64,000 nucleotides of DNA, from NCBI GenBank assembly GCA_035771165.1, contig JAWNZC010000327.1, positions 1,139,001-1,203,000 of the forward strand, written 5' to 3'. The stretch's first letter is position 1. Each line of letters starts with the position of its first letter. The stretch is from Paragorgia papillata (Eukaryota; Cnidaria; Anthozoa; Scleralcyonacea; Coralliidae). This document shows, piece by piece, positions 1 to 64,000 of the stretch. The notes beneath the pieces were generated by a model. That model searched no databases and had not been told where the DNA came from. It saw only the letters and a list, made by a program, of their open reading frames with translations. The position numbers were made by a program, and so were the translations under genes.

Positions 1-709
1 AAACTCAGGTTTATCTGCTCCGGCTTCGGTTCTGGTAAAACGTCGATTCCGCAGGGCCTTCTGATCTGTCCGCTAAGTTGTGAATCTGTCGAAGAAACGC
101 TGAAACGCGGTATATCTCTTTCATAACTGTAAAGTTTACACGACATTTTCAAACATATCAGTCACACGTTTGCGAGAGAACGAAGTCAACGCAGACAGAT
201 CAAATTACGCACATTCATGAAGATTTTATATAGGTGATGGAAAAAATTGTCAGTTTGTGATCACAACAATATATGATCGAAACTGAATACGAGTAAAATG
301 AAGGTGCGTTTGTGACTGCGTACGTTGCAGGAAGCAGTGACCGCGCAGTGTGTACAAACAGGGAATTCCCGACTCTGCATGAACAAGTTGCTTGCTTTCA
401 TCCTGTGTTTACATGACAATTTCTAGCCCTGCTACCCGAGCTGCATTTATTTTCCCATGCACGATACCCAGAATCGCACTTTTGCGAGTACGTTTTCAAT
501 TTATAACGTACACACGAGCAAACAGAACCTGTGAAATACAACGTTGTCCAGAAAGAACTTGTATAGACAAACATTGTCGCGTATACGGAGCTCTGACGTT
601 CCAGCCCGAGACCGGTTTTAAATAACCGAAATCCCGGTTGCACAAAGCGACATCTCGGCTAGGCGGGCTGCCTCGGTTCTCATATAAACGCAAGATGAAA
701 ATTAAATAG
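1..709. other. No gene recognised
   Basis: I see only short open frames on both strands, without recognisable domains or splice-bounded coding character. No repeat structure stands out. Confidence 0.5.
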
Positions 710-717
710 TAACAAAC

Positions 718-1279
718 CATAGGCGGCGTAACCGGGGGGCTGTGGGGGCTAAAGCCCCCCCAACTTTGTAAAAGTGGAAAAAAGGGGGGGCAAGGGGGGG
801 GCTGAGCCCCTCTACCTTTGCGCCGAAGGTAAGGGTGATTATACGTTGAATATTTATACATCTTCGATATACAGCATTTTGAAAATTCCATATCACTGCA
901 GGGTGACAATCCTGGTGAAAATCGTAAGAAAAATCGTGCCGTGTGATAGCTCAAACTCATTTCATGAAATACTCCACGTATTAGCATTTGATGACTGCTG
1001 ACCAGAAGTATTATGAATGAGCCATATCGAAATGCCAAGAATTAAGAAAGACCGAAAAAAATGAAGAATAATGAAAAAAATTGTTGTGGGCGGTAAAGGT
1101 TTTTTAACGTTTAGGATTCTATAAAATCTTCCCCCAAAACGCAGGAAATGCCATTTTAGAGACTCTAGATTTCAAAATTTTCCGGGGGCATGCCCTCGGC
1201 GGACCCCCCTAGAGGTTTCTCGCGCCTTCGGCGCTAGAAGTTCAGCCCCCCCTACTAAACCTATCTTCCGCCGCCTATG
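718..1279. mobile_element. hAT-type MITE, 562 bp
   Basis: The element begins CATAGGCGGCG and ends CGCCGCCTATG, an 11-bp terminal inverted repeat. It is bracketed by the 8-bp direct repeat TAACAAAC (710-717 and 1280-1287). An 8-bp duplication is the signature of hAT transposition. The interior is rich in G and C runs and has no transposase, so it is non-autonomous. Its internal stretch around 1140-1200 recurs in fragments near 37650, 44010 and 46200, so a family of related elements is scattered through the window. Confidence 0.8.
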
Positions 1280-1287
1280 TAACAAAC

Positions 1288-2480
1288 GCACGATCTAGTC
1301 CGGCTCGCCTCCGTATAAACAAGCCCTTTATAGTGTAGGTCTACGTATTTCAGTGAACAGCTTCAAGGACATCAGGAAAGCGAAGAAAGAAAGCGATAAA
1401 GCATGAAGATTAGCATTTTAGCACGCATCAGTTTCGCAAAGCCTGACGGGGTGACGTAATGATTGCCATTTCGAAACATAGACAAAAAAATAATAATAAA
1501 AATAACGGAGCCGAAACCAGACTCGTCTACCTGTGGTAGCCCGAGTAATAACTCCGAACAAAGAAGAAACACAGGTCAGTCTGGCGTGCTCCCTTGGAGA
1601 AACCTGATCGGCAAAAGAGCGATTGGAGGCAATTTTGAGCCAGGAGAAGACAAGACCTTCCAAAAAGTGATATTTTCGACAGATTTTTAGAAATTTTAAT
1701 CAGCTAACAACAGAAATAGGAGGTAAGACAAGTTATTAATATTTTTGGTTACAATCTAGCTCGAGATCGGCTTATTAATCTAATGTATAATGTGAGGTGA
1801 TAGAATGGGTCTACGAAATGGCGCCATTTACTTCGCGCGCTTGTAGTACTTCACCTTCTGATAGTTTACATGAATTGGTTAAGGGTTCACAGTGGTTTTT
1901 TAAGTCATATGTACAGAATAAAGGTTGCTGATTATGATTATGCTATCGAACCCCATTGAACCTCTTCTGGTTTTCGAGATATACGTCGCTGAAGACATGC
2001 TAAATTTTCTAAAAAATGCTAAAGCTAAAGTTGTCCTAATACGTTCAAAGTCTTGCATATTAGGTCGTATTCATAATATTAGTATGATTATTAAAATTAG
2101 TAATGTGTAGGTTATTTGTAGTTTATTATCCAGCTCATTGCTATTTAATACTTGTTATTGTAAATAATATATATAGTATGTTGCTAAAATTGCTAATTTG
2201 TTGTTGTTGGAATGTTGGGACCTTATTATCATTTTCCAGTATCCAAATATATTATATTATTTCTTGTCCCAGTGAGCCCCTTTCAACTGAATCAGTGGTG
2301 TAGGAAGCAAGTTGATGTGGATGCTGGACTGTGGTCAGATGCAAATTAATCGATTTTGGCGTTAGTACCATGATCCTTTTCGAACCGTGTCCAACCCCCC
2401 TGCCAGTAAACGCTATGTCATGACCAACCTCGTACCCAGGGCCATTTGTGGGGGCTGGGCCTGCCTCCTCCACAGGCCCT
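1288..2480. other. Unique AT-rich DNA, no gene seen
   Basis: Short ORFs only. I see no domain, RNA gene or clear repeat boundary. Confidence 0.4.
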
Positions 2481-3239
2481 ATTGCATCATGGACAGGTCA
2501 CACACGCCGAATTTAGGGCCTGCAAGATCCTGTAAAAAATTTGGCAAAACTTGGCACGGAGTAAATTTGCATAATTAACTGCCATTGTTAATAGCCATGG
2601 CTATATCCGAAGATTTTGAAGGCCATTGAAGACTTATGACATATGAATCCTAGCTTTAAAATGCAGGAATTGTTGAAGAAAGCAATTACGGTTGAACTTT
2701 GTCAACTTTCGGCCGGAATAATCAACGAAAATACACTTTAGTCTACCCAGAGACTCTTTGGTTTATACTTTTTCGGTTTCCACAACAACTGAAACTTGAA
2801 TTACGCTACACTATAGCCTACAATTTAACAAAATTAAATCTCAGTTGACAGTCTTCGATAGCTAAATAAACCAAAAAAACAATACGAAAAACCTGTTACT
2901 TTCCTGACCGTCGAATTTCCTTTTGTTCGGCAGATATTTTTCCCTTGAATTCCTTTTTGTCGCTAAAAATATTATTGGCAGAAGGTCGGTAATTCTAAAA
3001 CATATTGGTTTCTTCATTGTCATGATCTGTAAAAAAGTTTACACCGAATTTCCTGGTGGGTCACATTGTTAAAGGAACTTGGACATACGTTTGTCGAACA
3101 GCGGCTGGAAACTTGCAGGCCCTCTCAAAACTATCGCCTCTAGGGCCTAGTCTCGCTGTGCATAATGGGATCAGTCACCATTTTGTTTACAGGATCTGGC
3201 AGGCCCTCTCAACAGTGTGACCTGTCCATGATGCAATAT
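2481..3239. mobile_element. Inverted-repeat element (MITE-like)
   Basis: The left end (TTGCATCATGGACAGGTCACAC, then a block ending in GATCCTGTAAA) recurs in inverted, imperfect form at 3184-3238. The order of the two blocks is mirrored, as expected for terminal inverted repeats. A TA dinucleotide flanks each end, which would fit a Tc1/mariner-like target but is weak evidence in AT-rich DNA. There is no coding capacity. Confidence 0.55.
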
Positions 3240-4057
3240 AGAAATCTGCAAACTTTTCCACTAGCTCCTTTCATATTTGAATTAGCTTTTGTTTAAAAAA
3301 TATCTGAGGTTCATACCAGAAGTCTTTCTGAGGTTATAGCAAACACCAAAACGGCAAAAGGTAAAACAAACTTAAGAAATTCGTCCATTTCAGACAGTCC
3401 AGACTAAAATAATGTTTTTTTATTCTTTAAAATACAGCGAGAAAATTAAAAGTTCTGACATGAATGGTACTGAATTCACAGTATCCTATGTTTAATATGT
3501 TGTTCAGGGCTGTGCGTTTAGTATTTAAAAACAATATCCAAAATTCTATAACACTTGTGAGGAGTCCATTTCCCATCATATAATTCTTATTTTACGAACA
3601 ATGGTGTGCACATTTTGAACATTTTAAAAAGTTACAGGTAACACTAAAGTTTGAACTATACACCGAATGAAAGCTTATAAAAATGTTTAGCCATCTTTTT
3701 CTATAAACAAATGTGTCGGCATAATCGAGAAATGTAAAACCCGCTTCATGAGTGCAGGACTTTTTTGCCACGGACTCTTACCCGTAGTATCTGCGTACTG
3801 AAGTTTTAATAACCTTGTGGTCAAAGAATTTTATTTCCAAAGAACCGTTTTCTAAAGTAAATTACTTATTTACTTAACTAAATATTATTTATATATATAG
3901 ATAACAATATAAATTTAATTATAAGGTCACAAGAAGGCCAAGAGTAATTGATTACAGGAGCCCGAGGGTCGCAAGGATGAGAGGGCTAATTTCCCAGGGG
4001 AACTTACTTTCAAAATGGCGCCGGGATCACAGGCCGACATTTGAGCTATCATTTCCT
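3240..4057. other. AT-rich DNA, no gene seen
   Basis: No ORF of interest, no RNA gene, no clear repeat. Confidence 0.4.
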
Positions 4058-4326
4058 TCAAATTATGAAGCTTAACCAACTATTAAAACCACCATCTGAT
4101 TGGACAACCTTTCTAAACGAAACCTCACCCCCATACCACCCCCCGGAAACCCTAAACCTAATCAGGCCCCCCGGTGAACCTAAACCTAACCACAACCCTC
4201 CGGAAAAATGTGCCTCCTCTCAGACCCCGACCACAACACCCCTCTAGGATTTTTAGCTTTATGTGTTCGAGTTTAACATCCCGCTTGTGGGATGGTTTTA
4301 TTAGATGGTTAAGCTTCATAATTTGT
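4058..4326. repeat. Short inverted-repeat element
   Basis: CAAATTATGAAGCTTAACCA at 4058-4077 is matched by its perfect reverse complement at 4307-4326. The interior is C-rich on the + strand and non-coding. It is probably a MITE; no target duplication was established. Confidence 0.55.
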
Positions 4327-5215
4327 AACCGATGATACCTCGACATTTCGCTAGGACGCTTACATCAAAGGTGCCGACACTGAGTCGGACTTCTGGTTAA
4401 TCCTTATTCTGTGGCTGGGCCAAGATGGCGGCCAAGAACAAATGGCCCTGGCACAGGCTGAACTATCACCACATCTGATTGGTCGAGATAACATTGGATG
4501 TTTTAGGTATTCTGATTGGTGGAAACAAGGCGGGCGGCAGGCTAACTCGCGGGCATTTGTTTATAGGGCTCAAATTATATTTTAAAATATTAAATAAATG
4601 ATACCAGAATTGCCGGCTGTTAAAAACAACTTCAAAATGAATGAAAATGTGAGGAAAGCTGGCGAAACACCCGTAAAAACGTCGGAAGAATATGTAATGA
4701 TGGGTCGTGTCGTCTCTGTGCCCTGGCTGCCATACAACGAAGTCCAAAGGACGGTAATTTAGAGTGTTTTCTAACTGATCGGGCGAACGAAAGACTTGGT
4801 GAACAAAGTGGCAAAAAGTATTTTGGCTGTGAAAGGAAAGTACACCACTGGGCAGAATTTACGTGTTTGGCCATTAAGAAGCAGACTTTTTTCAAACAAG
4901 CATTCTCGACTAAACGAAGGCTATATGTTTTTCAAAACGCTGAATTGAATCCACCAAAAGCTCACGAAAACAAATGGCCAGACAACGGCAATCCAGTTTC
5001 TTGCGAATTTGCCCGATCGGAAATGGCGGCTGTCGAGGCTCGCGAAATACGGGCTGACGACTGACCTATATATATAACTGGACTGCGTGCTCCTATTACC
5101 TTTGAGTTAGGAAAAGTGTCCCCAAAATCGTTTTCAAAATGGCGGCATTTATGGGTCCTTTTGCTAATGGTGAAGGTCGCTGACCGATACCTAAGAATCT
5201 CTAGTTCGTGTTGGA
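4327..5215. other. No gene recognised; fragment shared with 17165-17250
   Basis: Short ORFs only. The stretch at about 5108-5200, with a central AAAATGGCGGCATTTATGGG, is an inverted copy of 17165-17250 on the far side of the 10.9 kb transposon. An older inverted-repeat element may therefore enclose that insertion. Confidence 0.4.
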
Positions 5216-5364
5216 CATGTTCGGTATTTCGCTTTTGTTAAGAAAACTAAGCTATTTAGTCGGATAAACTGTACGTATGTTGTAGCCAGATGAATTATCT
5301 TTCTTCCAGTATATTTGATAGCTTCTACAGTGGTTTATTTCTCGAGGAAACATTCGGAGAAGAC
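5216..5364 (+). repeat. Paralogous copy of the transposon target (empty site)
   Basis: This stretch matches the sequence flanking the 10.9 kb element: 5419-5453 on its left and 16364 onward on its right, read as one continuous piece. Here AAACTA occurs once (5244-5249), while at the element it occurs on both sides. It therefore acts as an unoccupied reference that supports the 6-bp duplication and the exact ends. Confidence 0.75.
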
Positions 5365-5453
5365 ATTATTATACATACGGGGGAAAATTTCAAAATAGCG
5401 GCCGCTATTATGATTTGTACATGTTTGGTATTTCGGTTTTTTTAGGGAAACTA

Positions 5454-6452
5454 TACGGTGGCCCGTAAGTGCAATGCACAAAACAAAATATCAGTGCACA
5501 AACAAAAGTTCGAATGCACAACAAAATAAAGCGCAATGCACAACGACAAAATTTACCCCTAATGCACGACAAAATTTTCCCCAATGCACGACAAAATTTT
5601 CCCCAATGCACGACAAAATTTTCCCCAATGCACGACAAAATTTTCCCCAATGCACGACAAAATTATCCCCAATGCACGACAAAATGTTCGACGATGCAGG
5701 GTTGCCAGTTTGGCTTTTTTTAAGCCAAATTTCTCAAATTTGGCTTGTTTTTACAAGGTTTGGCTTGGAAAAATTTCATTTGGCTTAAAACTATTTTTTG
5801 GCTTATTTTTGGCTTTTTTTCTAAAAAATGGAAAGTCGTCTGTCTTTTCACCATATTTCAGTTTTTCATCGGTTAAAATTTGCCGCTTTGTTGTTTAGAA
5901 AGACTAATTGTTAAATCTCGGTATAGAGCAGTAGAGATTACCCAATCCGAGAGTTGGATAACCATGGGATAACTATCAACCAATCAGAAACGAATTCTTA
6001 ATTTAGAACATCGTCACTCATGCCACTGTCTTCGCAGAGGCCCGACCGCATAATTTTTCAAGTTTCAACCAATCATAATTCAAGAATTTTGATCTGTTTA
6101 AAACTTCAAGTACGGGCAAAATAAGCAAACTTTGAGTTGGAATTTTGAGTTTTTATGTCAGATAAAGTGATAAACCGATTATTCATGGGATACTTGCATA
6201 ATTATTACTGCAATTATCACTCGGGCCCAGTCCCCCACCTTAATTTTAGAGTTTGGCTTTTTTTGGCTTATTTTGAACATGCGTTTGGCTTATTTTGGCC
6301 CAGAGGACCTGGCAACCCTGCGACGATGCACTGAATGCAGAACAAAATTTACAGCAATGCACAACAAAGTTTAACCCAGTGCACAACAAAAATTAAACGA
6401 GATGCACAACAAAAAGTTCTCGGTATTTAAAAAATGGGGTTTGGGTAGGACA
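5454..6452 (+). repeat. Left terminal inverted repeat of the 10.9 kb transposon (interrupted)
   Basis: It starts with TACGGTGGCCCGTA and passes through degenerate GCACAACAAAA-type units into several near-perfect 23-bp units (CAATGCACGACAAAATTTTCCCC) at about 5558-5690. After a hAT-type insertion (5697-6320) it continues to about 6452, where the match to the right repeat ends (GGGTAGGACAA). The units give spurious overlapping reading frames on both strands that should not be annotated as genes. Arrays of short subterminal motifs often bind transposase; that role is inferred here. Confidence 0.85.
5697..6320. mobile_element. Nested hAT-type MITE, 624 bp
   Basis: The ends are CAGGGTTGCCAG and CTGGCAACCCTG, with the 8-bp duplication CGACGATG at 5689-5696 and 6321-6328. 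The right terminal repeat of the host transposon has the same region without the insertion (about 15975-16010, inverse strand), with CGACGATG once. The interior has many TTTGGCTT-like motifs and no transposase, so it is non-autonomous. Confidence 0.92.
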
Positions 6453-6584
6453 ATACGTAACAATACAGCATTGATAAGATCGCGACAGTTGGAAGTGAAA
6501 TCACTGAAAGACTGAACTGGATTCATTTGATTTTATAGTCGTTGTAGTTTAATAGAGGTAAGTTAAGTAGAACTCAGTACATGA

Positions 6585-7869
6585 ATGTTTTGTCCTTTTT
6601 GTGGTGAAACTGTGCAAGTTGCTTTCAAATATTGCCCATTTTGCGGACGTGAGTTACCGGAGTTGAGAAACGATCAAGAAGTTTTACATGGCAACGTCGA
6701 TGAAGAGCTAATTGCTGAGGGTGAGACCTGTGACGAATTGATAACACGTTATTTCAAACAGGGCTTTGCCTATCAGAAAATTCTACTGTTTCTCTCTAAA
6801 TATCACGGTATTGAGATTTCCTTACGGACACTTAATACCAAGCTTCGAATAATTGGTCTCCGAAGAAGGAACAACAACTACGACGTAAATGCCGTTCGTC
6901 ATCGTGTTCAAGAAGAGCTTGATGGTCCTGGCTGCTCAGGTGGTTATCGAGCTGTTTGGCACACCTTGCAAATGGAGGGGAAGCAAGTCCCTAGAGAAAC
7001 CGTCCGAACGCTTATAAATGAATTAGATCCTGAAGGTGTACAGGGAAGAAGAGCAAGACGCCTCCGGCGAAGAAGTTATCACACACCAGGGCCCAATCAT
7101 TCATGGCATGTAGATGGTTATGATAAGCTGAAGCCATATGGCTTTCCAATACGTGGTTGTATTGATGGCTATAGTCGGAAGGTCTTATGGTTGAAAGTAT
7201 GCAAGACAAATAATGATCCCACTGTCACAGGTCAACACTTTCTCGATGCAGTTGAAAAGTATGGTGGATGTCCAACATTATATATTGAGAACAGATAATG
7301 GTACTGAAAATGTCATTATGGCTGCTATACAGGCTTATTTTAGAAGTGGTGGTGAAGACAGTTTTGCTGGAGTCAAGGCACGTCGATATGGATCATCACC
7401 TGCTAATCAACGTATATAGTGTTGGTGGTCATTTCTACGAAAGAACCGCTCCAACTGGTGGATAAATTTCTTTAAAGACTTAGTTGAAGAAGGACACTTG
7501 AATACTGCAAATGATATGCAAAAGGAATGTCTTTGGTATTGCTTTCCCCAGCTATTGCAACAAGATTTAAATTTTGTAAAGCAACACTGGAACTCTCATT
7601 ATATTAGGAAATCAAGATTTAACACTGTTGCTGGAAGACCTGATGAACTGTACTTCCTTCCTGAATGCACAGGTGCACTAGATCATATTAAAATTGTCAC
7701 TCAAGTTAAATTTCAAGATATGTCTCAATATTGTCATGGCTATGAAGAAGAAAGTATTATCCAAGAATATTTTCAAACAGTTAAAGAAGAGCTTGGTCTG
7801 TTGCAACCTACAAATTGGAGACAAGCTCTTGCTATGTATCACACTCTTAGTGAAATTGCTCAGGGTTGA
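6585..7869 (+). pseudogene. Zinc-ribbon DDE transposase (IS3EU-like), disrupted
   Basis: Likely the transposase of the 10.9 kb element. Residues 1-24 form a zinc ribbon with cysteines at 3, 6, 17 and 20. A helix-turn-helix-like region follows at about 45-95, then an IS3-type second HTH (GGYRAVWHTL near 125) and a basic stretch (RRARRLRRR). The DDE core begins around residue 170: the first Asp is D177 in WHVDGYD and the second is the Asp of RTDNGTEN (codon 7294-7296). The reading frame shifts near 7275-7285, so D177 and the second Asp are in different frames. TAG at 7417-7419, in NQRI*CWW, falls 41 codons after the second Asp, where IS3-like enzymes place the catalytic Glu. The downstream frame stays open to TGA at 7867-7869. 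Two lesions make this copy inactive as read, unless they are sequencing errors. Confidence 0.85.
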
Positions 7870-8352
7870 GTTATATCTTCATTGTGATGTAACTGCTAAC
7901 ACAGCATTTAATTTTAATTATACTGGATAACCCTATCAGTTATAATTAAACTGTTTTCCTTGGGAGTCCAATAAGTAAGGGCTATCCCTTATTGGTCTAG
8001 TGCTGCTACTGAAAGAAACCGAAGTACCCATAGGAAACCTGACTGCGTATTTGGTAAAATGAAACTGGAAGCAATCTCCTAAGCAAAAATTAGCTTTAAT
8101 TTTAATCTTGTAACATCATCGAGCAGAAATTGGGTTGCAGAGGTGAAAAGCATGTGTGCTAACCAATGTGCTCCCTAGTAACCAACATCCTCAGCTTTCC
8201 TATCCAAGAAATATACTGGGGGTGTTGGTAGCACAGTGGTTAGTGCATAAGCACAGTATGAGTGTACATATATATACTGTACATATACAAATGATTTCTT
8301 ATGATATTAATGTTACTACTCTGAGTTTTATGCACAAAGCCACTGTTGGGTA
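7870..8352. other. Non-coding, with a tRNA-like SINE motif
   Basis: No gene. GGTAGCACAGTGGTTAGTGC at about 8227-8246 resembles the box A region of a tRNA-derived SINE, but the element borders are unclear. Confidence 0.4.
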
Positions 8353-8501
8353 CAGTAAAAACCCGCTAACAAGAACCTACATTTTTACCAAATCAGCCTG
8401 GGATAGGTTCTCATATTCTTATATATTCTTATATAAATAAATTCTTAATTTCAGCCTGAGGTTCTTAATAGTGGTAGGTTCTTGTTGGCGGGTTTTTACT
8501 G
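8353..8501. mobile_element. Tc1/mariner-type MITE, 149 bp
   Basis: It starts CAGTAAAAACCCGC and ends with the inverse GCGGGTTTTTACTG, and is flanked by TA at 8351-8352 and 8502-8503. The inverted ends run about 27 bp with few mismatches. TA duplication and a CAGT terminus are typical of Tc1/mariner derivatives. No coding capacity. Confidence 0.8.
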
Positions 8502-8906
8502 TAATGGATATTAAGCAATATTATAACTATATACATGTAGAATGGAATAGAGGCAGACCAAAACGATGAAACTTGTGGTAGAAGGATCCAACTTGGATAT
8601 GAATGTTGCTCTTGATGTGATAGTAATAATATAATTTAATGTATTTAACAATTATAATAGACTATGAGCTCGAAATTTCTATGAGTGAGTAGTTGATGAA
8701 AGTAGAGCTTGCGTCTTTGAGTCAACTATTATATATATAAGCTTGTTGAAAAAAATTCTGAATAAAACCAATATGTATTTTGTTAAACTGCTGTTGAAAG
8801 AAGCTTTTGTATTATACAATACAGATAAAGTAGTATTCCTAAAGATCTGTTGTATGATGAAAAAAGCTCCATATACATGTATATATACATATATATATAT
8901 ATAAAG

Positions 8907-9032
8907 TTTCAAGAGGAACTTTATTTAATCTTCAATTTTACAACGTTTCGGGGTCTAGCCCCTTCTTCAGGTCCTAGGGGCTAGACCCCGAAACGTTGTA
9001 AAATTGAAGATTAAATAAAGTTCCTCTTGAAA
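8907..9032. repeat. Near-perfect palindrome with hammerhead-like motif
   Basis: Two arms of about 56 bp (8907-8962 and 8977-9032) are near-perfect inverse copies around a 14-bp centre. Each arm carries CTAGACCCCGAAACGTTG in one orientation. On the - strand it is preceded by CCTGAAGAAGGGG, a CUGANGA...GAAAC arrangement that resembles degenerate hammerheads of Penelope-like retroelements, but with A for the core U in CUGA(A). Such paired tails suggest two retroelement ends joined head to head. Function is doubtful. Confidence 0.6.
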
Positions 9033-9078
9033 ATTTATATGCTGTATTTGGAACAATTTGCTGAATGCTGGCTCTTGA

Positions 9079-9082
<4 letters not shown>

Positions 9083-9136
<54 letters not shown>
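9083..9136. repeat. (AT)n microsatellite
   Basis: Uninterrupted TA/AT dinucleotide run of more than 50 bp. It creates a spurious Tyr-Ile reading frame. Confidence 0.95.
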
Positions 9137-9137
<1 letters not shown>

Positions 9138-9139
<2 letters not shown>

Positions 9140-9293
9140 TAATCATATGATAGCGAGTACAATTAAGGATTTACATTACAAGTGATATTTGAAAATTTTG
9201 CCAAAATTGGCAAATAATTGGCATATTTGGCATAATTTTCAAATATCACGAGTAGTGTAAATCCTTAATTGTACGAGCAAAATCATATGATTA
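9138..9293. repeat. Inverted-repeat element (MITE-like)
   Basis: AATCATATGATAGCGAGTAC... with TTAAGGATTTACA and GATATTTGAAAATTTTGCCA is mirrored at 9210-9293. The arms are about 65 bp with small mismatches around a short AT-rich centre. Non-coding. Confidence 0.7.
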
Positions 9294-9713
9294 CTCATTA
9301 TAATATGCATGACAAAATTACAACACGTACGCTTCGTACTCACTCACGCCTTTAAAAACATCTTGTTTCATTACTTGACAAGAAACATTTCCACTCTGGG
9401 TGTTCTCTGTACTCATTTCAAAATATTTACATGGAATTTTTAGTTCATAGTGTACCACAAGTCGTTGGAAATGTGAAAACTTTCCAGTGCAGAAATTGGC
9501 CGCCATTTTAAATTTTATTGTCAACATCGTTCCCAGGGCCTCTATTCTTATTAATTGTACTGCAGTACAATTAATAAAATAATTGTACTCTCGGCCAATC
9601 AGAATGTAGTAATTTTATCATGCATATAATATATATATATATATATATATATAAGTGAGTTATGGTTCACGAAATGTTAGAGAGTGCTCAATACCATATA
9701 TAGATAGAGCAAA

Positions 9714-9862
9714 ATACAAAGTATAAAGTATAGTTTTACCTTAAAGTCTTCGCTACCAGAGGTTTCACCCTAAACGGGATCATGGGTGTTCTCTGTACTC
9801 ATTTAGGGTGAAACCTCTGGTAGCGAAGACTTTAAGGTAAAACTATACTTTATACTTTGTAT
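9714..9862. repeat. Long perfect hairpin
   Basis: Arms of about 61 bp (9714-9774 and 9802-9862) are perfect or near-perfect inverse copies around a 27-bp loop. Embedded in AT microsatellite. It lies just beyond the 3' end of the HECT gene and could form a very strong hairpin in its transcript if included. Confidence 0.85.
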
Positions 9863-9888
9863 ATATATATATATATATATGGTCTAGC

Positions 9889-12800
9889 TTACAGTTTGCT
9901 GAAGACACCTCCATTCATCAGAGCTGTCAGCAAATAATGTCCAATATTTCCTTCCACTGTATTCTTATTGACATACAGGTACAACATATTTGAGCAGGTC
10001 TGGGCACACGGTATATTTTTGGCATCATCGTGGACAAAGGAAATCGTGGGTTTGGGTTCAAAACCGACTGAAGGAACATCTGTAGCCCCAGTGGCAAACA
10101 TAAGAATATGGCTTGGGGTCACAAGAGGGATAAAATTCTTTTCTTTTTCAGTGAGTTGTATACCATCATCTTCTAATTCTTGCATCAGTGTTCCATCTGC
10201 AATCAGAATAAACAGAAAAATAGCATCTTAAGTCAGTTGCACTATCGGGCCACATGGATTTACACATGCAGTTACTGTACTTCAAAGTGGAGTCACTGTA
10301 CCTTCAGTAGACTTCAAGAAAGCAATGAATTTAGCCATCACAATTTCTTGTGCCTGTCTGCGATTGTGTCCCTCTGGTGCGAAATCTGGTTTAAGAATTT
10401 TTATTACTTGTTTGGTATCCAGTTTGTTATCTGGGACATACTTGAAGAGATGTTCGGCCATTCCTTTATTAGCCCGGATGAAATCTAACATCTAAAAGCA
10501 ATTTAGAAAAACAAACTAAGATGTAATCGTCAAGGTAACAAATGGTGCTCTTCATAAAATTGACTCTACTAAGTACTAACACACATGCATTTTCCTTACA
10601 TCATAATACTTTAAACCATCAAGTAATTGCTGCAACATTGATTGGCACTTTATGATAACAAAGTATTTTGTCACTTCTTCGATGAAAGTTTGTTTTCTCT
10701 CTAGTGATACAGTTGCGGATAGACCATCAATATCGTATCTCCAATCACTATCGGCCATAAATGCATTTATGTCATCTTGCGTTGTGGCCTCTTTCAACTG
10801 TAAACAAAATACAATGAATACTTTAAAATATAATAGATTTGACAATGCTAATAAGTTCCAAAAAGTACCCGGAATGATTATATTAAAACATAACTAAAGA
10901 TAATATGATAACTATACGTCAATGTGCGTATGTATTTCTATCGGCCATGTCATATTCAACGATTTGCTTTTAAGCTCAGTTTACGCTTTGAACTAGACTT
11001 GCGTCGCGTGAAGCGTCTTGAGTGAAGATGATACAGTATGTGTGCGTCTTTACATACACAATTACATTATTTCCATCGTGCGCGGATTTGCGCGACACAT
11101 GTCTTTCAAGCGTAAATTTATCTTTATGTAATATTTAAAACACGTTCTGCGAGTGTTTTGAATGGCTTTAAAAACGATCACCATTTGGTAAGTTCGTTGG
11201 CGTGGTAATTTTGAAAAATAACGTTGTCTAAGGCGAGAAAATCAAAGCTAAATTTATGTAAATCAGGATACGGTTATGATTTTTCTTTGTGTTTTCCTCA
11301 TGAATTATGAATGCATTTTTAAATCTAGTTTAATACATATTGAAATACTTTAATACATTTAATTATTTTAACATACTGTAGTTAAGTATAGTTCTGCGAC
11401 ACAACAAAACGAAGTTCTCGTTTTCTCTTTGATAATGAACTGCTTAGTGAAGCTAGATTAAATAGTAATATCACAGTGGGGTGTATCAGTTATGGGTTCA
11501 TCTGATCGCTATCGGCCTGAGAGAACTACATAGAACGACTGGATGTCACGATAACAAATGAAGCAATACAACGATCATAATATTTCATTTTTGTATACCT
11601 TGTAAAGTGAATTCCTGACGTTTCGGTCCGACACCTCATCAATTTCTGGCTTGGAATTCGCAAACCCAGCTTCAATGTATTGGCACATGGCACCGGTTAG
11701 TAGGCGTGGCAGCTCTCCGCCTTGTATGATGATGGTAGCCAACATTGTACCAACAGTCAAGAATGTGTCGGTTTGTAACGCTCTTACATTACACCTTACA
11801 ACATGTCCCTTGGGTGTGTCTATAGTATAGTATATGAAATAAAATTTATACAATCAATATTTATTGGAAAATAGCAAAATTTAGTTTCTGCAGTAACTAA
11901 TTGTCAAAATTTCTTCTCACGTAATATATTTCGGTCAGTGTGTATTTCCTTAAACTGGAGAACAACTGGGTCTTATACCTCAGTAATTTTGGTGAAGGAA
12001 AATTTCGAGTGTGGAATATATACATTATAAGACCAAACCGGGACCAGTTGCGAAAAATGCAACATCAAGGCCTTCCGGCTAGGAATTGAACCCGCGACCC
12101 TGCGATGCTAGTGCAGTGCTCTGACTCTAGTCTCTCTAATATTACTTGTAATATACCCAATTCTACTCTCGGCATTACCACATTATATATACAGAACTCG
12201 TGACCAAGCTCTTGGTAATGGCTTCCGTAGCTCAGTGGTCAGAGCACTGCATAGCATCGCAGGGTCGCGGGTTCAATTCCTAGTCGGAAGGCCTTGATTT
12301 TGCATTTTCGAAACTGGTAACTCATTTTTTTGGGTGTCTGTGTGCTTTTCACACATTTTCATGCATATTCTACACTCGAAATTTTCCTTCACCAAAATTA
12401 CCTTGAACATCCAGTTTAATCGAGTGAAATGCCTAATATTACTTGGGTTATACCTCAGCTGTTTTCCAGTTTAAGCAAGAAAAAAATCCTGTTATATCCT
12501 AAAGCACGTGACCTGTATCAGTTCAATTTCGTGTCGCCTAAGTTTACACACACGTTATATTCCCAGTGATAATAATTTAATTACCGTTTTTTCCTTAGAC
12601 TATTTGACAATATGTTATTGTTGAATTTGGTACACTGCTTTTTGTGTCACCAAAAGTGGTTTGTTTTTCACTTGTTTTCTGAATTCTGTTGTATCACAGG
12701 AGGTCCAGAAGCGCGTGTGTAAGGGGAGCCTGGCCTTCCTGAATAGTTTCCCAAATTGCTAAGTTTATGTGCAATAAACAGTACTCTTAAAGACTCTTAA

Positions 12801-13801
12801 AGTTGCAAGGTTTATTTAAGACTCTTAAAGTTGCAAGGTTTGCATCAAATTTTGTGGCAACACATTTTTATCCAATTGCTTCTCCACAATCTCCCAATTC
12901 TTATGCCTTTTTTAAGAAATTGGGAAACCCAAAGAAATATGTCATTCAAGCTTATATCAAAGAACTGACCATGCAATTACCAAGGGTGCGAAAAAATTTA
13001 TAATAATTTTACTCACTGACTAATGACCCACTGTCCTTTGAAATGGCTCCTAGAAGTAAATGGAAGAATTCTCGTCTAGGACCACCAAGATCAACAGCAT
13101 CCTCCTCGCTTTCAAAAGTTGCAAAGGTTACTTGCAACATACCAGATCCCTTTAAGAACCCCCTGCGCTTGAAGTATGGCTGTGCAGTTTGCCAAATGCT
13201 TAAGCGGCTGATCACTATACTTCGATGTTCTCCCTGCACTTTATTTTCAGCGTGTTGTTTAATTAACGACATAAAGTTTTCGCTTGACACAGCAACTGGA
13301 TCATCCTCCTCAACAGGTTCTTCTGATTGCTCGTGTTTATTCAAACTATTCTGTATGGCTTGTTGCACGGCGTCAGTTTCATCGATTCCGATTGGTCTGT
13401 GGTAAACATAAATTATGTTTAAGTTTTAAAGATGGATAATTTTGTGTAATAGTATAGACCCTTTTAATACGTATGTAGAATATGTCATTTTCACCATATG
13501 ACGTCAATTTCTTTTCAATTTTTCTTTTGTATTCTTTTCAATTTCGTTTATTGTCTTAGCTTTTGTATATTTTCAATAGAATTCAAAAGGCTGAAAATGA
13601 CGTCAAGGGTAGAAAATGACGTACTCTGCACTTATTAAAAGGGTCTATATCCTAACGGTTTAATTTCTAGACTCTTAACACTCGCATTTCTAACGTATAT
13701 CTGTAACCAACTCTGTTAGTTGAGTAACGTATACAGTTTGTAAATACTTATTTTAGTATTATCTAGGGTAAATAAAGTTTACCATATGGTCTTCCATGCT
13801 G

Positions 13802-13843
<42 letters not shown>

Positions 13844-14732
13844 CAATGTTATATCCAAGCATTACTTACAGGAAATCAGTGACAGTGTAAGGTACTAATC
13901 CAGCATCTTCAATCTCTCGATCATTGAAATTAAATTCACCTTCCATTTCCAAGTCAATCAAGGCTTCGTTGAAGAAATAGTCTTCTATTTTTGGCTCTTC
14001 TTCTTCCTCCTTTACATCACCAAGCAAATCTATGATTGGCACTGTGCCCTTTCCACCTTTTCCCTTCTTTTCCGAGACAGGACAAAGAAATAGCGTTATT
14101 CTAGAATAGGCTTTTCCAAGCCCTTCCTTGTATTTCGCCAGGGTGAAGGCCTCTGAGGATCCGGGTATGGTGCGTGCTGATCTGGCGTCCGGATAGACTA
14201 GCACATATCCACGCTCACGAGCAAAAGTACGGTCATAGTCCTCCCACTTCTTCAGGGACCTTTGTAACACCTCGTCGTAGTTCATATTCTTCAGCACTTT
14301 CACGGGGAAAGTCTTACCACGAAGTGGTTTTGCCTCACCCGCCTCGTACTCCATCAGGCCAATACTGATCAGCACTTCTTCGTTCTTTTCTGTCGCGCGT
14401 ACCTTTTTTCTTTTCGGTTCGAAATGCGACCTTCGCTCACTCTCTTTTTCTTTCATGTAAGACGCTAAACTGCCAACAGAAAGAGAAGATTTTGTCGAAG
14501 TAGGCTCAATTCTAGTTACTGTTTCCGTTCGCGCAGAGCGGGGATCGCGATCACCGCTTGAAGTTGAAGTTGAAGCTGAAGCTGCGTTGGCACCCTCACG
14601 GTTAATGCGATGATCGCTTGCAGTTGAAGTTGAAGCAACGTTAGCATCCGCACGATCAGTCTTTTTCTTTCCACAGGTTGGGCAGTAGGCAAAAGTTGCC
14701 TCCATGTTACATCCGCAAAAACAGCAAAACAT
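9889..14732 (-). CDS. Zinc-ribbon/UIM/HECT E3 ubiquitin ligase-like protein, six exons, transposon-borne
   Basis: The exons on the - strand are 14732-13870, 13396-13017, 11819-11599, 10797-10600, 10491-10302 and 10196-9889. All junctions are GT...AG, the phases agree at every intron, and the total is 2160 nt (719 residues plus TAA). Residues 1-24 are a zinc ribbon (Cys 3, 6, 17, 20). A Ser/Thr-rich linker follows, then an unassigned domain (about 100-235) and an acidic stretch. A UIM-like helix lies near 293-310 (VQQAIQNSL). The HECT domain runs from about 345: GGPRREFF in exon 2, FATGATDVP and the PCAQTCSN active-site motif in exon 6, with Cys685 the predicted ubiquitin-accepting cysteine. 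HECT ligases form a thioester with ubiquitin before passing it to substrates. The gene resembles the G2E3-like HECT genes of invertebrates and fish. It lies inside the 10.9 kb transposon, convergent to the transposase. Expression and target are unknown. Confidence 0.85.
11938..12480. mobile_element. Head-to-head pair of tRNA-derived SINEs in HECT intron 2
   Basis: The + strand copy starts at 12221 with a tRNA-like head. Its body runs through CTACACTCGAAATTTTCC to about 12480. A second copy on the - strand has its head at about 12125-12069 and a body with the same CACTCGAAATTTTCC block, reaching about 11940. The two bodies are about 85-90% alike by eye. The arrangement makes a large imperfect palindrome in the intron. 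Confidence 0.75.
12221..12292 (+). other. tRNA-like SINE head (not a tRNA gene)
   Basis: Box A-like TAGCTCAGTGG and box B-like GGTTCAATTCC are spaced as in a tRNA, and the ends GCTTCCG/CGGAAGG nearly pair as an acceptor stem. The anticodon arm does not fold cleanly (8-nt loop between CTGC and GCAG) and there is no exact acceptor closure. It is therefore the pol III promoter head of a SINE rather than a functional tRNA. Confidence 0.7.
12786..12842 (+). repeat. Short tandem duplication
   Basis: The 21-bp motif GACTCTTAAAGTTGCAAGGTT occurs twice, about 31 bp apart (AAGACTCTTAAAGTTGC...). It lies in HECT intron 2. Confidence 0.7.
13453..13649. mobile_element. MITE with TA flanks in HECT intron 1
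   Basis: The ends TATAGACCCTTTTAATA and TATTAAAAGGGTCTATA are inverse. The interior has several GACGTCA-like and AAAATGACGT motifs in inverse orientation. TA flanks suggest a Tc1/mariner-type MITE. Confidence 0.7.
13802..13843. repeat. (GTT)n microsatellite
   Basis: About 14 GTT units, in HECT intron 1. Confidence 0.95.
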
Positions 14733-14939
14733 TTCTCACAAGCCTTTCGCCTGGTTTCAGATGGTTAAAAGAAGCCACACGAGCACTGAAGCTAGAGGAA
14801 AGACGTTTTGCGGATTTTTCCCCGATAAATGACTGTGCCAAAGTTCTTGCCTTTTTCGTTCGGTAGTTCTCTCAGACTTCGTTAAATATATTCCAAGTGT
14901 GCTTATATCTTGACGTAACTGTGGTTAGAGTTACTCAGC

Positions 14940-15410
14940 AGATTTATTTCTCTTGCGCAAATAAACGTGATTGTTGTGAGATATTTCTCTTGCGTAAATT
15001 AATAAATGTGCAGTCACGGTTGATAACGTATTTCTCTTGCGTAAACAAATGCGCAGTCTGATTGTTGTTGTAAAATATGTTTTTCTCGTGCGTAAACAAA
15101 TGCGCAGTCATGGTTGTTGTGGAATATGTATTTCTCTTGCGTAAGCAAACGCGCAGTCTGATTGTTGTTGTGGAATATGTTTTTCTCGTGCGTAAAGAAA
15201 TGCGCAGTCATGGTTGTTGTGGAATATGTATTTCTCTTGCGTAAGCAAACGCGCAGTCTGATTGTTGTTGTGAAATATGTTTTTCTCGTGCGTAAACAAA
15301 TGCGCAGTCATGGTTGTTGTGGAATATGTATTTCTCTTGCGTAAGCAAACGCGCAGTCTGATTGTTGTTGTGAAATATGTTTTTCTCTTGCGTATAAGCA
15401 AACGCGCAGT
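14940..15410. repeat. ~60-bp minisatellite with alternating 120-bp period
   Basis: Units read GCGCAGTC(T/A)...GTTGTTGT...ATATG(T)TTTTCTC(G/T)TGCGTAA. Two variants, one with CAGTCTGATTG and TTTTTCTCG and one with CAGTCATGG and ATTTCTCTTG, alternate, giving a 120-bp higher-order period. It lies directly upstream of the HECT gene start (14732), where promoter elements could sit. The frames open through it on both strands are products of the repeat. Confidence 0.85.
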
Positions 15411-15865
15411 CCGCATGGTTATTTGTAATATGGCTATAGTAATAATTTATTTCATCACAAGATAATATACATTGTACACATTGATATGAGAAAAAGATTT
15501 TTACAGTTATAAAGAAGCACTGTCATGTAATCAGTTTATTCAGTTAGGAAATTGGAGCGCATATTAATTGAAGATTGAAATGACTAATTAGTTGTGTATC
15601 AAGTACTATACTTTCCAGTATTACTGTGCCAATAAAACTATAAAAGTCTAACTTTGTGATCTATCTTCTTGGCGTCATAGCATGTTTAGTTGCTGCTACT
15701 ACAGCATTAGGCGATGTAATATAATGTATGTACGTCACTTTTTGTTTTTCAGTGATGCTTCAATGATACTAGACACGTTCCATATTATGCTGGAACGCAC
15801 GGCGTCGCCTTCACCGTTCTATTACAAATGCGAGAATCTGCGTAGTGTTCAGTTGTGCTGTTGTT

Positions 15866-16363
15866 GTCCTACCCAAACCCCATTTTTTAAAAACCGAGAA
15901 GTTTTTGTTGTGCATCTCGTTTAATTTTTGTTGTGCACTGGGTTAAACTTTGTTGTGCATTGCTGTAAATTTTGTTCTGCATTCAGTGCATCGTCGAACA
16001 TTTTGTCGTGCATTGGGGAAAATTTTGTCGTGCATTGGGGAAAATTTTGTCGTGCATTATGGAAAATTTTGTCGTGCATTGGGGTAAATTTTGTCGTGCA
16101 TCGTCGAACATTTTGTCGTGCATTGGGGAAAATTTTGTCGTGCATTGGGGAAAATTTTGTCGTGCATTATGGAAAATTTTGTCGTGCATTGGGGTAAATT
16201 TTGTCGTGCATCGGAGAAAATTTTGTCGTGCATCGGGGAAAATTTTGTCGTGCATTAGGGGTAAATTTTGTCGTTGTGCATTGCGCTTTATTTTGTTGTG
16301 CATTCGAACTTTTGTTTGTGCACTGATATTTTGTTTTGTGCATTGCACATACGGGCCACCGTA
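15866..16363 (-). repeat. Right terminal inverted repeat of the 10.9 kb transposon
   Basis: Inverse copy of 5454-6452 without the hAT insertion. It holds about a dozen units of GGGGAAAATTTTGTCGTGCATT and relatives, and ends GTGCATTGCACATACGGGCCACCGTA. The copy number of 23-bp units is larger than on the left, with a partial internal duplication (16000-16100 resembles 16100-16200). Confidence 0.88.
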
Positions 16364-16369
16364 AAACTA

Positions 16370-17367
16370 AGCTATTTGGTCGGATAAACTGCACGTATGT
16401 TATAGCAAGGTGAATTATCTTTCTGCCAATATATTTTATAACTTCTACAGTGGATTATTTCTTGAGAAAACGTTCGGAGTAGACGGACTAGGCAAACTTT
16501 GTCGAATTTTCTGTCAGAATTTTTGCCAAGACAGCATAATATCGTCCTGGTCTCGAGTTTGTGTAAACAAAATATTTGTTGAGCGGCCCGGAATGTTTTC
16601 ATGATAAGAGTCTTATTGTAGTTCTGAACTACAATAATAATAATCCTAGACAATTACTGTTGTAGCTTTCTAGCAGTCTGAATTAAAGACGTGCTGGCCG
16701 GCGGTACCGCACGACACTTGGCAATAAAATAAACAAGACTGTCAATACACATGGTCATGGAAATCTACAAACATTTCATTTTGTGAAGTCGCCAGCTCTA
16801 TAAAGAACCGCTGAAGATCACGAGAAAATCGTAAAGAAGCGAGGCGTACCGAGTTCTTCTTAGGGGCTTGCTTAGGGACTGTTTACATGTGAGGCGATAT
16901 TCCTATTTGGTCAGACAAAATGCAAATAATCCAGCAGGCCTCTTGAGTCGTTCCACAAGAAATTAACAATGACCAACCTGCATGCAGTAACTCTTTCCTG
17001 TCCGAATTTATTGGTCTTTACTCTTTAGTATTTTGTTCTGACTAATGCAGTAACGCCAGACGATTTTATTCACCTCTGGGGAAGCCCTCGCATAGGAACG
17101 ATTTATTATAAATGAAGTAAGAAAATCGCTTGTATTTACATAAATATTCCTTTTTCCTACGATAAGTACATGTCAGTGGTCGCTACCATTAGCAGAAGGA
17201 CCCATAAATGCCGCCATTTTGAAAGTGAAAATGGGGACACATTTTTCTAGGTAAGCACTAAATGCCATACACTGATCTCTATAAAAGGACTGGATAGCGC
17301 ATCTATTGTTTCTCGCGCCCTAATTTTGATGCCGGAAGTGAGCAGCGGCGGCCATCTTACTAGGACC
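16370..17367. other. No gene recognised
   Basis: The start continues the transposon's target sequence. The part at 17165-17250 is the inverse of 5108-5200. No ORF with domain content. Confidence 0.45.
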
Positions 17368-19712
17368 CACTTGGGTCCTAAACAATATGGCGTACATACA
17401 GGAGTGGAAAGCAGTTTAACGACGTTTTTCGCCAAATTCGAGAAGTTTGCTACGATTTACCACCGAATTAAGGTTCGTAATCTTATTTTATATAATAGTT
17501 AAGTGTTTTAAACTCTTTATTCCTTTTACAAAGGCTTTTTTTTGCGAAAGATACCTGCTTATGTATTTGCTTCACGAATCACGGTATTAACAAAATAGTC
17601 GGTAAACAAATGTCTTCCAAGTCCGCACGTGTACTTGTTTCTCTTTATTTTGTAGTATAAACGCCGTATTATTAAATGGTTTACTGTGATGGGTTTCCTT
17701 TATGTTCTGATTGATTTATTGCCGAGTAATCCAAATGAGAATTCAAATTTGGAAAAGTTCTAGCATAAAACCTTATAGTCTATTTGCCACCTTATATGTT
17801 TCTTTAATAGGCAACCTTGTTGCCATCAGAAGTGTATTGTTTTTTTATGGTTTTGTACTCAGTATGACTTGTCTTTTTGAGTTATACCACTAAAGTTGAA
17901 TCATAATTTTTGCTTTAAATGGTTGGCTTTTCAATGAAAACCCAGCTAAACTTTACATTTTTTTACAAGTAAATGCACCTGTTGAAATTACCATTTCTGC
18001 AGAGTGTCTGGGATGCCAACTAAAACCCCAACAGTATCCCAGACACTCTACAAGTTTATTATTACATAAATGAAATATAATTTCCTGCATTGACTGATAG
18101 GATTAATAGCCACCTGCAAATAAATATTCACAACAAAACAGCAAGAGCATTTGCATAATCTATTTTTAATATTTCTATATTTGAAAATACATTATCATTA
18201 ATTCTCTTGTTTTGGTTGAAGCTACTTTCAATGACACATCTTGATGTTCAGGGCTTTTCATAATCCCATCATAGAATTCTCTTGTCAATATAAACTCTAT
18301 GTTTTGGGGACTTTTGCCCTTATCAAATGCATTGCAATGGACTCAGTACAGCAAAATTTGGGTTTGCCATCTTGAGAAGGAAACCACAGCTAACCTTTGT
18401 GGTAAAAACCCAGTTAAAAAGTCAGTTACTATAGTGTTCTTTGGAAGACAAGTAACGCTAATTGTGGTAAAAAACTAAATATTTACTTAAAATTATAGAA
18501 ATGCCATGCACCACATATAGAAGCTTTTAATATATACAGTGCAAAAGTATTATATATAATGCATACAGTATTAACAAAAATCAACTGAACCCTTAACCTT
18601 GTGATCACTCTTGAAATCTCTCTAATCATTGAACAGCAATAACTAATATAATAACAGAGCAAATGTTACATAGGGTTACAATCTGTATCCAGATTAACAC
18701 CTGAGCCACTGGACTACAAAATAAAATACATGTATTAAAAGCTGATACTAAAGCCAAGTCAATTACATGTGTGTGCACAACCTGTAAAGGTAATAAACTA
18801 AAGATTACAGTCTACTAAGATGATAGAGCAAAGATCACTTGCAGCAAGTTTTGATGACTAGTGAGATATGCTGAACTATTGAACTAGATAACTTAAGCAA
18901 GGGTAGCAAACTGACAAATAGAAAAATACACATGCTGCCTAAGTGGCGATTGAAAGAGTCAAACTGAAAATACTACATTAGAAAACCATGTGAACCACTG
19001 AACCGTTTGAAGTAGCACAAACTTACTTTGGTTATTTAAAAATTAGAAACAATACTAATGCCAAGGCTTGGCATTAGCCTAGCAGATTATAGACAGTGTA
19101 TTATATTACTCAAGCATCTAATTTATGGGTCCATCATGGGAGTGTGGCACCCATTTATAGTCAATGAGTCATTGACCAGTTAGTAAAATCAAGGGTCCAA
19201 ATTAAAATACTAATTCAAAAAAACAAGTTATAATTAATATCTCACTGAATTTTAATATGCGTTCACGTTAAAGATTTTTAAGTTATATAAATTGCATGTA
19301 TAAGGTTTTATGCTAAAACGTTTCCAAATTTGAATTCCCATTTGGATTTAATAATCGGCAATAAATCAATCAAAACATAAAGGAAACCCATCACAGTAAA
19401 CCATTTAATAATACGGCGTTTATACTACAAAATAAAGAGAGAAACAAGTACACATGCGGACTTGGAAGACATTTGTTTACCGACGATTTTGTTAATACGG
19501 TGATTCGTGAAGCAAATACATAGGCAGGTATCTTTCGCAAAAGAAAGCCTTTGTAAAAGGAATAAAGAGTTTAAAACACTTAACTATTATATAAAATAAG
19601 ATTACGAACCTTAATTCGGTGGTAAATCTTAGCAAACTTCTCGAATTTGGCGAAAAACGTCGTTAAACTGCTTTCCACTCCTATGTACGCCATATTGTTT
19701 AGGACCCAAGTG
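17368..19712. mobile_element. Foldback-type element with ~410-bp inverted ends, 2.3 kb
   Basis: 17368-17776 and 19301-19712 are inverse copies at roughly 93-95% by eye, from ACTTGGGTCCTAAACAATATGGCGTAC to GCATAAAACCTTA. The central 1.5 kb has no ORF and no recognised domain. No target duplication was established. Confidence 0.8.
18001..18052. repeat. Short inverted repeat
   Basis: GCAGAGTGTCTGGGAT and its inverse ATCCCAGACACTCT flank about 20 bp (centre near 18025). It lies inside the larger foldback element. Confidence 0.7.
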
Positions 19713-19720
19713 AACATCAG

Positions 19721-22700
19721 TGATGCCATACCACAGAATAAATATTGAGCAGAAGGCAACACCGCGGAAAAACGTCTGCGCATGCGCGTGATTCGAGCAC
19801 ATTGCACGCGTCAAATTTGTTCTCGAAGATGGCGGTTAAGAAAGTTTACTCGGTTTGTGTGTGAATTTGGGAAAGTTTAAAGCACAATTTTTTGCGATCG
19901 GAGGACAAAAAAGGTTTGCATTGATTCTAAAGAGGTAGGTTTGTATTCCAAACCTTTTAGGATTGATATTTAATAACGATTTTCTTCAATATTATACTTT
20001 ACATATTTACATATATTTACATTTTGAATTTAATAGAATCATTCATCACTTTCAATTCAAGGAAGATACTTCACAAAGGTGACTGTACACAAATTTATTG
20101 TCTGGCTCATTCGAGCCTTTATCCAAGCAAGAAGATTTTCCAGATTCTGCTTGGGTGCCATCGAAACAGTTGCTCCAGTGTGTGTTCTTTTATGTTTTAC
20201 GAAATGTTTTGATACAAACTTTTTGACTATGCAAGCGTTTGCCTTGTGTTTTGTTGGATAACTTTTTTTGCGTAGCATGCATAATTTTTGCGTTGACTAT
20301 ATTTAAGGGTAATGATTTACTCTACAATTTAAGCGTGTGCAAATGCTTAACTCTTTGATAGTTTGCTTAACTCTTGTGTCTTAAGTTCGGTATTCGACAA
20401 TTTTTCAAGAAATGTTCGCACGCCTCCCGGTCTAAAACGACAATTTTTAATTTTAATTCTGTTTCTTTTTAGATTTTAAATGTTAGAAAACTTTTTATTA
20501 ATGTCCAAACTACCCGTCTAGTGTATTTTTTTGTTTGTTTCACTTACCTTGAATAATTAAAAGCCATGTTTTTGTTTACGAAGATGGGATTTAAATTCCC
20601 CGCCATTTTTTCTAGTACACGCGCATGCGCAGACGTTTTTCCGCGGTGTTGCAGAAGGCCCACTCTCGTCGGAACCTTTGAAGTTTATGTCCTCGCGCAG
20701 GTCGCCTCGCGCATGTTGGCCGCCATGTTGAAAGCAAGTAAAAGCCGCTACTCTCAACAGTAAACAATATGGCGAAAAGTGCGTTCTGATCGTTTAAATG
20801 GCTATAACTCAAAATTTTGGTGGTAATATTTCTTGGGACGGATAGTACATTGAAAGTGAAGGTAAGTAATCAAATTTATTGTGGTAAGGAAGATATTTAA
20901 CGAAATTTGAACGGGAAATTTACGATTTCATTATCTTGTTAATTGGTCCGGCCGGAGCTACCCGTCCACTTTTGAAGTTGTACTTTCAAGAATAAGTAAG
21001 TGAGGAAACTATTTAAAAACAGTTTAAATCCAAAGTATAATGATAAAATTACACGTATTTGGTTGTTCTATCTTAATCGGACAAGCAATTTTGAAGAACG
21101 AAGCAACTCTATAGCTCTCTATTTGGACGGATTGTAGGCAATTATGATTTGACATATATTTGTTGAAGGCTGACAAACAAGTGCCAGTATTTCTACAATT
21201 TCATTTAATATTTGTAAACGTTGCTGCTGATAAAAAGATTAACCTGAAATATCAGGTCCTTAGTGTTGAAGTCTAGGTATTCTACTATAAAATGAACGCA
21301 TAGTTAGCTTGAAATGGCCTACTGTATCTTAATTCTCTAGGTTGGACAGTTCGTCTTGAGTTTTGTTCCCCAAGCTTTTTAAATATTTCATGATTTGTTG
21401 CTTTAGATGGAGGTTTAGATTATAGATGTGCAACCTTCAGATAATTTCTCTCCTTTTTTAGCTGAGAATAGATTGAAATGAAATCTTAAGAAACAATGAA
21501 CTGTAGAAAATCAAGAGGGGATTCTTCACAGCACTGGCCACTGACACAGGAATAGTGGCAAATGTTCTTCAGCAGCTTCAGTCATACTGAGTGTAAACAT
21601 TTTGAACAAAAGACTTTCTACTTACTTCATGTTTAAGAACAAAAAGGTGTTAATTTCATGGCTTTATAATAAATAAGGAAAAAAGGTTTAAGTTTAATTG
21701 GTCTACTGGTTAATTTAATTAATAGGGTGTTGGCCAGTAAAATAATAAAGGACCAGTTACTACTATTTGTCCTGTGGTGGGCAACTGGTAATAATAAATT
21801 TTCTTAATTTTGCACCTTGTGTACACAGAGCTTGTAACATGAAAATTTAGTGGTCAAAAGAACTGACCTTTACCTATTTTGTACTGTATATGTGAAATAA
21901 ATGTTTAAAACTTATTGGGTTTGGTTAACATTGTAACTTGTTTGCAAAAACGTTTTGTAGTCAGTGGTAAACACAGTCAGGTATATGGGGTATGCAATAT
22001 GTATATAAATAATGCAAATGCTTAAATGTATACCAACAACAACTCAAATGTACAGTATATCCTCTATTATAGGGTGGATGGTTTATACCTAAATTAATCT
22101 ACATTAAGAATTTGGAACACATTTCCAACAGCTGCATGTTTCTGTTAACAGCTGTCAACATTTTTGCAATTTATCATCTACACATCAACTTGACATATTT
22201 AAAATAATGCTTTTAAATTAAATGTACACTATGCAAGCCTTTGATACTCTAGCAAATACAGGTGTGGGTTTTGAGACTTTCAGAAACAGATAGTTTTAAT
22301 ATGTACTGCAGTAATATTATATCATCACAATCACAACTGACAACACATATACACTTGAATAGTTTTAGGTTGTGTTTATTATCAGTTTTTCTTTTTTTTT
22401 AAATCCAGTAATACAACAATACTCAAATAAAGTTCGACTATTAATGGCACTTTAAAAGTGAAACAAGTGAATCAAAAACATGTGAGTTTTATAAAAGTCT
22501 CCATCAATTCAGGCATCAAGCTGTGTCTTTTCTGATGGAAGCTTCTGATTTTCATTCAGTAAGTTGTCATGTCCAAATACACGCACAATCCAAACAAATT
22601 ATTTACTAAAATTACAAGAAAAGAACAAAATCAAATCAACATTTCAACAGCTTGTCAAGTGTATCAACTTTCTTTAGCCATGGTAGGTTAATGACAAAAA

Positions 22701-23392
22701 TAAATCTTGTTCAATGTCTTCAATCACAATTCACTTAATACAACAGACAAACAATTGGAGTAAGAACGTCACTAGAAGAAGGTAAACAAACACATAAAGA
22801 TGGAATTCTGCGGAATTGGTATTTTTACCCATTGAACTGAACCAGACTAAAATACTTCATCAATTTACATGTAACAAATTTGGAGTGAGTGAGCCCTCGT
22901 GCGCATATTATAATATCCTTAAAATATTCATAAGAACAAGAGCACGGTTTACACACTGTGCAATTCTCAATTAAAAATATGTAACTGATGTGAAATGATT
23001 AAAAACTCTTCATAAAAGTTCTCTGTAATTTGAAATATGTACCGAGATAACGTAGCCGACTGACGTACTTCAGTCATTGAGGAGTGGGCAGGCCATCGCT
23101 CAAAAGTAGCTAAATTCCACGCGAAAACGTGTTTGTATGCCTTCTAACCGCAAGTAAATTGGTTGCTTACCTTTCATTTGTAAAATATCAAAGTTAAATG
23201 GAAATCGTCCAAAAAAATTTCCAAGTAGAGCCGTTTTGGTGACTCGACTCCGTTTTCCGCCATGTTGTTCCTTGTTGATCCGCTGGAGTTTACTTGCTTT
23301 CAACATGGCGGCGTGTGACATGCGCACTAAAAAAGTGAGGACACTTCGTACCCCTGAGTGGGCCTTCTGCTCAATATTTATTCTGTGGCCAT
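19721..23392. mobile_element. Nested inverted-repeat elements, 3.7 kb
   Basis: The outer ends CCATACCACAGAATAAATA...GCAGAAGGC (19721-19754) and the inverse at 23358-23392 enclose two further pairs. 19756-19790 matches 20618-20652 (35 bp, with the CGCATGCGC palindrome). 20651-20774 matches 23255-23366 (AGAAGGCCCACTC, then GCCGCCATGTTGAAAGCAAGTAAA). Several GGCGGCCATGTTG/ATGGCGG motifs lie near the ends. The 20.8-23.1 kb interior is AT-rich with no gene that I recognise. The nesting suggests successive insertion of related non-autonomous elements. Confidence 0.6.
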
Positions 23393-23742
23393 ACCGTGAG
23401 GCCCCTTGAGCCCGCAATACTACGGTCATCTAGGCAAGTGTTGTAGTTAACATCACTGTGCGCCGATGTCTCCCTTATTAACCTCTGTAGCAACCTACGT
23501 TTAAAATTTCACTTATTCGTGAGAAGAAAGTCCCGCTTGATGACTAGAAAATCGTTCGATTTCTATAAGAAATCTCTAATTTATCGCAAACCGAACTCGT
23601 TGTGAAAAGAATCGCTATCCGAAAGCTATAAGCTTTCGCTTTGGATTTGCATTTGAGACAGAAACTGTGAGCGTCTACTCTGAGCCTTTATGCCAAAAAA
23701 ACACAACATATACATATATACATATAAAAACATATATATTGA

Positions 23743-23774
<32 letters not shown>

Positions 23775-25107
23775 GGAAACTATTTAATATATATATATAC
23801 AGGTTGTCATTACAATGTGTTTAATGCTTTAAGCCTATTTTCCACTGGCGAATTTTGTCGCGCGAAGCGACATTTCTATTGTCAAAATTGAATAGATTGG
23901 AATAGATTTCTAATTAGGTCCACTCGAGAGCTCATAAGACAAAAGAGAAAGGCTGCTTCGCGCGACAAAATTCGCCAGTGGAAAACCAACTTTACGCAAT
24001 CATCAGAAGACTAACAGACTAACGATGTGTCACTGAATTTAAATTTAAATATGCATGTCTGCGGCGGAAGTGTTAAATAATAATAATAATAATAAATGTC
24101 TGGTGGTATTGTCTTGAAGTTACACAATAAGTGCTTGTTGACATGGCGACAACTTGATAAAAGTTCATTTCTTTTATTGAGTGAAGAGAAATTCTGAAAT
24201 ATAATATGGAATTTCTCAGTAAGGCAGAGTTCGAATCTTTTTTGTCGTTAGTCTTAGACAGAGCGCCCGTCTTTAAAAACGGATAAAACAGATGCGAACT
24301 CTGCCTTACTGAGAAATTTCATATTATATTTCAGAAATTCCCTTCTCAAATCATTAATAATTCATGAACCGAAAACAAAGGAAATCAGTACCGAGACGGA
24401 GGTTTTGATATCGGAGGAAGTAATTTCATAAATTAAGCCAACTTTCGCCTCGATTTTCTCTTAAAATACTGATTTGTTTGAGAAGCAATATCATACACTC
24501 GGAAGAGTGTTTCATCAGGATTCCAAACACCGAAGTGTTTGGAAATCCAGATGAAACACTCTGTATGATATATCACTTCACTCAATAAAAGAAATGAACT
24601 TTTATCAAGTTGTCGCCATGTCAACAAGCACTTATTGTGTATTAAACTTCAAGGAAATACCACCAGACATTTAACACTTCCGCCGCAGACACGATATTCA
24701 AATTTAAATTTAAATTTAAATTCAGTGATACATCGTCTGAGTCCGTTAGTCATCTGATGATTGCGCATGCGTTAAGCACGCTGTGGCCTGAGCACGCTGT
24801 GAAACACAGTGTATTAATTAATGACGACCTGTATATATATTTGATAGTTTCAAATAAATTGTATATTAAGCTCTACATTTCTGTATCGAGCACTCTACAT
24901 GTTTCTCTCTGACGAAGGGCCTTCGCTCGAAACGTTAGACTACTATACGTTCTCTGTTTCGACCGCTTACTATATTTTGAATTTCGATTGTTTCAACACT
25001 GCCTACGCAACACCCTATACTTCTTCAATTCTGGACGATGACAATGACAACATTGTTTTGTTAATATAGATGCAGATGCCACAGTTGCTAGGTAAGCACT
25101 AAATGCC
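23388..25107 (+). repeat. First copy of a ~1.7 kb tandem duplication
   Basis: It begins CCATACCGTGAGGCCCCTTGAG and closely matches 25108-26815 in the same orientation. It contains nested palindromes: 23853-23983 (TCCACTGGCGAATTTTGTCGCGCG and inverse); 24000-24760 (long arms with TCTGCGGCGGAAGTG and GTTGACATGGCGACAACTTG); 24190-24345; and a hairpin around 24530. It ends with a TCTCTGACGAAGGGCCTTCG...GAAACGTTAGAC motif. No coding capacity. Confidence 0.8.
24908..24945 (+). other. Degenerate hammerhead-like motif
   Basis: CTGACGA, then a stem-like GGGCCTTCGCTC, then GAAACGTTAGAC keeps the core CUGANGA, GAAA and NUH signs of hammerhead ribozymes, and TCT/AGA could give a 3-bp stem I. Stem II pairs poorly. 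The same motif recurs at about 26640 and, inverted on itself, at 39830-39970. Similar minimal hammerheads occur in Penelope-like retroelement ends. Activity is doubtful. Confidence 0.4.
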
Positions 25108-25448
25108 ATACCGTGAGGCCCCTTGAGCCCGCAATACTACGGTCATCTAGGCAAGTGTTGTAGTTAACATCACTGTGCTGCCGATGTCTCCCTTACGTTT
25201 AAAATTTCACTTATTCGTGAGAAGGAAGTCCCGCTTGATGACTGGAAAATCGTTCGATTTCTATATGAAATCTCTAATTTATCGCAAACCGAACTCGTTG
25301 TGAAAAGAATAGCTATCCGAAAGCTATAAGCTTTCGCTTTGGATTTGAGACAGAAACTGGGCATTCGCGTTGGTCAATTGGTGTGAGCGTCTGAGCCTTT
25401 ATGCCAAAAAAACCCAACATATACATATATACATATAAAAACATATAT

Positions 25449-25499
<51 letters not shown>

Positions 25500-26815
25500 G
25501 GAAACTATCTAATATATATATATACAGGTTGTCATTACAATGTGTTTCATGCTTTAAGCCGATTTTCCACTGGCGAATTTTGTCGCGCGAAGCGACATTT
25601 CTATTGTCAAAATTGAATAGATTGGAATAGATTTCTAATTCTATCACTCTAATTCTAGCACTCGAGAGCTCATAAGACAAAAGAAAAAGGCCGCTTCGCG
25701 CGACAAAACTCGCCAGTGGAAAACCAACTTTACGCAATCATCAGAAGACTAACAGACTAACGATGTGTCACTGAATTTAAATTTAAATTTAAATATGCAT
25801 GTCTGCGGCGGAAGTGTTAAATAATAATAATAATAATAAATGTCTGGTGGTATTTCCTTGAAGTTACACAATAAGTGCTTGTTGACATGGCGACAACTTG
25901 ATAAAAGTTCATTTCTTTTATTGAGTAAAGGGAAATTCTGAAATATAATATGAAATTTCTCAGTAAGGCAGAGTTCGAATCTTTTTTGTCGTTAGTCTTA
26001 GACAGAGCGCCCGTCTTTAAAAACGGATCAAAAAGATGCGAACTCTGCCTTATTGAGAAATTTCATATTATATTTCAGAAATTCCCTTCTCAAATCATTA
26101 ATAATTCATGAACCGAAAACAAAGGAAATCAGTACCGAGACGGAGGTTTTGATATCGGAGGAAGAAATTTCATAAATTAAGCCAACTTTCGCCTCGATTT
26201 TCTCTTAAAATACTGATTTGTTTGAGAAGCAATATCATACACTCGGAAGAGTGTTTCATCAGGATTCCAAACACCGAGGTGTTTGGAAATCCTGATGAAA
26301 CACTCTGTATGATATATCACTTCACTCAATAAAAGAAATGAACTTTTATCAAGTTGTCGCCATGTCAACAAGCACTTATTGTGTAACTTCAAGGAAATAC
26401 CACCAGACATTTAACACTTCCGCCGCAGACACGACATTCAAATTTAAATTTAAATTCAGTGATACATCGACAAACATCGTTAGTCCGTTAGTCATCTGAT
26501 GATTCCGTTAAGCACGCTGTGGCCTGATCAGCACGCTGTGAAATACAGTGTATTAATGACGACCTGTATATATATTTGATAGTTTCAAATAAATTGTATA
26601 TTAAGCTCTACATCTCTGTATCGAGCACTCTACACGTTTCTCTCTGACGAAGGGCCTTCGCTCGAAACGTTAGACTACTACGTTCTCTGTTTCGACCGCT
26701 TACTATATTTTGAATTTCGATTGTTTCAACACTGCCTACGCAACGCCCTATATATACTTCTTCAATTCTGGACGATGACAATGACAACATTGTTTTTTTA
26801 ATATAGATGCCACAG
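25108..26815 (+). repeat. Second copy of the ~1.7 kb tandem duplication
   Basis: Same order as 23388-25107, with small indels in AT and AAT microsatellites and a short insertion near 25360. At 26848-26886 the sequence CGGGCTCAAGGGGCCTCACGGTATGG is the inverse of the unit start, so the pair is bounded by inverted ends. Confidence 0.8.
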
Positions 26816-26997
26816 TTGCTACTATACCGGTTATACCGCTGACAAAATTAGCCAAATGCGGGCTCAAGGGGCCTCACGGTATGGCATTTAGTGCTTACCC
26901 AGTTGCTACTATGCCGGTTATACCGCTGACAAAATTAGCCAAATGTGGGCTCAATTACCATTTTTCTATACTTGGCAGTGCCAGTACTAGACTTGCT

Positions 26998-27575
26998 CCA
27001 AGTCTGCCTCTGTTGTTTCGAGACAGGCGGCCACGGGAAGAAAAGCGGGCGAGCGAAAACCCGCGGGCGGAAGAAGCCCGATCGGTCTGTCTTGTGATAG
27101 TTCCACTTATCGCGTTGATGAATGGCAAAATATCTAGGCGAGAATGAACTGCGCGATGTATTTATGTCTGCCCCTACGGTCTGGTGAAAGCTTTACCTTT
27201 GAAATTGCCCCTTACGCCTTCGATTTCATGTCAAGCAAATCAAACACATTTGTGGAAGAAGCCCGATCGGTCTGTCTTGTGATAGTTACACTTATCGCGT
27301 TGATGAATGGCGAAATGTCTACGCGAGAATGAACTTTCGTCGGGGTACTTTCTTCGTCCTCCATGCCAGCGCGTGAAAACACAGTGAAATCGACACCGTA
27401 CATCACTGATCTCTGCCGCACACTTGTCAATCAATTTTCGCGCCGAATATATAATATGATTCGAATTTCTTCAAGGGAAACAAGTCTGCCTCTCCCTCCC
27501 TCCCTTTTTCCTCCGCCCGCGGGTTTTCCGCTCGCGGGTTTTCTTCCCATAAGAGGCAGACTTGGAGCAAGTCTA
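26998..27575. mobile_element. Mutator-type MITE, 578 bp
   Basis: The ends TAGACTTGCTCCAAGTCTGCCTC and the inverse at 27553-27575 are bracketed by the 9-bp duplication TGCCAGTAC (26989-26997, 27576-27584). A 9-bp duplication is typical of Mutator. The inverted ends extend through a GCGGGTTTTC/GAAAACCCGC block. Inside, an 81-bp sequence occurs twice in direct orientation (about 27062-27147 and 27254-27332, starting GAAGAAGCCCGATCGG). Confidence 0.85.
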
Positions 27576-27584
27576 TGCCAGTAC

Positions 27585-28400
27585 CTGAGAAGATACACAT
27601 GAGAAGGACCCAAATACACGAGAGGGCCCATGCCATATATGGCATATATCGCCTTATATGTTCTTCATAGCAAGTGTAATACGACCTTTCGATTATATTG
27701 AGACTTCTCAATCTCATTGGCTATAATTATAAGATCGGTAAAGAGCACAAAATCTTTGGCTTTGCTTTTTGAATTTATATAAAAGTTGATGTCTTGATCA
27801 AGACTTGATGAGTTGAAGTATATGAGTTCAGTAAGGGTGATACAAATTGAAACAACTCGCCACTCAATAATCGATTTATTTAAGTTACTGCGTGTTTAAT
27901 ATAGCAAGAGAGGATAAATGGATAATAAGTCAAGATATCTAAGTCTGAGCATTGCTTGATAGCTAGTGCATGTAGTCTGAGCGTCAACTCTCATACTCTG
28001 AAAATATAATATATTAGGCACGGAATACGCGCGCAATGATAATCAACATTCTCTGAAGGTCTGAAACGGTCGGGTTGTTTGACGCGTAAAGTCTTTTAAA
28101 GAAGCAGTTATGTTGTCACGGACCTGCACCGAATATTTATTCAGGATAACTGTCTGGGTGTCATACTTTACTGAGAATTCTAAAAATATATACCATTTAT
28201 AATTTATATATAGCGACAACCGTATAAAGCTAAATAACCAAGCACTTAAATAGAATTTTCTGAGAACGATCAGTGGGAAATATATATTTTTTAAGTAACC
28301 TTCATTTAAAGAACAATATAGTCTTTCTTGCAAATCTTGTATATACAATATACGTGCATGCAGATTTTTATAGCACATTATCTAAATATATTAAATGTAT
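27585..28400. other. AT-rich DNA, no gene seen
   Basis: Only short ORFs without domains. Confidence 0.4.
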
Positions 28401-28419
28401 ATAACTATCAACAACAACA

Positions 28420-28431
28420 ATCATCATCATC

Positions 28432-28471
<40 letters not shown>

Positions 28472-28625
28472 TAATAATATGATAATGATGATGAAGAATA
28501 GGATGATATTATCATAAGTAAGATGATAATGATGACGACGATGACAATGACGGTTACATTCAGGATGGGATGATGGCGATAATGATGATGATGATGATGA
28601 TGATGATAATGGCAACGATGATAAT
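28420..28625. repeat. Compound triplet microsatellite (ATA, ATG)
   Basis: Runs of AAT and GAT triplets, with uninterrupted blocks at about 28430-28470 and 28578-28607. Confidence 0.9.
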
Positions 28626-28739
28626 GATCATGTGGTCATGCATGCCAACACTGTTGTATCATTTTCAACAAGAAAACACCTTTGACTTCGAATAGGTACA
28701 TATTGACCTAAATGTCTTGTATAGCGAGTATAAACTATA

Positions 28740-30856
28740 TACATATAACTGTGATGCGTTGGTCAACATTGTCTGACTTCATAATTTTTCTTGATATTTT
28801 AACTAATCTTCTAACTTGGTAAAAGTAGTTGCACATCAAAATTTCAGAAAACTTGGCACTTTTCTTCCTTCTTTTCAAAAATGAAATATTTTCGGCCTAA
28901 AGACGTTAAATAGAGAGTATAATTAAACGTCATACGACGGTGTTGTGTTGGTTCACATTGTTTGACTTCTTGGTTTCCAGTCTCGATATTTTGCCCATAG
29001 TCAGTAACTTGGTAAAAGTGGACTCTTTTCAAAATTTCGGGAAATTTGACTAATTTATTCAATATTTCCTAAAAGTGTTTTTTTGGCCTAAAGGTGTTAT
29101 ATATGTGTTGGTTCACATTGTTTGACTTCATGGTTTCTCTTGATATTTTAACCATAGTTCTAACTTAACTTGGTAAAAGTAAATTCATTTCAAAATTTTA
29201 GACCATTTGACTGATTCCTTCCATCTTTTCCAAAAATGGCTATTTTCGGCTAATAAAGGTGTTATATATAGAGTATATAAACTGCATATCACGGAGTGCG
29301 TATAAGTTGGTTGAAATTGTCTGACTTTATCAGTTTATAATTTTTTATGATACTTTAACCATACTTTTAACTTGGCACTTGGTAATTGTGTTCCAAATTT
29401 GTACCATGTAAACGGCAAGTCTAAAATCTGAAGGGAGACTAATTAGTCTCCCTTTCCACGCAGGGGAGACTAAATAGTCGCCCTTGAATAATGTCTCTCA
29501 GTTCACATTGTTTGATTTTATAATTTTTCTTGATATTTTAACAAAAGTTTTATGTTGGTAAAAGTAACCTTATCTGAAAATTTCAGACAATTTGACTCAT
29601 TCCTTCCATCTTTTCCAAAAATGTGGTATTTTCGGCTAAAGGTGCACGTTATATATACAGAGAGTATAAACCGCATATATGGGGTGATGTGTTGGTTCAC
29701 ATTGTTTGACTTCATGGTTTCCCTTTATATTTTAACCATAGTTCTAACTTGGTAAAAGTAAATTCATTTCAAAATTTCAGACCATTTCACAGATTCCTTC
29801 CATCTTTTCCAAAAATGGGGTATTTTCGGCTAAATGTGTTATATATAGAGTATAAACTGGATATCACGGAGTGCGTATATGTTGGTTGACATTGTCTGAC
29901 TTTATCAGTTTATGATTTTTTATGATACTTTAACCATACTTTTAACTTGGCACTTGGTAATTGCGTTCCAAATTTGTACCATGTAAACGGCAAGTCTAAA
30001 ATCTGAAGGGAGACTAATTAGTCTCCCTTTCCACGCAAGGGAGACTAAATAGTCGCCCTTGAATAATGTGTCTCAGTTCACATTGTTTGATTTCATAATT
30101 TTTCTTGATATTTTAACTAAAGTTTTATCTTGGTAAAGGTAGACTTATCTGAAAATTTCAGACAATTTGACTCATTCCTTCCATCTTTTCCAAAAATGTG
30201 GTATTTTCGGCTAAAGGTGCACGTTATATATACAGAGAGTATAAACCGCATATATGGGGTGATGTGTTGGTTCACATTGTTTGACTTCATGGTTTCCCTT
30301 TATATTTTAACCATAGTTCTAACTTGGTAAAAGTAAATTCATTTCAAAATTTCAGACCATTTCACAGATTCCTTCCATCTTTTCCAAAAATGGGGTATTT
30401 TCGGCTAAATGTGTTATATATAGAGTATAAACTGGATATCACGGAGTGCGTATATGTTGGTTGACATTGTCTGACTTTATCAGTTTATGATTTTTTATGA
30501 TACTTTAACCATACTTTTAACTTGGCACTTGGTAATTGCGTTCCAAATTTGTACCATGTAAACGGCAAGTCTAAAATCTGAAGGGAGACTAATTAGTCTC
30601 CCTTTCCACGCAAGGGAGACTAAATAGTCGCCCTTGAATAATGTGTCTCAGTTCACATTGTTTGATTTCATAATTTTTCTTGATATTTTAACTAAAGTTT
30701 TATCTTGGTAAAGGTAGACTTATCTGAAAATTTCAGACAATTTGACTCATTCCTTCCCTCTTTTCCAAAAACGTGTTTTTTTCGGCTAAAGGTGTTATAT
30801 ATAGAGAGAGTATAAACCGCAGCATATATGGGGTGATGTGTTGGTTCACATTGTTT
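28740..30856 (+). repeat. Satellite with 575-bp higher-order repeat (left part)
   Basis: Monomers of about 190 bp share TTGGTTCACATTGTTTGACTT, TTCCATCTTTTCCAAAAATG, TTTTCGGCTAAAGG and TATATATAGAG blocks. From about 29430 to 30720 they are organised in a 575-bp multi-monomer unit: the 20-bp palindrome GGGAGACTAATTAGTCTCCC occurs at 29433, 30008 and 30583. Neighbouring 575-bp units are nearly identical, while single monomers differ clearly, the pattern of a homogenised higher-order satellite. Small ORFs in it are repeats of one another, not genes. Confidence 0.85.
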
Positions 30857-31091
30857 TGTCGAGAATATTCGCCTCCGTAAACCGTAGTCCTCGACAAGTC
30901 ACATAAGCAAAACCAATTTTAATAAGAGAAATCACAATCACATCTCCTGCGTGCGCGTTGCACGACTCGCTCGGCTCAACACTCACTATATCTAAGTGCC
31001 TGTGTCATATATGTCACTACATTTAATTAAGTTTCTATTTAATCCATTACTTATCTATTAACCACGTGGAAAGTTCCGTCAGTCTCCAACA
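30857..31091 (-). repeat. 3' LTR of BEL/Pao retrotransposon
   Basis: 235 bp, TG...CA bounded on both strands. It differs from the partner at 36064-36298 by about two substitutions by eye. The element is read on the - strand, so this is the downstream LTR. Target duplication GTTT at 30853-30856 and 36299-36302. A purine tract on the - strand (GGGGGAGTG, 31092-31100) directly precedes it and is a likely polypurine tract. Confidence 0.9.
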
Positions 31092-31393
31092 CACTCCCCC
31101 GTATAGCTCAATTTAGAGATATATGTCTACAGGAGACTGACTTCGTCGTAGTTCCCGCGGAATCAATGGACTACATGAACAAACTGAATGATTAATAAGG
31201 ACAAAAAATACATTATAACATGCAAAGTAAAACAAAGAAAGTTCTCCTAAATGTCACGCTTCGGTTCTTTCATCCTCTCCGACCTGCTGGATACGTAGAT
31301 TTGCTGCTGCTGCTGCGTCTCTCGTAGCTCGTGAAACGAAAGTGGGTGCGCCAGGGTTGAGCTTTTGGAAGTTCCGTTCATCACAAGACAACT

Positions 31394-32149
31394 CTAACGG
31401 ATAGAGCTGTTGAATTGCCCTTCTAGGTCGCCCTTAGCCGTCTTCACTATAGCTCCACGTACTACGCCATCTTTTCCCTTGATAAGATCCGAAACAATCC
31501 CGAGTTTCCAGGCGTTCCTGTTCTTGTTCTCGTCTTGAACAACAACCGCTGATCCCTTTCTTGGACATGATGCTTGCTCACCTCCCGCGTTCGCGTGACG
31601 TTCGCGTAGACCTCGTACATACTCTCGAGACCATCGTCTCCACATTGCTTGCTTGCATTTCTTGAGAAACTTCGCTCGCTTGCGTAGACCCTCCTCTTTC
31701 AAATGGTGGGTTTTCAATTCAGGCAATTGAATTGGGTTGATGTTCAACATGGAATTTGGTGTCAGAACGGGCAGCTCGATATCGTCTTCGAGGTAGTTCA
31801 AGGGTCGACTGTTAAGGGCGACTTCGACGTCCAAGACGACATCCTCAAATTCACTGAGAGTGAGAATTCCATTGCCGATGGTCTTGTAAAACGCTCTTTT
31901 GAACAGACCGATGAGTCGTTCGTATTGACCTCCCCACCAGGGCGCTCGACTCAAGTTGAATCTCCACTTAATTGAACAAACAGAAAGGAATGAATTCAGA
32001 CGTTCGTCATTCTGAACTTGCTTCAGCCATTTCTCCGCCGCCTTGAACGTTGCCCCGTTATCAGAATAGATGGTCTTAGGCCGGCCTCGCCGTGCAATGA
32101 ATCTCTTCAGGCTCGATAGGAACTCGTTCACTTCCAAGGATCTTAGCAC
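31394..32149 (-). pseudogene. BEL/Pao integrase, C-terminal part
   Basis: Encodes the rear of the integrase core: IYSDNGATFKAAEKWLK has the second catalytic Asp, and WWGGQYERLIGLFK carries the Glu. A basic tail with PRKGSAVVVQDEN matches the BEL C-terminal domain. The zinc-binding N-terminus and first catalytic Asp should lie in 32150-32616, where I see no continuous frame, so the integrase is broken. Together with the upstream fragments it shows a single decayed pol. Confidence 0.85.
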
Positions 32150-32615
32150 TTCTAAATGTACAGCCCTCGTTAGGCTACATCCATAAAGAACCAGATAAGC
32201 TTTCTTGGTCGTCTTCCCTCTCGTCTGATAACGTATCGGACCTGCGAAGTCTACTCCAAGAACCTCGAACGGTGTGGACCCTTGTGTGCGGGTGACCGGC
32301 AGATTTCCAGGTGGCGGATTTTCGTAGGCTTGAAGTCGGAATCTCTTACATCCCCAACAATCGCTTCTGACTCGCTTTACTAACTGACGTAGTTTGGGAA
32401 CCCAGTAACTGATCTCTGACCCACCTGAAAAGGTGGGCTTCCTCGACTAGCTTGCGGGTAAAGAGATGGTTTCGAGGCAAAAATATCGGATATTCTCCCT
32501 CGATTCGGCCTCGGCATTCCAAAATCCCTTCGTTGTTAAGTTGCAGATTTAGTTGGACTTTCTCTTTCTTGATCTCACCATTGGTCGCCGCGTCATACTG
32601 TGCTCTCTTAATCCA

Positions 32616-34148
32616 CTAGGCGTACTGTACTTCGATCTCGTGCGTCTTTAAAGGACCGGACTCACGGCTGCTGATTGGACTTTTGCAATTGGTTATGAAT
32701 CTTCTCACCCATGCTCCGATCCTGCAACTTTTCTCTAATGCATGGGTTTCCAGAAGCTTGTCTAGTGCATCGTGACTGCGCGTTGTTGCCACGGTGAGAA
32801 CACTTTTCGTAATTTTGGCTTCGGCACTTGCTTCCGGGCTGGATTTCAGAATTACATTTGGAGGCCACTTGCTTGGGTCACTCAGCCACTCCGGACCACG
32901 TTGCCACAGACTGTTGTCCGTAACTTTTCCGCCTCGACTTCCCACGTCCGCGGGGTTTTCTTCGGTCGGTACGTAATGCCACTGTATGTGATCATGTTCT
33001 CGGATCTTCTTCACTCGATTGGCGACGAATTGGCGATACTCCCCTTGCCCGTTAATCCAACACAACGCGACAGTAGAGTCGCTCCAACAATGCACTTCAG
33101 TAATCTTGTTGCCGTTGATCGCACTTTCGACATTCGACACTAGGTTTGTTGCCATATGTCCCGCTACGAGTTCGAGACGAGGTATTGTAAGATTCCGCTT
33201 CGCCAAGCGAGATTTCGCACAAACTAGACCTTGAGTCGTACCCTCGCCTTGTTGAACAACAGCATACACCGCTGCGGCAACACCGTCCTTACTTGCATCC
33301 CCAAATGCATGGAGAGCTACAGCTGTTACATGTTGGTGAAATGGCGCTAAGGTGCGTGGTACTACACATTTCTCGAATAACTGAACTCGCCATTTTTCCC
33401 AGCGTCTCCTGATTGGCTCAGGTAATTCTCCGTCCCAAGAGAGCTTGGCCTCGCACATTTCCCGGTAGAGTAACTTCGCGACTAAGGTCGTAGGAGACAC
33501 CAGGCCAAGAGGGTCGTAGATGCTTGCTAGTTGCGAGAGCGCTTCACGCTTTGTCGATATCTTCTTCTGCTGTACGGTAACGACGCTCAAGGTGTCTTCT
33601 GATTTATCCCACGTCAGTCCGAGTAGTTTCGTATCTGTTCTGTCAGATCCAAGCTGTTCTTTCGCGTAGGTAATCTCTTCATCGTCTGCTGAATTTGGTG
33701 CATCACTCTCTAAGGCTGCAACATTCGAGTGCCATTTGTGTAGCTTAAACGTCGCGTCTTCGAACACTTCGATTGCTTGCGATCTTTTCGCTGCCACCGC
33801 TTCCGTGGTTTCTCCCCCCGTCATTAGGTCATCAACGTACAACCCATCACGAACTTCCTTCACTAACTCCGGGTACTTGAGCTCCCAACGCTTTAAATGT
33901 TCGTTGATGGCTCCCCCAAGGAGGAATGGTGAACACGTCAAGCCAAATAACGCACGGGTAAAGCGGTACACCGACAGTTCCTCACTACCTGGGCTTTTCC
34001 AAAAGAACCTTAATGCATCTCGCTCTTGCTCCTTTATTCGGATTTGCAAAAAAGCCTTTTCGATGTCGCTGGTTAGAAGAACTGGATGAAATCGTGCTCG
34101 GACGAGAATTTCCCACAGTAGATTTTGAAGTACTGGGCCAGGATCCAA
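32616..34148 (-). pseudogene. BEL/Pao reverse transcriptase and RNase H part of pol
   Basis: 510 codons open. Reverse transcriptase motifs: LLTSDIEKAFLQI (first Asp), FRFTRALFGLTCSPFLL-type palm sequence, and YVDDLMTGG, the catalytic YVDD box. RNase H follows with HAFGDASKDG, LELVAGHMA and CWSDSTVALCWI. This order with the Pao-type linker (often annotated peptidase A17) is diagnostic of BEL/Pao. It ends at a TAG where a functional pol would run on into the integrase. Its N-terminal end is out of frame with the piece at 34157-34465. Confidence 0.9.
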
Positions 34149-34156
34149 GCACTCGT

Positions 34157-34465
34157 TTAAAGATGGTTGGCTACTTGATTCCTTCGCTGACGCGTCGTAA
34201 ACGATGCGTAACTTTGTAGTTTCTGCTGACTGTTAAGTTGTTCTTGAATGATTTCATTATAACGTTCGTAGTTTCCATCACGAGTTAACTTTTTCACTAA
34301 GCTGCTAAGACGTCGACGACTACCAGCCTCGTTTGTCGGTAGAGTCGGGTGATTAGCTTTCCACGGAAGATTGGTCTCGTACCAACCTGCAGGATTCCTC
34401 ACGAGTTGCTCTTTGAAGTCTTCGTAGACCAGGGTTGTTAATAAACAGCAGTTCCGGTTTATCAA
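34157..34465 (-). pseudogene. BEL/Pao protease-RT linker fragment
   Basis: The 102-codon fragment holds the conserved VYEDFKEQL...GWYETNLPWK region that normally precedes the reverse transcriptase. Its two ends change frame relative to the neighbours, and sequence expected between the protease and this block is missing, so internal deletions accompany the frameshifts. I describe the breaks only. Confidence 0.75.
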
Positions 34466-34471
34466 CTTTGG

Positions 34472-35986
34472 TTAATTCACATTCATCTCGTAGCTTCCGT
34501 CTAAGGAGCTAATCTCCGTGTCGTAAAATTCCATTCGCGCCGTTTTTGAACCCATCAACATGTCAATGCGTTGGAATTTTGTCTCGCTCGGTTGTTTGTC
34601 AATCATCTTAATCAGCTTGGCAGACACGTAAGAGCCTCCGGCGCCAGAGTCTATTAGCGCGCGACACGTAACACCGTTTACTTTGACAACGACCACCGGG
34701 AAAACGCCGTCTCCACTTACACCGTCCGTCAACAGTTTCTTGCTGTTTCCGGATTCAGGAACCGCTTGTTCACATATAGACGAGTGATGACGTTTGTCGC
34801 AATGCAGGCAAGATGTTTTGCTAGAACATTCTGCTGCCCGGTGCCTTCTTGTAGCACAATTAAAGCACAGACCTTTCCTTGCTAGAATCTTCTTGCGTTC
34901 GCTAGCTTCGATTACTTTATCGCACTGCGTTGCTTTATGGCCAGTGTCCTCGCAATAAACGCAACCTCTTAATTTCCCTTCTTCCCCACGTGCATGAAAC
35001 AGTTTCTTACGATTGCATTCTTCGAGTTCCTTGTCGTTCGAACTAGCCGGATTTCTTTTCACCCATTGGCGCAGCGCTTCGGTTAGTTTAATAAAATCCC
35101 ACGATTCCCAGTCTGGGTCAGCGCGAACTAAATCTCCCCTAATCCCGGATAATTTTTCGAGGGTCACGGCCGTGTTTCCCCTGACATAGTCGAGCTTTTT
35201 CATTGTCTCGAGCGCCTGGACAGAATACGACAATTTTTCACTAAACTCGGCGATCTTTCGTGGATTTGCGCTTGTTATGTAGGGAAGATCTAGTATTTCT
35301 TTTACGTAGCTATTGACTATCTCGGATTCTTTCCCGTATTTATCTAACAGTATTGCTTTGGCTCGATTATAACCTTCTGTTGTGAATGGCAGAGCTTCGA
35401 CGCAACGTTTAACTTTGGGACAAAGCAACTCGCACAGGTAGGTAAATTTGCTTATAGGCGCGATAGAACTCTTATCGATGGCTTCAGTAAACTGCCCCCA
35501 AAACCTTGGCCAATCTGTAAATGACCCGTCAAACTTCGAAATGACCAGTTTTGGTAGTTTTGCTGTTTTCGTGCCAGCGAATTCCTGCGTTTCTGGTTTC
35601 GTCTTACTAAGTTCCAGTTCGTTCTGCAGTTTTAATTTCTTCTCATGCAGTTTTAACTCTAGATCAAACTGCTCCTCTTGCGCTACCATCCGTTCCGAAC
35701 GTTCCTTTTCTAACAGCCAATTCTTAAGTCGAATTACCTCGGCGTCAGCCTGTTCTAGTTTAGCTTCGACTTCATCGTTCCATTCGTTAATTTTCGAAAT
35801 GTCTTCGTCATTGGCAATTTTCGCCGTTTCGGTAGCCCGTTTACATTCACTTGTTTCGCGAACGGTTTCTTGTAGCGTCTCGAGGTGCCGTTTAATAGAT
35901 TCTCGCTTACCTGAATCCAAGATATGCCGCGTGCGATGGACTCCGATATCCAGTTGTTTCAACTTCGTGTCTAAGTTTTTCTCCAT
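34472..35986 (-). pseudogene. BEL/Pao gag and protease N-terminal part
   Basis: 504 codons from ATG at 35986. There is an N-terminal coiled-coil region rich in Glu and Lys (about 1-120), then a BEL-type gag domain (FDGSFTDWPRFWGQF, YLCELL). Three zinc-knuckle-like Cys/His clusters follow (CVYCEDTGHKATQC, CFNCATRRHRAAEC, CLHCDKRHHSSIC). The aspartic protease motif ALIDSGAGGSYVS comes last. The frame stops soon after the protease active site, where intact relatives continue into pol. Gag itself looks intact. Confidence 0.85.
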
Positions 35987-36063
35987 GCTGTCACGAGAAT
36001 CTCTTCACAATTTTTCGTTCGTTAATACCTGGCGTTTCAGCGATCCCGTCGGAGGTGCCACTA

Positions 36064-36298
36064 TGTCGAGAATATTCGCCTCCGTAAACCGTAGTCCTCG
36101 ACAAGTCACATAAGCAAAACCAATTTTAATAAGAGAAATCACAATCACATCTCCTGCGTGCGCGTTGCACGACTCGCTCGGCTCAACACTGACTATATCT
36201 AAGTGCCTGTGTCATATATGTCACTACATTTAATTAAGTTTCTATTTAATCCATTACTTATCTATTAACCACGTGCAAAGTTCCGTCAGTCTCCAACA
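36064..36298 (-). repeat. 5' LTR of BEL/Pao retrotransposon
   Basis: 235-bp partner of 30857-31091. On the - strand it is the upstream LTR and carries the promoter by position. It differs at about two sites (ACTCACTAT versus ACTGACTAT; CACGTGGAAAG versus CACGTGCAAAG). Confidence 0.9.
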
Positions 36299-37280
36299 GT
36301 TTGACTTCATGGTTTCTCTTTATATTTTAACCATAGTTCTAACTTAGTAAAAGTAAATTAATTTCAAGACTTCAGACCATTTGACAGATTTCTTCCAACT
36401 TTTCCAAAAATGGTGTATTTTCGGCTAAAGCTAGGTGCACGTTATATATAGAGAGAGTATAAACCGCATATATGCTGTGATGTGTTGGTTCACATTGTTT
36501 GACTTCATGGTTTAATCTCTTTATATTTTAACAGTAGTTCTAACTTAGTAAAAGTAAATTAATTTCAAAATTTCAGACCATTTGACAGATTTCTTCCATC
36601 TTTTCCAAAAATGTGGTATTTTCGGCTAAAGGTGTTATATATAGAGAGAGTATAAACCGCATATATGGGGCGATGTGTTGGTTCACATTGTTTGACTTCA
36701 TGGTTTCTCTTGATATTTTAACTAAAGTTTTATCTTGTTAAAAGTAGACTAATCTGAAAATTTCAGACAATTTGACTGATTCCTTCCATCTTTTCCAAAA
36801 ATGGGGTATTTTCGGCTAATAAAGGTGTTATATATAGAGTATAAACTGCATATCACGGAGTGCGTATAAGTTGGTTGACATTGTCTGACTTTATCAGTTT
36901 ATGATTTTTTATGATACTTTAACCATACTTTTAACTTGGCACTTGGTAATTGTGTTCCAAATTTGTACCATGTCAACGGTAAGTCTAAAATCTGAAGGGA
37001 GACTAATTAGTCTCCCTTTCCACGCAGGGGAGACTAAATAGTCTCCCTTGAATAATGTCTCTCAGTTCACATTGTTTGATTTCATAATTTTTCTTGATAT
37101 TTTAACTAAAGTTTTATCTTGGTAAAGGTAGACTTATCTGAAAATTTCAGACGATTTGACTTATTCCTTCCATCTTTTCCAAAAATGGGGTATTTTCGGC
37201 TAAAGGTGTTATATATAGAGAGTATAAACCGCATATATGGGGTGATGTGTTGGTTCACAATGTTTGACTTAACGGACATA
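36299..37280 (+). repeat. Satellite, continued right of the BEL insertion
   Basis: Same monomers as 28740-30856, resuming at the GTTTGACTTC split by the retrotransposon. It includes one more copy of the AATTAGTCTCCC palindrome region near 36998-37050, and ends near 37270 where C-rich unique sequence begins. Confidence 0.85.
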
Positions 37281-37289
37281 CTCTACCCC

Positions 37290-38410
37290 TTGAGCCCCTC
37301 CCACGTATTGATTTTGCCCCCCCCCCGTAATACCGAAATAAATGAGGAAAGAATAAAGCAATAAAGATATAAAAGGAAAATTTCGGACTCGGGCTATTAC
37401 CATAGATATATATAGATAAAGAGGCCTAGGTATACTAATAGATAAATCTTTGTATTAGTTAAATAGTTTTTATTTTGATAAGATTATGTGGTGATGAAAA
37501 ATCTTTTTATAGTTCCTCACAATATTTTCCATATTGTATTTGAAAGTGAACAGGCTGAGTTCTGGCACCGGCGAAACAGTCAGAAATGTATTGTATTTTA
37601 TACTAGTTTTTATGACATTTTATGACCTTCAGTGATCTCAAAAATCACCCCCCAGGATGCAGGAAATGGCATTTCCGAGACTCTAAATTTCAAAAATTTC
37701 CAGGGGACCCCCCTAGAAGATTTCCTTTTTGGGAACTCTAAGTTCGTAATTTGATACAAAGTAGCTGGCATGTATCCGTTACTGATTAATAATAGTATTT
37801 TGAATTCAAATTTTTGAGGCTGATTGGTAACCTTTATACTATATATCAAAACATCGTTTTCCAAAAAAATTACCATTCTAGGGTATTCTGTAATATTATT
37901 AATATAATTCTGTATACTCTTATCTACTACCCTAATAAACGATCGACGTCACGAGCATCGCTGTACCTGTATTTTTGGGGTTACTGTAGACCTCCAAACC
38001 ATAGTTTTTTTAATTTCTTTATTCGCTGAAAGTGAAGCACTTTATGAGGGCTTTCAGATTCCTGAAATGTTTTTTTTTTTATTTCTAAGCAAGGTAAAAA
38101 GTGACAAGAGGTTTCTTTCACACGGCTTTTCCTGAAAGAAATATTTTGAACTAAAGTAAGAAATTTAAAAGGCTTAAGTGAACACAAATTTATCAGAATC
38201 GTCTAAAAATTGATATTCGAGTAACTTAACATTCTGGTGACAAGTGTGTCTGGGAATTGTAAAATTTTCAATATTTATCGTTTTACGGCCTTTTATGCAA
38301 GCCCATTCAACCTCCTGCGTTAGCTGTGATAGCAAAAATTCGATAACTCTAAAAGTTAGTTTCAGAAATTGCAGCTTGATGTTAGTAATAATTGTCAGTT
38401 GTCTCCTGTA
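37290..38410. other. No gene; fragment of the hAT-like family
   Basis: 37640-37720 (GGAAATGGCATTTCCGAGACTCTAAATTTCAAAAATTTCC, then a C-rich block) matches interiors of the elements at 718-1279 and 43933-45384. The rest is AT-rich and without a gene. Confidence 0.45.
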
Positions 38411-38414
38411 CAAG

Positions 38415-38525
38415 CTATGTTAGTTGGTAATACTCAGAAGAGCTCTGAGCTCTAGAAAAACTCTGAGCTGGGTTCGAGTCCCGCTTAGAGCTCAGAGTTT
38501 TTCTGAGTATATTACCAACTAACAC
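38415..38525. repeat. Palindrome with tRNA box B-like centre
   Basis: TAGTTGGTAATACTCAGA...AGCTCTGAG and its inverse CTCAGAGTTTTTCTGAGTATATTACCAACTAA flank GGGTTCGAGTCCCGC, a textbook box B. It is probably two SINE ends joined head to head. Confidence 0.6.
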
Positions 38526-38984
38526 AGCTTGTACAGCAAACAACTGACAATTATAACTCTAAAACTTTGGAATTTTTACAAACCCGGACACCCTTTTTTT
38601 TGCTGTGATATTTATCTACCTAGTTGTTCACTTATAGTATATTTCAAATTGGAACTGAAAACTTTAATAAACAGAAGCGCTATTTTTTGTTTGCGTTCAT
38701 AACTAAATTACCAAATGTGTTTTGATGCAGTCTTGTAGCCAGTATATCAGCTTTCGAATGTGTAGCTAGGTTTTGGTATATGCAATAAATGGACGGAGCG
38801 CTATGTTTTCCCTAAAACGTAACCCGAAGGTCTACAGTAACATTAAATGTCTGAACAACGTTTTTGATTCAAAGTTGATCTACTACCAAATAGCAATTTC
38901 CAACGAAACCATACTAGAAACAACACCAAATTCCACTTACATAAAGCTAAGACTAACTAGGAAAAACATAAATTAATTTATCAC

Positions 38985-39245
38985 GAAGAAGACGGCCCCC
39001 GGGCTGATTGAGCTGGACGAACGTCCACCAAACGTTTGTTACATTACACCAAGTTCGCAAACATACCACATGCAGATATGTATACGTACAACTTATCACA
39101 TCACTTTAACTACATCTTATTCTCATATGCAAACGCTACCACTAATTAGCTCTCCATCTGAGCCTCAGTGGCTCAATTCGAACTCTGTCTGTGGCTCAAA
39201 AATCTTTTCTGAGTAATTGAGCTTGGCGAACGACCACAAAACGTC
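38985..39245. mobile_element. SINE-like repeat
   Basis: GAGCTGGACGAACGTCCACCAAACG...GCAAACGCTACCACTAATTAGCTCTCCATCTGAGCCTCAGTGGCTCAATT shares blocks with 60340-60440 and 60950-61110. The SINE family recurs there with a clearer tRNA-like head. Confidence 0.5.
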
Positions 39246-39255
39246 TATTATGACT

Positions 39256-39304
39256 TCGTTCGTTCGTTCGTTCGTTCGTTCGTTCGTTCGTTCGTTCGTT
39301 CGTT
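39256..39304. repeat. (CGTT)n microsatellite
   Basis: Twelve perfect tetramer units. Confidence 0.97.
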
Positions 39305-39819
39305 AGGAATCAATAGCAAGCGACATTTTTGAAGGGACATTCTTAACGCGATGTTTTGAACGCCACAGGGCACCGCTTTGTAGCACTGTGTCTGGTTATT
39401 ATTATAAATCCAAATAATTAAAAAAAATTATGTTGTCCAATATATATATATTTATATTTATAAAATAGGTTGCGTCTTATGCACGCTGTGATTGGTCAAT
39501 TACCGTGTTTATATCAGGCTATGCAAACACGGTTGTGATGTCACAGCACATTTTTAGCCTTATTTCATGAAATAAATAGAAAATGGATGCCCTGTGTTTA
39601 TATAACCTGATGCAAACACTCGAGTGAGTTTGGGAGAATTCGAAAGTCTCTCCCTTGTCTCGAAAGTCTCGCCTTGGGTTCACATAAACTTTCGAATTCT
39701 CCCAACTCACTCTCGTGTTTGCATCACGCTATATAAACACGGGCGGCCATTTTCTATTTCTTAAATAGTATATAGTACATACAATAGTAGTACATAGTAC
39801 ATATAGTAAGGTTGGGTAT

Positions 39820-39985
39820 ACTGCCGAAACAGAGAACGTAGGAGTCTAACGTTTCGAGCGAAGACCCTTCGTCAGAGAGAAAACGTGACGTGTTTTTTTT
39901 AACGTTTTCTCTCTGCCGAGGAAGGGCCTTCGCTCGAAACGTTAGACTCCTACGTTCTCTGTTTCGGCAGTATATCTAACCTTAC
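39820..39985. repeat. Palindrome of two hammerhead-like retroelement tails
   Basis: CTGCCGAAACAGAGAACGTAGGAGTCTAACGTTTCGAGCGAAG... is mirrored by CTTCGCTCGAAACGTTAGACTCCTACGTTCTCTGTTTCGGCAG around a T-rich centre at about 39890-39902. Each arm is the same motif as at 24908, so two copies are joined inversely. A two-tailed structure fits template switching by a Penelope-like element. Confidence 0.65.
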
Positions 39986-40401
39986 TTTATTATATAAAAT
40001 AGAGCGGTGTTTTATTGATGTTTCCGCCACTAATAAAAACAATACATGAATGCTTGGAAATATGAAATTTATTTCTCGTGTTGACCCGCGCATTCATGTA
40101 TTATTCTCTATATATTTCGATTACTATAAATCTGTTAGCGGGCTAAATCTGTTAGGCAAGTGTTTCTATTGGTTGGGCTTCACTAGCGCTCCGTCGTGAT
40201 GACGTCAGGATTGATGTTTGTCCGCTTTTACCCACAATTGTTGCACTTCGAACAATGGATAATGGCTCATTTGCAATGATTTGAAAGTCAATTTTGCTTT
40301 GTTTGTCCGCTTTTTGTGCTATTAATAGCAGCTGGACGGTACGCTATTAGATTACTCCAAGATGAAAGCGAGATTGGTGACGTCTTCGACCAGAGCATTT
40401 C

Positions 40402-40419
40402 GGGGGGGGGGGGGGGGGG
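40402..40419 (+). repeat. Homopolymer of 18 G
   Basis: Uninterrupted G run. Confidence 0.97.
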
Positions 40420-41140
40420 AGAACATAATGGACCAGGGTACATGTATACCTGATAGGGAAAAAATTAAATAATATCTCAAAGAATATAATATTAAGAATA
40501 TAATATTTACTGTCCATTACTCAATATTTTTAGTATAAACGTAGGAATACTATAAGGCCCACTTGCTCTTCTATCATTGAAAGAGAATGTGATGTTATGT
40601 ATTTCCCCTACTGTAGTTGGATATACATGTAATAAGTAAAAGCAACAGTTTTTGGTTGTACTGTAGGTTGTACTGTTTTACCATTGCGGGCCATCGTATA
40701 TATACAATTAATACACACAATTTGCAAGAATAAACCATGCATGTTCACTCTGATCAACCGTTTACTCCGACGATGGTTTTTGCTTAAAAACGTCAGTATC
40801 AAGCTCTCGAATTTGACAATATAACATGTACTGAAGCACTCTTCCTTATATTTTGGTCTTTCAAAAGTAAATTCACCGACGTCTTCAAAATAAGTCAATA
40901 GGAAAACTATGACAGTAGTAAAGCAGATTGAGTGTCATTTAATCCAAATGATGGAAAGTACTAAGGAACTGAAAAAAACAACAAAGAAATAAATATAACT
41001 TAGTATAGTTACAATTGGCCAGAATTTAACTAGAATACACAAATACATCATTTTCACTTGACGTGATAACCCCCGCGTTGGTGGTGTACAAGGACAAATG
41101 TCATTCCTTGAAAAAGGCTCTTTATATTACACATGATCAA
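40420..41140. other. AT-rich DNA, no gene seen
   Basis: Short ORFs only. Confidence 0.4.
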
Positions 41141-41147
41141 ATTATAT

Positions 41148-42880
41148 ATATAATTATTACATGCCCATAATACAATTTAAGCTATACTTATAGAGAATAT
41201 ATAATATAAATCCTTATTAAAAATCTAAAAATTTGTTCAATATAAATTTCAAAACAGTTTTTTCTGGCAACCATGTCAAGGATAAGACATGGCGTATATT
41301 TTTACTTTGGTTTAAATAAAAAAACTGTCATTATAAACTCTGGTTACTGACAAAACTTGTGGATATCTCCTCAAAATTAAAATTATGAAAAAATGGAGTC
41401 ACCACTTAATGTAGATTAGATACATACTAATTAAAATGGATATTATACAGTTTATTATATGGAGAAGAGTACTTTACTAGCCACTAAAACGAGGTATGTC
41501 CAACATAGGCATCGGATGTCGCATCGTAACGATCGGTAAAAGGGCGTTGCAGATCGTACGTACCGTAGCATCTGTGTTCCGATGGTCACGGACCGACATC
41601 ACGTGATACAGATGGTAGACACTTAGTAAATATACGCTGCTCTCAGATGTTGTATGTATGATAGTGCAGATGGTTCAGATAGTACGGATCGTACGGACCG
41701 TGGCATCTGTATTCGGATGGTCCCGGACCGACATCACATGATACAGGTGGTTTAGACTTAGTAAATACACGTGACTCTCAGATGTCGTATGTATGATAGT
41801 GCAGATAGTTCAGATGGTACGGATCGTACAGACCATGGCATCTGTATTTGGACGGTCACGGACCCACATCACATGATACAGGTGGTTTAGACTTAGTAAA
41901 TACCCGCGACTCTGAGATGTTGTATGGATGATAGTGCAGATAGTTCAGATGGTACCGTGGCATCTGTATTTGGATGGTCACGAATATTTCGTACTTGACG
42001 TACGTATACGCCGGAGTTTTATAAAGAACGAGGCAACATTGTGATATACTACTGGCATTACGCTGTGTAATGTTCGAGTCACGAATATTTCGTACTTGAC
42101 GTACGCTGGAGTTTTATAAAGAACGAGGCAACATTGTGATATACTAGTGGCATTATGCCGTGTAATGCTCAATTTCTACCATCTGTATCATGTGATATCG
42201 ATCCCTGACCATCCGAATGCAGATGTCACGGTCCGTACGATCCGTACCATCTGAAACGTATATATTTACTAAGTGTCTACCATCTGGTAGTCGTGTATCA
42301 CGTGATGTCGGTCCGTGACTATCGGAATACAGATGGTACGGTACGTACGATCTGCAACGCCCTTTTACCGATCGTATACGATCCGTCATCCGATGCCTAT
42401 GTTGGACATGTATGACTAAAACATTCATAGAATCGATATTTCACTACACCCGGGAACCGAGTGGTGTATTTACATAATTATTACATGCCCATAATACAAT
42501 TTAAGCTATACTTATAGAGAATATATATAAATCCTTATTAAAAATCTAAAAATTTGTTCAATATAAAATTGTTTCAAAACAGTTTTTGCAGGCAACCATG
42601 TCAAGGATAAGACACATGTGGCATATATTTTTACTTTGGATTAAATAAAGAAACTGTCATTATAAACCCTGGTTACCACTGACAAAACTTGTGGATATCT
42701 CCTCAAAATTAAAATTATAAAAAAATGGAGTGACCACTTAATGTAGATTAGATACATACTAATTAAAGTGGATATTACAGTTTAATTATTATATGGAGAA
42801 GAGTTTTTTTCTAGCAACTAAAACACTCGTAGAATCCATATTTCACTACATCTGGGAACTGAGTGGTGTATTTCTCGTAT
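41148..42880 (+). repeat. ~400-bp tandem duplication, first copy split by an insertion
   Basis: 41148-41490 plus 42415-42470 form one copy and 42471-42880 the second (ATTATTACATGCCCATAATACAATTTAAGC ... ACTAAAAC ... TTTCACTACA..GGGAAC(C/T)GAGTGGTGTATTT). The first copy is interrupted by a foldback element at its ACTAAAAC. Confidence 0.75.
41491..42411. mobile_element. Foldback element with internal tandem repeats
   Basis: The ends TATGTCCAACATAGGCATCGGATG and inverse extend as about 150-bp inverted arms (41498-41640 and 42265-42412). ACTAAAAC lies on both sides (about 41483-41490 and 42415-42422), an 8-bp duplication. Inside, a ~146-bp unit (GATAGTGCAGAT..GGTACGGATCGTAC..CATCTGTATT.GGA.GGTC) repeats about three times (41570-41980). 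A ~90-bp block beginning CACGAATATTTCGTACTTGACGTACG then occurs twice (41979-42170). No coding capacity. Confidence 0.7.
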
Positions 42881-43932
42881 AACAAAGTGGCTGGTTTAGG
42901 GCGACCTAGTAGAAAAAGGGTTAAGTGGTGACCTCATTTTCACGGCGTCACAAATTCCTTAATTTTCTCCCACTTGGAATCGCTCAGTTCCAGGCCTCGC
43001 GTGGACGCGCGCGCTGCGCGAAGCTGATAATATATTCAATAAACATGGCTGAAAGAAGCTAGAAAGCCATAGACATGATGTGGTTTTTAATTTGGAAATT
43101 GGAATTCAGTGACGTGACGGTAGAAATGATATCCGTGGCCGAAGAATCGTGGTTTCAACACATTCGGACGTCCGAAAGCCGCCTGACTTAACAGTCGGCA
43201 ATACGCTCGACAAGAAGCAGATAAATACAGACTATATATGAGCGATTGAGCGCCACGCTCGTATTCTTCCTCATTCCTCAAGCACATCAGTCAAGCGATA
43301 AGACTTTTCCACTACAATTCCGATGGATTTGACGAAGTATATTTGTGTGTTGCGTAGAACCTATGGGGAACTATCTCCTCGGACGTCAGCACTGGATTTT
43401 CGACAATCAAGATCTGATATTTTCTTCAGCAAGATTCAGTGGGAAAAATTGTATTACAGCAAAATTTGACAACCAACTAAAGTGTGATGGTAAACCGAAA
43501 TTTGTTAATTCGAGGAACACTCGTTCGGTGATGTTGCTGGGCAGTTGGTGTAGGAGCTGGAGAAGAGCTCTTTTACTATTTTGTTTAAATATTGATTACA
43601 GTAATGGCAAGAGTGTTTTATGCTTCTTAGAAACTATAAGACTTGGTATTGGCACCATGTTTATAATTTATTTTTTTGTTTCAGAGTTGTGTTGGTTTAA
43701 TTAGCTAGCCCAGTAGGTTAATTTACATGTATCAATGAGAAACGTTTGATTATTTTGTTCAAACATAGTAAACTGTTATATGTACTGTACCAAGTACTGT
43801 AGCGCAGCAATAAATAATAAACGTGCTGTTTCCACAAATTCTCATTTTAGTGATGGTACTGTGTGTTATTCCATTTGCTGGTCAAAAGTTTAAAGAAACC
43901 CTGCTTCTTCTATCACCGAAACAGTTCCGCTT
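42881..43932. other. No gene recognised
   Basis: A 119-codon frame on the + strand (43345-43704) shows no recognisable domain and no repeated or conserved features. I do not call it a gene. Confidence 0.4.
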
Positions 43933-45384
43933 CAGGGGCGGATTTAGCATTTTGAAAACGTCAGTCAAAGTTGTGGTCCACGGTTCTAGGGGGGTCCGGG
44001 GGCATGTGCCCCCCGAAAAATTTTTGAAATTGGGGTCTCTAAAACGGCATTTCCCACGATTTGACAGCACATTTGAGCAAAATTTTGAAACTATTAAAAC
44101 ATATTTTTAATGGCATATTTTATTATGTTTACAAAACATTTGTCCAAATTGGATGTTCAGCATTTATATTTTTACAGAGCTAACTAAAATATTAGCCAAA
44201 CGAGAAAGGCGCAAACACCCATGCATGCCTTCCAAACTTAACTAAATATTCATTGTCTCAAAGACCTTGTAGTGTGTAATTTTCTCTAATTTAATAAATT
44301 ATATGTTATCTACCGACTACCGTAACATTGATTATAAGCTAATTAGATAAACCTGGGGTCATATTTCACGAACGCGCCGTTAAAATATATCTTATCAGAG
44401 CAAGATAGCGAGACTAAACAGTTATTCATTTCAAAATCATGAAAAGAAAGATCCAATTTAACGTTGAACTAAACCTTGGCTTAAGGATCAATTGATCCTT
44501 TCAAATTCATATATATAAGAGCTCCTGGCAAGCGTGAAATATGCTAATGCCGCCTTGCTGAATAGATATATGTCTGAACTCAGACTTCACTAGGACGCAA
44601 AATGATAAATAATACGATATTGAGACTGGACAAAAACACATATATTCGACACTAGATTGTTTGTATATTTGAAATGAAACTAAGACGACCTTAACTTACC
44701 AGTCTTACCTTACAGCAGTAGGGGAATAAATGACTCCGCGCGGCGCCAAAATTCAGACGCTTTCAATCGCGTCTATTAAAATGTTCCTCGCTTGAAATAC
44801 ATCGATGACTGTGTAATCTGGATGACAAATCATCGTAGATTGTTCACAGTATAACAGTATTTCTTCATCGTTGCTGTTAAAAGCAGCTAAAACCCGTTCG
44901 AAAACGCTTATACAGAACTCGTATGACAGAAACCACGAACACAGTGAGAAGCCTTCAGGCTTCAATGAATAAATTACTCGGTATCTCAGCTGACTCAGCA
45001 ATCGATGGTTGCCATGGTGCAGATCGGTCAAAAAGCCCAAAATCAACGCGGCAGCCAATCAGGTTTGAGGCAAATCGGTCAAAAAAGTGGTTGCCATGGT
45101 GCAGATCGGTCAAATTGATCAAACACCAATCAGATCTCTCCGCAAACCGGTCAAAACTCTCAAAGCGAACGCTGACCACCGGTCATCCCTGCCCGGTGTT
45201 TGCTGACTCGCAAATTACGATAAAAGCGAATTTGAAACCTAATCAGTCTGCCAAGCTTTGGAGTCACGACATAACATTTTCTAGAAGAGTGTCGAGATTA
45301 AAATATTGTGTGATTGCGCAATTATTCTGGTGATTTTTTACGTCAGTCGCGTGACCGGTCTGATGTATGCTAAATCCGCCCCTG
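43933..45384. mobile_element. Non-autonomous inverted-repeat element, 1.45 kb
   Basis: CAGGGGCGGATTTAGCAT at the left is mirrored by ATGCTAAATCCGCCCCTG at the right. CGCTT (5 bp) flanks both ends. The left interior carries the GGGGGCATGTGCCCCCC/AAATTTTTGAAATTGGGGTCTCTAAA family block. GGTTGCCATGGTGCAGATCGGTCAAA occurs twice inside (45007, 45090). The 2.8 kb duplication begins within its last 75 bp. Confidence 0.65.
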
Positions 45385-46084
45385 CGCTTAGCAAGCTAAA
45401 TCGACACTTTTTAGGGCCCGAAAAGCCTTCAAATAGGAGCCAAATTGACTCCTTGATTTTCCAAAACAGCCCCACGATTTTCTGAAATGGCCCTGGTTAA
45501 AAGTTGAAACAGCCCCTGTCTTTTCCATAACAGCCCTTCCATTGGGGCTAAAACTACCCTCTATATTGGAGCCAAAACAGCTCTGCTCAGCAAGCTAAAT
45601 CGACGCTTTTTAGGGGTCATAATGCCTCTTAATAGGAGCCAAATTGACTCCTTGATTTTTCCAAAACAGCCCCACGATTTTCTGAAATGGCCCTGGTTAA
45701 AAGTTGAAACAGCCCCTGCCTTTTCCATAACAGCCCCTGTCTGAAGCCAAAACAGCCCCTACCCTCAAAGAGCCAAATCGTCCCTTAGGGGCCGGCTTGT
45801 TATAGGTTGCCATTTTGACCCCCGTTTTGGCCCTATTTTTTGGGTCGTTTTCAGCCCCTTTTCATTTACAGTGCAGCATTATGTCCCGAATTTTGCATGA
45901 GGTATTCATCTGCCTACACAATTGCCTTATCGGTGCCATTAGCAATAAAGGAAGCAAATTGACATTTCGCGCGAGCTTCATTTTCTGACTTTGGCGAACA
46001 ATGAGTTACTCGATCCAGTTTAAGCTTATTTGGCACTTTTACGTATTTATGAAGTATAAGCACTCATTGACATTTTTGTTTTAG

Positions 46085-48015
46085 TGAACATAAGGGCATG
46101 CCAGGAGCATTCGCTGAAGATTTCAAAAGAATCTGGCGCCGGGGCGGTGCGGAGCGTAAATTATTTGGTATTAGTTGTGGTATATAACGTAGGGGGGTCA
46201 GAAAATTTTGAAATCTAGAGGCTCTGAAATGCAATTTCCAGCATTCTACAGAAGATATTTTTTGAAAAAATCAAGCGAGATGAAGATCTAAATGCTAAGC
46301 ATTTTACGCGGTTCGATGACTTCACGACCAAATTAACGGAAACATCCATGGAATTATATCTGTCTGAGACTGTGATGTGACTAATAGTATTGTAGCGGTA
46401 CTGATGCGCTGCACGTGTGAATACAGTAGCTTGCGTAATGCGCCGACAATACATATGATCAGCGCAACGTTTTGCGAACGCAGGCGGCCAAGGTATTAGA
46501 ATCGCAAAACTAATACCTGTGTAGGATTACGTTGTTAGATATACAAATATTCGCATCGTTCTTACCTTTGAAGGAGGACTTATGCCTTTTTTTTTTGTTA
46601 AATATGGATTCAAGAAAGTTTTCCTTTCGTCAGATAAGTTCTAGTCACCATATCAAAGCTTCAAAATTGTTATAAATAATTGCTCTTTGTTTCCATATTA
46701 TCGAAGTGTTGAACTCCAGTGTTGGGAGCTTTTCCTTGTGAAATAGGCGATAACAGCCGATACTACATGGATGATTTTATATATTGAGATGTTATATATT
46801 GTTAATGTAATGAAGTGAAAAGAATTGCAGACTTCTCGCTGCGAAATAAAAGCAGTTTTAAATGGAAATAGTAAAGCGTCTGACTTTAAAATATAAATAT
46901 TGTACCACCTGTGGTGAAATTTAACACCGAAAATCCGCGTTTCTTGTCAAGCCAAGGTATTAGTTTTGAGATTCTAATACCTTGAGGTCTAAGCCTTTCA
47001 AACACTTGTCGTTAAAGTCGCTAATTGCGCGCATCAGCGAGGACGGTACGGTACTGCGGAATTGAAATCAAACAATCAAAAACAAAGATGTTGTTTTCTT
47101 TCATCCGTCTCTGTTCTTGGAATAATTATATTATTTTACAATTCATTTTTAATCTGGAGAAAAAAAGGTATTAGACTAATACCTTTAATACCTTAGCGCG
47201 CCGCCCCAGATTCTGGCGTATAGTTCTCGAGTTATGAACTCTCAAAGTTTGCCATGGCTAGTTCGTTTTTGGAGAAATTTGGGCTCTCAGTAACAATGCC
47301 TTATGACGTACGCAGATGGATCACTGATACTAACGCCTGTATTCTAAAAGCTCACTCACATGCACTCAATAAGTGCAACTCAACACTCAATGAGTCACCA
47401 CTCACCCACACTGAGTATACGAGACTACACTCGCTCTCCAACCATTCAATGGAATGGTTGGAGAATGAGTGTAGTCTCATACTCGGTGAGGGCGAGTGGA
47501 GACTCATTGAGTGTTGAGTTGCACTTATTAGCGAGGTTCAGATCACACTACCGCTACCGTAAATATAATTTAGCTTGTCAAATATTGTTTTTACGTTCAG
47601 TAATGGTCGCAGGTCTCAAACCTAGTGCAAAAAGAAAGCGTTTTACGGTACTAGGATTAAAACCAACTACGACTACAGGACGAAAAAAAACGAACATTAC
47701 ACCAGCTTAATCACATTTACGGTAGCGGTAGTGGAAGTGTGATCTGAACCTCGCTATTGAGTGTGAGGGGCCACTCATTGAGTGTGAGTGACTGAGTGAG
47801 TGTAATTGAGCTTTTAGAATACAAGCGTAAAGTCCATTGTTCTTTTGCATAGTTGTCCATTTTCGTACGTCATAAAGCATTGTTACCGAGAGCCCAAATT
47901 TCTCCAGAAATGAAATAGCCATTACAAATTTTGAGAGTTCATAGCTCGAAGACTTGTATACGTCGGATTCTGTTGAAATTTTCGGTGAATGCTCCTGGCA
48001 TGCTCCGCTGTTCAT
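46085..48015. mobile_element. Foldback element with nested insertion (within D1)
   Basis: GCATGCCAGGAGCATTCGCTGAA (from 46096) and ATAGTTCTCGAGTTATGAACTCTC...GAGAAATTTGGGCTCTC (47219-47290) are mirrored by 47870-48003. An inner perfect hairpin lies at 47385-47525 (CAACTCAACACTCAATGAGT...). The left arm is split at ATCTGGCG/TTCTGGCG by an element of about 1.07 kb (46139-47208) with GGGGCGG-type ends, whose 7-8 bp flanks fit a hAT origin. Confidence 0.6.
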
Positions 48016-48073
48016 TAAAACAATGAACGCTCTCTTATTTATAATTTTGGCCCAACATATGTGCTACAAACAA

Positions 48074-48124
48074 CTACAAGATACTTTTTCCGTTAACAAG
48101 CGGGTGCGAAGCAATGTGGTGCAT
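48074..48124 (-). pseudogene. 3' fragment of the C2H2 zinc-finger gene
   Basis: A copy of the last 16 codons plus stop of the gene at 58652-59594, stranded at the right edge of D1. The sequence upstream of it on the - strand is ribozyme array instead of zinc fingers. Confidence 0.85.
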
Positions 48125-49733
48125 GAGAGAGCTTATCCAAGCTCGCCACATTGTGTAGTTTCACTGTGACTGACAGCGACATTCCTAAACACCACGTGTA
48201 AAGCTTATAGTCAAAGAGAGCAAATTCTTATGCCAGTTGACTGCAAGCTTTTACTTTTCCATGTGTATAGCCTTTTACTCACTCATCCCCCACATACCCT
48301 CCTACATCCAAGACACTACTGACATTCTCAAACGAACATTCTCTCTTAATAACAACTCACCTACTGGTCCTACTGATTTAATACTTTTTACTATGATGTC
48401 AACAGCTTGTACGCAAACATATCAAATGATGAAGGCATATTTAAGCCTGCATTGATATGCTTAAGATACACAAAATAGTTGACATGCATCAACACAAAAT
48501 ACATTACTTATAAACCTAGACTTTTACTTACATCCAACAATTTACTAATATGCCTACATAATCCCACAACTACCCCTAAGGACAGTGACTATCCGCCTTT
48601 CCATATGCAACATAGCCGGAGGCTAATTGCGCTTTTTATTCAAATTCCCTTCTAATCTCTCCCTCATTCTTCAACAATACATTACATGACTAAAACTCCT
48701 TTGTGGTTCCCATTAACTACACTCAAACTTATAAAAAAATTGTGGTAACCCCGTAGCGAAAGGAGAGAGCTCATCCAGGCTCGCCACATTGTGTAGTTTT
48801 ACTGTGACGAACAACGACATTCCTAAACGCCACGTGTAAAGCTTATAGTCAAAGAGAGCAAATTACTTTGCAGTTTGACTTTGAGCTATTATTTATACAA
48901 TTCCACTTATACATCAAACAATTTACTATTTATATCTCGATATTATCCCACAATTACCCCTAAGGACAATGACTATCCCCTTAAGTCCAACAACACGTAC
49001 ACACTTCTCACTGTGACCTGGAAACGAATTACCCAACCCAACAAATATACCAACAAAATAACTCTAGTTACACCTATAGAATATACCGACTATTCAATGA
49101 CATGATATACAATTTTCTTTTTGGCCACAAACTAATACAAACACACTGACATACCTACTTCCCAAAATACACAAACCCAACATACCCATACTTATTACTA
49201 TAAAAGTCAATAGCTTGTACACAAACATGTCAAATGATGAAGGCAATTAAGCCTCCGTTGATATGCTTAAGGTACATAAAACAGTTGACATCTATACAGA
49301 CCACATTACCAATTTATACACTTCCACTTATACATACAGTACGTTCAACAATTTACTAATTATATCTTGACATTATCCCACAATTACCCCTAAGGACAAT
49401 GACTACCCTTGATGTCTGCACCACGCACGCTTCGCTCTGACCTGGAAACGAATGATGCAACACTACTTAACCCTTCTCTTACATACCCTCATTACATATC
49501 CGAAGACTGACAAAGTGATTCTTTGTTTCTCCTACTAAACTGCTACGAGAACTCTACACACTGCTACCTTCCTACTCTACCCCGAGATTTTCAAATGCGT
49601 TGGACTACCTTAAACACACAACAAGTTTGGTAAGCACTCACTTTTATTCTCGTCTAATATATTGTGTTGATAGCGATTATTATTTCTCTTCCAACAATTA
49701 ACTTAATATTCACATTGACTCCCAATCCCAAAT

Positions 49734-49775
49734 CCCTGCTGATGAGACCACCAGAAGGTCGAAACGCGTCCAGGG
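49734..49775 (+). ncRNA. Type I hammerhead ribozyme (array unit 1)
   Basis: Stem I is CCCUG (49734-49738) with CAGGG (49771-49775). The core is CUGAUGA. Stem II is GACC with GGUC around the loop ACCAGAA. Core GAAA follows, then the palindromic stem III ACGCGU. The cleavage site is after GUC (49770). All invariant core bases are present. The 2-bp stem III with a self-complementary ACGCGU is typical of retroelement and satellite hammerheads that cleave best as dimers. It would cut array transcripts into ~1.95-kb monomers. Confidence 0.92.
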
Positions 49776-51682
49776 TTGTGTCCCAGATCCTGATTGCACT
49801 ATACTATACGTTACATATCTTTTATTCTTCTTCTGTCGTTTTTTACATGGTTCTTAAAGCAATATATATACACTGCATGTCCAACAGCGTGGTCCGTATC
49901 GCCTTTCCATACGCAACATAGCCGGAGGCTAATTGCGCTTTCTATTCAAATTCCCTTCTATATAAATCTCTCCCTCATTCTTCAACAATACATTACATGA
50001 CTTTAACTCCTCTGTGGTTCCCATTAACTACACTCAAACTTATAAAAAATTGTGATAACCCCGTAGCGAAAGGAGAGAGCTTATCCAAGCTCGCCACATT
50101 GTGTAGTTTCACTGTGACTGACAGCGACATTCCTAAACACCACGTGTAAAGCTTATAGTCAAAGAGAGCAAATTCTTATGCCAGTTGACTGCAAGCTTTT
50201 ACTTTTCCATGTGTATAGCCTTTTACTCACTCATCCCCCACATACCCTCCTACATCCAAGACACTACTGACATTCTCAAACGAACATTCTCTCTTAATAA
50301 CAACTCACCTACTGGTCCTACTGATTTAATACTTTTTACTATGATGTCAACAGCTTGTACGCAAACATATCAAATGATGAAGGCATATTTAAGCCTGCAT
50401 TGATATGCTTAAGATACACAAAATAGTTGACATGCATCAACACAAAATACATTACTTATAAACCTAGACTTTTACTTACATCCAACAATTTACTAATATG
50501 CCTACATAATCCCACAACTACCCCTAAGGACAGTGACTATCCGCCTTTCCATATGCAACATAGCCGGAGGCTAATTGCGCTTTTTATTCAAATTCCCTTC
50601 TAATCTCTCCCTCATTCTTCAACAATACATTACATGACTAAAACTCCTTTGTGGTTCCCATTAACTACACTCAAACTTATAAAAAAATTGTGGTAACCCC
50701 GTAGCGAAAGGAGGAGAGCTCATCCAGGCTCGCCACATTGTGTAGTTTTACTGTGACGAACAACGACATTCCTAAACGCCACGTGTAAAGCTTATAGTCA
50801 AAGAGAGCAAATTACTTTGCAGTTTGACTTTGAGCTATTATTTATACAATTCCACTTATACATCAAACAATTTACTATTTATATCTCGATATTATCCCAC
50901 AATTACCCCTAAGGACAATGACTATCCCCTTAAGTCCAACAACACGTACACACTTCTCACTGTGACCTGGAAACGAATTACCCAACCCAACAAATATACC
51001 AACAAAATAACTCTAGTTACACCTATAGAATATACCGACTATTCAATGACATGATATACAATTTTCTTTTTGGCCACAAACTAATACAAACACACTGACA
51101 TACCTACTTCCCAAAATACACAAACCCAACATACCCATACTTATTACTATAAAAGTCAATAGCTTGTACACAAACATGTCAAATGATGAAGGCAATTAAG
51201 CCTCCGTTGATATGCTTAAGGTACATAAAACAGTTGACATCTATACAGACCACATTACCAATTTATACACTTCCACTTATACATACAGTACGTTCAACAA
51301 TTTACTAATTATATCTTGACATTATCCCACAATTACCCCTAAGGACAATGACTACCCTTGATGTCTGCACCACGCACGCTTCGCTCTGACCTGGAAACGA
51401 ATGACGCAACACTACTTAACCCTTCTCTTACATACCCTCATTACATATCCGAAGACTGACAAAGTGATTCTTTGTTTCTCCTACTAAACTGCTACGAGAA
51501 CTCTACACACTGCTACCTTCCTACTCTACCCCGAGATTTTCAAATGCGTTGGACTACCTTAAACACACAACAAGTTTGGTAAGCACTCACTTTTATTCTC
51601 GTCTAATATATTGTGTTGATAGCGATTATTATTTCTCTTCCAACAATTAACTTAATATTCACATTGACTCCCAATCCCAAAT

Positions 51683-51724
51683 CCCTGCTGATGAGACCAC
51701 CAGAAGGTCGAAACGCGTCCAGGG
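51683..51724 (+). ncRNA. Type I hammerhead ribozyme (array unit 2)
   Basis: Identical in core and stems to the copy in unit 1, 1949 bp downstream. Predicted cleavage after 51719. Confidence 0.92.
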
Positions 51725-53631
51725 TTGTGTCCCAGATCCTGATTGCACTATACTATACGTTACATATCTTTTATTCTTCTTCTGTCGTTTTTTACATGGT
51801 TCTTAAAGCAATATATATACACTGCATGTCCAACAGCGTGGTCCGTATCGCCTTTCCATACGCAACATAGCCGGAGGCTAATTGCGCTTTCTATTCAAAT
51901 TCCCTTCTATATAAATCTCTCCCTCATTCTTCAACAATACATTACATGACTTTAACTCCTCTGTGGTTTCCATTAACTACACTCAAACTTATAAAAAATT
52001 GTGATAACCCCGTAGCGAAAGGAGAGAGCTTATCCAAGCTCGCCACATTGTGTAGTTTCACTGTGACTGACAGCGACATTCCTAAACACCACGTGTAAAG
52101 CTTATAGTCAAAGAGAGCAAATTCTTATGCCAGTTGACTGCAAGCTTTTACTTTTCCATGTGTATAGCCTTTTACTCACTCATCCCCCACATACCCTCCT
52201 ACATCCAAGACACTACTGACATTCTCAAACGAACATTCTCTCTTAATAACAACTCACCTACTGGTCCTACTGATTTAATACTTTTAACTATGATGTCAAC
52301 AGCTTGTACGCAAACATATCAAATGATGAAGGCATATTTAAGCCTGCATTGATATGCTTAAGATACACAAAATAGTTGACATGCATCAACACAAAATACA
52401 TTACTTATAAACCTAGACTTTTACTTACATCCAACAATTTACTAATATGCCTACATAATCCCACAACTACCCCTAAGGACAGTGACTATCCGCCTTTCCA
52501 TATGCAAACATAGCCGGAGGCTAATTGCGCTTTTTATTCAAATTCCCTTCTAATCTCTCCCTCATTCTTCAACAATACATTACATGACTAAAACTCCTTT
52601 GTGGTTCCCATTAACTACACTCAAACTTATAAAAAAAATTGTGATAACCCCGTAGCGAAAGGAGAGAGCTCATCCAGGCTCGCCACATTGTGTAGTTTTA
52701 CTGTGACGAACAACGACATTCCTAAACGCCACGTGTAAAGCTTATAGTCAAAGAGAGCAAATTACTTTGCAGTTTGACTTTGAGCTATTATTTATACAAT
52801 TCCACTTATACATCAAACAATTTACTATTTATATCTCGATATTATCCCACAATTACCCCTAAGGACAATGACTATCCCCTTAAGTCCAACAACACGTACA
52901 CACTTCTCACTGTGACCTGGAAACGAATTACCCAACCCAACAAATATACCAACAAAATAACTCTAGTTACACCTATAGAATATACCGACTATTCAATGAC
53001 ATGATATACAATTTTCTTTTTGGCCACAAACTAATACAAACACACTGACATACCTACTTCCCAAAATACACAAACCCAACATACCCATACTTATTACTAT
53101 AAAAGTCAATAGCTTGTACACAAACATGTCAAATGATGAAGGCAATTAAGCCTCCGTTGATATGCTTAAGGTACATAAAACAGTTGACATCTATACAGAC
53201 CACATTACCAATTTATACACTTCCACTTATACATACAGTACGTTCAACAATTTACTAATTATATCTTGACATTATCCCACAATTACCCCTAAGGACAATG
53301 ACTACCCTTGATGTCTGCACCACGCACGCTTCGCTCTGACCTGGAAACGAATGATGCAACACTACTTAACCCTTCTCTTACATACCCTCATTACATATCC
53401 GAAGACTGACAAAGTGATTCTTTGTTTCTCCTACTAAACTGCTACGAGAACTCTACACACTGCTACCTTCCTACTCTACCCGAGATTTTCAAATGCGTTG
53501 GACTACCTTAAACACACAACAAGTTTGGTAAGCACTCACTTTTATTCTCGTCTAATATATTGTGTTGATAGCGATTATTATTTCTCTTCCAACAATTAAC
53601 TTAATATTCACATTGACTCCCAATCCCAAAT

Positions 53632-53673
53632 CCCTGCTGATGAGACCACCAGAAGGTCGAAACGCGTCCAGGG
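53632..53673 (+). ncRNA. Type I hammerhead ribozyme (array unit 3)
   Basis: Same sequence as the other three copies, 1949 bp after unit 2. Predicted cleavage after 53668. Confidence 0.92.
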
Positions 53674-55581
53674 TTGTGTCCCAGATCCTGATTGCACTAT
53701 ACTATACGTTACATATCTTTTATTCTTCTTCTGTCGTTTTTTACATGGTTCTTTAAAGCAATATATATACACTGCATGTCCAACAGCGTGGTCCGTATCG
53801 CCTTTCCATACGCAACATAGCCGGAGGCTAATTGCGCTTTCTATTCAAATTCCCTTCTATATAAATCTCTCCCTCATTCTTCAACAATACATTACATGAC
53901 TTTAACTCCTCTGTGGTTCCCATTAACTACACTCAAACTTATAAAAAATTGTGATAACCCCGTAGCGAAAGGAGAGAGCTTATCCAAGCTCGCCACATTG
54001 TGTAGTTTCACTGTGACTGACAGCGACATTCCTAAACACCACGTGTAAAGCTTATAGTCAAAGAGAGCAAATTCTTATGCCAGTTGACTGCAAGCTTTTA
54101 CTTTTCCATGTGTATAGCCTTTTACTCACTCATCCCCCACATACCCTCCTACATCCAAGACACTACTGACATTCTCAAACGAACATTCTCTCTTAATAAC
54201 AACTCACCTACTGGTCCTACTGATTTAATACTTTTAACTATGATGTCAACAGCTTGTACGCAAACATATCAAATGATGAAGGCATATTTAAGCCTGCATT
54301 GATATGCTTAAGATACACAAAATAGTTGACATGCATCAACACAAAATACATTACTTATAAACCTAGACTTTTACTTACATCCAACAATTTACTAATATGC
54401 CTACATAATCCCACAACTACCCCTAAGGACAGTGACTATCCGCCTTTCCATATGCAACATAGCCGGAGGCTAATTGCGCTTTTTATTCAAATTCCCTTCT
54501 AATCTCTCCCTCATTCTTCAACAATACATTACATGACTAAAACTCCTTTGTGGTTCCCATTAACTACACTCAAACTTATAAAAAAATTGTGATAACCCCG
54601 TAGCGAAAGGAGAGAGCTCATCCAGGCTCGCCACATTGTGTAGTTTTACTGTGACGAACAACGACATTCCTAAACGCCACGTGTAAAGCTTATAGTCAAA
54701 GAGAGCAAATTACTTTGCAGTTTGACTTTGAGCTATTATTTATACAATTCCACTTATACATCAAACAATTTACTATTTATATCTCGATATTATCCCACAA
54801 TTACCCCTAAGGACAATGACTATCCCCTTAAGTCCAACAACACGTACACACTTCTCACTGTGACCTGGGAAACGAATTACCCAACCCAACAAATATACCA
54901 ACAAAATAACTCTAGTTACACCTATAGAATATACCGACTATTCAATGACATGATATACAATTTTCTTTTTGGCCACAAACTAATACAAACACACTGACAT
55001 ACCTACTTCCCAAAATACACAAACCCAACATACCCATACTTATTACTATAAAAGTCAATAGCTTGTACACAAACATGTCAAATGATGAAGGCAATTAAGC
55101 CTCCGTTGATATGCTTAAGGTACATAAAACAGTTGACATCTATACAGACCACATTACCAATTTATACACTTCCACTTATACATACAGTACGTTCAACAAT
55201 TTACTAATTATATCTTGACATTATCCCACAATTACCCCTAAGGACAATGACTACCCTTGATGTCTGCACCACGCACGCTTCGCTCTGACCTGGAAACGAA
55301 TGACGCAACACTACTTAACCCTTCTCTTACATACCCTCATTACATATCCGAAGACTGACAAAGTGATTCTTTGTTTCTCCTACTAAACTGCTACGAGAAC
55401 TCTACACACTGCTACCTTCCTACTCTACCCCGAGATTTTCAAATGCGTTGGACTACCTTAAACACACAACAAGTTTGGTAAGCACTCACTTTTATTCTCG
55501 TCTAATATATTGTGTTGATAGCGATTATTATTTCTCTTCCAACAATTAACTTAATATTCACATTGACTCCCAATCCCAAAT

Positions 55582-55623
55582 CCCTGCTGATGAGACCACC
55601 AGAAGGTCGAAACGCGTCCAGGG
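55582..55623 (+). ncRNA. Type I hammerhead ribozyme (array unit 4)
   Basis: Same sequence, 1950 bp after unit 3, and present although the unit itself is cut short at 55894. Predicted cleavage after 55618. Confidence 0.92.
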
Positions 55624-55894
55624 TTGTGTCCCAGATCCTGATTGCACTATACTATACGTTACATATCTTTTATTCTTCTTCTGTCGTTTTTTACATGGTT
55701 CTTAAAGCAATATATATACACTGCATGTCCAACAGCGTGGTCCGTATCGCCTTTCCATACGCAACATAGCCGGAGGCTAATTGCGCTTTCTATTCAAATT
55801 CCCTTCTATATAAATCTCTCCCTCATTCTTCAACAATACATTACATGACTTTAACTCCTCTGTGGTTCCCATTAACTACACTCAAACTTATAAA

Positions 55895-58702
55895 TGATTG
55901 CGCAATTATTCTGGTGATTTTTTACGTCAGTCGCGTGACCGGTCTGATGTATGCTAAATCCGCCCCTGCGCTTAGCAAGCTAAATCGACACTTTTTAGGG
56001 CCCGAAAAGCCTTCAAATAGGAGCCAAAATGACTCCTTGATTTTCCAAAACAGCCCCACGATTTTCTGAAATGGCCCTGGTTAAAAGTTGAAACAGCCCC
56101 TGTCTTTTCCATAACAGCCCTTCCATTGGGGCTAAAACTACCCTCTATATTGGAGCCAAAACAGCTCTGCTCAGCAAGCTAAATCGACGCTTTTTAGGGG
56201 TCATAATGCCTCTTAATAGGAGCCAAATTGACTCCTTGATTTTCCAAAACAGCCCCACGATTTTCTGAAATGGCCCTGGTTAAAAGTTGAAACAGCCCCT
56301 GCCTTTTCCATAACAGCCCCTGTCTGAAGCCAAAACAGCCCCTACCCTCAAAGAGCCAAATCGTCCCTTAGGGGCCGGCTTGTTATAGGTGCCATTTTGA
56401 CCCCCGTTTTGGCCCTATTTTTTGGGTCGTTTCAGCCCCTTTTCATTTACAGTGCAGCATTATGTCCCGAATTTTGCATGAGGTATTCATCTGCCTACAC
56501 AATTGCCTTATCGGTGCCATTAGCAATAAAGGAAGCAAATTGACATTTCGCGCGAGCTTCATTTTCTGACTTTGGCGAACAATGAGTTACTCGATCCAGT
56601 TTAAGCTTATTTGGCACTTTTACGTATTTATGAAGTATAAGCACTCATTGACATTTTTGTTTTAGTGAACATAAGGGCATGCCAGGAGCATTCGCTGAAG
56701 ATTTCAAAAGAATCTGGCGCCGGGGCGGTGCGGAGCGTAAATTATTTGGTATTAGTTGTGGTATATAACGTAGGGGGGTCAGAAAATTTTGAAATCTAGA
56801 GGCTCTGAAATGCAATTTCCAGCATTCTACAGAAGATATTTTTTGAAAAAATCAAGCGAGATGAAGATCTAAATGCTAAGCATTTTACGCGGTTCGATGA
56901 CTTCACGACCAAATTAACGGAAACATCCATGGAATTATATCTGTCTGAGACTGTGATGTGACTAATAGTATTGTAGCGGTACTGATGCGCTGCACGTGTG
57001 AATACAGTAGCTTGCGTAATGCGCCGACAATACATATGATCAGCGCAACGTTTTGCGAACGCAGGCGGCCAAGGTATTAGAATCGCAAAACTAATACCTT
57101 GTAGGATTACGTTGTTAGATATACAAATATTCGCATCGTTCTTACCTTTGAAGGAGGACTTATGCCTTTTTTTTTTGTTAAATATGGATTCAAGAAAACT
57201 GTTTTCCTTTCGTCAGATAAGTTCTAGTCACCATATCAAAGCTTCAAAATTGTTATAAATAATTGCTCTTTGTTTCCATATTATCGAAGTGTTGAACTCC
57301 AGTGTTGGGAGCTTTTCCTTGTGAAATAGGCGATACAGCCGATACTACATGGATGATTTATATATTGAGATGTTATATATTGTTAATGTAATGAAGTGAA
57401 AAGAATTGCAGACTTCTCGCTGCGAAATAAAAGCAGTTTTAAATCGAAATAGTAAAGCGTCTGACTTTAAAATATAAATATTGTACCACCTGTGGTGAAA
57501 TTTAACACCGAAAATCCGCGTTTCTTGTCAAGCCAAGGTATTAGTTTTGAGATTCTAATACCTTGAGGTCTAAGCCTTTCAAACACTTGTCGTTAAAGTC
57601 GCTAATTGCGCGCATCAGCGAGGACGGTACGGTACTGCGGAATTGAAATCAAACAATCAAAAACAAAGATGTTGTTTTCTTTCATCCGTCTCTGTTCTTG
57701 GAATAATTATATTATTTTACAATTCATTTCAATCTGGAGAAAAAAAGGTATTAGACTAATACCTTTAATACCTTAGCGCGCCGCCCCAGATTCTGGCGTA
57801 TAGTTCTCGAGTTATGAACTCTCAAAGTTTGCCATGGCTAGTTCGTTTTTGGAGAAATTTGGGCTCTCAGTAACAATGCCTTATGACGTACGCAGATGGA
57901 TCACTGATACTAACGCCTGTATTCTAAAAGCTCACTCACATGCACTCAATAAGTGCAACTCAACACTCAATGAGTCACCACTCACCCACACTGAGTATAC
58001 GAGACTACACTCGCTCTCCAACCATTCAATGGAATGGTTGGAGAATGAGTGTAGTCTCATACTCGGTGAGGGCGAGTGGAGACTCATTGAGTGTTGAGTT
58101 GCACTTATTAGCGAGGTTCAGATCACACTACCGCTACCGTAAATATAATTTAGCTTGTCAAATATTGTTTTTACGTTCAGTAATGGTCGCAGGTCTCAAA
58201 CCTAGTGCAAAAAGAAAGCGTTTTACGGTACTAGGATTAAAACCAACTACGACTACAGGACGAAAAAACGAACATTACACCAGCTTAATCACATTTACGG
58301 TAGCGGTAGTGGAAGTGTGATCTGAACCTCGCTATTGAGTGTGAGGGGCCACTCATTGAGTGTGAGTGACTGAGTGAGTGTAATTGAGCTTTTAGAATAC
58401 AAGCGTAAAGTCCATTGTTCTTTTGCATAGTTGTCCATTTTCGTACGTCATAAAGCATTGTTACCAAGAGCCCAAATTTCTCCAGAAATGAAATAGCCAT
58501 TACAAATTTTGAGAGTTCATAGCTCGAAGACTTGTATACGCCGGATTCTGTTGAAATTTTCGGTGAATGCTCCTGGCATGCTCCGCTGTTCATTAAAACA
58601 ATGAACGCTCTCTTATTTATAATTTTGGCCCAACATATGTGCTACAAACAACTACAAGATACTTTTTCCGTTAACAAGCGGGTGCGAAGCAATGTGGTGC
58701 AT
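55895..58702 (+). repeat. Direct repeat D2 (2.81 kb), right of the ribozyme array
   Basis: Partner of 45311-48124 with a handful of substitutions and short indels. Its right border falls exactly at the ATG codon that starts the last 16 residues of the adjoining zinc-finger gene, so gene and repeat are continuous here. It includes the same foldback element and nested insertion as D1. Confidence 0.9.
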
Positions 58703-59594
58703 CTTCAAAGCATTTTTCTGGTAAAACGCCTTATCGCAATACTCGCAAGCGAAAGGTTTCTTAGGCGCATGCGTTCTGAGGTGCGTGTTGAGCGTCGATC
58801 GTAATGTGAACCCTTTATCGCACACGCCGCACCTAAACGGACGTTCTCCGGTATGGCCGTAAATATGAGCCTGCAGATTGCCTTTCTGATTGAAACCCTT
58901 GCCGCAGTGGGTACAGTGGTACATGCGCTCGTCTGAATGCGTGCGCATATGGTAATTCAAGTGCGTCAGCTGCTTAAAACCGCGCCCGCACTTCTGGCAT
59001 TTGTAAGGCTTCTCGCCCGTGTGCGTGTAATGGTGGATACGCTTATCGATTTTTTGATGGAAACCCTTCCCGCAGTAATCACACTTGTGAGGCTTGTAAT
59101 CTGAGTGGGTTTTCATGTGGGTTTGCAGGTTGAAGACTCGGTTGAACGCTTTGTTGCATTGAGGACACACGTGCGATTTATCCTGCGAGTGACTGATCTG
59201 GTGTCGAGTCAGTTTTGCAAGTTGGTCGAAACCTTTACCACATTCTTTGCAAATGTGAGATTTATCTTCTGGGTCATCACCATTTGCGTTGGTGTCTTTT
59301 TTCCCCTCGTCTCCATTCTGGTCTAGGAGCAAAGATATTTTAGTGGTATGCTTCGGTTTTGTTGCTGAGTCACTCTCAACTCGGCGCGCATTGGGCGATT
59401 GATTTCTCTCATATTCTACCGAATCGGTGTCTGTTGGTACCGATTCTTGGGAATGATACAAATGCCTTTCTGGTGGGTTTGTGGACTCTGTTCTTTCTAT
59501 TGTGACTTCTTTCTTCTTATTCTCGGTGGGTGGTTTTGAATGAAGTACTTTTTCGAGGGATTCTTTAATTGCTGGCATCAGTTTCCACACTTCC
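58652..59594 (-). CDS. C2H2 zinc-finger protein, seven fingers (5' incomplete)
   Basis: The open exon is preceded on the - strand by a splice acceptor (TTTTATAG before 59594), so upstream exons are likely. An acidic, Ser/Thr-rich N-terminal part of about 110 residues is followed by seven C2H2 fingers in tandem with mostly TGEKP-like linkers. They run from HICKECGKGF to FACEYCDKAF, with the last His pair in HHIASH, and end at TAA after VNGKSIL. The protein is probably a nuclear DNA-binding transcription regulator; its target is unknown. The final 51 bp, including both His of finger seven, lie within repeat D2 and are duplicated at 48074-48124 next to the ribozyme array. The upstream exon(s) and true start were not identified. 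Confidence 0.88.
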
Positions 59595-59599
59595 CTATA

Positions 59600-60280
59600 A
59601 AATAGAGTTTGAAATCTTTGGAATCGTCCTCAGGGGCAGAAGGTTTTTCCGTAGCCAGATAAATTGTCGAACACTTCTAACACGCTCAGATCATTGGGCA
59701 ACAATTTCCTGCGGTTATTGATGTTAAATAAATTAAAGTGCATTCAACCCCAAATTGTTTATCATCTAAATACGTTCTACCTTTGGCAAATAGTTGAACA
59801 ACGAAATATTTTTTTAGATTGGAGCAACAACCTTTATTGCTTTAATAGAGATTTTTGTTTTCAAAATGGCAATGAGATGACGCCAAAGTAGTCATCATTA
59901 TCTATACAATATTTCTTTGCAGGAGTGACATGACCCAATTCTTCCATATTGTATTGAGTTTTTCCACAAAAATTCTCAGGTAGTTTATCTTGCCAAAAAG
60001 AGAAAGAAAGCCAAATGCCTACATAGACGTCATCTCATTACCATACTAGAAATGCGAATCGCCAAAAAACATTGAAGACTAGCTCCAATCAAAAAAATTA
60101 AAGATTTCACTGAACAACTGTTTGCTCAATGTAGAACGTATTCAGATGTTACAAAAATTGGGTTTATATGCACTTTAAAGGAGCTATGTCACGTTATTTT
60201 TAGCAATTCTGGCACAAACAAAACTGTCCTAAAATCACACAAAACCTCACAATAACGGTTTTAAAAATTATAAAAACACA
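59600..60280. other. Probable 5' region of the zinc-finger gene; no exon assigned
   Basis: A possible further exon on the - strand lies near 59625-59710 after an AG acceptor (ACCGCAG), but its frame ends in TGA and does not join cleanly, so I do not call it. Confidence 0.3.
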
Positions 60281-60339
60281 AACAAGGTTTTATAAACCCC
60301 CAAGTAGTACAGATCGTCACAATTGAGCGAGATTGAGAG

Positions 60340-60445
60340 GGATTTGATAAGTTCGTATGTACGTATATATGTAGTGGTTTGCGAGCTTGGCGGTTAGACG
60401 CTCTAACCATTGAGCCACTGAAGCTCAGATGGAGAGCTAAGGTTG
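60340..60445 (-). mobile_element. tRNA-derived SINE fragment
   Basis: On the - strand, CAGTGGCTCAATGGTTAGAGCGTC (box A type) lies within GCTCTCCATCTGAGC...GCCAAGCTCGCAAACC, followed by an ACGTAC/TATATA-rich body. Related to 38985-39245 and 60950-61110. Confidence 0.6.
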
Positions 60446-60464
60446 CAAATTCAGTGCTCTTAAG

Positions 60465-60925
60465 CTGGCTCCATACAGTTTCTTGAAAAATGGAAAATAC
60501 AAGTTTGAGAGTCCAAGTTAAAACTTTTCTTGAAGTATGAGTGATCAATAGGCCGATTTTAAAAAAATTCTGTAAAACGAATAATTTTTTTTCTGGAAAA
60601 ATCATGTTTGTTAATTTTTAAAAAATTTCGTTCTACAGAATTTTTTTTAAATCGGCCTATTGATTACTCATACTTCAAGAAAAGTTTCAATGAAAAAAAA
60701 ATGGAGGTCACCAAAGTTTTTTTCGAATTAAATTAGTTTGAAGGGTAATTGGCAGCCATTTTGAAAAGTCATAGTCGCCATAGCAACAACTGTTGCTATT
60801 TATTTGGTAACAGTTTTTGATTGTCAGACTGTTTAATTATGCATAACATTTAGTTTTATTCTTTTTCCGAATTGTTTAATCACGTATTCTCCACTCTCAA
60901 ACTTGTATTTTCCATTTTTCAAGAA
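60465..60925. repeat. Inverted-repeat element
   Basis: TTTCTTGAAAAATGGAAAATACAAGTTTGAGAGT (about 60479-60512) is mirrored by ACTCTCAAACTTGTATTTTCCATTTTTCAAGAAAC (about 60893-60927). An inner pair, ACTTTTCTTGAAGTATGAGT...AGGCCGATTTTAAAAAAATTCTGTA, is mirrored at 60620-60686. Two palindromes are nested. Confidence 0.65.
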
Positions 60926-60949
60926 ACTGTGTGGAGCCACCTTAAGCGT

Positions 60950-61110
60950 TTGCATATGAGATGTTGTTAAAGTGATATGATAAGTTGTACGTATATATAT
61001 ATGTAGGGCATGTGGTACGTTTGCGAGCTTGGTGTATTGTGACAGACGTTTTGTGGACGTTCATCAAGCTCAATTACTGAGAAAAGATTTCTGAGCACCA
61101 GACAGAGGAT
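60950..61110. mobile_element. SINE-like repeat
   Basis: TTTGCGAGCTTGGTG...CAGACGTTTTGTGGACGTTCATCAAGCTCAATTACTGAG matches 39000-39245 in inverse orientation. Confidence 0.5.
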
Positions 61111-61620
61111 TGACTTTTGTTTGGCAAAACAGAAATCAAGTTTAGCTCAATTTGTGCGAGAACTTGGTCTTAAATGTTCAGAACTTCTCCATAGTTTTTA
61201 GGTAACTCCTATTTCGCAATTTAATTAATGTACCGTTGAAGTTTTGAAGTTTACAGCTCAAAATTTGAATATAAGACAATTTGGCTAAAATAGCGTGACA
61301 CAGCCCATTTAAGTTTTAAAAGAGGAGGATGTACAAACTTTACAATAAGTATAACAACAGTATATTGAAGGTATATTCATTATTACTGAATAAAGGATTG
61401 TTTACCTGCTTTGTTGAGGTTGTAAATGAGGACTTTGAGGAAAACTTCTGGGCCATTCGCTTGCTTTGCAACGTTCACGTTGTGAAGATATTTCTCGAGA
61501 GTGAATCTGTGGACTGGGGTTACCTGGATATAATATAAAAACCACATTGGGTTATCAGTATCTAAAATACTGTCATATGTTGTTGCTTCACGGCCGCTTC
61601 ACCCTACTTTGTTTCCCTTC
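61110..61620. other. No gene assigned
   Basis: A 69-codon + strand frame (61329-61538) reads like possible coding sequence (LLNKGLFTCFVEVVNEDF), but I recognise no family and see no clear splice borders. Confidence 0.3.
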
Positions 61621-62549
61621 TTTGCCTGTCACTTCACTCTACTTTCTTTTACTCTACTTTCTTTTACTTTACCTTACCTTACTACTTCACTTCACTTCAC
61701 TTCACTTCACTTCACTTCACTTCACTTCACTTCACTTCACTTCACTTCACTTCACTTTACTTTACTTTACTTCGCTTGACTTGACTCCACTCCACTCCAT
61801 TCCACTCCACTCCACTTTACTCTACTTTACTCTACTTTACTCTACTCTACTCTACTCCACTCCACTCCACTCCACTCCACTCCACTCTACTCTACCCCAC
61901 TCCACTCCACTCCACTCCGCTCCGCCCCACCCCGCCCCGCTCCGCCCCGCTCCGCCCCGCTCCGCCCCGCTCCGCCCCGCTCCGCCCCGCTCCGCCCCGC
62001 TCCGCCCCGCTCCGCCCCGCTCCGCCCCGCTCCGCCCCGCTCCGCCCCGCTCCGCCCCGCTCCGCCCCGCTCCGCCCCGCTCCGCCCCGCTCCGCCCCGC
62101 TCCGCCCCGCTCCGCCCCGCTCCGCCCCGCTCCGCCCCGCTCCGCCCCGCTCCGCCCCGCTCCGCCCCGCTCCGCCCCGCTCCGCCCCGCTCCGCCCCGC
62201 TCCGCCCCGCTCCGCCCCGCTCCGCCCCGCTCCGCCCCGCTCCGCCCCGCTCCGCCCCGCTCCGCCCCGCCCCGCTCCGCCCCGCTCCGCCCCGCTCCGC
62301 CCCGCTCCGCCCCGCTCCGCCCCCGCTCCGCCCCGCTCCGCCCCGCTCCGCCCCGCTCCGCCCCGCCCCGCCCCACCCCGCCCCGCTCCGCCCCACCCCG
62401 CTCCGCCCCGCCCCATCCCGCCCCACCCCGCCCCGCCCCGCCCCGCCCCACCCCGCCCCGCCCCGCCCCACCCCGCCCCGCCCCGCTCCGCTCCATTCTA
62501 TTCCGCTCCGCTCCGCTCTGCTCTGCTCTGCTCTGCTCTGCTCTGCTCC
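61621..62549 (+). repeat. Graded pentamer microsatellite (YYYRC)n
   Basis: A 5-bp period throughout, with the unit changing along its length: TTTAC, TTCAC (61685-61755), TCCAC and TCTAC (61780-61915), alternating CCGCT/CCGCC giving a 10-bp period (61915-62470), then TCCGC and TCTGC (62487-62548). The central 0.55 kb is extremely GC-rich, and its - strand has GGGG every 10 bp. Long frames with Arg-Pro-Ala or Gly-Ala-Glu-Arg repeats are artefacts of the period. Confidence 0.95.
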
Positions 62550-62556
62550 ACTTTAC

Positions 62557-63009
62557 CTGTCGACAGTCTTCTCTGGAGGTTTGCTGAATAATTTGGATCA
62601 GGATACTCCCAAGTCAGGCGTCGTGCGTCATGAGGAGACGGATGAAGTGGGAAGTAGCACACGCTTCCAATCTGTTGACAACCTGGAAAATTACCATTTG
62701 TTGGTAACCAGCCAAAAGGCGAATATGTGGGATAGCTTGGGACGAGGTTGGAGTGTGACGTCATTAGGAAACCGGAAGTGGGTCGGCCATGTGACGTCAT
62801 AGTTGGCAGTGGACGCGGCACGGCGTCGTACACGTCGTTGAAATTGGCAAGCTCGGCATTAAGATTGGAGCTATGGGATCTTTCTGGTATCTCTGCTTGC
62901 TTCAGTTGTTGGGCTAGGCTGTGGCTGCTGCTCTGTTGGCTGTGATCAGAAGATTGCTGATCAAGATTTCTTGGGGCTTCGGATGGTGTAGATGAGTTAG
63001 CGGTTGTGT
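62557..63009 (-). CDS. Internal exon of an unidentified host gene
   Basis: An open frame of 150 complete codons is bounded on the - strand by an acceptor (TTTATAG at 63016-63010) and a donor (CAG|GTAAAG at 62557/62556), entering and leaving in phase 1. It is rich in Ser, Gln, Asn and Pro: a QQSSDHSQQSSSHSLAQQ stretch, then NFNDVYDAVPRPLP, MTSH twice, and a Pro/Tyr-rich part (VPSYPTYSPFGWLP). The composition suggests a disordered regulatory region, as in transcription factors. I recognise no family. The downstream intron starts directly in the pentamer microsatellite. It may belong to the zinc-finger gene further along the same strand, but the phases do not join directly (that exon needs phase 2), so another exon would be required. 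Confidence 0.6.
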
Positions 63010-63081
63010 CTATAAAGTGAGGATGACAATCAAGTTATTAGTGGTGGTGTTGATGTTAGTGCTCCTGCTACTATAGCTCTT

Positions 63082-63309
63082 ATGGGAGTTTTTGCTGCTG
63101 TTGGAGCCGTTGCTGATAGTGTAAGTTGCCGTTTTGTTGTTGCTGTTACTACTGATTTTCTTGTTGTTATCGTTGCCGCTGCTGTTGTTGTTGTTGATTT
63201 TGTTGGCGCGTTGCTGCTGCTGTTGCTGCTATACTACCGGTGCTATTGTTGTGCTTCTGCCTTTGCTGTTGTTGGTGGTGCTGTTGCTGGTGCTGTTTTT
63301 GTTGTTGTG

Positions 63310-63352
<43 letters not shown>

Positions 63353-64000
63353 CACTACCACTACCACTACCACTACCACTACCACTACCACCACCACTAC
63401 CACCACCACTACCACCACCGCCACCACTACCACCACCACTACCGCCACCACTACCACCACCACTACCACCACCACCACTACCACGTGTTGTTGTGCTTCT
63501 GCCATTGGTGGTGGTGGTGTTGCTGCTTCTTTATTGTTATTGTTTTTGTTATTGTGTTGCTGCTACTACTACTGTTGCTGCATCTACTGTTTCTGTTAAT
63601 TGTTGCTGCTTCTGACGTTGCTGTTGTTACTGTTACTGTTGTGTCGTTCCTGTGGTTGTTGTTACTGTTGTGTAGTTGCTGTGGTTGTTGTTACTGTTGT
63701 GTCGTTGCTGTGGTTGTTGTTACTGTTGTGTCGTTGCTGTGGTTGTTGTTACTGTTGTGTCGTTGCTGTGGTTGTTGTTACTGTTGTGTAGTTGCTGTTG
63801 TTGGGAATGTTGCCGCTACTTCCTTTGCAATTGCTTCTGTTGTTGCTAGCTGCTACTAATTCTGCATCTTGTTTTGCTGCTACTGTTGTTGTTACTGCCG
63901 GTTTTTTCGGTTGCTGCTGCTGTTGTTGCTATTTTTATTGCTGTTGTAGTGGTGAACAGTACTGTTGCGATTGGTGCTGCTGCTGCCGTTGTCGCTGTTC
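63082..64000. repeat. Triplet-repeat region
   Basis: Imperfect TGT/TGC triplets throughout, with (CTA)n and (CCA/CTA)n at about 63308-63485. The long frames on both strands are low-complexity and not called as genes. Confidence 0.85.
63640..63805. repeat. 29-bp minisatellite
   Basis: About five copies of TGTGGTTGTTGTTACTGTTGTG plus (T)(A/C)GTTGC, spaced 29 bp. Confidence 0.85.

What the first reader, a model, noticed from the sequence alone, without database searches (positions are those of the whole stretch)
5454..16363. A complete 10.9 kb IS3EU-like transposon that carries its own HECT ubiquitin-ligase gene
Seen: exact ends (TACGGTGGCCCG and inverse), 6-bp duplication AAACTA, a paralogous empty site at 5216-5364, an IS3-type DDE transposase, and an intact 719-codon zinc-ribbon/UIM/HECT gene, all between the ends. 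Known: HECT enzymes transfer ubiquitin through a cysteine, and DNA transposons rarely carry such genes. Inferred: the ligase is part of the element and moves with it, perhaps to modify host factors or the transposase. This would be a transposon with a built-in ubiquitin system.
Basis: partly seen in the sequence, partly recalled or inferred. Interest (0 to 1): 0.92.

Follow-up and report, generated by a model that had tools for sequence, protein, structure and literature searches.

The report
Jumping gene with own ubiquitin ligase
A family of jumping genes in an animal that is likely a soft coral carries, between the same ends as the gene for its own DNA-moving enzyme, a gene for a protein predicted to tag other proteins with ubiquitin, and because the pair is found together in a dozen separate copies with both ends, the tagging enzyme is likely a working part of the element and would give it a handle on its host's protein control.

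Summary
The element at 5454-16363 has exact TACGG..CCGTA ends, long inverted repeats, a 6-bp duplication (AAACTA) and a paralogous empty site; its HECT gene is open over six exons (719 codons). Two things were missed: this copy's transposase frame is broken, and a 624-bp hAT-like element sits in the left repeat. The genome settles the main doubt. Thirteen elements with paired ends hold both transposase and HECT sequence, 12 with exact target duplications; their transposases are as little as about 47% identical to the window's family. One copy (C122) is open in both genes. HECT is convergent with the transposase in 26 of 26 close pairs, the two proteins' distances track each other (Mantel r 0.97, 13 elements), and the HECT cysteine is kept in 19 of 20 elements scanned. 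So the ligase looks like a standing second gene of this IS3EU lineage, not a chance passenger. Its activity, targets and benefit are inferred. No paper in the searches made describes HECT in IS3EU, though fungal IS3EU carry TET and alpha-kinase, Ginger1 carries OTU/Ulp1, and RAG1/Chapaev a RING finger. Other species and a host-HECT control could not be tested.

The parts
5454..16363 (.). Complete IS3EU-type DNA transposon, 10,910 bp, TACGG..CCGTA ends
5448..5453 (.). Left copy of target-site duplication AAACTA
16364..16369 (.). Right copy of target-site duplication AAACTA
5454..6453 (.). Left terminal inverted repeat with 22-bp tandem repeats, split by the nested hAT-like element
   Evidence: 5454-5698 95% and 6321-6453 98% complementary to the right end
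15864..16363 (.). Right terminal inverted repeat, built of repeats in 22-bp register
5697..6320 (.). Nested 624-bp hAT-like non-autonomous element, CAGGGTTGCC..GGCAACCCTG, 8-bp duplication CGACGATG
6585..7869 (+). DDE transposase gene (zinc ribbon, PF24764 integrase core); interrupted in this copy by a frameshift near 7290 and an in-frame stop
   Evidence: open 426-codon relative in copy C122
13870..14732 (-). HECT gene exon 1: zinc ribbon and conserved N-terminal domain (predicted ubiquitin-like fold)
   Evidence: fold from a model of the relative P0001
13017..13396 (-). HECT gene exon 2
11599..11819 (-). HECT gene exon 3
10600..10797 (-). HECT gene exon 4
10302..10491 (-). HECT gene exon 5
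9889..10196 (-). HECT gene exon 6: C-terminal lobe with the putative catalytic cysteine (AQTCSN)
5211..5364 (+). Paralogous empty target site with one AAACTA
   Evidence: 134 of 154 identical, no gaps

Best explanation
This is a complete cut-and-paste DNA transposon of the IS3EU type, in a genome that is likely an octocoral's, in which a HECT ubiquitin-ligase gene stands beside the transposase gene between the same inverted ends, and the ligase is predicted to tag proteins gathered at the transposon's ends and so would help the element to move or to resist its host. Shown here: the two genes share ends and target duplications in a dozen copies, run towards each other from the two inverted repeats, and have diverged in step. 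Shown for the protein: a HECT domain with a conserved cysteine and, at the N-terminus, a CxxC..CxxC zinc ribbon like the transposase's. Inferred: the ligase takes ubiquitin from a host E2 on its cysteine; the ribbon brings it to the transposase-bound ends; there it marks the transposase complex or bound host proteins for removal, which would finish transposition or lift silencing. Also inferred: the inverted repeats serve as paired promoters for both genes.
For: Twelve elements with exact target duplications (eleven of 6 bp, one of 7 bp) and one with 5 of 6 bases matching hold both genes, HECT being cut to two exons in one of them. Copy C122 is open in both: a 426-codon transposase and a 719-codon HECT with GT..AG at all introns. 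In the genome lists, 26 of 40 HECT loci have a listed transposase within 12 kb and 26 of 26 are convergent; chance is about 0.4% per locus. Of 7 transposase loci that lacked a listed HECT and were then read in DNA, 6 do have HECT exons, convergent. HECT and transposase distances correlate at r 0.967 over 13 elements (Mantel p 0.0001; C124 left out for want of its transposase). The cysteine motif is kept in 19 of 20 HECT-bearing elements scanned. Between families HECT dN/dS is 0.10-0.145 in the 3 of 15 pairs that are not saturated, as for the transposase (0.09-0.13 in 4 of 15). Window against C122 on exact exons has 10 synonymous and 3 non-synonymous changes, ratio 0.083.
Against: No activity, expression or partner was shown. 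Of 97 listed transposase loci only 26 have a listed HECT within 12 kb; the lists are capped, but most of the other 71 were not read. One open transposase (C86:2975597) and one decayed one (C437, L025) show no HECT in the 7-8 kb read, though no second end was in view in either. Between young copies HECT ratios run from 0.16 to 0.88 in 11 pairs, transposase from 0.12 to 0.80 in 10, so many copies decay after insertion; in the C236/C194/C473b family HECT (0.54-0.88) looks looser than the transposase (0.12-0.31). The between-family ratios rest on synonymous distances of 1.05 to 1.95, near saturation. C194 has lost the cysteine, C473's HECT is frameshifted and C218 has only two exons. The trees disagree on the place of C38. 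The ribbons of the two proteins score hardly higher within an element than between elements (60 against 57, 7 elements). The structure model is poor over much of the HECT part (mean pLDDT 57.7).
Confidence: 0.77

Rival explanations
1. Anti-silencing only: the ligase works away from the transposase, degrading host factors that silence the element, as proposed for TET in fungal IS3EU.
For: In fungal IS3EU the companion genes are TET/JBP and alpha-kinase, and the authors propose that TET helps escape from methylation-based silencing (PMC12730594, passages). A predicted ubiquitin-like N-terminal domain and weak CUE-like segments could help to choose targets.
Against: No target is known. The zinc ribbon of transposase type points to a place at the transposase, though this is only a resemblance.
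Confidence: 0.35
2. Passenger capture: the element picked up a host HECT gene by chance, as Pack-type elements do, and it has no role in the element's life.
For: DNA transposons do capture host genes (general knowledge). The window copy keeps HECT open while its transposase is broken. Young-copy dN/dS can be near neutral.
Against: Same kind of gene in the same convergent place in elements whose transposases are as little as about 47% identical; correlated divergence; low dN/dS between families where measurable; conserved cysteine.
Confidence: 0.07
3. Host HECT genes that the transposon inserted next to, or assembly joining of unrelated pieces.
For: 14 of 40 HECT loci have no listed transposase within 12 kb; Dendronephthya and Xenia relatives are annotated as ordinary genes.
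Against: HECT lies between the ends and inside the duplication in 12 elements at separate places; an empty site is present in the window; two of the 14 unpaired loci (C324, C467) are small elements that keep pieces of both genes.
Confidence: 0.03

Closest known systems
IS3EU / GingerRoot DNA transposons (Repbase superfamily; PMC10045372, passages)
   Same: TA..TA ends (TACGG..CCGTA), 6-bp target duplications, integrase-like DDE transposase without the HHCC motif
   Different: This lineage carries a HECT gene; the passages seen do not mention HECT in IS3EU. A tree against Repbase entries was not run
TET+ IS3EU of fungi (PMC12730594, passages)
   Same: TAYGG..CCRTA ends, 6-bp duplications, transposase and a second enzyme gene (alpha-kinase) in opposite orientations in one element
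   Different: The companion genes there are TET/JBP dioxygenase and alpha-kinase, not a ubiquitin ligase; hosts are fungi
Ginger1 transposons with OTU or Ulp1 protease domains (PMC2836005, passages)
   Same: DNA transposons tied to the ubiquitin/SUMO system
   Different: There a de-conjugating protease domain is part of the transposase; here a separate predicted conjugating ligase
RAG1 and Chapaev RING finger (PMC4411706, passages)
   Same: A transposase-lineage protein with ubiquitin-ligase activity (RAG1) or a RING finger (Chapaev)
   Different: RING type, part of the transposase itself; here a HECT type in its own gene

Membership tests
IS3EU superfamily | TA..TA termini, TAYGG..CCRTA | tested here: met
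   TACGG..CCGTA in the window; three copies (C405a, C194, C1) have one diverged end, TACAG. Definition from PMC10045372 and PMC12730594 passages
IS3EU superfamily | 6-bp target-site duplication | tested here: met
   Exact 6 bp in 11 of 13 gene-bearing elements with paired ends; 7 bp in C218; 5 of 6 bases in C400. Also exact 6 bp in 8 of 8 small copies with paired ends; none in C308
IS3EU superfamily | DDE transposase that falls in the IS3EU/GingerRoot clade | tested here: inconclusive
   PF24764 integrase-core match above the cut-off, PF00665 only below it; D..D..E by eye; no Repbase sequences were at hand for a tree
IS3EU superfamily | No HHCC motif ahead of the core | tested here: met
   The N-terminus is CxxC..CxxC, a zinc ribbon; by inspection only
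HECT ubiquitin ligases | HECT domain above the curated cut-off | tested here: met
   49.5 bits against 23.9 in the window; 42.5, 38.3 and 38.1 bits in three divergent elements
HECT ubiquitin ligases | Catalytic cysteine in the C-terminal lobe | tested here: met
   TC motif in 19 of 20 HECT-bearing elements scanned, window included; lost in C194; C218 lacks the exon and was not scanned
HECT ubiquitin ligases | Transfer of ubiquitin through a thioester | not testable with these tools
   Needs a biochemical assay
Pack-type gene capture | Captured gene absent from related elements and not conserved | tested here: not met
   HECT shared by divergent families, conserved and co-diverging

The most novel reading that the evidence does not exclude
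A HECT ligase is a core second protein of the IS3EU transposition cycle in octocorals, and perhaps in all animals: carried to the transposase-bound ends by a matching zinc ribbon, it marks the joined complex for ubiquitin-driven extraction, a eukaryotic counterpart of the unfoldase step that ends phage Mu transposition, or clears silencing proteins from the ends.
Probability: 0.3. Interest if true: 0.92.

Novelty: new variant of a known kind. Interest (0 to 1): 0.78.

Why it matters
The Ginger authors proposed that the ubiquitin pathway is involved in DNA transposition because de-conjugating proteases turn up in several transposons (PMC2836005, passages). A separate, conserved predicted ligase gene inside a cut-and-paste element would make the idea testable: change one cysteine and measure excision, insertion and silencing. 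It might also explain why a Xenia relative is annotated as a G2/M phase-specific E3-ligase-like gene, and it adds a new enzyme to the companion-gene slot that fungal IS3EU fill with TET and alpha-kinase.

Tried and rejected
Rejected: chance neighbours (12 elements with shared ends and duplications); passenger capture; assembly artefact. Tried without result: a PDB sequence search with the HECT protein (no match at E 0.01); a viral-contig scan with the transposase N-terminal part (3 pattern stretches, none confirmed); a fold search with the model of the Dendronephthya relative (0 matches at E 0.001; the first rows, E 0.018 and above, mix a mitoribosome chain, HECT structures and ubiquitin-like or RAS-binding folds); a test whether the zinc ribbons match better within elements (not seen). 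A Pfam HECT scan of the whole genome, meant as a control on host HECT genes, never got an answer in 22 tries. Conservation beside a transposase in other species could not be tested in DNA; the only hint is that a HECT first exon (P0126) and a transposase (P0021) are both listed with a longest contig of exactly 1,147,874 bases.

Rows dropped before counts: the 92 HECT matches were reduced by hand to 40 loci, and the 98 transposase matches. Both lists hold only best candidates, so misses there are weak evidence. The protein searches scored only the candidates sharing most words, so absence of other taxa there shows nothing.
Full report
What was checked. The ends TACGGTGGCCCG and its inverse are at 5454 and 16363, with long inverted repeats built of 22-bp units, a duplication AAACTA and an empty paralogous site at 5211-5364 to which the joined flanks align without a gap, 134 of 154 bases. 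The HECT gene has six exons on the minus strand, GT..AG introns and exactly 719 codons. Pfam gives HECT at E 6e-13. The transposase (6585-7869) matches integrase-core family PF24764 in two pieces but its frame is broken in this copy. A 624-bp hAT-like element sits in the left repeat.

Other copies, found by their ends. The window lies in a 618-Mb genome of 473 contigs; a search with the left 247 bases gave 63 matches. Copies C473 (9,899 bp, duplication GATTAT) and C122 (9,885 bp, GTTTGT) have all six HECT exons and the transposase in the same layout. In C122 both genes are open, 426 and 719 codons, with all splice sites. In C473 both are frameshifted, and C218 (15,585 bp, 7-bp duplication) keeps two HECT exons. 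Two diverged small elements, C324 and C467, keep the start of the transposase and HECT exon 1 facing each other, as internal deletions would. Six short elements carry neither gene (C339a, C339b, C296, C419, C246, C1). C308, 6.6 kb between opposed ends without a duplication, has neither gene, and C238 and C245 have end-like matches without either gene in 20 kb each. A decayed transposase at C437 (L025) has no HECT in the 7.7 kb read beside it.

A wider family. HECT and transposase searches of the genome, reduced to 40 and 97 loci, gave 26 HECT loci with a transposase within 12 kb, 26 of 26 convergent, where about 0.4% per locus is expected; 71 of the 97 transposase loci have no listed HECT. Pairs fetched from the lists show the same design in distant families: C84 (8,199 bp, TATATG), C38 (8,192, GGCTTG), C405b (8,450, GTGATT), C469 (5,103, ATATAT), C405a (4,658, CATTTC), C194 (5,932, GAAAGC) and C400 (5,196, 5 of 6 bases); for C456, C124, C236 and C443 both ends were not found in the DNA held. 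In C469, C405a, C236 and C400 the HECT part is one long open frame. Seven transposase loci without a listed HECT were then read: six have HECT exons in the expected place, among them C437 (7,654 bp, TATTTT) and C440 (7,190 bp, AGTAAC); C86:2975597 has none in 9 kb, where only a left end was found and further long frames, which look like a retrotransposon by eye, follow.

Co-inheritance and constraint. Over 13 elements the HECT and transposase distances correlate at 0.967 (Mantel p 0.0001) and the deep groupings agree; C38 is placed differently in the two trees. Between six families dN/dS is 0.145, 0.099 and 0.138 for HECT (12 of 15 pairs saturated) and 0.092 to 0.132 for the transposase (11 of 15 saturated); even the measurable pairs are near saturation. 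Window against C122, on exact exons, gives 10 synonymous and 3 non-synonymous changes, 0.083; the rougher mapping gives 0.157. Among young copies ratios run from 0.16 to 0.88 for HECT (11 pairs) and 0.12 to 0.80 for the transposase (10 pairs), as expected if many copies decay. The cysteine motif is present in 19 of 20 HECT-bearing elements scanned.

The protein. Zinc ribbon, a conserved domain of about 100 residues, a variable middle (CUE matches below the cut-off in two relatives; a UIM-like stretch in the window by recalled motif only) and HECT. A model of the Dendronephthya relative P0001 is confident in the conserved domain and part of the HECT only; the weak structural matches (E 0.018 and above) include ubiquitin-like or RAS-binding folds and HECT domains. 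The ribbon is of the kind that opens the transposase, 52% identical over 23 residues in the window, but in the 7 elements compared the pairs score hardly better within than between elements.

Relatives and host. Protein searches gave 3 HECT relatives and then, with an alignment, 23 including those 3; the named ones are Dendronephthya gigantea, Xenia and Paramuricea clavata, octocorals by taxonomy for the first and last and by recall for Xenia. The transposase has 1018 relatives; organisms named among the 120 listed are Dendronephthya, Montipora foliosa and Oculina patagonica. The host is therefore likely an octocoral; this is inferred.

How it likely works. Both genes run inward from the inverted repeats, so these likely serve as promoters for both. 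The transposase would bind the repeats. The ligase would load ubiquitin from a host E2 onto its cysteine and act on proteins at the ends. I favour action at the transposase complex because of the shared type of ribbon; degradation of silencing factors elsewhere is the main rival. All of this is inference.

What is known. IS3EU is defined by TA..TA ends and usually 6-bp duplications (PMC10045372, passages). Fungal IS3EU carry TET and alpha-kinase genes (PMC12730594, passages). A meeting report says that diverse DNA transposons harbour conserved proteins acquired from host proteins; the passage does not name HECT (PMC3520738, one passage). Ginger1 carries OTU or Ulp1 (PMC2836005, passages). RAG1 has RING ligase activity and some Chapaevs a RING finger (PMC4411706, passages). 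A survey of animal HECT genes has no word beginning with 'transpos' (PMC2837046, passages). A paper on F-box genes and transposons has no HECT in its main text (PMC12062965, passages). No paper joining HECT and IS3EU turned up in the listings; Repbase itself was not available.

Verdict. The feature is real, the ligase is very likely a standing gene of the element, and its function is open. On recounting, how the elements were chosen and the 71 unread or unlisted transposase loci were added, and the confidence was lowered by 0.01.

Noticed in passing
5697-6320: hAT-like non-autonomous element (CAGGGTTGCC..GGCAACCCTG, 8-bp duplication CGACGATG) nested in the left inverted repeat.
   Followed up: partly
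31397-35986 (-): Pao/BEL-type retroelement: DUF1759, reverse transcriptase, Pao peptidase and DUF5641 matches in three open frames.
   Followed up: partly
58655-59590 (-): C2H2 zinc-finger protein of 312 residues in one open frame.
   Followed up: partly
14945-15432: Tandem array with 50/100-bp units between the HECT start and the right inverted repeat; kept in short deletion copies of the element.
   Followed up: no
12054-12308: Inverted pair of tRNA-like stretches, SINE-like by eye, in HECT intron 2; ARAGORN calls no tRNA in the window.
   Followed up: no
61547-63859: Long low-complexity repeats giving open frames that look spurious on both strands.
   Followed up: no
P0126 and P0021 (proteins): A HECT first exon and a transposase from another assembly are listed with the same longest contig length, 1,147,874 bases, so perhaps one contig.
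   Followed up: no
L033, L035, L044: Family C236/C194/C473b: HECT looks less constrained than the transposase and C194 lost the cysteine, as if the ligase can be supplied in trans or is being lost.
   Followed up: partly
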